Shown here piece by piece: positions 1-64,000 of a DNA stretch of 64,000 nt (positions are counted from its first letter, which is position 1; the number at the start of each line of letters is the position of its first letter). The stretch is taken from assembly GCA_025617745.1 (NCBI GenBank), contig CM046858.1:40531850-40595849 (forward strand), read 5' to 3'. This DNA is from Heliocidaris erythrogramma (lineage: Eukaryota; Echinodermata; Echinoidea; Camarodonta; Echinometridae). The notes under the pieces were generated by a model, which was not told where the DNA came from, did not search any database, and saw only the letters and a list, made by a program, of their open reading frames with translations. A program made the position numbers and the translations under genes.

Positions 1-329
1 GCTAGATAATAGTAGAAAGAACAAAAAATTATGCACAATTGATGCCCTGTATGACCTTATAGTGTTTCTTTAAACATATATCTTTACAAATGAAATTACC
101 ATCAGTTGACACAAAATAAGAAAGAATAGTGTTTTTCCATACAAAGTGGCAATTTTTTTATTAACATTTCAACATAATTTCTGTCCATCAATTTTTGACA
201 CATGACTTTTTATTGGATAAGTAATGTGGCAATACAGTAAATTGAAAACATAAGTTTTGTCATTTTGAAGAAGAAAGGTTGATTTATTAAGGATTTTAGC
301 TCTTGAAAAGTTCCTGTTCTCTTGTTTAA
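1..329. other. AT-rich sequence, nothing recognised
   Basis: No exon-like frame, repeat or site seen. Confidence 0.5.
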
Positions 330-1218
330 AGTAGAAATTCATTCATTTTCTTCATATACATTAAATCATCAGAAAGCTTAAAACCCCAAGAATAAAATGA
401 TTCTATTTTCAAGCATTGACACAAAAGTGGAAAGGTGAAATAAGCACAGTGAAGATAGTACTTTTGGAATGAAGCAATGATGAAAATGGTCTGTCGAGTA
501 TGACGCACATGTATGCGCATGGACGCACTGATCTCTACTGCATATTCATTAGCATTGATTTCGCGCAGTAGTCGTGAACGTCAAGATATGACAAAGTACG
601 ACAAAATACAGTGCTCGTAAACTTCGTATTTACACTGTTTTATGTGTTTTTCACCACTTCTGCAATTTAGCTTGCATACAATAAAGCCTAGACGACAGGT
701 TTCTGGGTTTCTTTTCTTCTCTATCCCCCGCAATTATCTAAATTTTAATATTTTTGTGATGCGTTTGGATCGCAAATTCGCAATGCACAGCGATGTTGAA
801 CAAGCTGTACCTGTTGTACACGTACGGGAGAATAGCTGTGTGAGTGAGTTAGAGATCGAGTAGCAGGCTGATAACATTTTCATGGTAGATGTGGTGAAAA
901 AGCGATAATTATATAACAGTGTAAATGCGAAGTTTACGAGCAATCTATTTTGTTGTATTGTGACGTTCATGACTACTGCGTGAATGCTAATGAATATACA
1001 GTAGAGATCAGTGCGTCCATGCACATACATGTTCGTCATACTCGACAGACCATTTTCATCGGCAGTCCTTCCTCATTGGCATTGCTTCTTTCCAATGCGC
1101 TTATTTCACCTTTCCACTTTTGTGTCAATGCTTGAAAATAGAATCATTTTGTTCTTTGGGTTTTAAGCTTGCTGATGATCTATAAATGTACTATGAAGAA
1201 AATGAATGAATTTCCACT
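330..1218. mobile_element. Long fold-back DNA transposon with about 325-bp inverted arms
   Basis: Arms 330-655 and about 895-1218 are inverted copies sharing most positions, starting AGTRGAAATTCATTCATTTT, around a 240-bp centre. TTAA stands at both outer edges (326-329 and 1219-1222), suggesting a TTAA target-site duplication as in Kolobok or piggyBac. No coding capacity. Non-autonomous. Confidence 0.8.
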
Positions 1219-1681
1219 TTAAGAGTTATAGAGACAACTGTGAATCAAAGTCTTTGTACATTGTACATGAACATTAGATGTTATAATTTATTTATTATAC
1301 ATGTACATTACAAGCAAAGACATCTTTTTATGTCAATTTCTATGTACATGTATGTAAGTGAAATCAAACAATATGAATGGGGACAAAGGCTTGCATCTTG
1401 TTTAATATTTGTGGCAGCCAATCTGAGCTCCTTTTCTCCTCCATCTGCCTTGTTTCCTTTAATAGTTTGTTATCAGTTACTAGGGTGGTCCATGGAGGGT
1501 TTTAACATGTGACAACAACATGTTTGGATTTTGAAACTTCAGGTTTAAAAATCATTGATGAGTTAAAAGTGATTAATCATTCTCGGGCAAAATTATTGAT
1601 GAAATACTAGCCCTAAAATTTGTTTGAAAATGATATGACTCAGATTATACCAGAGAGCATCTGAGAACCCCAAAGTTACCT

Positions 1682-1853
1682 GGGGGGTGTTTCATAAAGC
1701 TGTTCGTAAAGTTACGAATGACTTTACGAACGATTGGAACATGTTCTTGTGTGTTATATTAATCAGATTCTCAATCATTTAGCACAATAACTGATCACCA
1801 GTCGTGCGTAAAGTCGTGCTTAACTTACAAACAGCTTTATTAAACACCCCCCC
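1682..1853. mobile_element. Fold-back MITE, family B copy 1
   Basis: Starts GGGGGTGTTTCATAAAGC and ends with its inverted form GCTTTATTAAACACCCCCC; inner arms carry GTAAAGTTACGAATGAC and its inverse. A second copy lies at about 44468-44626. Confidence 0.8.
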
Positions 1854-1899
1854 TGGACCCCCACTGTATTGGACCTTGAGCTTTGCACACATCAGTTCG

Positions 1900-2240
1900 G
1901 CTTACTTCGACCCATCGTGTAATCATGTTCACGTCATGTTATCACGTTACACGACGTTTCTTGAATACCAAGCCCTTAATTCCCGAAGGGTAGGGTGTAA
2001 CGTTTGTGAAATACACCCCTCTTATTGATGCAATGTCGGGTCCAGTTTACCCGTCACTTTACAAAAAAACTACTGCAAAGCTACGAATATTTGCGTCTCA
2101 AACCCTACACCTCGTCAAATAAGAGGGAATATTTCACAAACGTTACACCCTTCCCTTGGGAAATTTAGGGCTTAGTATTCATGAAAGGTCGTGTATACGT
2201 GACGTGAACATGATCACATGATGTTTTAAAGTAGCCCATC
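1900..2240. mobile_element. Fold-back element with about 125-bp arms
   Basis: The stretch around 1900-2025 (ATGTTCACGTCATG, GTGTAACGTTTGTGAAATA) returns inverted at about 2115-2240. The arms differ by small gaps and changes, so the copy is old. No coding capacity. Confidence 0.65.
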
Positions 2241-2380
2241 AGGGGAGCGTTTCATGAAAGGAAGTTGTCAGATATTTTATCCGACAACTGTTATAAGCTA
2301 CTGAAATCCTTGCATATGATTGGCTGAGAGCAAATTTGTCAGTAAAAATCACTGACAAAATGCTTGATGAACGCTTCCCA
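2241..2380. mobile_element. Fold-back MITE, family A copy 1
   Basis: About 140 bp with ends GGGGAGCGTTTCATGAAAG and TTGATGAACGCTTCCC. Inner pair: CCGACAACTGTTATAAGC and TTTGTCAGTAAAAATCACTG. Close copies at 23277-23415 and 25715-25854 and a diverged relative at 55242-55386. Confidence 0.85.
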
Positions 2381-2641
2381 GTTCATACATGTACTCCAAA
2401 TTCCAATTTTACGTGTTTTGATATTTAAATATTTTTTCAGTTAAATTGTTTGATTTCAGCTTTCTTTTCGTTCTTGCATTTTACTCTGAGACTCATACAT
2501 GTAAGTGCAAGACAAGTGTGTACATTTAGCTTCAGTATGTCTGTGTGCATGCTATGTACAAAACTACAAAGCTATTCTTCAGTTTTATTGTACATATGTA
2601 TCAACCATCTTTTTGTTTGATAATTTCAGTTTTAACCTCAG
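2381..2641 (+). other. Likely 5' flank or 5' intron end of the TAZ-pseudokinase gene
   Basis: AT-rich sequence with a pyrimidine tract before exon 1. No TATA box or untranslated exon can be fixed. Confidence 0.3.
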
Positions 2642-2643
2642 AC

Positions 2644-2703
2644 ATGGGTGGCCACAGCACCCAAGCCATTGGGCACTTTCATGTATATGACCCCGTCCAG
2701 GAG
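2644..2703 (+). CDS. TAZ-pseudokinase exon 1 (start codon)
   Basis: ATG GGT opens 20 codons ending VQE before the strong donor GAG|gtaagt, phase 0. Pyrimidine-rich sequence with two possible acceptors (after tttcag near 2629 and after cctcag at 2641) lies just upstream, so an untranslated 5' exon further left is likely. Confidence 0.6.
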
Positions 2704-5700
2704 GTAAGTAAATAAAAAAATGATAGAAGAAAATGATAAATCACAAAAAAGTACAACATTCTCTGTTATATTGTTGGGGTTTCTTATACAGCCATGCAAA
2801 AAATTATTGGACCAAAAATGGTTACTGAAAGTGTTATATTTGTGGTAAGAAGGAAATAAAATATCATAAAAGCAAGGTACATGAGTGAACAATTGCTGGA
2901 ATTAGTTATTCATTCAATGAAATACAAAGACATCATTTTCATTAGTTTGAATGCATGTTATAGTACCTTTATTACAGAAGCTTGGTCTAATAATTTTTTT
3001 TCAGGGCTGTATATACATGTGTACAGGTACAACATGTATATATTCAAAATGTCATCTTCAAAGATTACAGGTTACTTCTGTGAAGAGATATTGCAAGTTT
3101 GAACACTGGTACACTCAAAATTAAAAAACTATAAGTAAGTAGTTTTATCTTTGCGTGCATGCAAATATACTCAGTATAAAATGTGTGTACATCTTTACAT
3201 TGTATTAAGAAATCATGCTTTCCTCCATTTTGCAAATATGATCAGCTTATAATGCATTGTGGTATCAATGTCATTATTTGCTACAATATTAAATTAATAT
3301 ATCTACCTATTATTGCTAGTTTGGTCCAAACTACGCTACCATCGAGAAACTAAAGGTCATATTCGCGCACGCCAAACCCCCATATGGTGCCTTCCCATAG
3401 TCACATGCGCGAGCGCACACCCGCCATCTTCCTTTTTTCATTCCCACTGCCGAAGAATAACAATATTCGGATATCCCCTCCCTCTTGGTGTGGATCCCCC
3501 AGGCGCGGCAGCATCTGTTTGGGTCAGTTCGTCGCTGTTCAGCGCGAGATTGACTCCTGTAAGCAGGCGGCTGAATTATTGAGGCAATTCCGCCCACGTC
3601 AGTCGGTTCCACCTCCTAAGCCGAAGGCTAAGACGCGGGTGCCCCCAGCCCCACGCCAACAGCGGGTGAGCTCGGCTCCACCTCGCGTGGTGTTACCCAA
3701 CGGTCAGCAGCCCAGGTCTGCTCAAGGTAGGGACTTCCCTAGAGGTAGGGGGAGCAATAGGGCCTGCGCCAAGGCTCCGGCCAAGGCCAAGCAGGCCATT
3801 TGAGGGTGCGCCCGAGCAGTGGATCACCAGGTAGGCGGACAGCTTTGTATTTCCTTCCCGCTTGGGAAGATTTACTGAAGACGGCTTCGTTCTCTAAATC
3901 CACCTGCCAGTCTCGCCGCCCTTCATCAGCAGCATATCTCGGCCAAGATACAGTTGCTGCTGGTGAAGGGTGCTGTATAAAAGGTGAGAGACCACCCACA
4001 TCGGTGTGTGAGACCAGCTCCCCGCATCTTCACCCGGGTGGTGTCGGCTCTTGCTGCCTTCCTAAGGAATCGCGGCCTCCGATTGGCTCCTGGTAGCACA
4101 TTCAGAGCCAGTGCTCCGAGACCAGTTGCACCTCCTGCTCCAGAATACTCAGGAGCTAGGCTTTATAGTCAACTGGGAAAAGTCGGGAGCTGTCTGACAC
4201 CCGTACCCCATTGTACTTTGGTGTGGAGGTAACATCTCTCATCAGATCGCCCGCCCCAGCCACAGCGACAGAATTTGGTCGGTTGCTCGGTCCCTGCGTC
4301 TTTCTCGCAAGGTACAGGCCAAGCGCTGGCTTCAATTTCTGGGCTACCTCACAAATATAGTGGAGGTATTGCCAGACTGCAGACTTCTGATGAGGCCCTT
4401 CCAGAGGCACCTCTTGAAGTTCTTTTCGCCAAGCGTAGATTCCCTTAGAGTATGGATTCCATTACCGAGGGAGATCACACACCTTCTCGCCCCCTGGGCA
4501 GACGAGACGTTTCTTGCTCGAGGCAAGCCTTCCTGCACCCCTCTTCCGTCATTGTCCATCTCGACAGATGCATCCCTTCTGGGCTGGGGCGGCCATTGTG
4601 GGGGCGAGATTATTTCAGGGGATTGGTCTCGTCTGCACACCATTCCCCATATCAATGTGCTGGAAATGCTGGAGGCATTCATGTCACTTGGCCATTTCAG
4701 GCGCACGATTGTGGAACACTCCATGCTTTTCCTTACGGACAACACCACGGTTGCTGCCTACATCAGTCGTCAGGGTGGAACTCGTTCAGTTTCCCTTAAC
4801 TGTCTTACCGCCCAGTTATGGAGGTGGTGTCGGACGAACGAAATTGTCCTGATATCCTCCTACATTCCCGGACAAGAAAATCTTATAGTAGACTTTCTGT
4901 CTCGGGCAAGTGTCTCCCATCCGAGTGGTCCCTCCATCAGAAGGTTTTTTGATTTTCTCTGCGCGACTTGGGCGCCACTAGAGAGCGGACTTTTTGCAAC
5001 TGCTCTCAAACACCGTCTTCCGAGGTTCTGCTCTCGGGTACAGGACCCAGAGGCTTGGGCAGTCGATGCCTTCGCTCTCCATTGGAGACACTTTCGAGGG
5101 TATGTTTTCCCTCCGTTTCCTTTGATCCCTCAGGTCCTGCATGAGAAAGGTCCTCCTGGATGGACAGCCGTTTCCACTCCCACTGAGGCCAGACCTGGTG
5201 TCTCAGCCTCTATCCGGGATCCTCCATCATTGGCCCGAGGTCCTTCACTTGACCGCTTGGCCATTATCGGGGGAGACGCTAGGGCTTCGGGACTCTCTGA
5301 GAGTCGTAGAGATTCCATGAGATTTCTTTACAACTCCCATCTGGAGGCAGTTTCAATTTGGTGTGAAGACCTCTGGGTTTCACCCCGCAAGGCATCTGTA
5401 GGCTCCATTGCAGACTTTCTGATCTCCTTATTTGATAAGGGTAGATCTCTTTCCACTATCCGTGGATACCGCTCTGCCTTTACCACCATTCATGTTGGCT
5501 TTCCGGATGGCTCGGGAGTTTCTAGCTCCCATTACCTGACTAAGTTGCTGACATCGTTTTTTCTTACGATGACCAGCAAATCTGAAGCTGTCTCCTGCCT
5601 GGAGCCTTCCTAGGGTTCTGGGGTGGCGCGTGCGCGAATGTGACTTTTAGTCTCTCAATGGTATCGTAGTTTGCACCAAACTAGCAATAATAGGTAGATA

Positions 5701-6771
5701 CATCAATTTATTTATGATTTTTTCTGATCAACGTTAAACATGATCTGGGACTCCGGCAGTAAACCAGACTATGACTCCATGTACACGTATATCCCAGTAT
5801 GCTACAAATATTCATGTCATTTAAAAATTTTCCATAAAAGATGAAATTTTGCACAAAACAACATCAAACATATTTTATCATGGTAAGCTACAAATAATAG
5901 TTACATGTAATCAATAAGTTGTCTATGTCATGGTTATTGGAGTGCCATATGATTGTTCTTCTGCTGGCAAGCAAATCGCTGACATATGGTATACTGTGCT
6001 TTGTAAAAATGTCTTAGATTTGAATACCGCAACCCAATATTGGGAGCCGATGTTTCACAGAAAACACTCTGACAGGTGATTTCAACATATTATTGCAAAA
6101 TAAAAAGTATAACTAATATGTTGGTGAATGTACAGCTGCTTGTTTTCAAAGAACAACATTGTAAGACATTTCTTATTATTCTTATATTCATGTAGCTGAA
6201 ATCGACCACAAGTAGACCGGAAGGTGAGGAGGATCCTAGTAAACACATTCCTAAAAATTCAAAGGAACTGGAAATCAGCAGACCTGGTGAGTTGGTTCGT
6301 GAGATTCGGATATATTTGATCTAACCTGATTTGGGTTATAGTTATTAGACTACGTGGAAATGTACCTCAAAGGGAATAGAGGTGTCATAGTCGAGTGGTT
6401 AAACCACTTGACTGGGGATCCAAAAGTTGTGGGTTCGAACCCTGCATGGCACTTATGTCCTTGAGCAAGGCATTTTATCTGCATTAATCCTCTCCACACC
6501 CAGGTGTTATATGGGTACCTGGTAGGATGTGAACGTCATTGTGGCTGGAATAGCATACATGTACTGTATGTGCGCCTGTAAAATGGCCGCCAGACTGGAA
6601 TGCTCCCATAGGGAGTGGAGAATGTGCAGAATCGTAATTGAATCCAATGACTGGGGTTCTGTAAAGCGCTTTGATAACTTACTTACATGTAATTAGAAAG
6701 GCGATATAAAAATCAGTTATTATTGTATCCCCCGGCAGTATGCCGGAGGATACTTTGGATTCAGCAGCGTT

Positions 6772-6802
<31 letters not shown>

Positions 6803-9800
6803 GTCACATTCTTGTGTGCGCTCTAGCGGTCACATTTCTCGACGAATTTCTTTCAGACTTCCTGTGGACGTGTATCTTGGTAAAATCTGGACCCCTATAG
6901 TTTCTGGTGATGCTGCCCCCAGTGTTCCGTCTTTTATAGGGTAAAAGGCCATATTTTGGGGGATAGGTTGTGTGCGCTCTAGCGGTCACATTTCTCAACG
7001 GATTTTGTTCAAATTTTGTATGAAGGTGTCTCTTGGTAAAATCTGGAACCCTATAGATTTTGGTGATGCTGCCCCCAGTGTCCGTCTTTTATAGGGTCAA
7101 AGGTCATATTTTGATGGATGTCTTGTGTGTACTCTTGTGTGCGCTCTGGCGGTCACATTTCTCAACGGATTTCGTTCATGGAGATGTATCTTGGTATAAT
7201 CTACACATCTTTACTGTTTGGTGATGCTGCCCTCATTGTTCCGTCCTTTATAGGGTCAAAGCTCATTTGTCCCTTTTGTGCACTCTTACTTCTGCATTTC
7301 TTGACGGATTTCGTTCAAATTTTGCATGAAGGTGTCTCTTGGTGTAATCTAAAAACCTATAGTTTTTGGTGATGCTGCCACCAGTGTTCCGTCTTTTATA
7401 GGGTCAAAGGTCATACTTCAGGGCATGGCGTGAGTGCACTCTGCAGGCCACATTTCTTGACGGATTTCTTTCAAATTTTGTATGGAGATATATCTTGGTA
7501 TATCTCTCAACACATTTCTTTCAAATTTTATATGAAGATGTGTCTTAGTGAAACCTACACATCTAAATTGTTTGCTGATGCTACCCCCACTGTACCACTT
7601 TCTATACAGTCAAATGTCATATTCAGGTTGCTGTTAGGGTCAAATGTCATATTTTCGTTGCATGCATTCTGGAGGACACATTTGTTAACTCATTTCTTTC
7701 ATATTTTGTATGTAGGTCCATTATAGATTACACCTCTACAGTTTTTGGTGATGCTGCCTCTAGTGTTCCGTCTTTCATAGGATCAAAGGTCATATTTTAG
7801 TGGATGGCTTATGTGCGCTCTGAGGTCATATTTCTTCCGAATTTTCTATAAAAATGCATTATACTCTAATCTGCACAAATCGTTTTGGTAATGCTGCTCC
7901 TAGTGTTGACAATATTCCGGGCCACTGGCGGCAATTTCTACACCATCCTTTTGTTTGAGGGAGGGGATGGGGGAGGGTCTTTGTCCCTCCTTCAAATCGC
8001 TGCCAGTGCCGGGGGATACATTTCGCATTGCGCGGCACCAGCAGTGCACATTTCTAGTTATTATTATTTTTTTTCTTATTATTATTAAACAATAATATTA
8101 TTATCATTATTTTTATTATTATTATTACATTATCATGAGACCTGCCTCAACATGAATATGTTTTATTTTATATTATCTAGAATCAGTTGATGATCAGCAA
8201 GGCAGTGATGACACAAAAAATGCAACAAAACAGGTCTGGTTTGTAAAGCAACACAATGGCCCGAATTCACAAAGGAGGTTTAAACCTCCATAAACGTATT
8301 AAAATAAGTGTAAGTAAGCGCACATTGCCCATTCGCATGCTTAAAGAAAATATATAATTGGGTTGGATTCTGTGCGCACATACGCTTAAAAAACCCAGGA
8401 GGGGGTTTAAACTATGATTTAAAATAAACCTCCTTTGTGAATTAGGGCCATTATGTTTGAATTAAAGGGCAATCTAGCCTTTGTAATAAGCTGATTTGCA
8501 TGTAAGCACAAATATAAGAGAAACTGGTTGGTGAAGGTTTGAAAGAAATTGGACAAAGAATAACAAAGTTATGAATGTTTGCAAAATGAGATCACTAACT
8601 TTTGCGAATCTCAAATTGGCTATTTGATGGGTCGACTGTGACTTATTCCCGGTCAACTCTCCAGTTTGTCATACACTAAAATATCATTAATTTACTGTTT
8701 TCCCCTAAGCGCCATTTCTCTCGGGGCGGTACTGACAATATACGCTGACAGCGTATATTGTCAGTACCGCCCCTAGAGAAATGGCCCTGCGGCTTTATTA
8801 TGAAAAGTTTATTGTTATACAGGTGTACATGTAGGTCCTCCAAAAAGAAAAAGATCCCTCTGAGTTATTAATTTTGAAAATTTACATTTCAGTCATATTG
8901 CGTGTTGGAGCAAATGGAAGAGTTGTCTGCCGCTACATCACAACGACTTTCCTATTCGGATACTCTGAAATAGACCCGTTTACTAACATTCAAATTTGTA
9001 TGTTTCTTTCCCGGGGATCTAGTAATGAGGTACTCCTTTAACCTGTTATTAATGAATGAACTACAATACATGAAATCCAGTTTGCATACATTACTTGTTG
9101 CTATGTCTGACAATCCTCTGACAAGCTTTCAGGTTGTCAAGAACAACCTTGTTTTAAAAGTATGCCTAAAATTTGAATATATTTTTAAACAGGTCTATAT
9201 ATAGTGATTGCAACTTTCAAAAATTCATAACTTTATTACTTGTGCGATTTCATTCAAACGTTCAGTAATCTGTTTCTCTGAGTTTTCTGCTTTCTTTCAG
9301 AACAGCTTGCTATAGTAAGGTTGGATTTTTCTTTAATTATTTGATAGCCAGCGTAGATGGTGCATGTATAAGGGAGGTTATTGACATTGTACAGTGACAT
9401 GACTGTTGTGTATTGGAAAAGATTGTTGATGAATTTGATCTACTCGGTGTAAAAAGGTATTAGGAGGACAACTCCTTAAAGAGTAATTCGATAACTAGCC
9501 CAAGTATGCAGTAATCACTCAAACAGATACATTAGTTACACTGTTTTGTTTTGATGATAATCCTATTATGTCAGGATTCTATTTCAATCACTTTGAATTT
9601 GAATTGTATCATCCCCTACCCAAAACACACCTCCCCCTCCCCTCAAGACAACAACACTCTGGGACAACTTCCACCCAGACACTTACCCCTCCTTGATCCC
9701 CCCCCCCTTCCCAGCTAACTGTACCCCTTTAAAGAATTACCCCCTTTACATAATTAGTTAGCCAGGGAGAGGGAGGGGGACTGGGAAGTGGGTAATTGTA

Positions 9801-12800
9801 TGGGACAATTTCTACCCAGACAATTACCCCCTTCCCTGGCTAAACATTCCTTTAAAGAATTACCCCCTTTACTGAATCACAGCAATACCCCGTTACCCGT
9901 TTGGGAGAAATTATGTTCAGTGTATTGCATTTCTTCAATAACATGCTGTTTGATAAAGATAGAGTTGTACTTTTATCTGAGTGGTTCATAAATGCGTACT
10001 AACTTTAGTCCAGGTTTCATAAGATGAGTTTTTTGTCCACTGAGTTATGGAGCGCCAAGTGTCGATCTTCTCTTCCCATAAGACGGTAAGCATGTTAATA
10101 TGCAGTCAGTTGTTCATTGCACCTTCATGAATGTGAGCCAACAAGACGTTATGTACTATTCCTAATCACTATGCCCACCATGACAGGTCCCAGAAATTAA
10201 AGTATCGATGGCACCCCTCCATGGGGACACCCTGGACCAGGCAACAAAGGACAATTTGCAGAAACTCCTTGAAATGCGGGCATACTGTCAGGCTATGGAG
10301 CACGACTGCTGCTTTGATCTGGAATGCCTCAAGGTGAGTGAACGCCAGATACTTGCACGATGCACGTATTCTATGCTCGTGCACGTTATGTATATGATTC
10401 TTGCTGTTTGAAGAAAAACAAAATAGTAAACTCATATTTAATTTCCTTTAAGTAATTAATATTTCTGGCATGATGATAATGATTATGGAGCTAGGAAAAT
10501 TGAGTAAAAACACTTCTATTTACATTGTACATGTAGCTTATAAGGTTTTTCCTATTCCTGTTGCTCATATTATGATGATACATGTTACATGTGTATTGGC
10601 TTCTTGTGTTGTGCTCATATCTACCATGCAAAATGCTCAAAACGTTCAAATGTTTAAGAATGGCAAATGTAGATGAATTTCCTGCTAAATCAGAATGTGT
10701 TGAAAGAGAGTGTTGTGACACGCACTTGATAAGCCTAAGCGTATGCGGTCTTTGTTAAAACATGGCGGATCATGGAGCTCTCAGTAGTTCCCTCCCAAGT
10801 ACATTCTCTATTGGAAGCAATTATTTGAAGCTCCATTGAATGACTGACCAATCAGAACCGACCTCCAGTGTCGCAACTCTCTGTATGTATAGCTCTGGCA
10901 AAATGCAACCTATTGGTTGATGTTTTTCCTATCCTTATTTGATCATATTCCACTGTGCAGACAAGAGTTTATCAGAATAACTTCAAGAAGTGCTGGAGTA
11001 ACGGCTTACTGGACAAATGCAGCGACTGCAAGGAGACTGTCAAAGCTTACTGGAATCATAGTCTGGGCTGTCATTCAGATCGGTGCATGTTGCCATTCTG
11101 CTGTTACTTCAAGGAGCTGTGCAGGTGACTTTGTCTTTCTGTCCTTACCACCAAAGTAGTCTGCAGGCACAGACTCTATTTTGACACTTAAATACAATAC
11201 CATAAAGCCATGAACCCACCCTAAATTTGACAGTCCGTTTTGCTGTGAAAATATTTGAAAGGTAGATGGGTGTGAAGCACACAGGCTGTACTCTTCTGTT
11301 TGAAATATTTGTAATGTTCAGTGTAACTGGGAATATCGTTTGGGTAATTTCTGAAAGTGCATAGAGGCATAGTTGGAATGTTTTGTGTGTTATTATTATT
11401 AAGGGAATGTATAGTTTTGTTAAGCCCTTACATGTAAACTCTTTTTGTCAGATTTCTTGGATTTTAGTTGATAAATACATGTAGTAAGATACTAGCATTG
11501 CAAAGCTTCTTTGAAGATTCTTCCTCCTCAAGTGGATTGTTAAATAATTGAGAGGTACATGATTATTTAGGTACCAGGCCTGGGACTTGAATTCAAACAT
11601 TGATGTGCACTATACACACATGTAAAACTATGCGTTTGCGACACAGAGAACACACGCTATCTTCAAGCGAACTGCTGAGATGGTTGTGCAGGGAGTGGTT
11701 GCAGTCAAAGAGACCTAGCATAGGGCTCTGTTTAGACGTGATCTTGCGTTCCTTTCAGATATTTACACTAAAATCCATCGCAAATCCAGCACGGAATATC
11801 AGATGATCTGGCTTGTGTGTCTTTCGATATCAGGAGAACAATATCAGACTATATTCAACTTGTTGCATTTCAATTTCACTTTTGTTCTGAAAACTATAAA
11901 TTGGCTTTGAATGTATTCTCTTTTCAGTGAGACTGGAGCACTTCATGAGCCTGCGATGCATATATTTGAAGGAGCCTTGGGGTGTTTGATCACGGAGAGA
12001 GAGATTAAGGTCTTAGAGAAACTCCATGAGCTTGAGCAGTTGCAATATCCAGCTGCTGATGATGAAATAGCATGGGTAAGTAGTAGGTTTAGGAGGTTCT
12101 TTTATTGAAGAAAAACAACTCTGGTTTCAATATGCGGTCTCGAGTCGACTCATACGTCACCTATTTGTGGCAGTGCTACGTGTAGCTGCTCGATTGCAAT
12201 TCCATGCAGTGGTCCAACTCTGGCTGCACCGGTGCTCCAGCACCATTGTCATTGTGTATGGCACCATAAGTACATGTAGTGTGCAACTGTCACAAGGATT
12301 ATCTGATTTTCATGTAAAAACTTATCAAAATACACATGTACATGTATATGATTGCCATAATCATAATCCAAGCTTCGATGTCATACCCGCATTCATGAAA
12401 TCCATATTGAAATCATGGCTATAATGACGGGAATGAACTGCAATTTTTCGATGTGGGGTCCTGTTATGAATGGTCAGTTTAGAAGATATGTTTCCTTCAG
12501 GATGGGGCATACATTTATATTCAGAACAAACATGTTTATTAAGCCTTTCAGGACAGGAATTATTTAAGTGCTAAATTGATCACATTTTGTTCTTCAAATT
12601 GGCAACAATAACATTTTTCTTTTAGTGCTACATGGTTTGAATAAGGTGTAATGTCTTTGAAAACAATTATACATGATTAGAAATTTTGTCAAAAATTGCC
12701 AATTTGGATAAAAAAACAATGATTTTGAACATCTTAATGTGTTGCCAATTTGAGGATTTTAAAGCTTACTCTCCTTTTTTAAATTCCTGGCATCAAAGGC

Positions 12801-15800
12801 AATATAGTAATGCAACATAAATGGACATAATGTGTGCAGATATTTTTGCTCTTTCTACTCATACATCTGGTATATTTTGTAGAGCTCTGAATCAAAAGTT
12901 ATTGAGCCAAACCACAAAATGTGGTAAATTGTCTTGAAAGGGTTAATAGATTTAATGATTTTGAAAATATTAAATTGCATAATTGTATGTCAAAGGTCAT
13001 TGTTCATACAGTGTAGGTACTATATAAACACAGACAATGTGATCGCATTCATGAATACTTTCCGCCATTATCTTATCTGACATCAGAGTGCCAATATCAA
13101 TGCAGAAAGCTACCTCAGAAAGGGACAGCCTGGCTGTCATCTGACAACACTGGGCAGGCTTTGCAAGTTTGGACGCTTCACTCCCATCCGTTGCAGAGCC
13201 ACAAAGCAGAACGTCGAGGCAAAGAACTCCATTGTCATCAAAAAGGTACTTTCTCCTTCACTTTTAGTTATGTCGGGCACAGGACCTCATTTCATAAGTG
13301 CAAGGCAAAGAACTCCATTGTCATCAAAAAGGTACTTTCTCCTTCACTTTTAGTTATGTCGGGCACAGGGCCTCATTTCATAAGTGAAAGGCAAAGAACT
13401 CCATTGTCATCAAAAAGGTACTTTCTCCTTCACTTTTAGTTATGTCGGGCACAGGGCCTCATTTCATAAGTGAAAGGCAAAGAACTCCATTGTCATCAAA
13501 AAGGTACTTTCTCCTTCACTTTTACTTATGTCGGGCACAGGACCTCATTTCATAAGTGAAAGGCAAAGAACTCCATTGTCATCAAAAAGGTACTTTCTCC
13601 TTCACTTTTACTTATGTCGGGCACAGGACCTCATTTCATAAGTGAAAGGCAAAGAACTCCATTGTCATCAAAAAGGTACTTTCTCCTTCACTTTTACTTA
13701 TGTCGGGCACAGGGCCTCATTTCATAAGTGAAAGGCAAAGAACTCCATTGTCATCAAAAAGGTATACTTTCTCCTTCACTTTTAGTTATGTCGGGCACAG
13801 GGCCTCATTTCATAAGTGAGCATTTTTTTTTCAAAGGGTTATCAGTACTGTTCTAGAAAGGGGAGCACAATGTACACTTTTTGTTTGGTCAAAATTTGTC
13901 TGCCCCTTTGCCCCCCCCCCCCCTTGGGTACGCTAGTTCTGCACATCCATTCTACCATTTCATGGGACAGCCCAAACTTTGGAATATGCATTTTTGTCTC
14001 GCCTAAAAATAAAGCAAAAAACGAGACAAAGGTGCTGCTTTTCCGATGACGGCGATAGCGCGGCGGCGTCAACAATTTTCAGAAGTGCTTTCATTTCAAA
14101 AGTATATATTCAATTTCCATGACACTTGCACACAGGGTTGTAGAGTGAAAATAATGTGGAACAAATTTCAGGTCAAAAGTCGTCCAAAGTCAAAGGTCAC
14201 TTAAGATAAATTGCGTTAACTTGGCATCATTTTTGGTAGGGATTGTCTTTTGTATATCACCCACTTTCAAATGAATAACCAGTTCTTACATTTTCATATT
14301 AACCATAAAAAACTGGGCTAATTTAAAGGTTTTGAAGATGGGGGGGGGGGGGGGTGCCCCCACAAGATCTCGGCTAAACAATGTCCGTTTGTTACCAAAT
14401 TTTGCGTCTGTTTAATTTATGATGTAACATACAAGAATGAATAGTTAATTTCATGAAAATATTTTAGAACTTAATGCTAATTGATTTTTCATATATAGTA
14501 ATTTTATGTATTTTATTGAATTTTTTGGATTGTTTTGTCAATATGGACCTCCAATGTTCTCCCTATTTTGAAGTATGTGAAAGGAAGTTATTTAGCATGT
14601 GGTTGTATAACTTACAATGTTAATGTATGCAAATTATATGCATTAATTTATTAAGTTTTCTTCTGTATTTCTTTATTTCTATTATGTTAATTATTGTTTT
14701 ATTCCTTTTGTTTTCCATTGTTTTGTAATCGTTACACTTTAATAGATAAGATATTTTCAACTTCACTTCAGGTTTTAATCGTTCAAAATATGGACTGAGC
14801 AGTAAAAAGAAGCAACACATTAGAATCCTCCCAACCCCTATGCGTTTTACACATAAACAAATATGAATCTGCCATTTTTTATTGACATGTCATGTTTAAA
14901 TGTTATGTAACACCATAACAACCGAAGGTATATACACAAATATGGTACAACAGTTTAACTTTGTTAAGTTTTTTGTCAAATTTACACATGCATTTGACTT
15001 CTTCTCAAACTTTGCTAGTGGTGGATTTCAACCAAAATTGGCAGGGATCATCCTTAAGCACCCCTTGCATTCCCCAACCTTTGATTTTTCACCTCAATTT
15101 TGCCCCGATAATTGCGCAGTGCAGGCGAGACTGCCCTGTGCATTTACCTTGTTATGAATTAGAAATATAAATCTGTTGCCTGGGCATCCATTCTACCAGG
15201 CACAAAACAGCTTGTTGGTCAGTTTGATGATGTGAGGACCTGTTTTTACCCCTGGCAAAGATTTTCATACTCTTCTTTTTTTTTCATACTCTTCTTTCAT
15301 ACTCTTCATACTCTTCTTTCAGACTTCGATCAGACTCCGACACTGTCAAAGTCTGATCAGTACTCTGCAGCTACTTCATAAGACTCAACCGATCTTGGGA
15401 GACCACATCTCAACCTGTCTATGGTACAGACAGATCAATGAAAAGCTACTTATTTGTTCGACATACCTATCAGGTACTGATTATATGCCATTTCCTTATC
15501 CCCTAATGTTAGTTGGTCTAGCGGTAATGTCCGCAGTACGGTCAGCTCTCTGTCTTCACCTACAAACTCACTCTGATCGGACCCAGGTTCGAAACTTAGT
15601 CATGTCTTTTAGATGGTGACGTTAAAGGTCGGTCCCTGGTGTACATAATCAGAACTGATTGATATACATTACGTCTGTAAAAATCTAATCACACACACAT
15701 GCAACAGACATACGCGTTTATAGCGTGAACTGAGGACTCATATGCAGGCATCTGTATTTTACTACATATTCAAGAAAACGTTAATAATTTTCTGCATGAA

Positions 15801-18800
15801 CAAAGACCTATTTTTATGAGCAAACAGAGGGCCTAAATTAACCTATCCCTATATGAAAGGGCGTGAAATTTGAAACCGTTTGTAGAGATTCTGATACTGA
15901 GGACATCCTCGGTCTACTTTGAGTCCTCGAAGTGAATGTACATGTACAGTTCTTATCTATGTCCTTGGTTTTGTGAGCTGTCTCATTCCTTTCGTGTCAG
16001 TTTGGAAGAACATCAGAAGAAATGTCCTTTGAAAAGGATTGCTCTTCAAATGCCCTCATAGTCAAAATAGCTGAGGTGTTTGGGCCAAACATTCAAACCA
16101 CATGTGTATGCAGTCCCATATACCCATATCTGTGTGCAGTGCATGTGCTTTACAGCGAGATCGCGTCAATTTCTTATCATTTTAATGATTCCAACACCTC
16201 ACAGTATACACCAATTCTTATGTAGACATGATCAAATTCCCAATTGCTTCGAGACACTATCCTCCACAATGTAATCGCATGACCAGAACTCAACATTATC
16301 TTTAAACTTGTAGTAGTTCTGTCATAGTGAAATCTCATCTTTTATTCCTATTTTCTCTAGAAAAGAATCTGTCGTCCTGTTTGCAGCTTTCCCAATATAC
16401 TCTTGAGGAGTACTGGATAAAAGCATGCGATGCTGCTGTTAAACTTCATGAGTCTCGAATACTCTACCTCAACTGGAAAGGTATTTCATCTGTTTGATTT
16501 ATTTTGGATTTACTTGATGTATTTACACCCAAGAATTATGATGTAGTAGCCTGCAAGTTCAGATTTGTAGTCGCTAAATAAACGTTAAATTTTGTGTAGT
16601 ATGTAAAGAGTTTATTGTCAAGAAGATATGTAATGAAAGTGTGAAAGATATACATGTATGAAATGAATGGAGCAGAGTAGAGCATTCTAAATCCAAAGCA
16701 TGTTTTTTCCCCCAAGGTGTTCACTTTATTGCTTTTCTTTAACATAATTATATGAACATGTAGTCACTTGTTGCTGGTTTGTGAAACTAGCGACAATGCG
16801 AAGGCCTTGTTATTTTTGTGGTCTCTCAGATGGGGAGGGACGGATTCATGGTGTTACAAAAAATTCTGAATTTTGGCTCTCAGATATTTAATTTACTGCT
16901 GTGGGTTTTTTAAATTCAGCATAAACAAGGCTTCAAGCTGGTTTCATGATTACATGTATATATTTCAATCCCATGTATGTTCTGTTCATACTCTCACTCT
17001 TCATAGTGATAGTTACCCAAAAGTTGGTTTCATGACTATATATTTCAAGCTCATTTATGCTCCGTTCAGACCGTTTCTCTTTTAAGTAGATCATGTGGTA
17101 CATGCAGTTACCCATGAATTTGGTTTCGTGATTATATATTTCAGTCCCATGTATGCTCTGTTCATACTGTTTCTCTCTTAGTGGATCATGTTGTAGTGAC
17201 CCATGAAGACGGTGTGAAGCTGTGCAACTTGGACTATGCTGTAGCTATAGATTCCTCCAACAGGGACTTGAGAGGGTCATGCTCCGAGGAGTGGAGAGAA
17301 GATGAAGTTCCGGAGCATGTGAAAACTGGCCTGGATCCTCGGATAGCTCCCCCAGAGGTAAGGGCAGGGATAATGTTCATGATAGGAGAAGTCCACCTTC
17401 ATATGAAGTTGATTTTAATTTGCTCTGTACTGACCTGGCCAATATTCTTTTGCTCGCTCGCTCGCAAAAAAACTGGAGAGTTAATATTCGGGCAAAAGGC
17501 ATCCCCCATCAGCAATGGGCTGCAGCCACCCTCCCCCCCAAGATTTCCAAGGTTCCGAGGCGATATTCGGGCAACCACCACGTCATATTCGGGCCGCGGG
17601 GTTCCCAGATAATTATGTAACTTCTGTATGTTACTCCTTTACATTTTCACTACGAAAAGTTAAAAAGATTTGCTCGCTCGCTCGCAATGTAGAAATTTAA
17701 AGTTGATATTTGGGCAAAAGGCGTCCCCGCTTCGGCAATGGGCCGCAGCCCCCCTTCCCCCGAGAATTTTCAAAGTTACGATATTCAAGCAATCACCACT
17801 TCATGTTCGGGCAGCGAGGAGCCAGAATATCCACATACATGTAATTGAGCAGCGAGGTTCCCAGATAATTTTGTAATTTCTACATGTAACTTCTGTACAT
17901 TTTCACTACGAAAATTAAGGTTAAATAATTTGCTTGCTTGCTTCGCTCACTTGCAAAATTTGGATATTGAAAAGTTCATATTCTGAAAAAGGACTTCATG
18001 AATCTGTCTTTAATGCATCTACTTGCATTATAAAAAAAAATAATGGTTAATATAAGGTAATTTTGTGGCAAGTGCACTATAGTGTATTATTGGACATAAT
18101 TGTGATATTTCCGTCAATTTCGCACAAAATATTGACTCAACTCTGTAAATAACGATTAAAAATATAAACCTGTCAAACTGTACTGAAATATCTAAAATCC
18201 CACAGCTTCCAAGGGTTCCGCCCCCTGGACCCCACCCGTGAGCTCGGTCGCACAAGTGCTGTCTCATAATTCATATAATTATACAATTCATCTTACTTGT
18301 GGGCCCCCCCCCCAATTTGAAAAACTCTCCACCAGCCCTGTTTTAGTATACTATTAATACATGGTTGGAAGTGCGTTGGTGCAATCTGGCAATACAAAGG
18401 TTTTAATCGTGGTGTACTATACGCACGAGGCGCAAGGCGAGTGTGTTTGACACCACGATAAAAACCTGCGTGTTGCCAGATCGCACTAATGCACGAACTC
18501 ACAACCATGTATTAATATTTTTATAAAACAGGTCGGCAATATGATTATGAAGTCTATAAAAATGGTTACAAACCCCATAGAAACGCCAAGAGTCGCACAG
18601 TCATGGAGGCTGCCATTTGCTTTCCTGGATGACATCACAGAAGCGCAGCCAACAAAAGTCATGCGCGTTTCAGTGCGCGCATGTAATCCCTGCGCTAAAA
18701 TGACAATTAAACTACGCGATTTCATTGCGTTTTTAGTTTGCACGCACCAGAGGTACGCGTACTCGCAGCTCAGCCGTGGTTTAGAGCCTTTTTGCCGTTC

Positions 18801-19769
18801 GTTATCACTTTTTTTTGCACAGTCACATGGTGTTATTTGACCAATCAGGATGGCTACATTCTTGAACCCGTTTTATAATATTATTTATGACCTCCGGTCT
18901 TTTTCTGTCTCTGTTTATTAGGTGCTGGATGGGAGAAGACTGTCACGAGAGTCAGATAGCTGGGGCCTCGGATGCCTTCTATATCAGCTTTACAATGAAG
19001 GACGCCTTCCATATCATGATCTCAGTCACTGCAGCGATGATGAGATCAGGCAGAAGGTAAGATTTAGTCTTGTCTTGTCTCGTTTGTTTTACTGTACACA
19101 GACAGTGTCAAGCGTTTTCAAAAATTATAATGATAATAAAAGCTACATTTATATTTCTCACATATCCATCCCAGGGGGTTCTCAAAGACTCCTACATAGT
19201 ACTGTTATTATTACCCTGGCTTTAGCCCAGCTGCCCTAAGGCACTGACAGCATTCAAGGAATAAATTCCTACCAGGTACCCATTAATTAATTTACTACAC
19301 CTGGGTGGAAAGTGGCAAATGTAGATTAATGTATTGTCAGAGAACATTAGTGCCACAGCAGGACTCAATCAGCAAACCGTGTGATCCATAGTCTGGTGAC
19401 GTATCCACTGGACAAAGACACCTCTGTTTCATCAAGTGTCTTCAAGTGTCTTGTCAATGATTTTTACCTACAAATAATATTCCCCAGCAAGATATGCTGA
19501 ATTCGAGAACGTAAGGAGCTGCTTGGAGCCTGTGGGTGTGTAAGCTTTTGCCATGCCCTAGCTACACGTAAACATTTTTTTTTTTTACAATTCAATAGGA
19601 GGAACAAGTTAAAGAGATTGTCAAACAGTTTTCATGTTTCAGCCCTGTTCCCAACAAATCGCAGCAAGATATAATTCATTTTATGTGTAAATCAAGAACC
19701 GTAGAGGCAATGCCTTGGGAGGAAATAAACAGAAGGGTTAAAGGGAAGCTTGAGTTCTGGGCAAGGTAA
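2644..19769 (+). CDS. TAZ zinc finger-pseudokinase protein, 12-exon gene model (524 aa)
   Basis: Coding exons: 2644-2703, 6196-6286, 8181-8233, 10187-10333, 10961-11124, 11928-12075, 13087-13245, 15323-15473, 16361-16480, 17182-17357, 18922-19056, 19599-19769. Every junction is GT-AG and phases agree throughout, giving 524 codons plus TAA. Residues 1-68 are polar and acidic. Residues about 95-172 resemble the TAZ fold of CBP/p300: a complete third zinc site (H150, C154, C159, C164), a second site with Asn124 in place of His, and a degenerate first site. Residues about 243-524 form a kinase-like fold with the beta-3 lysine (K273), an EYW/AAVKLH helix, and an SDSWGLG helix-F motif. HRD reads YLN (360-362) and DFG reads NLD (380-382), so catalysis is unlikely. 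I recognise no named gene; a binding or scaffold role is inference. Start ATG has A two bases before it in an 'acATGG' context. Confidence 0.72.
2789..3009. mobile_element. Tc1/mariner-type MITE (CAGCC family), copy 1
   Basis: 221 bp bounded by TA dinucleotides with ends CAGCCATGCAAAAAATTATT and AATAATTTTTTTCAGGGCTG. A second copy in opposite internal orientation is at 56397-56610. Lies in intron 1 of the TAZ-pseudokinase gene. Confidence 0.8.
3300..3373. repeat. Left inverted terminal repeat of the DIRS-like fossil
   Basis: Begins ATCTACCTATTATTGCTAGT and returns inverted at 5627-5700. Confidence 0.85.
5627..5700. repeat. Right inverted terminal repeat of the DIRS-like fossil
   Basis: Ends ACTAGCAATAATAGGTAGAT, the inverse of the left end. 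Confidence 0.85.
5701..6195 (+). other. Intron 1 remainder, nothing recognised
   Basis: AT-rich; no repeat or exon signal apart from the exon 2 acceptor at its end. Confidence 0.4.
6196..6286 (+). CDS. TAZ-pseudokinase exon 2
   Basis: Acceptor tgtag|CTG and donor CCTG|gtgagt enclose 30 codons plus one base. The peptide is polar, rich in Lys, Glu, Ser and Pro, and looks disordered. Phase 0 in and 1 out match its neighbours. Confidence 0.6.
6381..6720 (+). mobile_element. tRNA-headed SINE
   Basis: The head (about 6381-6453) has an A box in GTCGAGTGGTTAAACC and a B box in GGGTTCGAACCC, as in tRNA genes, but is followed by about 270 bp of body ending in a TTATTATT tail. The body (CCCATAGGGAGTGGAGAATG ... 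GTAAAGCGCTTTG) recurs, truncated, at about 37625-37790. Confidence 0.8.
6724..8020. mobile_element. Element with CCCCCGGCA-type inverted ends enclosing a 160-bp tandem array
   Basis: The left edge carries TATCCCCCGGCA and the right edge TGCCGGGGGATA. Between them a unit of roughly 160-170 bp recurs about six times (GTGTGCGCTCTAGCGGTCAC, then GGTGATGCTGCCCCCAGTGT, then CTTTTATAGGGTCAAAGGTC), more decayed toward the right. Small frames inside are repeat shadows. Lies in intron 2 of the TAZ-pseudokinase gene. Confidence 0.65.
6773..6802. repeat. (CCG)n microsatellite
   Basis: About ten CCG/GCC units near the left end of the tandem element. Confidence 0.9.
8181..8233 (+). CDS. TAZ-pseudokinase exon 3
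   Basis: A 53-nt exon between ttatctag and CAG|gtctgg. It encodes an acidic, Gln-rich linker (ESVDDQQGSDDTK) and closes in phase 0, which fits exon 4 directly. The donor is weaker than the others. Confidence 0.55.
8257..8450. mobile_element. Fold-back MITE (TGGCCCGAATTCACAAAGGA ends)
   Basis: 194 bp; the left end returns inverted as CCTCCTTTGTGAATTAGGGC. It lies 24 bp after TAZ-pseudokinase exon 3, inside intron 3. Confidence 0.75.
8711..8785. repeat. 75-bp near-perfect palindrome
   Basis: Arms of 37 bp (GCCATTTCTC ... ATATACGCTG and its inverse) with one mismatch and a one-base centre. Probably the remnant of a fold-back element. Confidence 0.85.
8893..8972 (+). other. Exon-like stretch of uncertain status, cut by a MITE
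   Basis: A good acceptor (acatttcag) is followed by 26 codons in phase 0 (SYCVLEQMEELSAATSQRL ...) and then TAG exactly where a MITE begins. No good donor is visible. The model skips it, since exons 3 and 4 join in phase. It may be an alternative terminal exon, a dead exon, or chance; a second frame is also open here. Confidence 0.3.
8973..9195. mobile_element. TA-flanked MITE, family C copy 1
   Basis: 223 bp with GACCCGTTTACT and AAACAGGTC ends and TA on both sides. The core (ATCCAGTTTGCATACATTA) recurs at 29361-29581 and inverted at 46231-46445. Confidence 0.75.
9196..10186 (+). other. Intron 3 remainder with a diverged tandem duplication
   Basis: Around 9656-9755 and 9802-9878 the same C-rich text occurs twice (GGGACAA-TTC-ACCCAGACA ... 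TTTAAAGAATTACCCCC). A strong acceptor followed at once by a donor near 9300 would make only a 14-nt exon that breaks phase. Confidence 0.5.
10187..10333 (+). CDS. TAZ-pseudokinase exon 4 (first part of TAZ finger)
   Basis: 49 codons between tgacag and AAG|gtgagt. The second half (LLEMRAYC ... CCFDLECLK) corresponds to helix 1 and the first zinc site of TAZ domains. A C-x4-C pair (C110, C115) is kept; the canonical His and first Cys are not clearly in place, although C102 and H107 are close. Confidence 0.75.
10961..11124 (+). CDS. TAZ-pseudokinase exon 5 (second and third TAZ zinc sites)
   Basis: 54 codons plus two bases between tgtgcag and TGCAG|gtgact. It contains C128-x8-C137-x2-C140 with Asn124 at the usual His, then a textbook H150-x3-C154-x4-C159-x4-C164 site followed by YFKEL, matching the 'H..C....CPVPFC..IK' end of TAZ domains. 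Confidence 0.78.
11125..11927 (+). other. Intron 5, nothing recognised
   Basis: AT-rich intron sequence without clear repeats. Confidence 0.4.
11928..12075 (+). CDS. TAZ-pseudokinase exon 6 (linker)
   Basis: Enters in phase 2 after cttttcag and leaves in phase 0 at TGG|gtaagt. The peptide (residues 173-221) is partly helical with a Leu/Glu-rich run (EREIKVLEKLHELEQL) that could form a short coiled coil joining the finger to the kinase fold. Confidence 0.7.
12543..12942. mobile_element. piggyBac-like TTAA MITE, family D copy 1
   Basis: 400 bp flanked by TTAA on both sides (12539-12542 and 12943-12946), with ends GCCTTTCAGGACAGG and TTGTCTTGAAAGGG. A second copy is at 54632-55021. CCC-type ends plus TTAA duplication suggest the piggyBac superfamily. 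In intron 6 of the TAZ-pseudokinase gene. Confidence 0.75.
13087..13245 (+). CDS. TAZ-pseudokinase exon 7 (kinase N-lobe beta 1-3)
   Basis: 53 codons, phase 0 both ends, between acatcag and AAG|gtactt. LGRLCKFGRF resembles a degenerate glycine-rich loop and SIVIKK carries the VAIK-type lysine (K273). The last 29 nt and the donor are the first unit of an 86-bp tandem array. Confidence 0.7.
13217..13821 (+). repeat. 86-bp tandem repeat, seven units, containing the exon 7 donor
   Basis: Units start at 13217, 13303, 13389, 13475, 13561, 13647 and 13733; the last has a 2-bp insertion. Each holds GGCAAAGAACTCCATTGTCA, the AAAAAG|gta donor, a TTCTCCTTCACTTTTAG tract and CCTCATTTCATAAGTG. The first 29 nt of unit 1 are coding. 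Units are nearly identical, so the expansion is recent. Confidence 0.97.
13822..15322 (+). other. Intron 7 remainder
   Basis: Contains C and G runs (13912-13924, 14340-14354), a common-looking repeat piece at about 13995-14230 that begins with the small hairpin TTTTGTCTCG ... CGAGACAAAG, and, next to exon 8, several copies of CATACTCTTCTTT (15267-15320) that form the polypyrimidine tract of the acceptor. Confidence 0.5.
15323..15473 (+). CDS. TAZ-pseudokinase exon 8 (kinase N-lobe)
   Basis: Begins after a tandem pyrimidine tract ending ctttcag and ends TCAG|gtactg, phase 1 out. It encodes a helix-C-like region and the beta 4-5 strand ending EKLLICSTYLS, the usual hinge position of a kinase. 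Confidence 0.7.
15508..15670 (+). mobile_element. tRNA-headed SINE, second family
   Basis: An A-box-like GTTGGTCTAGCGGTAATG and a B-box-like CCAGGTTCGAAACTTAG precede a body with GGTGACGTTAAAGGTCGGTC. The same body is found on the minus strand at 22262-22550 and in part at 51855-51980. Confidence 0.65.
15969..16306 (+). repeat. Dispersed 330-bp repeat, copy 1
   Basis: Shares GAAAAGGATTGCTCTTCAAA, ACACCAATTCTTATGT and CATGACCAGAACTCAAC with copies at 19741-20120 and 21895-22262. Confidence 0.75.
16361..16480 (+). CDS. TAZ-pseudokinase exon 9 (helix E and catalytic-loop position)
   Basis: 120 nt between ttctctag and AAAG|gtattt. It ends ESRILYLNWK, which lines up with the '..I.HRDLK' catalytic loop: His, Arg and Asp are Tyr360, Leu361 and Asn362, and only the Lys is kept. 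This is direct evidence for a pseudokinase. Confidence 0.72.
16940..17207 (+). repeat. Diverged three-unit tandem repeat covering the exon 10 acceptor
   Basis: Units begin at about 16940, 17026 and 17122 with GGTTTCRTGATTAYATATTTC, 86-96 bp apart, and carry CCCATGTATGCTCTGTTCAT and a downstream GTTACCCATGAA-like piece. In the third unit the text TTAGTGGATCATGT is the acceptor and exon start; units 1 and 2 hold decayed counterparts. Confidence 0.7.
17182..17357 (+). CDS. TAZ-pseudokinase exon 10 (activation-segment region)
   Basis: Enters after ctctcttag in phase 1 and ends CCAGAG|gtaagg, phase 0. GVKLCNLDYAV aligns with 'IKL.DFGLA', so DFG is Asn-Leu-Asp. It ends RIAPPE, the APE position. 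Its 5' edge lies in a diverged three-unit tandem repeat. Confidence 0.75.
17440..17990 (+). repeat. Two-unit diverged tandem repeat with GCTCGCTCGCTCGC
   Basis: Units of about 220-260 bp begin near 17450 and 17672 with TTGCTCGCTCGCTCGCAA and continue ATTCGGGCAAAAGGC, GGGCCGCAGCC, GGTTCCCAGATAATT. A third decayed start stands at about 17930. Similar 'GAGCGAAGC' text lies at 50060-50120, 50600-50640 and 51225-51260. Confidence 0.65.
18352..18521. mobile_element. Fold-back MITE, about 170 bp
   Basis: TATTAATACATGGTTG starts the left arm and the inverse CAACCATGTATTAATA ends the right arm; inner parts (ATCTGGCAA, TCGTGGTGT) also pair. In intron 10 of the TAZ-pseudokinase gene. Confidence 0.75.
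18922..19056 (+). CDS. TAZ-pseudokinase exon 11 (helices F and G)
   Basis: 45 codons, phase 0 both ends, between tttattag and AAG|gtaaga. SDSWGLGCLLYQL matches the 'sDvWSlGv.lyEl' helix F, with the structural Asp and Gly kept, followed by GRLPYHDL, the 'G..PF.d' motif. Confidence 0.8.
19140..19440 (-). mobile_element. tRNA-headed SINE remnant, minus strand
   Basis: Read on the minus strand, a decayed tRNA-like head (GTGTCTTTGTCCAGTGGATA) is followed by CATTTGCCAC...CACCCAGGTGTAGTAAAT and TGGGTACCTGGTAGGAATTT. Related copies at 20310-20560 and 44322-44700. Confidence 0.65.
19599..19769 (+). CDS. TAZ-pseudokinase exon 12 (end of kinase fold, stop TAA)
   Basis: Follows caatag in phase 0 and encodes 56 residues ending LEFWAR, then TAA at 19767-19769. 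The peptide fits the last helices of a kinase C-lobe. An alternative donor overlaps the stop (GCAAG|gtaaaa). The last dozen codons and the following sequence recur near 21895. Confidence 0.65.
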   Translation, partial: EEQVKEIVKQFSCFSPVPNKSQQDIIHFMCKSRTVEAMPWEEINRRVKGKLEFWAR

Positions 19770-20120
19770 AAAATAATTTGTGAGCTTTCTCATTCTTTTT
19801 ATGATCATTTGGAAGATTATCATAATAGATATGTCCCCTGAAAAGGATTGCTCTTCAAAAGCTCTCACATTCAAAATATGACAAGAAACGGCTGAAATGT
19901 TCGGGCCGAACATTTGTGTGTAGTCCCATGTACAGATTTCTGTGCGCAGTGCATGTGACTCTCGGCAGGATTGAGTCAATTTCTTATCATTTTGGTGATT
20001 CCACAACCTTATAGCATACACCAATTTTTATTTGCTATGTAATCAACCTTTCCCAATTTCTTTGAGGCATTTTATTTCATAATTCAATCTCATGACCAGA
20101 ACTCAACTGTATCTTCAACC
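19741..20120 (+). repeat. Dispersed 330-bp repeat, copy 2, overlapping the last coding codons
   Basis: Similarity to the copy at 21895 starts within exon 12 (GGGAAGCTTGAGTTCTGGGC) and passes through the stop codon into the 3' UTR, so coding end and repeat overlap. Confidence 0.75.
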
Positions 20121-20309
20121 AAGACCCTATGCCTACTCACTGCTCCATGTGATATAGCATAAGGATACGTGATGTGCACTACACTTGTACTGTTTAATAT
20201 TGCTTTCGCAGATTTTCTAAAGGCAATTTAATGGCATGTGTGGGGATGGTGCTTTTGAGTTATTCCCTGTCTCTCAATTTCTAAATTTCATTTCCCATTC
20301 TTAATAATA

Positions 20310-20560
20310 GTAATAATAGTGGGTTCTTGTATAACGCTCATGTCTAGCATACTGCCACTCCTGTTGCTCCATTGTTACCCCGGCTGCGCTTAGAGCACTG
20401 AAGCATTTTGAAGAATTAATTCCTGCCAGGTACCTCACCTGGGTTTAAGTGTGGCAAATGTAGATTAACGTCGTACCAAAGGACATTAGTGCAGATTCAA
20501 ACCCAGTACCTTGTGGTTCACAGTCTGGAGACTTGTCCATCGGACTACAATTCCTATACA
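20310..20560 (-). mobile_element. tRNA-headed SINE remnant, minus strand
   Basis: On the minus strand: a head with CGATGGACAAGTCTCCAGAC and GGTTTGAATC, then ACATTTGCCACACTTAAACC and TACCTGGCAGGAATTAATTC. Same family as 19140-19440. Confidence 0.65.
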
Positions 20561-20600
20561 TTCCTATCGGGGTGGTCTCATTGAGACCTGTGCATCATTT

Positions 20601-20677
20601 CGTGTGTTGAGAGCCAGAAGGGCGTTAACTCTGTGTTAAAACATACGTGTTAACGCCCTTCTGGCTCTCAACACACG
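20601..20677. repeat. Hairpin with 30-bp perfect arms
   Basis: CGTGTGTTGAGAGCCAGAAG begins the left arm (20601-20630); the right arm (20648-20677) is its inverse, with a 17-nt loop. Likely a fold-back element core. Confidence 0.85.
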
Positions 20678-21894
20678 ATTTGTGTAAATCACTTTCTGAA
20701 AAGCACCCTAAACGGGGATTGCAGTAGGAGTTACTGTAGTTTCGATACCCTAAACAGGGAAACCGGTCTAACATCTCTGATTTTTATACTCTTAAAGGCG
20801 ATTTTATATCTTGCGTGGTATTTTACATCCTATTTGAGGATTACATCACCATCATAGATCTTTTTTAGCCAAAAAGGAACCGTAAAAGAAATTTAACTTA
20901 AGTTGGAACACATTACCGAACTCCATCCCCCCCTCCCCCCTTTCTGCAGGTCTTCTTATCACCTCTGAATTTGATATCCTTTTTCTTGATTTTTGCTGTT
21001 TTTGATTCCCTAAACGCATAACCCGGATTACGCGCCTAATGCTGAAAAAGTACCCTTTTTATCAGATGATGTACAGGCCTCAATGAGACATCCCCCCCCC
21101 CCGATTCGTACGTTACTTTTAAAGTTACTTCTCAGACTCTCTCCCTCCCTTACCATTTCTTCTCTTTGTTTCACCCACCCAGAGGAAGACAGAAGATCAT
21201 TCCACACTTGTACCTGCCTCTCCCAAGATCATGTTTTTAACTGAAACGTGCTGGAAGAAAGACAGGATGGATAGGCCATTACCAGGGAAGTTGATTGGAT
21301 GCCTCGATAGATGGTACAAATTTTCGAAACTATGGAGCAAGAAGGGCGGGGAGGGGGGAGGGTAGGGTCTGTCTGTTTTCAGTAGTAGACGTGACCTACT
21401 ATCTTGCCGCCATTTCATATTTCAATCCGACAAACTTTTTATGTGTAATTTTGTACTTGTCTAATTTTTGTAATCATTTTGAGTGAGTTAGTAGTTGTTC
21501 TTGTTTTATTGTGTGTTTTTGTTGTTATCATGCAATATGATTTTATATTTATCTATGTAAATTTTATCTTGCTAATTTAGTGTTTTATTACCATGTATTT
21601 TTATCTAGTGTATATGATCTTTTATGTTTTTATTACATAGCCTTTCTGTTAAACAGCCTCTGGCTGATGTAAGTTCCGTGAATAAATAAAATAAATTGAA
21701 ATACAAGGAACTTGAAACTCACTGTAGGTTATATGGAGCTGAAGAAAGAAACTTCGCTTCCACCTGTGAGTGACCCTGAAGTGTAAAGACTAGTTCTTCA
21801 TACATGCATTTTCAAGTGGAAATCTACATTTGTAATAGGGTTTTCACAGATTTGTATCAATTAGAAAGGATTATTTACATCTAGGGGCCGACCT
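20678..21894 (+). other. Intergenic stretch with a possible LINE-like 3' tail
   Basis: The T-rich text at about 21480-21705 ends GTGAATAAATAAAATAAAT and resembles in style that at about 38620-38840 (GTGAATAAATATATAAATAA), as non-LTR 3' ends do. AATAAA at 21681 could alternatively serve as poly(A) signal of the TAZ-pseudokinase gene. Nothing else recognised. Confidence 0.35.
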
Positions 21895-22262
21895 TGAGAG
21901 GGAAGGTTGAGTTCTGGGAAAGTTAAAAGAATAACTTATGAGCTTTCTCATTCTTTTTGTGTTAGTTTGGAAGAATATCATAGTAGAAATGTCCCCTGAA
22001 AAGGATTGCTCTTCAAATACCCTCTCATTCAAAATATGACAAGAAACAGCTGAATTGTTCTGGCCGAACATTTGTGTGTAGTCCCATATGTACACATATC
22101 TGTTTGCAGCGCATGTGACTTCTTATCATTTTTGGTCATTCCAAAACCTTAAAGCATACACCAATTCTTATGTGCTATATTAATCAACCTTTCCCAATTG
22201 CTTTGAGACAGTTTTTTTTTCACAATTCAATCTCATGACCAGAACTCAACTTAAAATTAACT
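21895..22262 (+). repeat. Dispersed 330-bp repeat, copy 3, with a copy of the exon 12 end
   Basis: Begins GAGAGGGAAGGTTGAGTTCT, matching the last codons of exon 12, and runs on through GAAAAGGATTGCTCTTCAAA to CATGACCAGAACTCAAC. Confidence 0.75.
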
Positions 22263-22550
22263 TCACCATCCCAGAGATGTGACTGAGTTTCGAACTGGGG
22301 TCCGCCAGAGTCGGTTTCACCTTTTGTCGGCAAAGACAGAGAGCTGACCGTGGACATTACTGCTAGACCATCTGACATTTCTCCACACTAAATTGCGTGA
22401 GTGAGTGTGATTGGGTTTGTACAGACGTGTCTCAATCAGATATGATTATTTACTTCTGGGGACCGTTCTTTAACGTCACCATACAAAAGACACGACTCAT
22501 TTTCGGACTGGGGTCCTTCAGAGTCAGTTTGTAAGTGAAGACCATCTACA
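22262..22550 (-). mobile_element. tRNA-headed SINE, second family, minus strand
   Basis: On the minus strand GATGGTCTAGCAGTAATGTC (A box) and CCAGTTCGAAACTCAGTC (B box) match the head at 15508; a second partial body lies beside it, suggesting two adjacent insertions. Confidence 0.65.
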
Positions 22551-23276
22551 TGTACCAGTGGGTAAAGCAACGCCCTCTGATGCGACCGGTCACCATGTTG
22601 GGCTCAAAGAAAAACACAACCGCTTTTATACTGTTTCAATAAAATTTTATGGATTTTTAGAATCAAATAATTCAGCACTGTGAAGTCTTTTCCACAAATT
22701 AACTGCAAATTCAGGCAAAACAAGTGTACCCTAGAAAAAAAGCAGAAGAAAAAAAAAATGGTCTACATTTTTTGTTCGAAATAAAATAAAATTAGTGGCG
22801 AAAATATGACCGATTGCCAAATAAAATCAAACAACAACACCCTTCCGTGTACTGGGCTTATTTCAGTATACTAAGGTTTATTAAAAGGAAGTGCTGCAGT
22901 TGTATTGAATTTAAAAATTCAAAAACTCTTTTTGCCCATTTTCATAACTCAGTGGAACCTGCTTTATCACTTGAACAGTCTGTGTTTTTCAATGATAATG
23001 TACTAAAGTTACCTCAGCATAAGGCCCACCTGCTTAGAAAGGCTGCATCTTTTTGCCTCTGTTGAGCCATTTTCATCAACTTTAAAAACCAAAAACTTTT
23101 GCGTGCATTTAATGTTCGCAGATTTTCGCGAGTGGTTTAGACTCGTAAACGTTATTGAATTACACCTGACACATCGCAGAATTTTTGCAGTTAGCGTAAG
23201 TTTCTCGCTGTAAACCTGGCTGTCTTTTGGAATTCTTGAAAGTTTCATGTCGCTAACGTTTCTGGGTTTACAGTAC
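22551..23276. other. Intergenic, nothing recognised
   Basis: An 83-codon open frame at 22814-23065 has no recognisable family or splice context. Confidence 0.4.
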
Positions 23277-23415
23277 AGGGGAGCGTTTTATCAAGCTTTT
23301 TATCAGGGATTTTTACCGACAACTGTTATAAGCTACTGAAATCCTTGCATCTGATTGGCTGAGAGCAAATTTGTCAGTAAAAATCACTGACAAAATGCTT
23401 GATGAAACGCTCCGC
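23277..23415. mobile_element. Fold-back MITE, family A copy 2
   Basis: Shares GACAACTGTTATAAGCTACT and TTGGCTGAGAGCAAATTTG with the other copies; ends GGGGAGCGTTTTATCAAGC and TTGATGAAACGCTCC. Confidence 0.88.
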
Positions 23416-23698
23416 AGGTTTCATTGCATACATATTAGTTTCAATTGTATGCAAATTCAACATCTGTATTAGTCTGTTCATGAACAAAAGAGGAGAAATT
23501 TTGGTGAATTTGAGAAATTATTGCAACGTACCTCAATGCTTTGCAATAATATTGTAGTGCAACATGTACATATACAAGTTGCTTTGCAAGGCAGTATGGT
23601 ATGTACTTATTATTCCATATTTATGAGTAGAGTTGTAGTTTCTGAAATGTTAAGATTCAAACTGAATGGCCTGTATTCTGAACTCCGGTTTAACTTAA

Positions 23699-23992
23699 TG
23701 GGATACGCCACCGGGCGGCCGTGGGGAAAGTCAGGATTGCGTAAGCCCCATTCACTCGTACATAAAGTTTGTGCGTCGAACGCGTCCGTTGGACTAAGTG
23801 GGATTACATTTCGACTGCACGAAGCCGACCGAATCTCGCACGAGAGCTTGAGCTCAGGCGGAGGGTGCATGTTTGTGCGGCGACCAGTTTATCAGAGGTT
23901 TGCGCCTCGCGGGGCAACGGCATGATCGGGTAACGATCACGATGCCCTCTCGCGGCATTAAAACGTCCACAATCTGCGGGTTGAGTATCCCT
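23699..23992. mobile_element. TTAA-flanked element in the left arm of the MITE
   Basis: 294 bp, starts TGGGATAC and ends GTATCCCT between TTAA at 23695-23698 and 23993-23996. GC-rich with a GGGCGGCCGTGGGG stretch. Family unclear: Kolobok- or piggyBac-like. Confidence 0.6.
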
Positions 23993-24431
23993 TTAAACCA
24001 TGGTCTAAATGTGTGGTTTAACTATGGGTAGCCAAAAATGTCAAAACTTTGTTTATAATGTATGTTCCTTTAATATGTTTACTGGATTCTGGTCTCGTGC
24101 TTTAACAGTCAAAGAAAATATTGTACTTAATAATAATAATAATAAATGTAACTTGTATAGTGCCAAATCCACTCTGTGGAGTGCTCAAGGCGCATGTAGA
24201 AATTAATTAAGAATTAAACAGAAATGTTTTTACATGATTCTTAATTTAGGACATGCATGGGCAAATGATCTTTCCCCCCAAGATCTTGCGGCTTTAGGGA
24301 CTTATCATTCCCAGACAGTTTTTATTAATCGTTTGAGTACCGAAAATGCTGATAATTTGAATATCTACTGTTAGAGATTTGTGTCAGTTTGGCTGCCCAT
24401 AGTTAAACCACACATTTAGACCATGGTTTAA

Positions 24432-25390
24432 AGGAGAATTATCCCTAGGCTTTTAAATGTCAATAGGGTCATAGTGAATAAAATAACATTTAATTTGATA
24501 TAAAAATCACGGTTTTAGACCAACTGATGCCGTTGTAAGAGCAGAAAATAGAGACCACTTTTTACGATGATTACAACGTCGTCTACTCCTACTGGCGGCG
24601 TCCATTTTCTCTAAATTTCCCATAAAACCTTGCGCGTGATGACGTAGGGGATGGAGAACTCACTAGCTAGTAGCTAGCTTGCATGAAGCGCGCGCTGCAT
24701 ATACACACGGTAAACATGGTGTATTGTCAAGCGTTCGGCTGTTGTAACTGTTCCAAGAAAACGATAGGGAAATCATTCCAATCAGTTCCCAGACCCGCAG
24801 AAATGTCAGCAATTGTTCAAGCGTTGGGTGACCATATTGAACGTGGAAAAATTCCAAGGAAAAGACTTCAAACTTGATCGGAAAAATAATGTGATCTGCA
24901 GTGATCATTTCACAGAGGCCGATTATCACGTAGATCTGCAGGCTAAGCTTATGCCCGGGCGAATCGTATAATCAAGCTAGTGTGTCCTGGAACACGTTTT
25001 ACTAACGAGGATTATTTTACTCTAATAAATGTTTTTCAAATGTGATAGTTACGTAGATAATATAAATTGATTTATTTAATTTAATTATGAAACTCTTGCG
25101 TAATTTATGTTATTATTAATAATAATAAACTCTTTTTAAAATAATGTTGGTGAACTATTGCGAGCCAATTACAATGCGCTACGGCCAACTCCATGCCCTA
25201 CGTCACACAGCCCGATCGCACCGGGAACATGGCGACGCTGCTTTACTCTCGAGAACAATAAAAATCGGAGGATTCAATCGACAATTCCCATCCTCTCGAT
25301 TCTCGAATATACGATGTTTTTACTTTATCAGAAACTGTTTAGAATTCTGTTTTAGGTCAATGATAAAAGTCTCGTGGGGATAATTCTCCT
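24432..25390 (+). mobile_element. Kolobok-like TTAA element with a broken THAP-domain gene
   Basis: 959 bp with inverted ends AGGAGAATTATCCC and GGGATAATTCTCCT, flanked by TTAA at 24428-24431 and 25391-25394. TTAA duplication, AGGAGAA-type ends and a THAP protein are the marks of the Kolobok superfamily. No transposase frame is present. Confidence 0.75.
24716..24971 (+). pseudogene. THAP zinc-finger domain of a Kolobok-like element, one frameshift
   Basis: From ATG at 24716 the frame reads MVYCQAFGCCNCSKK with the first Cys pair of a THAP (C2CH) finger and runs to a stop at 24877. In the next frame, up to TAA at 24971, come NNVICSDHFTEADYH with the C-x2-H pair and KLMPGRIV. The two halves are offset by one base. 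THAP domains bind DNA; here it is probably dead. Confidence 0.7.
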
Positions 25391-25714
25391 TTAAGTTAAA
25401 CTGGAGTTCAGAATACGGGCCAATATCTTTATAAAAATCTTTGTAAATAATTATGTGAAGAGTGTGCTGGTCGCTTTCTTCCTATTAACTATTCTGTGAT
25501 ATACATGTACACGTACTGCAGGTACATGTAAACTACTAATTATCGTTTGAAAATGTTAGTTGCATTGGTATGTACATGTAGCGTGTTGAAACATCTCATT
25601 TTTTCTTTATAGGAAAATACATGTACAATGTATATGGAAAGTTTAGCTCCTCAAGTAAAAAAAAAAGGATCTGTTGTATGATGTATGAAATAGAGAACTC
25701 TGAATTACATTACC

Positions 25715-25854
25715 AGGGGAGCGTTTCATCAAGCGTTTTGTCGGTGATTTTTACCGACAACTGTTATAAGCTACTGAAATCCTTGCATCTGATTGGCTGA
25801 GAGCAAATTTGTCAGTAAAAATCACTGACAAAACAGTTGATGAAACGCTCCCCT
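25715..25854. mobile_element. Fold-back MITE, family A copy 3
   Basis: Best-preserved copy: ends GGGGAGCGTTTCATCAAGC and TTGATGAAACGCTCCCC are near-perfect inverses. Confidence 0.88.
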
Positions 25855-26260
25855 GATATATGTACATGTACAAGTACCTCTCAACATATAATTTGCTTTT
25901 TGCAAGGAGATTATTTAGGAAACATTGGCATGCTCTACACTGCAGTATTACTTTAATTTGAAATAAGTGCGATTATTCTACCTCTTTTTTAATCCAAATT
26001 TGAATTTCCAACTCAAATAAATCTGCTCATAACCACTGTATACAAAATTGAGAATTGAGATTGTCATATCTGTACGTCCCTTTTTTTCCACATTACTAAT
26101 TTTTGTGTTATTTGATAGGGAGAGACTTTATGAATCTATAAAGAAAACAAATTATAAGGCTTTCACAAAATCTCTTTTAGGGCAATTTAGAAATTTTAGA
26201 AATCATGTTCTAATTCTTGTAATGTTTGCACATTGCAAAAGGTGATACATTAGGCTAATA

Positions 26261-26486
26261 GAGTACCGAAGTGCTGACGTCATATTCGCTCGTCGTCCAG
26301 AATACTGGTTCCAAACAACAGAGCCCGCGCATGAGGTACACCGCAAAGTCATTCGAGCAACGGGCTGGAGCAGGGCAATTTCAGTGTTTGGCGCTGGTGT
26401 GATCACCACGCCATTGTTTAGCACAAAATTGTTTAGAACCAGCAACCTTGACAACTTGACCGGTATGACGTCACACTTTGGTACTC
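26261..26486. mobile_element. TA-flanked MITE (GAGTACCGAAGTG ends)
   Basis: 226 bp, ends GAGTACCGAAGTGCTGACGT and ACGTCACACTTTGGTACTC, with TA at both edges, as in Tc1/mariner elements. Confidence 0.75.
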
Positions 26487-26488
26487 TA

Positions 26489-28569
26489 TGAAAGCCCTTC
26501 GGTTGATTCTCGAAAGTCTTAGCAGTTGTGTTCTTTATCGATTTTAAAGATCTCTCGATATAAATAAACCCCACGAAATTAGTAATGGGCAAAAATATAA
26601 GAGCTGTACATATATTTCGATCTCAATATTTGATTTTGGTAAGAATTTGAATTGAAATCGCCTAAGGTTGATTTCATGTGGGTCTTGCTGTCATGTTGAG
26701 CACTTTTTATATTTGAAAGATAAATAATAATTGATTACAGTATGAGGAAAGTTTAGCCCAATTTATCATATTTTCTTCCATCCTTTAGGTCTGTGTTTGG
26801 TTTTATGCTATTCCTCCATTTTTTTTTTAACTGATTCTCTTTAATGTTGCATGTGACTGGTTTCCTTCTCATTATTTTCTTCCTTTTTTTCTCTCCATCC
26901 TAAAGTCTTTCATTCATATTTTTCACGTTGGGAAATATATATATTTTTTTAACATTCCTACATCATTATATTCCAAGCAGTTGTCGTCATTAATAGGATT
27001 TTTCCTTTGTTTTTTTTTAATATCATTCCTGAATTTTTTTTGGTACCTGTTTATGGGTCATAAAAGATTCAGTTCTTGATATTTTTGCTTTTTATCAATG
27101 AAGGTTTTTAGTTTACATTTCTGCTATAATGACATTATTACTGCCAATTCAGCAGTATTACACAATATGTATATTTCTACTAAAAAGGATATCCCATCTT
27201 TTGTATAATTATCGTAAAACTGCTAACTTTAAGAATTTTCACTGAAACTATAAAATTATATTAATACATAGATATTAAACATATGCACATTAGAGTTGTG
27301 TGAATTTTTGAAATTTGCAATTGAGTTTGTTAATGTACAGACATGTATACAATAATACTGTATATTTTGCTGTCACACATACAGTACATATCAAGGCATT
27401 TGTAATGTATATGTATGTACTGGTAGTTTATATGTGGACTATGTGTATGAATTTTACTTTCTTATTTTACTCTTCTGTTATAGATTGCAGAATAGAAAAT
27501 CAGTACAGTGCCGTGGTAATCATACATGTAGTGTAAGTTCATTTGAATATATGATTCATAAGTTTTGTGAGATGAAATTTCATAACAAATTTTTTTAAAG
27601 TACTAATAGGTTTGCAGAGTGTCATGTATTATAATGATCATGTTATAAAGTACATCATGTGATAGTTTTATTAAGCTCATGTACAGTTTCGGTACCAAAA
27701 AGGAAATTGGAAAGAAATGTTTTTAAAAATGTTGTTCTCCTTGTATCAAAACATACTGTAAATATATGTAAGGAAAGCTAGATCACGGCAATATAATTTG
27801 CGCCTTGAGCATCTAATCAGGATGGATAAGTGCGCTATACAAGTCACATGTATTATTATATACTGCCCTAAGCTAGGACCCATCCACCCCGATGGCTTCC
27901 CGCACAACAATCTTGGGGCTTCGGACGGTGATAACATGTGTGTCACTGTGTGTAGGTTTTGAAAGCGTGTATGGCGTACAGTGCATGCTTGTCATTGTTG
28001 GGAGTTTATATCCCTGACCCGGCACCTCAATTATTATTTTTTGACTCTCATTTGTTTAATATCCCATTTTAGGACGTGAAATCTTCACAGCATCTTTGTA
28101 TTGCTAGTATCGTGCTATTTATTAAACATAAAATCAAATAAATCTGAAAAATTTTTTGAGGGCTTACCAAAATTGCACATTACCTTTAATGTGACTTTAA
28201 TACATGTTGTACAAATTCCACACTAGACATCATCGTTCAAATGATATTTTGTTGTGTGAATTGTGTGTAATTTACCAAAATTTCAGACAATAGATTCAAT
28301 TTTTGAATAAAATGAAATGAAAGTGTAAGTAATTGTGTAAACTGTTTGATAGATTTGTGTGTAGCTACATATATAATGTATAAGATTTGGTAGCTTTTAT
28401 GAAGTGTTTTGCATGTACAAATGTACAGAGTTCAATTTGAATGTATCAAATTTGTCTTTGGCATTGTTAAATGTAACAATGCTCATAACATATATTTCCA
28501 TTAATCATGTGTATGTGAATTCATTTGTGATAATATTCCTCTCTTTGACACATACATGCATTGTGTTGT
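26489..28569. other. AT-rich intergenic stretch
   Basis: No exon signal. A SINE-like 3' tail (GCGCCTTGAGCATCTAATCA, then GCGCTATACAAGTCACATG) stands at about 27795-27860. The rest shows nothing recognisable. Confidence 0.4.
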
Positions 28570-28767
28570 ACAATGGAACGTCGGTATAAAGAACGCTGTT
28601 ATAACAAACTCTCGTTATAACAAGGTGATCTTGCTGGTCCCACTTCTTTGTATGCTATTGTTTTTTTTTAGCCCTGATATAACAAGATTTCGATATAAAG
28701 AGGTTATTTCCTTGGTCCCAAGGAGTAACAAATGTGTTTTTAATTTTGTGGGCAAACACCAGGTTTT
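28570..28767. mobile_element. pogo/Tigger-like DNA transposon remnant
   Basis: CAATGGAACGTCGGTATAAA and repeated ATATAACAAG/GTTATAACAA text resemble pogo-type ends; a better bounded relative is at 54223-54388. The right end is not found. Confidence 0.5.
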
Positions 28768-29360
28768 GTTTGATACAAATACTAGTACATGTTTAAAATG
28801 AAAGAAATGCAACGGATGATTAAGTACCTTTAAATCACCCGGTACATCATTTTTAGAGGAATTGTAAGTCTTTATGATTACAAAAAAAGAAATAAGAAAT
28901 CTTTAATTACAATTTTTTTTTTCCTCTCTCTTTAAATTCTGGTCAAAAATGTGTAAATACCATCATAATGTATCAAAATGTGATTCATAAAGTTTATCTA
29001 ATTAATTAGAGTTTTAAAGATTGCCTAATTTCCTCCTGGTTAAGTTAAAGATACTTGTTACATTTGTAGTATATTATTGTTTCACCCTTGTAATCTATCT
29101 ATTCATATATTTCAGGTTATTTTTAATTTAATTTTCATTGCTGAAATAGATGCAGTTATCATCATTGCTGTAATATTCATGATTATTATTGTTGCTGCAA
29201 TAGAAGGTATCATGATTGATTTCAAGGATATTGAGGGTATTCTCTATACTATTTGTAAGTTAATAAGTACTGGCCTCTTAAATAGAAGTCCTCTCTCTCT
29301 CTATGAACATGATGGACAAAGAGCGGACAAAATAAATAACTCATTTTACCCTCCACAATA

Positions 29361-29581
29361 GACCGCTTCTGTAATGTATACAAATTTATGCACATATATT
29401 CTCTGAGCGCCTAGTGACGAGCTATTCCATTAACCTGCTGTTTATAAATGAGCCTCATTGCTTGGAATCCAGTTTGCATACATTATTTGTTGCTATGTCC
29501 GGCAAGATTTCAGGTTCTCAAGAACAACCTTTGTTTGGAAGGTATGTATAAAATTTGCATAGTTACATTACCGAAGCAGTC
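29361..29581. mobile_element. TA-flanked MITE, family C copy 2
   Basis: Ends GACCGCTTCTGTAATGT and ACATTACCGAAGCAGTC with TA on both sides; shares GGAATCCAGTTTGCATACAT with the copies at 8973 and 46231. Confidence 0.75.
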
Positions 29582-30859
29582 TATTGCTCTGGTAGACAAA
29601 AAGAACATCCCTTCACTGCTATTATGTAAAATGAGTAGAACAGGTGAATATGCATTAGACTCCTGCTCTACATATTTTTTTTCTTCAGAATAGCAGTGTC
29701 GGGATGGTTTTTTGACTACCAGAACCATTGTGAAGGGGTAGAATGAGGGGTTGTTCTATTTTGTCCACTCTCTTTGTTCGTCATATTCATAATGTCTTAA
29801 TTCTCCAACTCGTATTCAGTACTACATGATAACCTTGAATCAGACAATTATTTGGTGTCTCTTATAAATCGAGAGACCATAATTTTGTAATATTTATTAT
29901 GACTTTGGTCTAACCTTGTTTTGACATTTAATCCCTTCACATCAGGGATTTCGCTATGCTGCCCGGAAAGGGGGGGGGGGGGGAGCACACAAATTTCTTG
30001 GCAAATTCATTACTGTTAGTGGTCTTGCAATATTGCAGATTTTTAGACCCTCTTGCATTTCAAAATAATCTGATTCTGTATAAGTATTGTACATGTACAG
30101 TGTATATATTGAATTTTGTCAGGTAGTTGACTAGGTTTACATTTATATGTTTATAGTTTTATTTTTATATTTTATAGAGTATACTTTTTAAGCTGAAATA
30201 TTATTTTTTGATTATTAACAAAAATATGTTGTTGTTTATTATGGTACTTGTTTTTGAATCTTATAGAGTATACTTTGTAAGCTGAAATATTAAATTTTCA
30301 TTCTGAAGTTTAAAAAACAAAAGTCATTTTTAACTAGAAATTTAATTTGTTACGCTACTTGCCATTGATGTATCAAACATTGGTATGAAATATTTACAGC
30401 TCTATTAAATTCAGATTATATTTTTTAGCATAGCCAGATCATTCTGACAGTAGATCTTGGTTTGTTTTTATTTGAATTGACAAACAGCCAGTATTTGATG
30501 TGTTGATTGAATGTTTTTAACTTATTTACATTTATTAACATGGTTGATTAACTAACTTTTTTTCTGTTATTGCCATTCTACAAAGCAATAGTGTATATGA
30601 GCGAGCTTTCTGCCTAAATATGGTTGTCCCATATTTTAATTGGGATGTTCTCACCATGTATATTGCCAATCTTATAGAAGAAAACTTCAGAGGCTGAGTA
30701 AAATTGGTTTAAGATTAGATTAAACACTTTCATTGTATCCTTAATATTGATCTCATGGTATTTAAAACCTCCAACTTGAGATTCCAGGTGATCACTGAAA
30801 AAAACTGTAGACATGTAGATTCTATAATGTGATCATTAGCAGCTGTTTTCCCTGATGTC
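29582..30859. other. AT-rich intergenic stretch
   Basis: Apart from a G run at about 29970-29983 and a short duplicated phrase (TTATAGAGTATACTTT at about 30174 and 30263), nothing is recognisable. Confidence 0.4.
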
Positions 30860-31258
30860 TAAAGCCCATCGCACACTATACAATTGACTTCGATCCGATT
30901 TTGGAAATAAATCGTAACATCATTAAATATTTTAATTTTAACAAATAAAATCTACCTGATTGACGTAATGAATAATAATAGGAATACTAAACATAGGATT
31001 TTGGAGCGCTGTCAGCCTTATCCGGAATAAGGCCAAATCGCTTTCAAATCGTAGACAATCGTAGGATTGCTCTTACGTCACTACGACTTTGAGCCGATTT
31101 GTCATTTCCTCCGACGAGAAAGCTAGCAATATGCCGTATTTGCGATTTTACAATCTATATGACTATTCAGAACCTCAATCAAAATTAATGCTACATGTAT
31201 TACATTTTTCCCGAAATCGGATCGCAGACCGATCCGATTATAGTGTGCGGTCAGCTTA
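30860..31258. mobile_element. TIR element/MITE, about 400 bp
   Basis: The left edge CCCATCGCACACTATA with CGATCCGATTTT and the right edge AAATCGGATCG with GATCCGATTATAGTGTGCGG are inverted counterparts. No coding capacity. Confidence 0.75.
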
Positions 31259-32231
31259 ACGCGACATTATTCATTGCACTCATGAGCTGAGAATGTTAGA
31301 AATGCAAAGTACAGTGTTGTAAATAATTGTGAAAATATGATCTGAAATCATGCCGATTCAATTAATAATTGATGTAATTTACTAATATTATATTATGGTC
31401 ATGTGGTCTGTTTGGCGTGTCTTTTACATAATCAAATCAAAGTGTAATTGTGTGTCATTATTTGTACATTTTACGTATGAAGAGACAAGTCTTAATTTTG
31501 TGTGTAGTGGAAAGTTATGTTGATGTCCCCAGTACTTGTTCCGTCTAAATGATTTTACTATTGATATATTATATATATCTTACTTTTGTTTGTCATGGTA
31601 AACAGTTTAGTATCTTTATCTTTAGTATCTTTATTTTTTTAGAAAGAAATATGATTGCGTCAATGGATAGCTCGGACATCAAATTTGAATTTTATTTTGC
31701 TGGATGGCGAGTTTGTCTTGCCTGTTTTATTTCCAGAGTCCTTAATCTGGGATTCGAATAACAGTGATGTGGATTATGTTTGTCTTTTGTGGTATGGTTA
31801 ATTAAAAAGGCCTGATTTGGTACCAAAACTGTTGCGTTTTAATTTTGTTTTTACTAGTGCCTATGTTTTTTTTTAAACCTCCGTATTCTAACTATACTGT
31901 CTCAGATCGCGGGGTTATTTGCTATATTTAAAAGCTTTTAATAACAAAAAAAGAAAAGAAAACAACAAAAGAGATTCTGAAGTCGTTAGCTTTTGTTATA
32001 AGGTTCGATTTTTAATTATAATAGCGAAGATAATCGATGATGGTGTTGATTGTGATTCTGAAGACGATGATAAGGATGAGTAAGACTGGAGTAACGCAAT
32101 TATAAGTATACAGTCAGGGATAATCTGATGATAAAGATAATGAAAACGATGATGGTAACGATGATGATGATTAAAATGATATGGATCTGCCACTTTTAAT
32201 ACCGATAATTGTATTGTATACTGTTATTAAG
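31259..32231. other. Intergenic, nothing recognised
   Basis: AT-rich; GATGAT-rich text at about 32030-32170 is simple-sequence. Confidence 0.4.
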
Positions 32232-32561
32232 TTACCAAAGTATACGTCTACACTTACCATTGTCTACGGCGGACCGTTTGAATATTAATGAGTCAGAAAG
32301 AAGAGGATCTTGGGTATTAGATTCCAGTTCATCGTGACTTGGCCGTGAACCAGAATAGCCTGGTGGTTAAGTCGCTGCCCGGCAAGCAGTATATGACAGG
32401 TTCGAATCCCGCTGGTTCCAGTTTTTTTCTGACTTGTGTTTTTCATTACAGATCGAGCATACGATCTTTAACACTGGGATTGAAATGCCTAAAAATTTGT
32501 TTACAAATTAAAATTCCTCCCATCAAGCTTCTTCGTTTACCAAAGTATACGTCTACACTTA
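32232..32561 (+). mobile_element. tRNA-headed SINE between 25-bp direct repeats
   Basis: TTACCAAAGTATACGTCTAC (first 20 of 25 identical bases) stands at 32232-32256 and 32537-32561. Between them is a tRNA-like head at about 32341-32420 (A box in TAGCCTGGTGGTTAAGTC, B box in CAGGTTCGAATCCCGC) and a tail with ACACTGGGATTGAAATGCC that recurs near 45363. Confidence 0.65.
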
Positions 32562-33130
32562 GACATTAGTCAGTTTTGAATTAAAGTCTAGAGGGAAGCT
32601 TCAAAAGGGGCGTGAAATGAGTCTTGAGGGAGAAAATGGTAGAAAATTAGGGGTATTCCCATTTTCACGGTATCATGGTTTCCCAGCAACCCCGGAGTGC
32701 GGGGCAGCGCGGTAGTGAGTTTGGGTCATCGGGCGACAAACATGTAAACATGTAACATTCATGTAAACAATGCTCATTTGATCGAGAACAGAAACCGTTG
32801 ATTCCAAACAGAGTAGTATCTTTTACATTTAATGTTATGTTTACTAAGCTAGACAGATGAGGAGACAAACGGAGGGTGTAGAAAAAGGAGTAAAGAAGAG
32901 GATAATGATGGTCATGTTGATGCAGGAGAAGGAGGAGGAGGAGATGGAAAAGAAAATGAAAGAAAGAAGAAAGGAAGAAAAAAGAAGAAGTGGTATACGG
33001 TATAGTAGCAGTAGAATTAGTAGTATGCGTGTATAGTAGTAGTACTACTATACAATAGTTGTACTATATAGTAGTAGTAGTTAGTAGTAGTACTATATAG
33101 TATTAGTGATATATAGTATTAGTAGTGCTA

Positions 33131-33131
33131 T

Positions 33132-33189
<58 letters not shown>
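33131..33189. repeat. (AGT)n microsatellite
   Basis: About 19 AGT units, preceded by a decayed AGT/ACT-rich stretch from about 33005; minus-strand Tyr-rich frames here are artefacts. Confidence 0.95.
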
Positions 33190-34380
33190 AGAATAAAGAA
33201 GAAAATGATGAAGTAGTAGGAGGGGAAAGATTGAGGAAATGTGAGAAGGAAAAGAGGTAGAAGGACGGATATGGGAGAAAAGAAAAATTTGAATGGCCTT
33301 TCAAGGGGAAATGAGAATGAAAGTTGTTGCAAGAGTGTATTCAATGAAATTCAATGTTTTCAAACATGTTAACATTTTGGCCATCGAAATACATTTGAAA
33401 ATGTTAATGTCAACTTCACAATCAAAAATGTAAACACGTTATTCATTTCACGACCAGGTAAACATTCATTTTCACCTCTCATTCGCTTTTTACTCCACTT
33501 CAGTATTCAACTAATACTTCAAGAAAAATACCCGACAAATAGATTTCTAGCGCCGACAAAACTGTACATGAACTTTAGGTTAATAAGTAGGGTAAACGGA
33601 CAGCTATGATAAAGACGGCAAGGGGAAATACAATAACAATGGGATATAAGGAATATTTACATTTGATTATTTGCCTTGATCTGTTCTGTCTCTAATGATG
33701 CACTTTTACCTCGAATTGACCCTTAATTGGAGAACCATTAGGTATTTGCTTAAAATAAAGTAAATAATTGCCACATTTTCTCGTAGGCAATGTGATAATT
33801 GTTGTCTCTCTTTAACTCCCTGTTATGGTCTCATTTTATTATTGTGTTACATATGCACAATGGGTTAGCGAAGGGGGGGGCACGTTCTCCCTCCCATCGA
33901 ATGGCGAAAAAAGGAAGGAAAGAAAAAGGAGAAAATAGGGGAGAAAAGGAAAAAGAAGAGGGGGATAAGCACGAGAAAAGAAGATAGAACCCCCTCTGCA
34001 GCACCCCAAAATCGATGGCCTCGCAAGTTCACATTTCATTCATTAGGCAAGACTGGTGCCCCCTCCCCTCCTCCTTGGTGCCCCTGAATGGCTGACTCAC
34101 GCTACGCCATTGATACGACAAGTGTTAACCATCCTTTACAAGAAAAGACATAGATATCAAGCGAGCGACGTCCGTGATGTTGCTATTAGCGAGATAAGAT
34201 GAGGACGTTATGATGTAATCAAAAGATTGAAGTTCCTTTGAAGTTTTGTCTGGGAAAAACATTCACACAACCCGGAATTATAATCCTATTTATTATTTTG
34301 AAGACAGGAAAGCATGTGGCTTTAAGTTCTATCCGAGGCGCTCCGTAATATTGAGGACTAATGCCTTACCATTTTATACC
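33190..34380. other. Intergenic, nothing recognised
   Basis: Purine-rich text at 32930-32995, 33190-33260 and 33900-33985; no gene. Confidence 0.4.
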
Positions 34381-34700
34381 AGCTGGCACTAGCCTCCCCC
34401 TCCCGACTACGAGACCACGGATCTAAAGCACTCAGCCATGCTTCACACCGTATTAGGTGAAAGATATTCATAAAAAAAGTACTATATAGCGTATGGACTA
34501 AGCTTCGAGCCCAGGACCTTCCGTTTACAAGACCACCGCTCTACCACCAAGCCATGCATCCCGCCTCCAGGTGAAAGATATTCATCAAAAGGGCACTGGC
34601 GTCCGGACTGGCGTATCGATTGTAGGTTTTTTAATCCAGGACCTCCCGATTACGAGACCACCGCTCTATCACTAAGCCATGCTTCACACCGTCAGGGGAA
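34381..34700 (-). repeat. Three tRNA-like SINE heads in tandem, minus strand
   Basis: On the minus strand GCATGGCTTGGTGGTAGAGC (or close) occurs near 34550 and 34680 and, decayed, near 34440, each followed by GGTGGTCT-GTAA and a GGTCCTGG phrase about 150 bp apart. They look like A/B-box regions of tRNA-type SINEs repeated head to tail. Confidence 0.55.
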
Positions 34701-34910
34701 AGGTATAGCGTCACAGATGGATTTAAAACAAAGTGATTTGGTTCCCCGACCCCCTTGCCCATGGAAGAGGTGGGGGAGGGGGCTCGAGCATCCCCATTTA
34801 CTTTTAGCAAATGGATTGACGCTCAGTCATAGAGGGTACCGCGCACTCAGGCACTTTGTTCACTTTGAGCACAACCTCTTCTAAAATATTTTCAGAGATG
34901 ATTACGTGTC

Positions 34911-35375
34911 AGTGTTGCCACAGCTAAAAATCGGAATTATGCCAAGTCTCGTCCCAAATTATGCTTGATTGAGAAAAATTATGCTAGATCCATTTGAAGC
35001 GTAACTCAGGCGCCTGTGAACGATGTTGTTACTGGAGGTGTTGTGAGCCCCCCCCCCCCCCAAAAAAAAAAAGGTCCTCAGCATTTTAGTGTCTCTTTTT
35101 AAGTCCGAAATTCTCTGACAAGCAAAAAGAAAAAAAAAAGGTCCTCAGCATTTTAGTATCTCCTTTTCAGTCCAAAATTCTCTGACAAGCACAAAAAAAA
35201 TCCTCAGCGTTTTAGGGTCTCTTTTTAACTACCTTTTATTCCGAAATTCAGAATTATTCTAGATCCTAGTGAAAATGTGCTAGATTTGGCCAAATTATGC
35301 CAGGAATAATGCTAGATTCCAAGAGGGTCAAAATGATGCTAAAAAGCATAATTATGCTAGATGTGGCAACCTTGT
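34911..35375. mobile_element. Possible MITE with a 75-bp internal tandem repeat
   Basis: Edges GTTGCCACAGCTA and ATGTGGCAACC are inverted. Inside, about 35065-35240, the phrase GGTCCTCAGCATTTTAGTGT ... AAATTCTCTGACAAGC recurs three times, and TTATGCTAGAT phrases recur near both ends. Confidence 0.5.
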
Positions 35376-35951
35376 TACGTGTGGATCTGTAAGATCAACG
35401 TAAACTGTCAAGCTATTGTGATCACAGTTAGTCAGAGTTGCCTTATGAAAATAATACATTGGATTAATAAAAACAAAGAAAAAAAGTAATACATTGGATT
35501 TGACATATGTTTAATATTGTTTGCATTTAAGTGAACGGAAAGGAATAGCTCTATGTTTCTTAAATATACTGTATATGAGACTGTCAAATACAAAACATCG
35601 AAAGTACCTATTTTGTTCAAACAAAAAATAAATAACTGTACTCTAATAGCCTTTCTTACTTCATGCTTTGGGAAGACAAAAGGACCGACAACTCACCATT
35701 AGATCGACTATCAGAGGAGAAAATATCCGGTGAAAGTGTTCGGAAATATTGGACAAAGAGAAACGCGCATGTCGTCATCTCCCGATTATTAGTTTTGCAA
35801 GGAAATCTTCGTCATGATATAGGTCGAGTACTTGGATAGCAAAAAACCTCAAAGCACGACCCAAAACCTGATACAATGATAACCTTCTCGCCAAACTTGA
35901 AAGTAATCCGTTCGCAATGGACATCTCTTTTACTGCTCCCCTATTCCCCCC

Positions 35952-35982
<31 letters not shown>

Positions 35983-36151
35983 CCTTCCCTCCCTCCCTCC
36001 CTCTCACTTAATACTGTCCATTTCTCCCCGGCCGTCGACTGACTATGAAATGTACTCTAGTACTATAAAGGACTGGCTGTAATCCATTGTTTTTTGTGCG
36101 TAAATTCTTTTAACATGTCTAATGTTCCCGCTGTAAACACTCATGGGAGCT
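35376..36151 (+). other. Upstream flank of HUNK
   Basis: A pyrimidine-rich microsatellite ((CT)n, (ATCT)n, (CCCT)n) at 35950-36003 lies about 200 bp before the HUNK start. No other site can be fixed. Confidence 0.4.
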
Positions 36152-36157
36152 TATAAA
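36152..36157 (+). promoter_or_regulatory. HUNK: Possible TATA box of HUNK
   Basis: TATAAA lies 32 bp before the first in-frame ATG and 71-98 bp before the alternatives at 36223-36250. If it sets the start of transcription, the first ATG would sit at the cap site, favouring the later ATGs. AT-rich surroundings make chance occurrence possible. Confidence 0.35.
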
Positions 36158-36183
36158 TGTGTGTATATTAATGAGATTATTTT

Positions 36184-36594
36184 ATGATATCGATATCACT
36201 TTGTATATACGACACGCCACGCATGATGTCATTGACCTGTCGTCTGCCGATGGATCGCGGTGGCGAAACGATCGGCCGTTCGGATAGAGCAGGCGATCGC
36301 TTTCAACCTTTGCCAACCCCGCTTCGTCGCGGTATGCCTCTGCAGCCTCTCCAGTACGTCGCGACCAGGCCGAGGTCATCGATCTCTAAACGGACATCGT
36401 CTATGCTCACGAAGAAGTACGGGCCTCCGTTGCAGGGCGTTATGGCGGTCGTTGGGCGATCGCCGTTGTCGAAAGAGTTGATGGCGACCTACAAGCACAC
36501 GAAGCGGGTCGGACCCTATCTCCTCGGCCCGACTATCGGGGAGGGGAGCTTCGCGAAAGTGAAAGAGGCGATGCACGTTCTCGTTGGAGAAAAG
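36184..36594 (+). CDS. HUNK: HUNK exon 1 (N-terminus, P-loop)
   Basis: 137 codons ending VGEK. The HUNK signature HTKRVGPYLLG and the P-loop GEGSFAKV occupy its end. GEK must join VAIK of exon 2, which puts the boundary at AAG|gcgagt: a GC donor. The longest frame starts at 36184, but a TATA-like box 32 bp upstream suggests that the ATGs at 36223-36250 are the real start choices. Confidence 0.85.
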
Positions 36595-39500
36595 GCGAGT
36601 TTCTAATCTTTTAATTAATTTGCATAGTATGTTTAATCGAAGGGATATTTAGTGTTAATTTTACGAGATATTAAGATTTTAATCATTTAGAAACAACAGT
36701 CAAAATCAAATACGTTTCACAGAAAGAAAGCGCCGAAGTTGTTTGTGATCTCACTTTCTCATATTTCCTTTCGCTGTGGCAACGGCTTTAGAGTTTAAAA
36801 TATATATGTTTCAATTTAATGCTCCAGACTTAACGTGAACATCATTATGTAGGACGAGGTTGAAAGTGTATAAGATTCCATGATCGTGAAATCAAGAAGT
36901 CGGGGTATAAAAGGCCTATACCCAGTACTCTTGATTGCAGCAAAAAAAAAATCAGTAGGGGCTAAATTTGAAAATGCTAGTTTATAGCATCGATTTTATT
37001 TTACAAACTATATGATAAATTATGACTATTAACTATAAATCATGTCGGTTTTGTCTCTTTCACATTTTCTATGTTTACAGTAAAACTTGAGTTTGCATTG
37101 CGGACAATTCCATATAATTATGTGTTATTGTTTATTGATTTTATTCTATTGTTTTTTGGGAAAGTATTTCGTGTTTTTATGAATGATGTATAAGCCAATG
37201 AAATGTTACTTAAATTTTTGCCTTGCTACCGTCCGATTCCTAAACTTCAGTGTGATAATTTCATAAGTGAGTATGGAATGTTGAAATTGTGTTTATGTTT
37301 AGCGCTAGAGTGAATGAAGTCAATAAGGCAATGTAAAAAAAAATACAGGGAGTTCATTCAAAGTTTGAATTTACATTATATTATCATCATCAAGATCTAC
37401 ACATTGATTCTTTTATGATCAGATCACTTTATAATAAACCATTATCTTGAATGAATAAAACAACTTTAATTCGGCTTCATGCTCTGCAGTAATTAAATGC
37501 AGTGAAATGACTGTCATAAATGTCATGGCCTTCTTAAGGGCCGGTCAACACCAACAAAACGGGCCGACCGCTCCGAAATTCCCCACTCGAATTTTAGTCC
37601 CAGTCCCCCCCCCCCGGGTGTGTCGAATGCAAATGCAAATGGAATACTCCCCAGAGAGTGGAGAATGTGCATACATTGTGTGCGGGCAAGCCAGAATCCG
37701 ATGACCGGGGTAACGATATCTGTCAAGCGCTTAGAGACATCGCTGATCTATTAGGTGCTATGTAAAAGCGGAATATTATTATTATTAATGTGTATACTGG
37801 GTAATATTGGACATCATGACATACATGACATAGGATGGAGAACATTATTTTTCATATGGAATGTGGAGTTTTTGGACGGGCTGAGGAATAAACATCAATC
37901 GAACACAGCTGAACAGTTATTATCATAACCTTATGTATACATGTAGGAAGAACAGCCATTATATTAATGGGACTGAATAAAGCTATCCAGCCGTAGTTTT
38001 TGGGGGGCAATTTTTGATTGATATATTTGTGTATATTCAACTTTGTATACGAAAATCAAATGAAACCCAAAAAGTGAAGTGAAGTACGTGACTACTATAA
38101 AGTAACTAAAAAACATTTAAAAAAATCAATTTTAAGGGATCATCTAACATTAAATGCAAGATCCGGGAGAAAATTATATTACAAGGAAACTATCTTAGCA
38201 ATATCATATTTCCATGTATGCAGGAATTGTGGCAGCTTCATGTAGTAAATTATTTCGGAACATTAATTCACAAAGAAAAGAAATCGACAATTCGCAGGTA
38301 CAAATCGCATTGCCTGCAGATGCGTTTGAAAATGACAATAACCTATTCGACCCGTCATGATTTCTACTGGCAATACAACGACACATTTACACTGTTGGAA
38401 TTGCTTGAAGAGGATATTGTTGAACGTTTCTTTTGTGATTTTGTGATATCTAATTGCATTCGGAATTGAATGCACTTCATTTTGTTACTTAATATGTGTC
38501 ACCATGGTCACAGATATATTTGACAAGTGGCCTACCGACAAGCACATCCCTCTGATCCCTTGATATAGACGTACAAAATCGTTATCAATACATACACTGG
38601 TATGTGCATGTTATTATGAAAATCAGTTCTTTTTGTTTTGTTTTGCTTTGTTTTTGTTTGTCTTTGTTTTGATTGCTGTTGTATTCACTCAGTTTCATGA
38701 TATACTGTATCTGTATTTTAACATTGTTTGTTTTCTTTACTATGTACACAGGGCTCTTTTTTTAAAGCAGGCCTTTAGGCTCTGAAAAAGACTACCCTGT
38801 TTTTAAATGAAACGTAGTGAATAAATATATAAATAAAAAAGAAATGAAAGATAAACTTTACAGATTGAAGACTATCTTACTCAACTTGATAATAATGAAT
38901 GCAAGTTTGTGCCCCGCCCCCACCCCCCCCCCCAAAAAAAAAGGGGGAGAAAAAAATGAAGTCGACGTTTCACTATTTCGCCTAATTTCCTGAATGTAAG
39001 TCCATATTTTGTTTGGTCCAACATTATAATGTATAATGACAATATTCCCTTTATATTATGGTTTGTTCCGTTGCTTTAACATGCCTGTCTCAACCTATTC
39101 TTGGATAACCGTTTGCTAAAAACAGTATTCACTGATCATGGGTGCTCTACTTATAGAGGCGATTGTTCACGGTCATTTAGATTAGAACAAAATGGAGAAA
39201 CTGGTGGACTTTGGACAAAGGTGCATAATTATGTAAAACAAGTCATTCGTATCGGTCAGTTGGGGCTAAATTGGAACAGAAGTGACCACTTTCGTCTTCT
39301 ATTTCCAGATCCAATTTCTTGGATGAGAGGAGGGTGGGAGAGAGAGTGAGCGGGGCAGCTATGGAAGCAGTTTAATTTTAGAATGCCTCTCTGTGTGGGC
39401 CTTTATCTGTTTAAAATGCATGCTTAAGAATACTTCTATACTTATTTATTATCGTCATGATGTCGTTCTCATATTCGAGTCAAGAGGAAAGAACCGCTTG

Positions 39501-42500
39501 AAATATCATTGCATTATTTCGTTTTTTGGTTCGAACATAAGTTTTAAGCCGTAGATAAAGTCCAGGACCCATGTGCATAAAAGGCTACTAGTTTAGCTGG
39601 CAACTAGTGCTTAGTAAGATTATAAATTCCCTAGTTTATACCTACGGAGTTGGCAACTAATTTGTGTTGCATAAAACCTCACTAGGCACATTGCTTACTA
39701 GTTGCATACTAGGACAATTTGGTTTGTAAATGATTTGGGTGCTATAGCCTTGAAGAGGAGGTAATTATGTCAGATACAATAGGCTTGTAGACAAGGTTAT
39801 TGTGTTTGAGCTTCGAACCACATTCCAATGAGCATAACTCATTTCTAAGGGTCTTTGTAACATTGCATTACTGCCCAGTACTTACATTTTGTAGAAATTC
39901 ATAAATTCTCTATACAAGGTTGCTACAGCTAGTACATAAAGTTACAACTACAACCATGAGTCTCAAGCGTCCAAGAAAAATTAATTTTACTCAAGACGAA
40001 AACCTGTTCTTGGCCGACAATATGAAGAGTTTAAACATGTCATAGATGTCATCTAGTTGTCATCTAGTGACTTAGAGGTACCCCAGATCAACTCTAACTT
40101 TTGCCAGAATTTTAGAATGTTACTATATCTAGTTGGGTTTTATGCATCACAATTAGTAATCATCTAGGCTTAGTAAGCAACTTAAGTCCATTTTAGTTGC
40201 CAACTAGGCCTAGTAGCCTTTTATGCACATGGACCCAGCTGGCTAATTACTCAAAAGAACCGAAAACACTTATGTCAATTTGGAACAGTCTTATATATAC
40301 CTCGAACTATTTATGAAAGCTTGAAATTATGGGGACCCAAAGTGCGAGTGTGTCTGGATTTCAAATCTATATAAACGGTCGCTCTCTCACGGGAAATAGA
40401 ATACTAGTAGATGTTCGTTAATTTAATTACTTCTACCTCTTCGTACTCTCAACTTGACTCTGCTCGCACCATGCTCACAGTTACATGTGGATTTTTTTTT
40501 CTCATTTAGTCATGGAACCTACCTATTGATGGGCATGTCATACGGAAAACTAATTCTATAATTTAGAGATTCAAATAATTAATGCAAATTATAGAATTAT
40601 GAATGAATTTGCAAATTGGTTTAGATTATTCCATACTTGGGCTCTTCGTCAGCAAACATTTTTTTAGTTTTAAATATAGATAGATATAGTTGCAAATCAG
40701 CAGCAACAGTGCAGCGGCATTCAGTTGCATCAACTGCAGCTTAACAGTCGTCGCCATCATCATCACTACCACCACTACCACCACCATCATCATCATAATC
40801 ATCATCATCATCTTCGTCATCATCACAACATCATTATCATCACTATCACCGTCACCATCACCTCCACTATCATCACCATCGTCATCACTGTCATCACCAT
40901 CATCATCATCATCACCTCCACCATCGTCGTCATCATCATCATCATCAGCAGCATCATCAATATCATAGTCTCCGGTTTCACTTCTCTCAATGTTTGGTTA
41001 CTAGGTTGCTATCAAGATAATTGACAAGAGAGATGCGAGAGAGGATGCTTATCTCCACAAGACCCTCCGTAGGGAGGCGGGGCTGCTCCAGCTCTTAGGC
41101 CACACCCACATCGTACGTCTTCTTGAAGTCATGGAAACGGACAACAACTTGTACTTGGTGTTGGAGCTCTGCGGGGGCGGGCCTTTGCTGGATAGAGTGT
41201 GTGAGAAGGGCGGGCTGGAAGAGGGCGTGGCCAGACGGTACATCAAACAGGTGGCGTCGGCTGTGTACCATATGCATCAAACGGGCGTAGTGCACAGGTA
41301 AGATGACTTTTAAAAGAAAGTCACGTCTATATTCATGCTGAATAAAGTACCTCTCAAAAATGGACCCAATGATTGTTAACAAATAGTTTAGTAAAATGTG
41401 AGTTATTTTGCACTGAAGTGTAAATTTCCAAGGAACCCTCAACTCCATATTTGTAGTTTAAAAAATACGCTTTATAATTTGCTACTGCAAAACAGGCCCT
41501 ATGTCAATTATGATTTGAAGGATTCATATTGTTCCCACTGGATGACTATACCAAAATTATTATGCATCCAAAAAATATTAGTTAACTATTGAGTTAAACT
41601 GAGGATTAGTGATTAAATGATCAAAATGATAAAAACATAACTAAGATTTCTTCCTTATTAAACACAGGCAACTTGTCATTTTCGTAACCAATTTTGAACT
41701 GATATTTTAATACGAGACATATAAGAAACATCACTGTAATGCTACTCCCTGGAGTGTGTATTTTCTTTGTGTTGATGGTCTGCGTAATTATTCAAAAACA
41801 TATTGCTTGCATTTCTATTTCGTAAATTTCTCAACAGAGATCTTAAAGTCGAGAATCTTCTCCTTGACGACAACGACAAAATTCGAATAATAGGTAGGTT
41901 AAACCTTAAATGATAATAATTAAGTTGGTGGGAACTGGCATTGTTGTTTTATCCGTGTTTTACCCTTAATCAGGTGGTTCTGACTTCGTATTTCCGCTTG
42001 ATTTGTAAGTCATAAAATGAAACATAAATTAACTTGGACTTATCAAGGAATGTTAACATGCATTTAGAAGAATATAAAAATACTTTTTTCCATTTATTAT
42101 CGTTGTCTCTTTTCGTTACATTTTGCTTAATGCTTGTAAGGCTTATTACATCTCTAATTTCCTTCTATATATTTTTGACTGAGTAATATCATCAGGCGAC
42201 TCGAGTCAAGATCTTAAGAAATTAAAATGGGGCCGGCTGTATTATCGTTTTCTCTTTCCGTTTAGAAATATTTCTGAATGCTCTTAAATCCTATCTGTAT
42301 CCTTTCCTTGATTTCTATTTTTTTTTCTCTAGATTTTGGACTAAGTAATTTCATCGGGAACCTCGAACGAGAAACAGACATTAGGGATGCTAAGAAGCGG
42401 GAACGGGAATTCTCGAGCCGCAAACAGGCGGACGTCCGAGCTACCCGAAGACAGAGCCGTACCGTCGGTTCAGGAAGGAATGGCGTCACAGGTGATAGTG

Positions 42501-45500
42501 ACGGTAAAGGAAGACCAGGTGAACCCAAGGGCGTGGTCAGGACGCGGCTTCCTTCAGATGATGGCACTAAACGACGGACCAGAGGCTCTTCCCTTCGCGA
42601 GGACAACGGCCAAGAAACGTGGTGTGAAAGAGCGGGACAGCAACGGAAAACCAGCAAAGAACACCCGAATATTTACAGGTCCAATCCGAAACAAAATGGC
42701 GCCCGAGTTCATGGCGGGAACGTTCAATTTCCAGGACAATCCACACATCGCCGGAAGGCCGCCGAGGAACAGAATTCTCCCGAGAAAAGACGGAATGTCT
42801 TGAAGAATAGAACATCGGATGTATTCGGGACAAAGAATTTTGCGGGAACGCTTTGCGGGAGTCCAGCCTATGCAGCTCCTGAGATTATTGCAAGGAAGCG
42901 ATATGGGCCAAAGGTGGACGTTTGGAGCATGTAAGAAAATCTCATATTTTCTTGTTGTATTCACGAATTGCATTTGCTAAAATAAGAATGGTATAGACCG
43001 TGTTGATACAGTTTTTATGCACTCTTTAGCTTGTTCCCGTCTTAATTAACTTTGAGTGAAGTTCATTTGTACGTTAAAAGAGGCTTTCACTTTCAAAGAG
43101 AGGATATCACCTATAAAATAATTTCCCTAAAAAATATGTTGTGTGGTTAAAAAAAAAATCCGTTAAATAGTAAGATGTGGTTTGATTCTGATGACAGTGA
43201 TTAAATCACATCCATGTTCATTATATATTACCCGATTCTTGAAGCTACATAGTTTGGATGGGCCGTCTTATAAAATTTAGGTCCTTCTCCTTCAAGTGAC
43301 CGACCTTCTTTTATCATGGATTTATACGAACGACTGTAAAAACCCAGTTAAAGATACAACGTTAAAACATTCTGTAAAATTCCCTTGAGAACATCCTTGC
43401 ATTCAATATTCTATTGTTCGTCGTACCAAATATATTTTTTCTATTTTCATGGAAAAGCAAATATCCCGTCTGTTATTATACCACAACCCATATGTTTTTT
43501 CACATTCTATTATTCAAGGCGTCGAACAGCCAATACACGATCGATCTAGGCTAACACCTCTTACAAAACATAAGAGCTGTAATTGGGTCATGATTGTTTA
43601 TGCAGGACACACACTCCCATAAAAATACAACGATCATAATTATCGCCGGTGCAAGGCTTGTCAGTTTGTGGACAAAGATCACAATTTTTGGCCATTTATG
43701 ACTATGCCAATGTCCAATTTATATGCGTTTATCTACCCACCTAATATGGCTTAATTACTTCAAATTATGACAACTGTATAGTTGAGCAAATTTTGACAGG
43801 CTATTAGGCTATTAAGGGCCATAAATTGACCCCAGTGGTGGTATTTTTTCTGTATGCATAAGAGTAATTTAGATATCAAACTGACGTGATGAATTAATTA
43901 TCAAGTCTTTGGTCAAAATCAGAATTACTGTATTATATTGGCATTGCTTTTTAGTATAGCTGTCCACTTTAAAGATAAAGGGGTGTTTATAAATATACAG
44001 GACTTGTAATTTTCTTTTAATAATCGCGATCTATATGTAATATTGAACTTTGTGAATAGTTATTCAACACCGAAGGGGTATTGTATAAGGTATAATTAAC
44101 TGTGTATAGATCACTATGAATTATCATGTCTAAAAGACAGTGCTGTTCTATTATGTCATTGATTTATGAGTAAATTTTTAAATCATTCTTCACATTCCTT
44201 TAATTTTGTGTACATAAAGATTCATTTCAAAATATGAAAATAGCACATTTTCTTTAACTGAGATAATATACCTTTATTTTCTCCCACCTTTTGAACGACA
44301 ATTTAAATGCCACTATATATAAGAGGTGTTGTGGTCAAGTGGATAAGTCTCCGGACTGTGAACCACATGGTACAGGGTTCGAATCCCTGCTGAAGCGCTA
44401 ACGTCCCTTGGCAAGACAATAATCTACATTTGCCACACTCGACCCGGGTGTAGTAAGTGGATACCTGTGGAGTGTTTCATAAAGGTGTTCGTAAGTTACG
44501 AATGACTTTACGCACGACTGGGGATGTCCTTGTGCTAAATGATTGAGAATCTGAGCGCCTAAGAACCTGTTCCAGTCGTTCGTAAAGTCATGCATAACTT
44601 TCCAAACAGCTTTATCAAACACCAGCCTGGTTGGATTTATTCCTTGAATACACTGAGCGCTACCATTGCCATTCCAAAGTCCTCGGCTTAGGAATAGTCA
44701 GGTCTGTTATTGGGGACAGAATTTTGGGGACAGAATTTACAAAGGCGCAATTTTTTGCCTGTGAGTCATATGTATTAAAAGCGTAGGGTGCCACGAAATC
44801 GGTGAATGGCACCTATTTAAAAATGCTAATTTATGCAAAAAACACAAATTAAATTGTTTGTCTCGAAATATAATTATATTAATGTTCCCAAAAATGGGAA
44901 CATTAATACTGAAACTCTTAACGTCGCTATTTCCTTCACTTTCTTTCTGTAATCTTTCTTTCCTCTATCGGAATACCTCTCCCTATCTGCCTCTGTAGCT
45001 TTCTCTTCATCTCCCCATCTCTCTCTCTCTCTCTCTCTCTCTTGCTCACTTTCCCTCTCTGCCTGTGTTTATATCTCTTTAAATAATACCATATTCGGCA
45101 TTTATTTGGTTCAATACGGTGATCATTTTCTCTAACTTCGTTGCAGTGGAGTCAACGCGTATGCCCTACTGACTGGGACGCTTCCCTTCATCGTGGAGCC
45201 GTTCAACCTCTATCAGCTCCTGTGCAAGATACAGAAAGGAGAGATGGGTCCCCTGCCTTCTGGCCTCTCATCAGGTATGGTATATAAAAAAAGTCTGGCA
45301 AAGGAGAGACCTTTGATTTGGTTTAGATTTAATTTGACTTTATTCGTCACGTACTTAAAGCATAACACTGGGAGTAAAATGCCTAAAAATTTGTTTACAT
45401 AAGAATATTATTGTATGACATCGAGATGAATATACCTTGACAGGATAACCCATGAAAGCTGACGATTGCATCTTATTTTCAATAATGACGAGAAACATAT

Positions 45501-48500
45501 TTTTTTAATGAAAACGAATAAAAAATTGTTTACAAGGGAAAACACGATAAGAACTACTTTCGAAAAATAAACTCAAGGGCAATTTCAAAGGCCTATTGTA
45601 CTGCCCATAGAAATCAGGTTCGGATTATGTAATACACCTTTGTAATGTTCGCACATTTCTAAAGGTGATAGACAGGGCTATTGAAATTGTCTTGAGTTTA
45701 TTTTTCGAAAGTAGTTTTTATCGTGTTGGAAGCAAATTGCCCTAAAAGCTTCATAACTTTTCTTTTGTCTAAAAAGTTAACCCAATTTATATGGGCTCTA
45801 CCACACAGTGGTAGCAGTTTCGCCCTCGCGTAAACATTAACCGAAGCAAGATGACCTTCGCTCTTGCAGAGCCTTCCTTTCTTTGTAAAATCAGGATCAA
45901 GTTCATTGCGAGTCTTGGTCAGCTGCCCACGTAAACCTTCTCACATTGCAAGGTTTAGAAAACAGACGTCAGCGTTGTGATGAAAGTTAGAAGATTTACA
46001 GAAGCGAGACTATGTTGGCAACCTTGTACCCAGGTGTGTCGTTTCTCATGATAATAAACACGCTCATATTAAATAGCAAGGAAAACAGCTATGTTCACAA
46101 TTTGAGGAGAAGGGTTTTGTGAACGAAAGTAGAGACAGTATATGCTTTGATCATTCAGTACACGTTTATCGAGGTGTCATGATGATTTTGCAAAAGAAGA
46201 AAGAGGTATTTGAATAGTTTGCAAGCAATAGACCTGTTTACTAAGTGATTCAAATTTTATGCATACTTTTGAAACAAAGGTTGTTCTTGACAACCTGAAA
46301 GCTTGCCAGAGGCTTGTCAGACATAGCAACAAGTAATGTATGCAAACTGGATTCCAAGTATTGTAGTTCAGGTTAATGGAATACCTCGTTACTAGGTCCC
46401 CATGAAAGAAACATCCATAAATTTGAATCACTTAGTAAACAGGTGTATTGATAAGTCAAGTACAGAACTGTATACCATCGATAGTAAATAACTTACGAGA
46501 TATTTCTTTTCTCATTTTCTAAAGCTTAAAAAGTATGTAGGCTCAAGTGGAAGTAATAAAGGCATACAATGGCTGAACATAAAATGATTTCAACGATGAT
46601 TAATGATCTAGATTTGAAAAGCTTCCCCAATATGAGTAAATTAATTTTACCGTCAGGACATGGTGGCAAATGCGGGGGCAAATGGAAGAAAACATGGCGA
46701 TGGTTAAGAAGAGTTGAGACTAGTTGTTGCCAGAATTGTCATAGGTTATAAATGTTTTGTTTTATGACGGAAACGGAAGGTCTTATTACAAATTACACAT
46801 GACTTGGTTATATTTACAACGCTTTTGAATAGACAAGCCAAAGTTCATGACTCTATGTCAGCCAAAAAGTGCTCCATTTTGTTATCATAAATCATAATGT
46901 GCGTTGTTTTACTCCAGATTGCAAGAGTTTTATACGCTACCTTCTCGAACCGGACCCCGAAAAACGACCGACAATCTATGATGTCCTGTGTCACCCGTGG
47001 TTGGCAGGGGTCTATGAGCCACTCCGCTCCCTGAGTCCTGCAGGTACCAGCTACGCCCTCACCCCTACGCCTCCATCGACACCGTACTCTGGACGGAGGA
47101 TAAGCCGCATGCTGCTCGATCACGATATCGTCAGCTACATCAGGGAGACGCTGGGGATCAAGTCGACCCACGTGAGCGAGTCCGTGCTCTCGGGGCGCGC
47201 CGATGAATACTCGGCGATCTACCATCTCTTGGCCAAGCAACGCGAGCGGGACGAGGTGCCCAAGATTGCGCGGAGGCTGCAGGAGAACTGGGATACTTTT
47301 CGGGCTTGTTCCCGCCAGGATGATGACGAGGATCTCGATCTTGACAATGAAGGTGATGGGGATATTAAAGAGCAAATTGCAGCAGGTAATGCGACAAAGA
47401 AACGAGACGGGTCTCCAACGCAACGGAGGCTGGTGGGCGATGAGGCCAATGATGACGAAGAAAAGAAGACGGTTGCCGCAGAGGTGAGGAACAAAAAGAA
47501 ACGTATTGATAAAGAAAGATTTATCAAAGTGAATTCTTGCATATGAAGACATCTTGGTTAATTCTGTTAAAAAGGCCATGGTGTATTCAAAATGGGATGG
47601 ATCGTATAATGCCCCTCCCTGAAAAGAAAAGAAATACAGGGGGTCTACGGCACGCAGAGCTGCAAAGCTGGTAATGAGGTACACCCCCTTATCAAGGTAT
47701 GGATATGCCACCGAAATACGATGCTTTTGACACTTTTGAATCATAATACTGCAGAAACATGCCTTCTTTGATATATCATGAACATGACGAAATGATGAAA
47801 TAATGTCTTCGAGTTTAATAGTAGTGTTTAATTGTTTAACCCTTAAAAAGCCCGGGGCGGGTTAAGTTGAACATGTAGTCACTAGTATGTATATAACTAT
47901 TATGTGTGTCATATTTAATTTTGGATGAATTTCATTCTTTTTCACTTTCTACAGACTGCTCTTCAGATCGCGGGTAAGAAGAACGGCAGCTTCCATTTCA
48001 AGATGGCGATGGTGATTGAAGAGGATGCAGAAAGAGCTGCAAGATCAACAACTAACGTCTCGCTAAGCTCTAAAGCGACAGAAACAAGCGCCATCTACCG
48101 AGAGGTTCTCGGTGAAGTCCATTCGGAACGCGCATCATCATCATCGCCCACTAAGTCCACATCTTCTAAAGACGGACAACGCGCGGGAACACCGTTCAGT
48201 CAGTCAAAGCGCCACGGGCATGGAAATCTGGGCTACATGAACGATAGTCGCTCGAGTGCAGCTAGTGGCAACCCGTGGCTCATTATGCTTGGGCGAGAAA
48301 GAACAACAAGTACCATTCGGTCAGGCATCAGCGGTCCTGATACACGCATGGAGAACAAAAATGTGCATCAGTCTGGAGTGACGACATCCTGCTTTCAAGG
48401 AGAGAACGTGAAGAAGAAGGCTGAGAAGAGCCAACATAGGACTGATAGGTTCGAAACTGCAAAAAGAGATACAGAATCGTCTGCGAAACACGGCAGTGCG

Positions 48501-49418
48501 AATGGACGGGTTTCCCTATCTAGCCGCAGGGCCGTTAATCTAACCTTCCAGCAATCGACTGATCCTACCGTGACGACATTCGCCAATCATTTCAGACACA
48601 ACCAATTACCTGATCGACTAATGAGACGATCAAATCTGAGGAATCCTTTCATTTTAGACAGAACTCCTGGGAGTCAAGGCGGACGTTTGGATCCACCAAA
48701 GTCCGTGACATTTCGAAGAAATAGATTCCATCTGGAGGCTGACGAAAATCTGCGCGAAGCGGTGAAAGAGAGAACTGTCGCGAACACGATCGGTGTGCAG
48801 TCGCAGACAGCGACAAAAGTGGGAGACACCAATGGCATTCGCGATAGAAAACAAGAAGAAGCCGTCAGAGTTTACCGCTCAACCCGCAAAACAAGCACAG
48901 TTCCTCGCGAGTTTTCGGTTATTCGTAGGCAACGTCGCCCTTCGAACCCAGTCAAACGTAAACCAATCGGGAAACCCCCAGTAACATTGTCCCGCAGGCC
49001 TTCTAAAGCTGCTAAAGGGAAAGCGAATCCACAAAAGCAGGAACGATCGGCGGCAAAAACTACCGCTACGATGTCTGGACGTCCAGGCACTGCCAGCCTC
49101 CAGGACAAACAGAACAGTATAGAACAGGTGGCAGTAAAAGTCAGCAGCAATTGCTCACGGACACAAAGCAATCGAACCGACACCGGTTCCGAAAAAAATG
49201 GCGGTGACCTGACGAACTTGCCAAGGCGGTTCTCGACGAGCGACGAAGGATACGATACCACTCACTCCATTGAGGGCGACTCCAACTCCAACAAGAAGTT
49301 ACCCGACATAGCACCGCCAATTCTGAGTATTTCCCCAAGACGCTTGTCAGACGCTGAGACGACCACTGCGTCGAAAACAATGAAAGCTCTTAAACTGGAA
49401 AATACAAATGAATCTTGA
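36184..49418 (+). CDS. HUNK: HUNK orthologue, AMPK-related Ser/Thr kinase, 7-exon gene model (1171 aa)
   Basis: Coding exons: 36184-36594, 41005-41297, 41838-41893, 42333-42930, 45147-45274, 46918-47483, 47955-49418; phases agree at all six junctions. The family transfers ATP phosphate to Ser/Thr in signalling. Landmarks: KRVGPYLLG then GEGSFAKV (119-126), VAIK (K141), HRDLKVEN (234-241), DFG (254-256), CGSPAYAAPE ending at 437, DVWSIGVNAYALLTGTLPF, and LLEPDPEKRP, all close to vertebrate HUNK. A UBA-like region follows (VSYIRETLGI ... AIYHLLAKQRER). Catalytic residues are intact. Oddities: a GC donor at intron 1, about 150 extra residues in the activation segment, and a 487-residue basic, Ser/Thr-rich tail. 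Vertebrate HUNK is about 714 residues. Start is uncertain: in-frame ATGs also at 36223, 36226 and 36250. Confidence 0.92.
37625..37790 (+). mobile_element. Truncated SINE 3' part
   Basis: CCAGAGAGTGGAGAATGTGC and GTCAAGCGCTTAGAGACATC match the body of the SINE at 6381; ends in ATTATTATTATT. Confidence 0.7.
39566..40236. mobile_element. TIR element of about 670 bp
   Basis: CCATGTGCATAAAAGGCTAC at the left and GTAGCCTTTTATGCACATGG at the right are perfect inverses; CTAG-rich text follows inside both arms. No coding capacity. In HUNK intron 1. Confidence 0.85.
40741..40957. repeat. (CAT)n/(CAC)n compound microsatellite
   Basis: Over 200 bp of CAT, CAC and CGT triplets just before HUNK exon 2; Ser-, His- and Ile-rich frames are artefacts. 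Confidence 0.95.
41005..41297 (+). CDS. HUNK: HUNK exon 2 (N-lobe to HR of HRD)
   Basis: Acceptor ttactag|GTTGCTATC, donor CACAG|gtaaga, phase 2 out. It encodes VAIKIIDKRD with the ATP-binding lysine, the helix-C glutamate (RREAGLL), the hinge LVLELCGGG, and ends at GVVHR. Confidence 0.93.
41838..41893 (+). CDS. HUNK: HUNK exon 3 (catalytic loop)
   Basis: A 56-nt exon between tcaacag and ATAG|gtaggt. It completes HRDLKVENLLLDD, the catalytic loop with the proton-acceptor Asp, and runs to the base before DFG. Too short to appear as an open frame on its own. Confidence 0.92.
42333..42930 (+). CDS. HUNK: HUNK exon 4 (DFG to DVWS with a large activation-segment insertion)
   Basis: 598 nt between tttctctag and GCAT|gtaaga. 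It starts (D)FGLSNFI and ends CGSPAYAAPE ... DVWS, both HUNK-like. Between these, where vertebrate HUNK has about 13 residues, there are about 165 residues rich in Arg, Lys, Gly, Ser and Asn with no known fold. The T-loop Thr just before CGSP is kept. The frame is open from end to end. Confidence 0.88.
42931..44321 (+). other. HUNK: HUNK intron 4, first part
   Basis: AT-rich; nothing recognised. Confidence 0.4.
44322..44700 (+). mobile_element. tRNA-headed SINE split by a MITE
   Basis: Head with AGGTGTTGTGGTCAAGTGGA and GGGTTCGAATCCCTGC, then ACATTTGCCACACTCGACCC. The body breaks at GGATACCTG and resumes after 44626 with GGATTTATTCCTTGAATACA, as in the uninterrupted relative at 19140. Confidence 0.75.
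44468..44626. mobile_element. Fold-back MITE, family B copy 2, inside a SINE
   Basis: GTGTTTCATAAAGGTGTTCG at the left, ACAGCTTTATCAAACACCA at the right; core ATGATTGAGAATCTGA matches, inverted, the copy at 1682. Confidence 0.8.
45016..45042. repeat. (CT)n microsatellite
   Basis: About 13 CT units about 100 bp before HUNK exon 5. Confidence 0.9.
45147..45274 (+). CDS. HUNK: HUNK exon 5 (helices F-G)
   Basis: 128 nt between cgttgcag and TCAG|gtatgg, phases 2 in and 1 out. It encodes GVNAYALLTGTLPFIVEPFNLYQLL and the GPLPSGLSS loop, near-collinear with vertebrate HUNK. Confidence 0.93.
45541..45727. repeat. Hairpin with about 47-bp arms
   Basis: AACACGATAAGAACTACTTT ... and its inverse ... 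AAAGTAGTTTTTATCGTGTT pair over about 47 bp around a 92-nt loop. In HUNK intron 5. Confidence 0.8.
46231..46445. mobile_element. TA-flanked MITE, family C copy 3 (inverted)
   Basis: Ends GACCTGTTTACTAAGTGATT and AATCACTTAGTAAACAGGTG, TA on both sides; core ATGTATGCAAACTGGATTCC is the inverse of that in copies 1 and 2. Confidence 0.82.
46918..47483 (+). CDS. HUNK: HUNK exon 6 (end of kinase domain, UBA-like region)
   Basis: 566 nt between actccag and GCAGAG|gtgagg. It opens CKSFIRYLLEPDPEKRPTI, the last kinase helices, then PWLAGVYEP and the region LLDHDIVSYIRETLGI ... SAIYHLLAKQRERDE that matches vertebrate HUNK. The end is Asp/Glu-rich. Confidence 0.92.
47955..49418 (+). CDS. HUNK: HUNK exon 7 (long C-terminal tail, stop TGA)
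   Basis: 1464 nt, 487 codons and TGA, after ttctacag in phase 0. The tail is basic and rich in Ser, Thr, Arg, Asn and Gln, with many RRxS/RxxS-type sites and no recognisable fold. It is not alignable by eye with the vertebrate HUNK tail, although both are long single-exon tails. Confidence 0.88.
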   Translation, partial: TALQIAGKKNGSFHFKMAMVIEEDAERAARSTTNVSLSSKATETSAIYREVLGEVHSERASSSSPTKSTSSKDGQRAGTPFSQSKRHGHGNLGYMNDSRSSAASGNPWLIMLGRERTTSTIRSGISGPDTRMENKNVHQSGVTTSCFQGENVKKKAEKSQHRTDRFETAKRDTESSAKHGSANGRVSLSSRRAVNLTFQQSTDPTVTTFANHFRHNQLPDRLMRRSNLRNPFILDRTPGSQGGRLDPPKSVTFRRNRFHLEADENLREAVKERTVANTIGVQSQTATKVGDTNGIRDRKQEEAVRVYRSTRKTSTVPREFSVIRRQRRPSNPVKRKPIGKPPVTLSRRPSKAAKGKANPQKQERSAAKTTATMSGRPGTASLQDKQNSIEQVAVKVSSNCSRTQSNRTDTGSEKNGGDLTNLPRRFSTSDEGYDTTHSIEGDSNSNKKLPDIAPPILSISPRRLSDAETTTASKTMKALKLENTNES

Positions 49419-49503
49419 ATGTAATTGTCAAGCCTCATGTCTTGACTGAAAACATTCTTCTGTTCAAAACCAGATAATAATTTCACTCTGCACATTGACT
49501 TTT

Positions 49504-49509
49504 AATAAA
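49504..49509 (+). terminator. HUNK: Likely poly(A) signal of HUNK
   Basis: AATAAA 86 bp after the HUNK stop codon, the first such hexamer downstream, giving a short 3' UTR. Confidence 0.55.
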
Positions 49510-49918
49510 GTTATGGTATTAAGGTGTACACAAATATTATATTAAGTCGTAAAGTCTTGACAGTACCTGGGCCCAGTGGTATAGATTATGCTTCACGATT
49601 TACACGTTCATTTGGTAATATTGAATAGATATCAAAGTAAAATTGATGTAAAAGTCAACAAGCCTAAAAGCATCTATTAGTGTTTCTAGAGCCAAGGGAT
49701 CAACTGTTCCTCTAAAATCTGGCAAACTAAGCTGACAAGAGAAATACGTGGAGACGATTCTACGGCAGCCCGAACGTGCCTCCCAACAAAAAGACAACGG
49801 TAATTGCGTAATTGTCCAGTTGATTGGCATTGACGGAGATGTGACAAGATCTAAAATGTTCTCTATACGATTGTTTCCCTAGTGATTGGTCTCTACCAGG
49901 GGGTGTCGATCCGTGTTC

Positions 49919-49954
<36 letters not shown>

Positions 49955-51650
49955 GGGGGGGGGGGGGGATGACCGACGAGGGAGCGAAGTCAGTGGCATA
50001 TCTAGGGATTATGGCGCCTGGGGCCAAAAAATGAAGTTACGCCCCCCCCCCCCCCGAGTGCCCAAACTTATCTACGTTAGCGAGGGAGCAAAGCGACCGA
50101 GCTTTTTCTTGTGCATTTTACACAGGGAATTTTGCAATTGACCACCACAATTGAGCTGTAGAGAAGCTCGAATTTTATACATTGATAAACGGTTTTCTAT
50201 ATTCAGTCACTTCTACAATCGGGAGCAAAACTAACGAAAACCCTATATAGACTTGAGAAAGAATCGAGAAATTCAGCAAGGCTACCTAAAGTTGAGGTTT
50301 CTTTCAAAAGTTGAACCTTTGCAAATGCTGTTTTACACACTTTATCCTATAATGGGGGCGCAATATTTAACAGGAGTCATATGGAACTTACATGATATAG
50401 CGAACAAAGCAAATACATCTTTATTTTTTTCAAATTTTGAACCCTTTAAGCCCTGGGTTCTTAATTATTTTGTCAGGCGGGCCAGAAATATTCTTGAAAT
50501 TACGTCGCGGGCCACTGAGTATTACACATAGTTACATATAAAGACGTATGGGGCTCACGTCTCAATTGCCCGAATACATTGTGTATTAGCTTTCTAGCTT
50601 TTCGATTCAGCGAGCGAGCGAAGCTTGCGAGCAAAAAATTTGACACTTTAGAATCGTGAAAATCTAATTTTGTCATCAAAATGTGCTAATTTAGATCATC
50701 TGAGATATAAAAAATTACAAAGAGACCATTTCACTGCCCGGAAATGAGATGGCGGTACCCGAATGCAGGAACATTTTCATATTCTCGGGGGGGGGGGGGG
50801 GGGAGGGAGGACTTCAGCCCCCATCCCCCGCCTCAGATGTTAATGCATATATACCCAAATGGCTCATGTAAGGACAGTTGAACGATTTTAGAATACTCCT
50901 CCCGTGTCCTTATTTTGTCCTCGTTTCATGTTTTTTTTTAAAATAAAATCTATATGTGGTAGAGCAGGGAACGGATAAATATGATACTTCTTGACACTTT
51001 TATTCATAACAATAGTTAGGATGATATTATATCATGCATCAACATAGTACTTAAAACAAGATTTTTTGTTTTACTAGACACTTTTGGCGGGCCGCATGAT
51101 ATCGTCTCGCGGGCCGCAAGTGGACCATGGGCGGCACTTCAAGAACAAGGGCTTTAAGGTATCTTAAAAACTATATAGGTCTACTGGGGCGCAAAATTGC
51201 GAGATCTTGAAAGAAAATAATTATGCGAGGGAGCAAAGCGACTGAGCTTTGCGAAATTTTCGCATTTCAAACCTTCAAAAACTAGATTTCTAGTGCATTT
51301 ACCCTGCGGATTCTTCATTTGCCCCTATTTTTTCTTTCTCTCCTTTGCGTGGATCGACGTGGATCGACACCTATGGTCTTTACTGAAAGCTTTCAGGAAC
51401 ACCGCATTGACCGTATGTGATTCTATCAGCAAAAGAACACGCTTGTGGGGGCTCATTATTTGTTCTTTGTCAAAAATACTATCTATTCTTCATTCCTCTT
51501 ATTGTCCCATATATATGTCAGCGGTTTCCTCTTGATAAAAATGTAGGCTACTGAGAGGCCATACGCAATCGTGTTGCCGAAAGCTTTCAATTGCGAGTAA
51601 AATTTAAAATATCGGCGAGACGGCCGGGAAGACAAGTGGACGAGGTCCGG
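49510..51650. other. Intergenic with homopolymer runs and repeat scraps
   Basis: A T run then G run at 49922-49968, C run at 50042-50055 and G run at 50788-50806. GAGGGAGCAAAGCGACYGAGC text at about 50085 and 51228 is a repeated phrase shared with 17440-17990. No gene recognised. Confidence 0.45.
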
Positions 51651-51673
51651 CATCTCAATCATATTTTTGTCTC

Positions 51674-51770
51674 CTCCTCCTCTTCCTCTTCCTCTTCCTC
51701 TTCCTCCTCCTCTTCCTCTTCCTCTTCCTCTTCCTCCTCTTCCTCCTCCTCCTTCTTCTTCTTCTTTCCA
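51674..51770. repeat. (CCTCTT)n pyrimidine microsatellite
   Basis: About 100 bp of CTC/CTT triplets; Ser-rich plus and Gly/Arg-rich minus frames are artefacts. Confidence 0.95.
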
Positions 51771-51989
51771 GAAATCCAAAGTCATGTGATTTATGAATTT
51801 TTTCCTGTATTCTATTCTGGTCACGAGAAGATCGACAAGAAAATACAACAGTGTATCAGTCAGATATGATTACGTCTTGGGACCGAACTTTAACCTCGCC
51901 TTCCAAAAGACTCGACTCGGTTTCGATGGGGAGAAATCATTTAACGCTACATTGAAAGTTGAAGAGCGCCATCTCTTGAAATCAAATCA

Positions 51990-54222
51990 GTAAATGTCAA
52001 TGGAATGGCTGAGCTAATTCTTTTCACCTGTAAATTACTATGCATTATTTCATTCCTTCTCTTTATTGCATGGTAAGGAAATCATTATTTTCATCGTCGA
52101 AATACATAAGGATCTTTTATTTCTCATTCCCATCATCATTTGAAACACCAATATTATTACTTCAGTTATCATTTCCACCACTACCACGATCCAACATCCT
52201 TTATCATCATCATCATCATCATCAAGATTATCACTAATATGAAAACTAATATGAAAATATGAAAATCACCAGGATTACCATAATCATGATTATTATTTTA
52301 TTAACGATGGAATCATTATCCAAATTAACACTTTCATCATAACCAGCATATCTCCATAGTTTTTTTTATAACATTACTTTCAACATCATCATCATCATCA
52401 TCAACTTTCGCATCGGCATCTGGACAACACCTCATTCTCATTCAATACCAACATACCTAACCCTAACCCCAACATATATGCTCCGGCGACAATTGTTTCA
52501 GGCTTTATTTCATCAGAGATATAGGGTTAGTGTTAGGGTTGCAATTATGTTTTAAGTGGGCAATTTTACATATTGAAAAATGTTGCATTAAAAAAAAAAT
52601 AATGTAATGTGACTATAAACCACACATTTGCAGGGTTGGCAGAAAGTATGTTTCTTCTAATGAAGTTTTGATACTGTATTTAGGTACTCTAATATGTGTG
52701 CATTGTTGTAACTAAAACTCATTTACCTGACACATGTAGTCAGAGAGCAGGAGCTTTTTTAAGATGTAACTCAAAACCTTTCAAAATGTAATGGGAGTGA
52801 CCGTGGAATTGCCCAAGTGTAGAATTTTGTAAGCGCACGGAATTGACGTGGAGCTGCCAACCCTGAAACCCAAGAAATATGGTTAAATGACAAGGCAGAG
52901 GCTGAAAATAGGGACATTTCTGAGTTTCCTATACCTTACTACAGGCAGATATTTTTGCAAAAATAAGGACACAGTGGTAGAAGTGGCTCTTTCTTTTAAC
53001 AAAAATCAGGATTGTCCCTGTTAAATAGGGACAGTTGGCAGGTACGCAATTGTCACTGGACTGGAGTATGTGTCGCACAACCTCTCATCATTATCAACAT
53101 CACTATAATCTTCTTCCTCCTCCTCTTCATTATGATCAAGGTCATCAATGTATTACTTTTTTCCCAATTCCAAAGCACTTGCAAGCAGCTTTTTAGATGA
53201 TAACAACCCAAGTATCCAAACAGTTACAAAAAAAGAAGGTACACAAGATTCTTCAGTATTCCAATATCATCCATATATATATATATAAAACTTTATTTTA
53301 AAATTGTACAAAAGGAAAAAATAATCAAGCTATAGTTCACATTTTACATAAGTAGCACTTCATCCATAATTATCTGACAAATACCATTGGAAGTACTTGT
53401 GTATATCTTTGCAACTTCACGTCATTATACCTAAATGTAGCAATGATTACTGTTTATATTTCCTGTACTTTATCAGAAATGTACTAATTGGCAGGACATA
53501 CCGTGGAAGTGTAATAAACTGCTGGAAAAGTATATGTGTGATCATTTATACAAGTTGATGTATTGCATATGTATTATTTGTACATACAATAAATGCTTAT
53601 GGAATGAAAGAACTGCATTAGCTTGTATGTTTCATTACATTTGTATATTATCTCTCTAAGTTTAGAATAATAACTTCAGGTATTTCCAGTGATTGTACCT
53701 ATAAATCAGAATATACTGCAGTCGAAGTGAACTGAATTATAAAAATAATGAAAATATATGTACATGTACACGGTCATTTCTGTAGAAGGTTATATGCCAG
53801 GTCAAATTACTTGCTGCGGTGAATTAAAAAAGAGAAAAAGTACCATTAAAGAAAAGTTACCCTGTATAGATCCATTCAGACAACCTAAAATGTGACACCT
53901 ATCGTATATATGAACAATACTACAGCCTGAAAACTTATCTACAAGTATGAACATCCCCACGTAGATAAAATATAGGAAGCTTGAGTTCTGACATGTATCT
54001 GTATTTGCAATTTTTGTCACTCATTCGGGGGAAGGATTGGATTAAAAAGAATAAAAATGCATTATCTATTGCAACAGCTCTTGAGTCTTCAAGTTGATTT
54101 TTACAAATTTTTATAATGATTTTTTTTAAACACAAAGTTTAAGTACTTACAAAAAAATAAGAAAGAAGCACAATACTGCATAAACTTCTTGTTATCAAAA
54201 TCTGGTTATCTAAAACTGAACA
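51990..54222. other. Intergenic, AT-rich
   Basis: Scattered CAT repeats (52203-52223, 52387-52402). At 52450-52540 CCTAACCCTAACCCC and AGGGTTAGTGTTAGGGTT face each other as a small inverted pair. Nothing else recognised. Confidence 0.4.
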
Positions 54223-54388
54223 CAGTGGAAACTCGCGATAAAGAGCTCCGATATAACAAGATTCCTGATATTACAAGGTAATCAGGTCTTTATGTTCTTT
54301 TGTGTTTTTCCCCAGATATAAGGAGATTCCTGATATAATAAACGTAATTTTCATGGTCCCAAGCTCCTCGTTATAGCGAGTTTCCACC
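54223..54388. mobile_element. pogo/Tigger-like MITE
   Basis: 166 bp with ends CAGTGGAAACTCGCGATAAA and CGTTATAGCGAGTTTCCACC and internal GATATAACAAG phrases. Confidence 0.7.
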
Positions 54389-54631
54389 ATATATATGTTC
54401 CAAAATAGTGTGAATGTATATCAGACAACTAACAAAAGAGTTGCATATATATCACGCATGAAATGATCCTTTAATTTACGACACGAGGGCAGTGCATGAT
54501 CTACAACTTTCTATACCGGTAATAATGAATGAATGTATATAAAAGTGATCCGTTTACCTGATAGCTTTTTACTACTCTGCAGAACACCTAGGAGAGTGTT
54601 TTTGAAAACTATGTTATCTTTTCTGTTTTAA

Positions 54632-55021
54632 CCCTTTCATAACAGGAATTATTCAAGGGCTAAATTGATCACATTTTGTTCTTCAAATTGGCAACAGTAT
54701 TTTTCTTTTAGTGCTACATAGTTGAAATAAAATGTAAGGTCTTCCAGAACAAAATACACAGCTGGAAACTTGTCGAAAAGTTGACAAAATTGCCAATTCT
54801 GATTAAAAAAACAGTGATTTTAAACCTTTCAATCTGTTGCCAATTTGAGGATTTTTAAGTTTATTCTCCTTTTTAAAATATGGTCATGCAACAAATATGG
54901 ACACAATATGTGGAGAAATTTTTTCTCTTTCTACTCATGCATCTGGTATATTTTTTAGAGCTCTGAATCAAAAGTTAATTAATATCCAAACTACAAGATG
55001 TGATCAATTGTCTTGAAAGGA
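54632..55021. mobile_element. piggyBac-like TTAA MITE, family D copy 2
   Basis: 390 bp, TTAA at 54628-54631 and 55022-55025; ends CCCTTTCATAACAGG and TTGTCTTGAAAGG. Core GATCACATTTTGTTCTTCAA and CAAAAGTTA match the copy at 12543. Confidence 0.78.
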
Positions 55022-55241
55022 TTAAAGGAAAAGAAAGACCGTCTTAAAAAAACTGAATTATGCCAAACAAAATGGTATATGTATTACTGATGCTTGCACA
55101 ATTGTCTCTAAACTATACAAATGTACGTGTAGGCAGCCAGCTTTGTACAGACATTAATCAATGACCTAATTCTGATTTGTTATGACAATTAACATTATTT
55201 AACTAGCATAAAAGGTAACATAGTTTTCAGAATACCACATC

Positions 55242-55386
55242 AGGGGGCCGTTTCCTAAAACTTGTTATCAACAACAACTGCCACATTTCTATGACAAATT
55301 TGCTCACAGCCAATCAGATGCATGGATTTCAGTAGCTTGTAACAATTACCATAACTTGTTATTGATAACAAGTTTTATGAAACGGT
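55242..55386. mobile_element. Fold-back MITE related to family A
   Basis: Ends GGGGGCCGTTTCCTAAAACT and AGTTTTATGAAACGGTAC; core CAGCCAATCAGATGCATGGA is the inverse of the TTGGCTGAG core of family A. Confidence 0.7.
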
Positions 55387-56396
55387 ACATTTCTGTTGCT
55401 GCTCACAAAGAGATTTGGAAAGAAACTGATCAATCAAGAATATGATTTTCTTCATTGAAATAGATCGGTGCATTTGTAAATATATTGTAAAGTGTATACC
55501 TCAAGTATTGTATTTGATATTGAGAGTAATATACTGCTAATCTACATCTAAAAGCACTGCAAGGCATCCCGACACCAGCCATTTGTACAACACTATGAGC
55601 AAGCAAACAAAGATATACAAAAAATAATTCCATTGAATATTCTTCCAAAAATCCCAACGATCCCTCCTACGTACATGTATATAAAGGTCTAATATATAAG
55701 TATGATCTAAAATGGTGACGGGCGGGAATGGCACATGTAAAACTGAATTAACCATTTAACTGTCCTTTTTATCTTATTTTAAATTGTCTAAAGAAGTAAT
55801 TTAATTTACATGATTTGGTATGTAGGTATTTATGTTAAGAGTTAAGTAATTTATAATACAAATATAACAGGCAAGAGATTACACAAAGAGGTGGCATTTC
55901 CCATATGATGGTTTGATGGCAAAACAATTGACATTAAACTGCCAGCACTCCCGCTGACTAAATTTTGATGTCTAATATCTGGTCTGTATGGCACTTTATG
56001 ACGTTAAGAAATACATAATAATAATAATAATATATTACATTTTTATAGCGCATTATATGAATACTTCAATGCGCTTTACAATGTTATTTATTATTACTAT
56101 GTATATTTATTTATTATTATTACATATATAATTTTAAGTATTTCAAAAGAGTAATTTGGTCATAATGAATAATACAAATGATTTGCGTCTCACAAAAGTC
56201 ATAGTTCATTTCTGGTCTGCACCAGGGCTCAAAACATCACAGGTGAACTGTACAGGTGGATCCCCAAAAGTGTCATTCTGAATCCACGATATGTCAAAAT
56301 GCAACAGGGGCATGGAGCACAAGGGCCCACAATAGCTGGCTCCGGACGCCCCTGCAAAAAAGTTAGTGAGATGCACTGAAGCCCGGTCTACATGTA
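55387..56396. other. Intergenic, mostly unrecognised
   Basis: At 56010-56090 (ATAATAATAATAATAATA then TATAGCGCATTATATGAATA, GCGCTTTACAATG) lies the tail of a SINE read on the minus strand. Otherwise nothing. Confidence 0.4.
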
Positions 56397-56610
56397 CAGC
56401 CCTGGAAAAAAATTATTAGACCAAGCTTCTGTAATAAGGGTACTATAATATGCATACAAACTAACAAAAATGGTTTGTCTTCGTATTTCATTGAATGAAT
56501 ACCAAATTCCAGCAATTATACCTTGCTTTTATGATATTTTATTTCCTTCTGACCACAAAAACAACACTATCAGCAACCATTCTTGGTCTAATAATTTTTT
56601 TCCATGGCTG
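56397..56610. mobile_element. Tc1/mariner-type MITE (CAGCC family), copy 2
   Basis: Ends CAGCCCTGGAAAAAAATTAT and ATAATTTTTTTCCATGGCTG with TA at both edges; inverted relative to 2789-3009. Confidence 0.82.
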
Positions 56611-56713
56611 TATATATATGCCATCTCACGAATACAAATGTATTTCACGTAAGAAAAAAAAAGTCGCATTTTCCTTGCCTGGATATCAAAGACATTTAAA
56701 TTCTGGTTCTTAA

Positions 56714-57102
56714 AGGGAAAGACCACTCTGATATCAAATTCATTTTAAAAGAAGCAGAAAAATAAAAGAAAGAGATTAACAGAATTTGAGCAGAATCCGA
56801 TGCGAAATGAGGAGGTAATTAATTTTTGAAGGTGTAATCAATCAAACATAAAATTGGCAACTCCGTGAACTATCTTGCGAGCTCCTCTCCCATTTGCCAT
56901 GTACAGTACTTAAGAATCATAAATTTCCATTTTGCTCTCTAGAAATAGTCAATCATACATGCAACACTGATATAATCATTGCACATATGTTTTACACAAA
57001 ACCTGTATGAATCAAATCTATTCCATCATCAACAACTACGAAAATGAAAAATTTATGAAATTTTCTGTAATAAATCAATAAATTCCATGGTGGACTTCCC
57101 CT
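56714..57102. mobile_element. Kolobok-like non-autonomous TTAA element
   Basis: 389 bp with ends AGGGAAAGACCAC and GTGGACTTCCCCT between TTAA at 56710-56713 and 57103-57106. No coding capacity. Confidence 0.7.
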
Positions 57103-57895
57103 TTAACAGACACCAGAAACACTTGCTTAAAGTACAGAAAAACCTTCCGTTAGCATTGTGTTTCTATGCTTTGTGCGGAATGACGTAAAAGAAAGAGCTT
57201 TGGGGGACCAAGACACATCACAAATTCGACTGGATCATAATAATGTCCATGTTAACACAAAATAAAGGCCAGATAGCAGCTCAGGCATACATCAACCTCT
57301 GAATAATACAAAATTGAGTTTTCAAAAATATATTGTACTTGGAGAGACACACTACCGGTAGTCACTCTCCTCTTTTCTCTCTCGCCCTCTCTCTCTCTCA
57401 AAAAAAAAATAAACGGTCTGGGAATGATGGCTTATTGTCCTCAATAAATAAGGCATGTTTCCATAGATGCAGAATACAGAACATAACCTTTTTAACCTAT
57501 TGAATACCAACATCAAGAAAATTTGAAATAAAAACAATAAGAAAAAATGGTTAAATGAACATAAATTTTTCTCCAAAGGGTTAATTGACACAGCTCACTA
57601 AAATGCACTCAAAAGAGGTTTAATCGCCATCCATCAAAATAACAGCTTCAGAGTTCATTCCTTGTATATTTGACAACATTCTTTCACATGTTATACAAAT
57701 TTTGGAAGGTAGATATTTTCATCCTCTCATAATTCAAGCTGATTGAAGGTCACAGACAGGTAGAAGGGGCACAGCGTAAACAGTGGGAATGAAAACTTCC
57801 AATCTTCAGTCCCACAGGTAGAGAATGCTGTATTGAAGGGTGGAATCAACGCATCTCCCTGATAGAAAAGCTCCGTAGTTGATAACCTTTGAGTA
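57103..57895 (-). other. Likely 3' flank/3' UTR of YRDC
   Basis: AT-rich; a CT-rich microsatellite at 57366-57400. No minus-strand AATAAA close to the stop was found. Confidence 0.35.
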
Positions 57896-57959
57896 TTAAC
57901 TCTTCTTCTCTTTCAGATGGTACTTTCCATTTAGCAATTTGATTGTTTTCTCCTCGGCA
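57896..57959 (-). CDS. YRDC: YRDC last exon, stop TAA
   Basis: 64 nt after ccctgtcag on the minus strand, phase 2 in. It encodes SAEEKTIKLLNGKYHLKEKKS and stops, the counterpart of the short last segment of vertebrate YRDC after IRPG. Too short to show as an open frame. Confidence 0.85.
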
Positions 57960-60900
57960 CTGACAGGGAATAGGAATAGAATGAAAAAAATATTGAGAAA
58001 GAAAATAAGGCATTTGTAGCAAATAGTATGCAATGCAGCTCCTATGACAAAAATAGTGATAAATAACATATTTAAAGAAAGGAAAAAAAAGATAAAGAAA
58101 AAATAGGAGAAAGGGATTCAATAAATATAGTGGCAATATGGTGTGAAGAAGAAAACAGTCTACCATAAAAAAAAATCATTCTGTTCCAAAACAGCACCTA
58201 AAAGAAGGAAAAGAGGAGATGAAATAGCAGCAAAAGATTTTAAATGAAGGCATCAAACTGTTCAGCGAAAATTGAAATCACAAGACAGGGACACATACAG
58301 AAGGCTAAAAAAATGTGGTACCCCATTTGGTCGAAGAATATGAACAGAATATACAAGTACTCATCAATATCAATTAATTAAATTCCCTGACTTTTTCCCC
58401 GATGGAGTTTGAAACAAAATCCAATATTATTATAAGAGGCATTTTACACACTAAAAAGCCACCATAGCTAATCAGCTTGTGGATACACTGCTTGGACAAG
58501 AGACAAAATATAAGCGACTGACTACTTCTCGTTTGGGCCAATGAAATTCCCTGTTTTAAGTGATATTTCTCAAATTCCGTGACTGGGGGAAAAAAGTGAA
58601 ATATATTAATTTTTACCTTCCTGGTCTGATGATAGAGAATCTGCCCATGACTGACAGGTCTACAACAGTAGAACCTTGTCTGGACTCCTCCGAATCACTC
58701 AGTATACCCCCATCAAACACCAGGTCAATCTTACTCCATAAGTCTTCAAACTCCTGTATCATGAAAAGAAAAGAAGACGTTACAAGAATTAGTAGTTAGG
58801 CATGTTGGCTAGTTAAATAAAAAGCATCTTGGCATTCTAAGCATACTCGCTGACAAGAGCACCTCAGGTTTTCAAAAACTAACACCTACAACAACTGTAC
58901 AAACTAGTTGATATAAAACATACCAAAGCAAAGAGAACGCCTTTGAATGCAACAGACAACACTAGTTCTGATCTCCACAAGTAATTTGTTAATTGTGATG
59001 GCAGTATTCCAAAGTAGGCCTACAAACATTGTAATCATGCTTCAATGTTGCCATAGTTTAATGTAAAATAGTTTCTTCAGTTAAAAGATGTAATTCAGAT
59101 TTAAAAGTAACGTTGTTGAATACCTTTTGTTCCTTTGAAACATGTGAAGCGTGTAGAAGAGCATAACAGATATCTCTCTTGAACTATAAATAATTCATCT
59201 TTGTGCTTTGAACTTTCAAAATGAATTCCTAGCAAATCGTCTGCTGACAGCAAACAAGGCATTAACCCATATACTTTTACAAACAGTTAATGCCCTTGTG
59301 GCGCTCAACATGTGAGATGACTTTGCACAGAACTGACCTTGACAGAGAGCGTACTTCTTTGAGCTGTAGGATTGGCACTTGTCAGGGCAATGGGTGCTCC
59401 TACTGCTGCAGCTAGCTGCTGGATGAAGGGGTACTTGGGGATACGAAGGCCGATGAGCTCGGCGGAGGGGTTGAACTCGGGGTTGAGCTCAGGTCTTCTC
59501 CTGAAGAGAACTGTCACAGGTCCAGGAAGGAGGTCTCTGAGGATGTCATCAGAGACAGTCACGTAGCCCCATCTGATGGTCAGAAGGATACCGACAAAAA
59601 GTGCTTAAGATTTAGCCTCTATTCATGAATCAGCCCTAAAGGGGTATTAAAGGAGAATCAACCCCTAATTACAAATTTACTTATTTTGGAAGGTGTAATA
59701 TATTCCTACTTATTGGCCTAAATCATTTTCTAATAAGATATCAGAAAAGGGTATAAATAAAGATATTCCAACACCCGGTATCGTCTCCTACTCATTTCCA
59801 TGGGGGCTGCCATTTTCTTGCTGATTTGGAGTTGTACATGAACCATTGAGAAATGTTCCAGTCAAGAAGATATTTTGAATCCAAGACCTAAATTGCTTTT
59901 CTTCATTACCTAAAATCCCATATGTGACGAAAAATATAAAGTGGGTGTTTACATGTATTATAAAAATTAAATCTTTATAATGATATTTTTAAAATGTCTG
60001 GTTTTGCCTAACAAAAATCTATTTTCTTGGATTTGCCAAACAGAGCAGAACATAATATATGCAGCATGCATTCTGACTTTTCAAGTCCATTATCCGAAAG
60101 CAGGTGAATGCATAGTTTGCCGCTATAGATGCTCAGGGAAGAAGCGTCCATAAATTTGAATTAATTTGCTCCGTCCCATACGTCACAGTATCGAGAAAAT
60201 AGATTTCTATTAAGCGAATATCGATTTTCAACAGAAATATATAAGGAAATCTTCAGTTTAAAAATAAATTGACATATCTATTCTATATTTTTAATCTCAA
60301 ACGGGTTTTTAATTTTGAAAAAGGCAATTGGGCATTTGGATTAAGAAAATCTTAATGTACACATAAAAAAAATGGCAGCCCCCATGTACTGCTAGCAGAC
60401 GATACATATTGCGAGCAGATGATAAATTTTGCTCAGAAAATCTTGATTCGTATCGATCTCGTATATTTTGACGCGAAGCCATATAGTCTAACAAGAAGGA
60501 ATAAATAACACCTTTGAACACTATCGTCTGTATTTTTGAGGTTAATTCTCCTTTAACAAATTGCATAAATAAGCACTTCTTGGAAATTATACTAGAATGA
60601 CAAATAAAGTCAAGTAAAAATTCCTGTGAAAACCAAAGAATATTTGAGTGGAAAGTCTGTTATGATTATGCTTTTCTCTAGGTATTGTATATGCAATATT
60701 CCTTTATCATGAAGTGTCTGATTCCAGTAAAAAGTCTATTTTGATGTCAAATTCATTTCCTATGATTCTATCACAAGTGCTTACGGAAGTTATTAAAAAC
60801 TGTCATTTTCAACACAGTATGTGATGCCATGTTGCAAAAGACCCTCTAAGTGCTGATTGTACCGAAAATACAGAAAGACTTACCGGTATTCAAAATGTAT

Positions 60901-61222
60901 GCAGTAAGATTACAATTTTATTTCTCATATTTGCTGGCAATTCTAAATTAGAGATCGAGCAACTCTTATTCATATAATCAGACTCTTTCTTTTTCTCATA
61001 TCAAGACTTACCTGTGTATGTCTTCAATACAGCTGACACAGATGGCAATAGGCTTGTTTCCATTTCTGCCCTTGACCTCATACAGCTTCTCCACTGCTTC
61101 TGCACTCTGAGACAAGGCAGCCAGGCCATAGATGGTGTCTGTGGGAACTGAGATTACATTCCCACTCATCAAACTGTTTGCTGCCAGCGCTACAACACCC
61201 CCTAGGCAATCTGGATTGCCAC
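57896..61222 (-). CDS. YRDC: YRDC, threonylcarbamoyl-AMP synthase, 3' four exons
   Basis: Minus-strand exons in transcript order: 61222-61012, 59572-59338, 58753-58617, 57959-57896; phases agree and the gene ends KEKKS-TAA. The enzyme makes threonylcarbamoyl-AMP from threonine, bicarbonate and ATP for t6A37 of ANN-decoding tRNAs. Visible YrdC/Sua5 motifs: VPTDTIYGLA, the KGRNGNKP lysine-arginine motif, LLPGPVTVL, GLRIPKYPF, and ALTSAN (SxN), then GSTVVDLS and IIRPG. The order and spacing follow human YRDC. Exon 2 enters after tttcag needing one upstream base, so the start exon, normally with a mitochondrial-type leader, is missing here and probably lies to the right of the window. A TTAA element sits in the intron after the first exon seen. 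Confidence 0.93.
58617..58753 (-). CDS. YRDC: YRDC exon with GSTVVDLS motif
   Basis: 137 nt between gatacag and GGAAG|gtaaaa on the minus strand. EFEDLWSKIDLVFDGG and GSTVVDLSVMGRFSIIRPG match human YRDC closely. Confidence 0.94.
59338..59572 (-). CDS. YRDC: YRDC exon with LLPGPVT and SAN motifs
   Basis: 235 nt between accatcag and GTCAAG|gtcagt on the minus strand. It encodes WGYVTVSDDIL, DLLPGPVTVLF, ELIGLRIPKYPF and ALTSANPTAQ, all standard YrdC landmarks in order. Confidence 0.94.
59651..60552. mobile_element. Kolobok-like non-autonomous TTAA element in a YRDC intron
   Basis: 902 bp with ends AGGAGAATCAACC and GGTTAATTCTCCT, flanked by TTAA at 59647-59650 and 60553-60556. The first eight bases match the THAP-bearing element at 24432. 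No coding capacity. Confidence 0.75.
61012..61222 (-). CDS. YRDC: YRDC exon with the substrate-binding VPTDTIYGLA motif
   Basis: 211 nt between ctttcag|GTGGC and CACAG|gtaagt on the minus strand. It encodes NVISVPTDTIYGLAALS, KLYEVKGRNGNKPIAICV and ends DIH(R). Phase 1 in, phase 2 out. It is not the first exon: no start codon fits. Confidence 0.94.
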
Positions 61223-61267
61223 CTGAAAGACAGAAAAATAAATAGTTGCAAGTCATAACAAGGATGA

Positions 61268-61440
61268 TGTCTCTCCTGCTTTTTCTTCTTCTTCTCCTCC
61301 TCCTCCTTCTTCCTCTTCCTCTTCTTCTCTATCTCTTTCCCCTTCCACTTTCCATTCTCCTTCTCGTTCTTGTTCTTCTCCTCCTCCTCTTTCTTCTTCT
61401 CTTCTCCACCCCTGCTTCTTCTTCCTCTTCCTTTTTTTGG
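61268..61440. repeat. Pyrimidine (CTT/CCT) microsatellite
   Basis: About 170 bp almost purely pyrimidine on the plus strand, just upstream of the first YRDC exon seen, inside its 5' intron. Confidence 0.92.
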
Positions 61441-61970
61441 TTTTCTTCCTGATGAGCGACTGCAATCAACTAGTTGATTATTCCATCACTTAGAAAGGAG
61501 GTCTGCATTGCACACTGGAGTAATTTACCATTTTCTTGATGAAATAAAACCAATAAACAAATAAAAAGGAAATAAACATAAATATACTGTTACATGTATG
61601 TGTATGCATCAAGGGTCAGGATTTTCATTGAAGCAATGGGCCATTTTTTGTCTCCAGTCCCACTGATGCAAATTCCCATATTATGGTTAGGGTTAGGGCA
61701 AGTATATTATGGCACATGTGAATTATGGGTATCAGTACCCACAACAGGCACACTTGCATGACAATGAAGTCTTCCATACTTGCAGTGCAGTACATGTGCT
61801 ATGTAGTGCCAGTGGCATTGATTGATGTCTATGATTGATTTTTAAAACTGTACAAGTCAAAAATTTTGCAGTATTTTTGATGCAGATGCCTTTGTGATAT
61901 TACGAATACACAAAGTACATTATGCATATATACATTATATACATTATATATTAAATATATATATAAACAC

Positions 61971-62115
61971 CTAACGGGTACATTAGGAGGACAGTTTTTG
62001 TTCTTTTTCTTTGTTCAACTGTCGACTTAATGTACCAACTGTCGACCTAATGTAGGGGTCGCTATTATGACGAAATAAACTGCATTGTTAGGTGTCGACT
62101 TAATGTACCCGTTAG
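61971..62115. mobile_element. 145-bp element with 15-bp perfect inverted ends
   Basis: CTAACGGGTACATTA and TAATGTACCCGTTAG bound it; TCGACTTAATGTAC phrases repeat inside. AATTATGCATATATACAT-like text lies on both sides, but the AT-rich flanks make a target duplication uncertain. Confidence 0.6.
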
Positions 62116-62147
62116 TCAAATATTATTATGCATATATACATATACAA

Positions 62148-63060
62148 CTGGAGTCACACAAGGTTGCCTCCTGTCGCCCTTTCTCTTTCTTTTGGTAATT
62201 GATTGGACCATGAAGAAATCAACATCATATAGAAGAAATGGAATTCAGTGGACACTATGGGACCAGCTAAAAGACCTGGACTTCGCCGATGACCTAGCCC
62301 TGCTTTCCCACAGTCACAAACAGATACAGGACAAAATAACAGAGCTCAAAGCCATCTCTTCACAAGTCGGTCTGAAGATTCATGAGGGCAAAACAAAGAT
62401 ACTTAAGATCAAAACGAAAAGAGAGGACCCAGTCACACTACATGGAAACAAACTGGAAGAAGCGGAAGCCTTTACTTACTTGGGTAGCATCATTGATAAA
62501 CAAGGTGGCACAGAAGCGGATGTTGGAGCAAGAATCGGCAAGGCAAGAACAGTCTTTGTGCAGCTGAAGAACATATGGAGCTCAAAAGTGATATCAACCC
62601 GCACAAAGATCAGACTGTTTAACTCCAATGTTAAATCAGTGCTAATGTATGGGGCAGAAACATGGAGGACAACAAAGAACACCAGTAGGAAAGTGCAGAC
62701 TTTCATATATAAATGCCTGAGAAGGATCCTCCAGATCCACTGGCCAAACACCATCAGCAATTTAGACCTGTGGCAGCATACCACCCAACTGCCAGCAGAA
62801 GATGAGATCAGACGTAGAAGATGGGGATGGATTGGGCACACCTTGAGGAAACCAACCAACAGCATCACAAGACAGGCACTGTCGTGGAATCCCCAAGGAA
62901 GACGGAAAAGAGGCCGGCCAAGAAACACCTAGCGACGCGACCTTGAGGCAGACAGCAAGAAGATGGGACACACCTGGGAACAGTTAGAGAGGGCAGCCCA
63001 GGACCGAGGAATCTTAGCGGCCTATGCTCCTGGAGGAGTAACGGGCATAAGAAGAAGAAG
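62148..63060 (+). mobile_element. 5'-truncated non-LTR (LINE) element, 3' end of the RT ORF
   Basis: The frame opens inside reverse transcriptase at [13 protein letters not shown], then [12 protein letters not shown] with the FADD catalytic box, [20 protein letters not shown], and the C-terminal [12 protein letters not shown] ... [11 protein letters not shown] typical of this LINE type. One in-frame TAG (62930-62932) replaces an expected Trp; the frame then continues RRDLEADSKKMGHTWEQLE. Ends in an (AAG)n tail near 63050. RTE-like or a related clade; not resolved. Confidence 0.85.
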
Positions 63061-63269
63061 ACTGCACAAAAATCACCAACATTCACTCAAAATCGGCATT
63101 TGATTTACAAATACCGACACCAACGTGTCCATGAAATACAATAAATTCAACTCACTGATGTTGGAAAAGATAAAGAGTCAAATTTCAAAATAAAATCCTT
63201 AATTTACTGTCAATTCTGGCGAAGCGGTATATCGGAGTCATTGTGTACATTTCTTGGTCGCCGCGAGTG
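63061..63269. other. Short AT-rich spacer
   Basis: No feature recognised; no YRDC first exon could be fixed here. Confidence 0.4.
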
Positions 63270-64000
63270 CTGAATCTCGGAAAATAAATCCTGTCGTCGG
63301 AAATAAATCCTGTCGTCAAAAATTTGGTCCCTATTGCGCACACGTAAAAGTCCAGATTTCTTTGTGCGTGATCGTAGAGATCGATGTACATGTGGGATAC
63401 CCATTTTCTTTCGGGACAAAAGTTTTATTGGCCGAGTTTAGTCTAACCATCAAACATGATTTTGACTTTGGATTTTGCTCGAAACGGCCATTTAACGTAA
63501 GATTGAGATTTATTTTTTAGAGCTGAATTTGAAAAGAAGTATTTAAAATATTCATCTTATTTTCTCCCATACATTGTTTGTCCTCAGTGGTCAATACAAC
63601 CACTATTACTACACATAGCCACTTTACTATACTCAGTATATGCAAAACTGATAATTTGGGGAGAATAATATGCAAGTTAGACTTATCATTTACTCCGATG
63701 AAATTTTGATGCCATTCCCCGAAAATTTACGGGATAATTGTTCGGAAGAACTTTTGATATTTCCAGCAAAATCCAAAGTCAAAATCAGGTCCAAAACCGA
63801 AGAAATCCACGCTGAATTTTTTCACAATCGCATGTTGTTTTTCATTCTGCCGATGTGTTAGACTAAACTTGGCCAATAGAATTTTGTCCACAAAAAAACT
63901 CGGTATCACGCGCACAATGATCTCTATGATCGCTTACGCATTTCTCTGTGTATGTGATAGGGACCAATTTTGTTTTGGGGAGATTTCGGTGCTCGCGGCG
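63270..64000. mobile_element. Large fold-back element cut by the window end
   Basis: CGCCGCGAGTGCTGAATCTC near 63271 faces GATTTCGGTGCTCGCGGCG at the very end of the window. Further inside, TTGGTCCCTAT, TCGTAGAGATC and TTGGCCGAGTTTAGTCTAAC return inverted. Arms of at least 210 bp. The right end lies at or beyond 64000. Confidence 0.75.

What the first reader, a model, noticed from the sequence alone, without database searches (positions are those of the whole stretch)
2644..19769. Apparent new domain architecture: TAZ zinc finger joined to a pseudokinase
Twelve phase-consistent exons predict a 524-residue protein with a CBP/p300-type TAZ finger followed by a complete kinase-like fold. TAZ domains are known in CBP/p300 and plant BT proteins as docking sites for transcription-factor activation domains; I know of no family joining one to a kinase fold. 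A scaffold or regulator in transcription or signalling is inference.
Basis: partly seen in the sequence, partly recalled or inferred. Interest (0 to 1): 0.9.

Follow-up and report, generated by a model that had tools for sequence, protein, structure and literature searches.

The report
Sea urchin TAZ-like finger plus pseudokinase
A sea urchin gene is predicted to make a protein that joins a zinc-binding docking module resembling one in the gene activators CBP and p300 to a kinase-shaped domain that has lost its catalytic residues; the kinase half is secure, the docking half probable, and the join still needs a transcript.

Summary
The gene model holds: twelve GT-AG exons in consistent phase (2644-19769, +) give the 524-residue protein described. 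No second copy was found in its 1.06 Gb genome, which is echinoderm, probably sea urchin, by mitochondrial code and COX1. Residues 271-499 are a protein-kinase fold (51.2 bits, cut-off 31.7), catalytically dead by motif: HRD to YLN, DFG to NLD.

The TAZ claim is probable, not secure. Pfam zf-TAZ stays below cut-off (10.3-11.5 bits against 25), and these exons are not among the genome's nine zf-TAZ matches at E<=10. But the best 8 of 20 PDB matches are p300 TAZ2 (E 0.0033), a score like that between p300 TAZ2 and CBP TAZ1, and TAZ2's Cys/His spacing is kept across the exon 4-5 junction with one inserted residue. Only the third zinc site is intact.

Best reading: a catalytically dead adaptor. 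No transcript or orthologue could be examined, so the TAZ-kinase join and the novelty of the architecture are unproven.

The parts
2644..2703 (+). exon 1, aa 1-20, predicted start ATG
   Evidence: donor 99.9th percentile; codon test does not favour this frame. An acceptor just upstream (exon start 2630) is weak (74th percentile), so the true 5' end is open
6196..6286 (+). exon 2, aa 21-50, polar, disordered-looking (by eye)
8181..8233 (+). exon 3, aa 51-68, acidic/polar
10187..10333 (+). exon 4, aa 69-117: first helix and first zinc site of the TAZ2-like domain (C-x4-H-x2-C-x4-C possible in place of HCCC)
10961..11124 (+). exon 5, aa 118-172: second zinc site (three Cys, His replaced by Asn) and third zinc site, HCCC intact
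   Evidence: codon test does not favour this frame
11928..12075 (+). exon 6, aa 172-221: linker between TAZ-like domain and kinase domain, no Pfam match
13087..13245 (+). exon 7: kinase N-lobe, degenerate glycine loop, VIKK (VAIK lysine kept)
13217..13819 (+). seven tandem copies of an 86-bp unit that includes the last bases of exon 7 and its 5' splice site
15323..15473 (+). exon 8: alpha-C to hinge
16361..16480 (+). exon 9: alpha-E and start of catalytic loop, HRD replaced by YLN
   Evidence: codon test does not favour this frame
17182..17357 (+). exon 10: DFG replaced by NLD, activation segment, APPE
18922..19056 (+). exon 11: alpha-F with SDSWGLG
19599..19769 (+). exon 12: end of C-lobe and stop; an alternative donor lies at 19766 (96th percentile)

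Best explanation
A gene of a (probable) sea urchin, without a detectable second copy, encodes a predicted protein with, in order, a polar N-terminal tail (aa 1-68), a diverged TAZ2-like zinc-bound helical domain (about aa 85-171), a short linker, and a pseudokinase domain (about aa 225-520). It most likely works as a catalytically dead adaptor: the TAZ2-like bundle docks an amphipathic segment of a partner, as TAZ2 of CBP/p300 does with activation domains, and the pseudokinase binds a second protein or holds a regulatory conformation. Shown here: the internal consistency of the gene model, the kinase fold by profile, the lost catalytic motifs, no detectable second copy. Probable: TAZ2 homology and one transcript. 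Inferred: docking function and any role in transcription.
For: Twelve phase-consistent GT-AG exons; Pkinase 51.2 bits against a 31.7 cut-off; the alignment to GAK kinase shows YLN for HRD and NLD for DFG. TAZ: the best 8 of 20 PDB matches are p300 TAZ2 chains, best E 0.0033 over 82 residues (13 of 20 are p300 or CBP; they are versions of two domains, not independent witnesses), comparable with p300 TAZ2 against CBP TAZ1, E 0.01; BLASTP with this genome's own CBP TAZ2, E 9e-5 for a single comparison; 1 of 2000 full shuffles reaches its HMM score of 13.4 bits and the reversed sequence scores 0.7; the TAZ2 spacing C-x4-C-x12-C-x7/8-C-x2-C-x9-H-x3-C-x4-C-x4-C occurs in it and in own CBP TAZ2 and in 0 of 300,000 shuffles; with trimmed ends Pfam zf-TAZ aligns over profile 6-72 of 72. 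One gene: donor of exon 5 at the 99.4th and acceptor of exon 6 at the 97.4th percentile, no AATAAA/ATTAAA on the + strand between 11128 and 12969; exon 7 holds no Met.
Against: zf-TAZ is below its cut-off (10.3 and 11.5 bits against 25; E 1 and 0.44) and is not the first Pfam name listed for the segment: Benyvirus_P25 (E 0.072) and Tudor_KDM3B (E 0.11, 0.059), also far below their cut-offs, come before it, and exon 5 alone gives only Tudor_KDM3B. The zf-TAZ alignment was in another register, and zf-TAZ is not listed for the whole protein. Genome-wide, PF02135 does not list these exons among nine matches at E<=10, although three other matches under the cut-off are listed. The best domain E-value is 0.016. 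hhalign gives only 21% probability. 25 of 2000 shuffles that keep Cys/His in place score at least as high, so the signal lies mostly in ligand spacing. Two of the three zinc-site histidines are missing. The spacing pattern was written after seeing both sequences. Exon 5 is one of three exons whose codon usage does not favour the predicted frame. No orthologue, paralogue, transcript or structure model was available.
Confidence: 0.6

Rival explanations
1. The Cys/His-rich segment of exons 4-5 is a zinc- or disulphide-stabilised domain that resembles TAZ by chance or convergence; the gene is then a zinc-finger pseudokinase with no link to CBP/p300.
For: Sub-threshold Pfam score, with other chance-level families listed before zf-TAZ; absence from the genome-wide PF02135 list; low hhalign probability; 25 of 2000 Cys/His-fixed shuffles as good; first two zinc sites altered.
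Against: PDB ranking led by 8 p300 TAZ2 chains; spacing identity with one inserted residue; no other zinc-finger family listed in Pfam or NCBIfam with max_evalue 10, though HMMER's filters drop most matches above about 0.1.
Confidence: 0.2
2. Two neighbouring genes: a short TAZ-like protein ending ...ELCR-stop just after exon 5 (TGA at 11126-11128 overlaps the donor) and a separate pseudokinase gene starting in exon 6 (an ATG lies at 11911, inside the predicted intron, in frame with exon 6).
For: Both the stop and the in-frame ATG are in the sequence.
Against: The stop is what any phase-2 AG|GTGA donor reads as; the donor is at the 99.4th percentile; exon 6 has a strong pyrimidine-AG acceptor (97.4th); no AATAAA/ATTAAA on the + strand from 11128 to 12969.
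Confidence: 0.12
3. A relic gene on the way to becoming a pseudogene; the dead kinase motifs and the repeat array over a splice site reflect decay.
For: Seven tandem copies of the exon-7 end with its donor; catalytic residues lost.
Against: All 12 exons open with usable splice sites and no frameshift; kinase scaffold residues (APPE, SDSWGLG) kept while catalytic ones are lost, as in functional pseudokinases (inference).
Confidence: 0.06

Closest known systems
TAZ2 (CH3) domain of CBP/p300 (Pfam PF02135 zf-TAZ)
   Same: Order and spacing of eight Cys and one His from the second half of zinc site 1 to zinc site 3, with one inserted residue; PFC motif at zinc site 3.
   Different: Zinc site 1 lacks the canonical histidine (a C-x4-H-x2-C-x4-C set is present instead) and site 2 has Asn for His; an intron after the last Cys of site 1, whereas in this genome's CBP TAZ2 lies in one open frame and TAZ1 is split within zinc site 2; no KAT11, KIX, bromodomain or ZZ match in the protein.
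Eukaryotic protein kinase domain (PF00069); nearest PDB sequences GAK, BTK, AAK1
   Same: Fold by profile, VAIK-type lysine, APPE, alpha-F Asp (motif names recalled).
   Different: HRD to YLN, catalytic Asn to His, DFG to NLD, alpha-C Glu not apparent; no close kinase family identified; no paralogue detected in the genome.
Plant BT proteins (BTB-TAZ)
   Same: A TAZ domain outside CBP/p300 joined to a protein-interaction domain (recalled).
   Different: No BTB match here.

Membership tests
TAZ zinc finger (PF02135) | Score over the curated Pfam cut-off | tested here: not met
   10.3 bits and 11.5 bits against 25; own CBP TAZ2 scores 50.4
TAZ zinc finger (PF02135) | Three HCCC zinc sites (stated for TAZ2 in PMC12022988, passages read) | tested here: not met
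   By alignment, site 3 HCCC intact; site 1 without the canonical His; site 2 with Asn for His
TAZ zinc finger (PF02135) | TAZ2 ligand order and spacing (from zinc site 1's last two Cys onward) | tested here: met
   Pattern shared with own CBP TAZ2 with one-residue tolerance; 0 of 300,000 shuffles; post hoc pattern
TAZ zinc finger (PF02135) | Sequence similarity at the level known between TAZ1 and TAZ2 | tested here: met
   phmmer 20.7 bits against 19.6 bits for p300 TAZ2 and CBP TAZ1
TAZ zinc finger (PF02135) | Four-helix zinc-bound bundle | not testable with these tools
   Structure prediction switched off
CBP/p300 coactivators | KAT11, KIX, bromodomain and ZZ with two TAZ domains | tested here: not met
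   Only the two kinase families listed for the 524-aa protein with max_evalue 10; KAT11 matches only on C15 in this genome
Protein kinase fold (PF00069) | Score over curated cut-off | tested here: met
   51.2 bits against 31.7
Active protein kinases | HRD Asp and DFG Asp | tested here: not met
   YLN and NLD
BTB-TAZ (plant BT) | BTB domain | tested here: not met
   No BTB match

The most novel reading that the evidence does not exclude
A conserved echinoderm (perhaps wider deuterostome) protein family in which a TAZ2-type activation-domain docking module is fused to a pseudokinase, giving a non-enzymatic bridge between signalling proteins and transcription factors that competes with or feeds CBP/p300.
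Probability: 0.35. Interest if true: 0.7.

Novelty: new variant of a known kind. Interest (0 to 1): 0.5.

Why it matters
TAZ domains are known to me almost only from CBP/p300-type acetyltransferases and plant BT proteins (recalled; PMC5560861, passages read, describes the CBP/p300 architectures). A TAZ-type docking module freed from the acetyltransferase and tied to a dead kinase would show how coactivator docking can be reused, and would give a small testable protein for asking whether such a domain can titrate or redirect activation domains in sea urchin development.

Tried and rejected
Paralogues or relatives: the 524-aa protein against the own genome gave 18 matches at E<=10: its own 12 exons and six others at E 0.295 to 4.87 (the tool scores only its best candidates). 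The TAZ-like piece alone gave itself (2 rows) and three matches at E 6.75-7.56. Scans of genome contigs and viral contigs gave no relative; the first is bacterial and archaeal and the second viral, so the misses say little about conservation. No second copy in the window.

Other domain assignments: the N-terminal tail and linker have no Pfam match above cut-off. Benyvirus_P25, Tudor_KDM3B and Herpes_TAF50 were discarded as far below their cut-offs, the first two although they stand before zf-TAZ in the list. NCBIfam: nothing for the TAZ-like piece; for the kinase piece only chance-level names far below cut-off.

Kinase classification: GAK, BTK and AAK1 lead the PDB list, but with weak and patchy scores (60 of 728 matches shown), so no family is assigned. 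A resemblance of NLDY to the GLDY of SCYL pseudokinases is recalled, untested and not used.

Literature: ten searches; listings with abstract starts only, except passages of PMC5560861 and PMC12022988. Most subscription papers are not held, among them perhaps the sea urchin kinome paper that I recall, so 'not in print' is not claimed.

Full report
What was checked. The finding claims a 12-exon gene at 2644-19769 with a CBP/p300-type TAZ finger followed by a kinase-like fold. With approximate recalled splice matrices, donors range from the 91st to the 100th percentile of 3,554 GT sites, and acceptors from the 83rd to the 99th percentile of 3,524 AG sites in the window. Five of the 10 internal exons (4, 5, 6, 10, 11) have both sites in the top 5%; the + strand of the window holds 40 such open pieces in all, so this alone proves little. 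A codon-usage test trained on 1,699 codons of the neighbouring kinase and YRDC-like ORFs and of this genome's CBP prefers the predicted frame among six in 9 of 12 exons (sum +36 bits); exons 1, 5 and 9 fail, exon 5 being the main zinc-site exon, and 4 of 12 exceed the 95th percentile of random open 150-base pieces.

Where it is. The window lies in contig C6 of a 1.06 Gb, 26-contig genome. The mitochondrial contig C24 carries a COX1 in which AAA stands where I recall a conserved Asn (FPRMNNMSFW), as in the echinoderm/hemichordate code, and a tRNA-Arg follows 10 bases downstream of its open frame. From recall, that order and the protein are those of sea urchins; no named sequence was compared. 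Downstream on the same strand is an AMPK-related kinase gene (Pkinase in three ORFs and a UBA_SIK3 match just over its cut-off; HUNK-like by recall), and on the other strand a YRDC/Sua5-type gene.

The kinase half. Pfam Pkinase matches aa 271-499 (profile 31-242 of 263) with 51.2 bits against a cut-off of 31.7, and PK_Tyr_Ser-Thr with 33.1 against 23.1. Against the PDB the best sequence is GAK at E 1.6e-5; that alignment pairs IIHRDLKVENLL with ILYLNWKVDHVV, and KLCDFGSA with KLCNLDYA. The HRD and DFG aspartates and the catalytic Asn are gone; a VAIK-type lysine (VIKK), APPE and the alpha-F SDSWGLG remain. It is a pseudokinase by motif; activity was not tested.

The TAZ half. Pfam zf-TAZ gives 10.3 bits on exons 4-6 (in a shifted register) and 11.5 bits on the trimmed 85 residues, where it aligns over profile 6-72 of 72; the cut-off is 25, this genome's CBP TAZ2 scores 50.4, and chance-level families stand before zf-TAZ in both lists. 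Genome-wide, PF02135 lists nine matches at E<=10, none of them here. In favour: a phmmer search of 177,635 PDB sequences returns p300 TAZ2 for the best 8 of 20 matches, E 0.0033 (best single stretch 0.016); 13 of 20 are p300 or CBP, the others swi6, a spider toxin and five dynein sequences. For scale, p300 TAZ2 finds CBP TAZ1, an accepted TAZ, at E 0.01. BLASTP with own CBP TAZ2 gives E 9e-5 for one comparison. An HMM of four TAZ domains scores the segment at 13.4 bits; 1 of 2000 full shuffles and 25 of 2000 Cys/His-fixed shuffles reach it. Among 3,969 six-frame pieces of the window and the loci then held, exon 5 is the best piece that is not CBP-derived (15.0 bits), closely followed by one in L019 (14.0), a locus fetched because it resembles CBP TAZ2. 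The spacing of eight Cys and one His equals that of TAZ2 with one inserted residue, across the exon 4-5 junction; 0 of 300,000 shuffles show it, though the pattern was drawn up after the fact. hhalign is lukewarm (21%, P 0.001). I put TAZ2 homology at about 0.8. In TAZ2 each of three zincs is bound by one His and three Cys (PMC12022988, passages). Here only site 3 keeps HCCC; site 1 could be C-H-C-C, and site 2 has Asn for His.

One gene or two. The reading frame of exon 5 meets TGA just past its end, as any AG|GTGA donor in phase 2 does. Exon 5's donor and exon 6's acceptor are strong (99.4th and 97.4th percentile), no AATAAA/ATTAAA lies on the + strand between 11128 and 12969, and exon 7 has no Met. 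An ATG at 11911 keeps a two-gene model alive. RNA would settle it.

Origin. No second copy of the gene, or of its TAZ-like piece, was found in the genome at a meaningful score. The intron inside the TAZ-like domain (after the last Cys of site 1) is at neither position seen in this genome's CBP: TAZ2 lies in one open frame, and TAZ1 is split within zinc site 2. A recent exon shuffle from CBP is therefore unlikely; an old fusion or heavily diverged domain is more likely (inference).

How it probably works. TAZ2 of CBP/p300 is a docking surface for amphipathic helices of activation domains, and pseudokinases commonly act as scaffolds or allosteric partners (established knowledge, recalled). The most economical mechanism is an adaptor with two docking domains and no catalysis.

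Novelty. Ten searches of the held library listed no paper about TAZ with a kinase domain; one search lists 11 papers with both 'zf-TAZ' and 'kinase', none with a title or abstract start about such a protein; searches listed none. Eukaryotic proteomes could not be searched, so the architecture may already sit unremarked in public annotation. I rate it a new combination of two known domains, of moderate interest until a transcript and an orthologue are shown.

Noticed in passing
window 13217-13819: Seven near-identical tandem copies of an 86-bp unit made of the last bases of exon 7, its 5' splice site and some intron; it looks like a recent expansion that offers several near-identical donors.
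   Followed up: partly
L003, L004; G000:C2 near 55.88 Mb and 58.07 Mb: Two extra CBP-like loci with TAZ1 exons on C2, with no KAT11 match there at E<=0.01 and no TAZ2 match (both only on C15): possible truncated CBP paralogues or pseudogenes.
   Followed up: partly
window about 36175-49418, + (extent by eye): AMPK-related protein kinase gene in several exons, HUNK-like by recall: Pkinase matches in ORFs at 41005, 42278 and 46851, the last also with UBA_SIK3 just over cut-off.
   Followed up: partly
window 59305-61328, -: YRDC/Sua5-type gene, at least two exons.
   Followed up: partly
window 4198-5613, +: 471-aa open frame inside intron 1 that looks like a DIRS-type retroelement (by eye and recall; no Pfam match).
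   Followed up: no
window 62051-62932, +: Reverse transcriptase fragment (RVT_1 plus DUF6451), a LINE-like element.
   Followed up: no
window 6811-7500 and 17011-17195: Further tandem repeats in introns of the gene (156 bp x 4.5 and 96 bp x 1.9); the second runs over the acceptor of exon 10.
   Followed up: no
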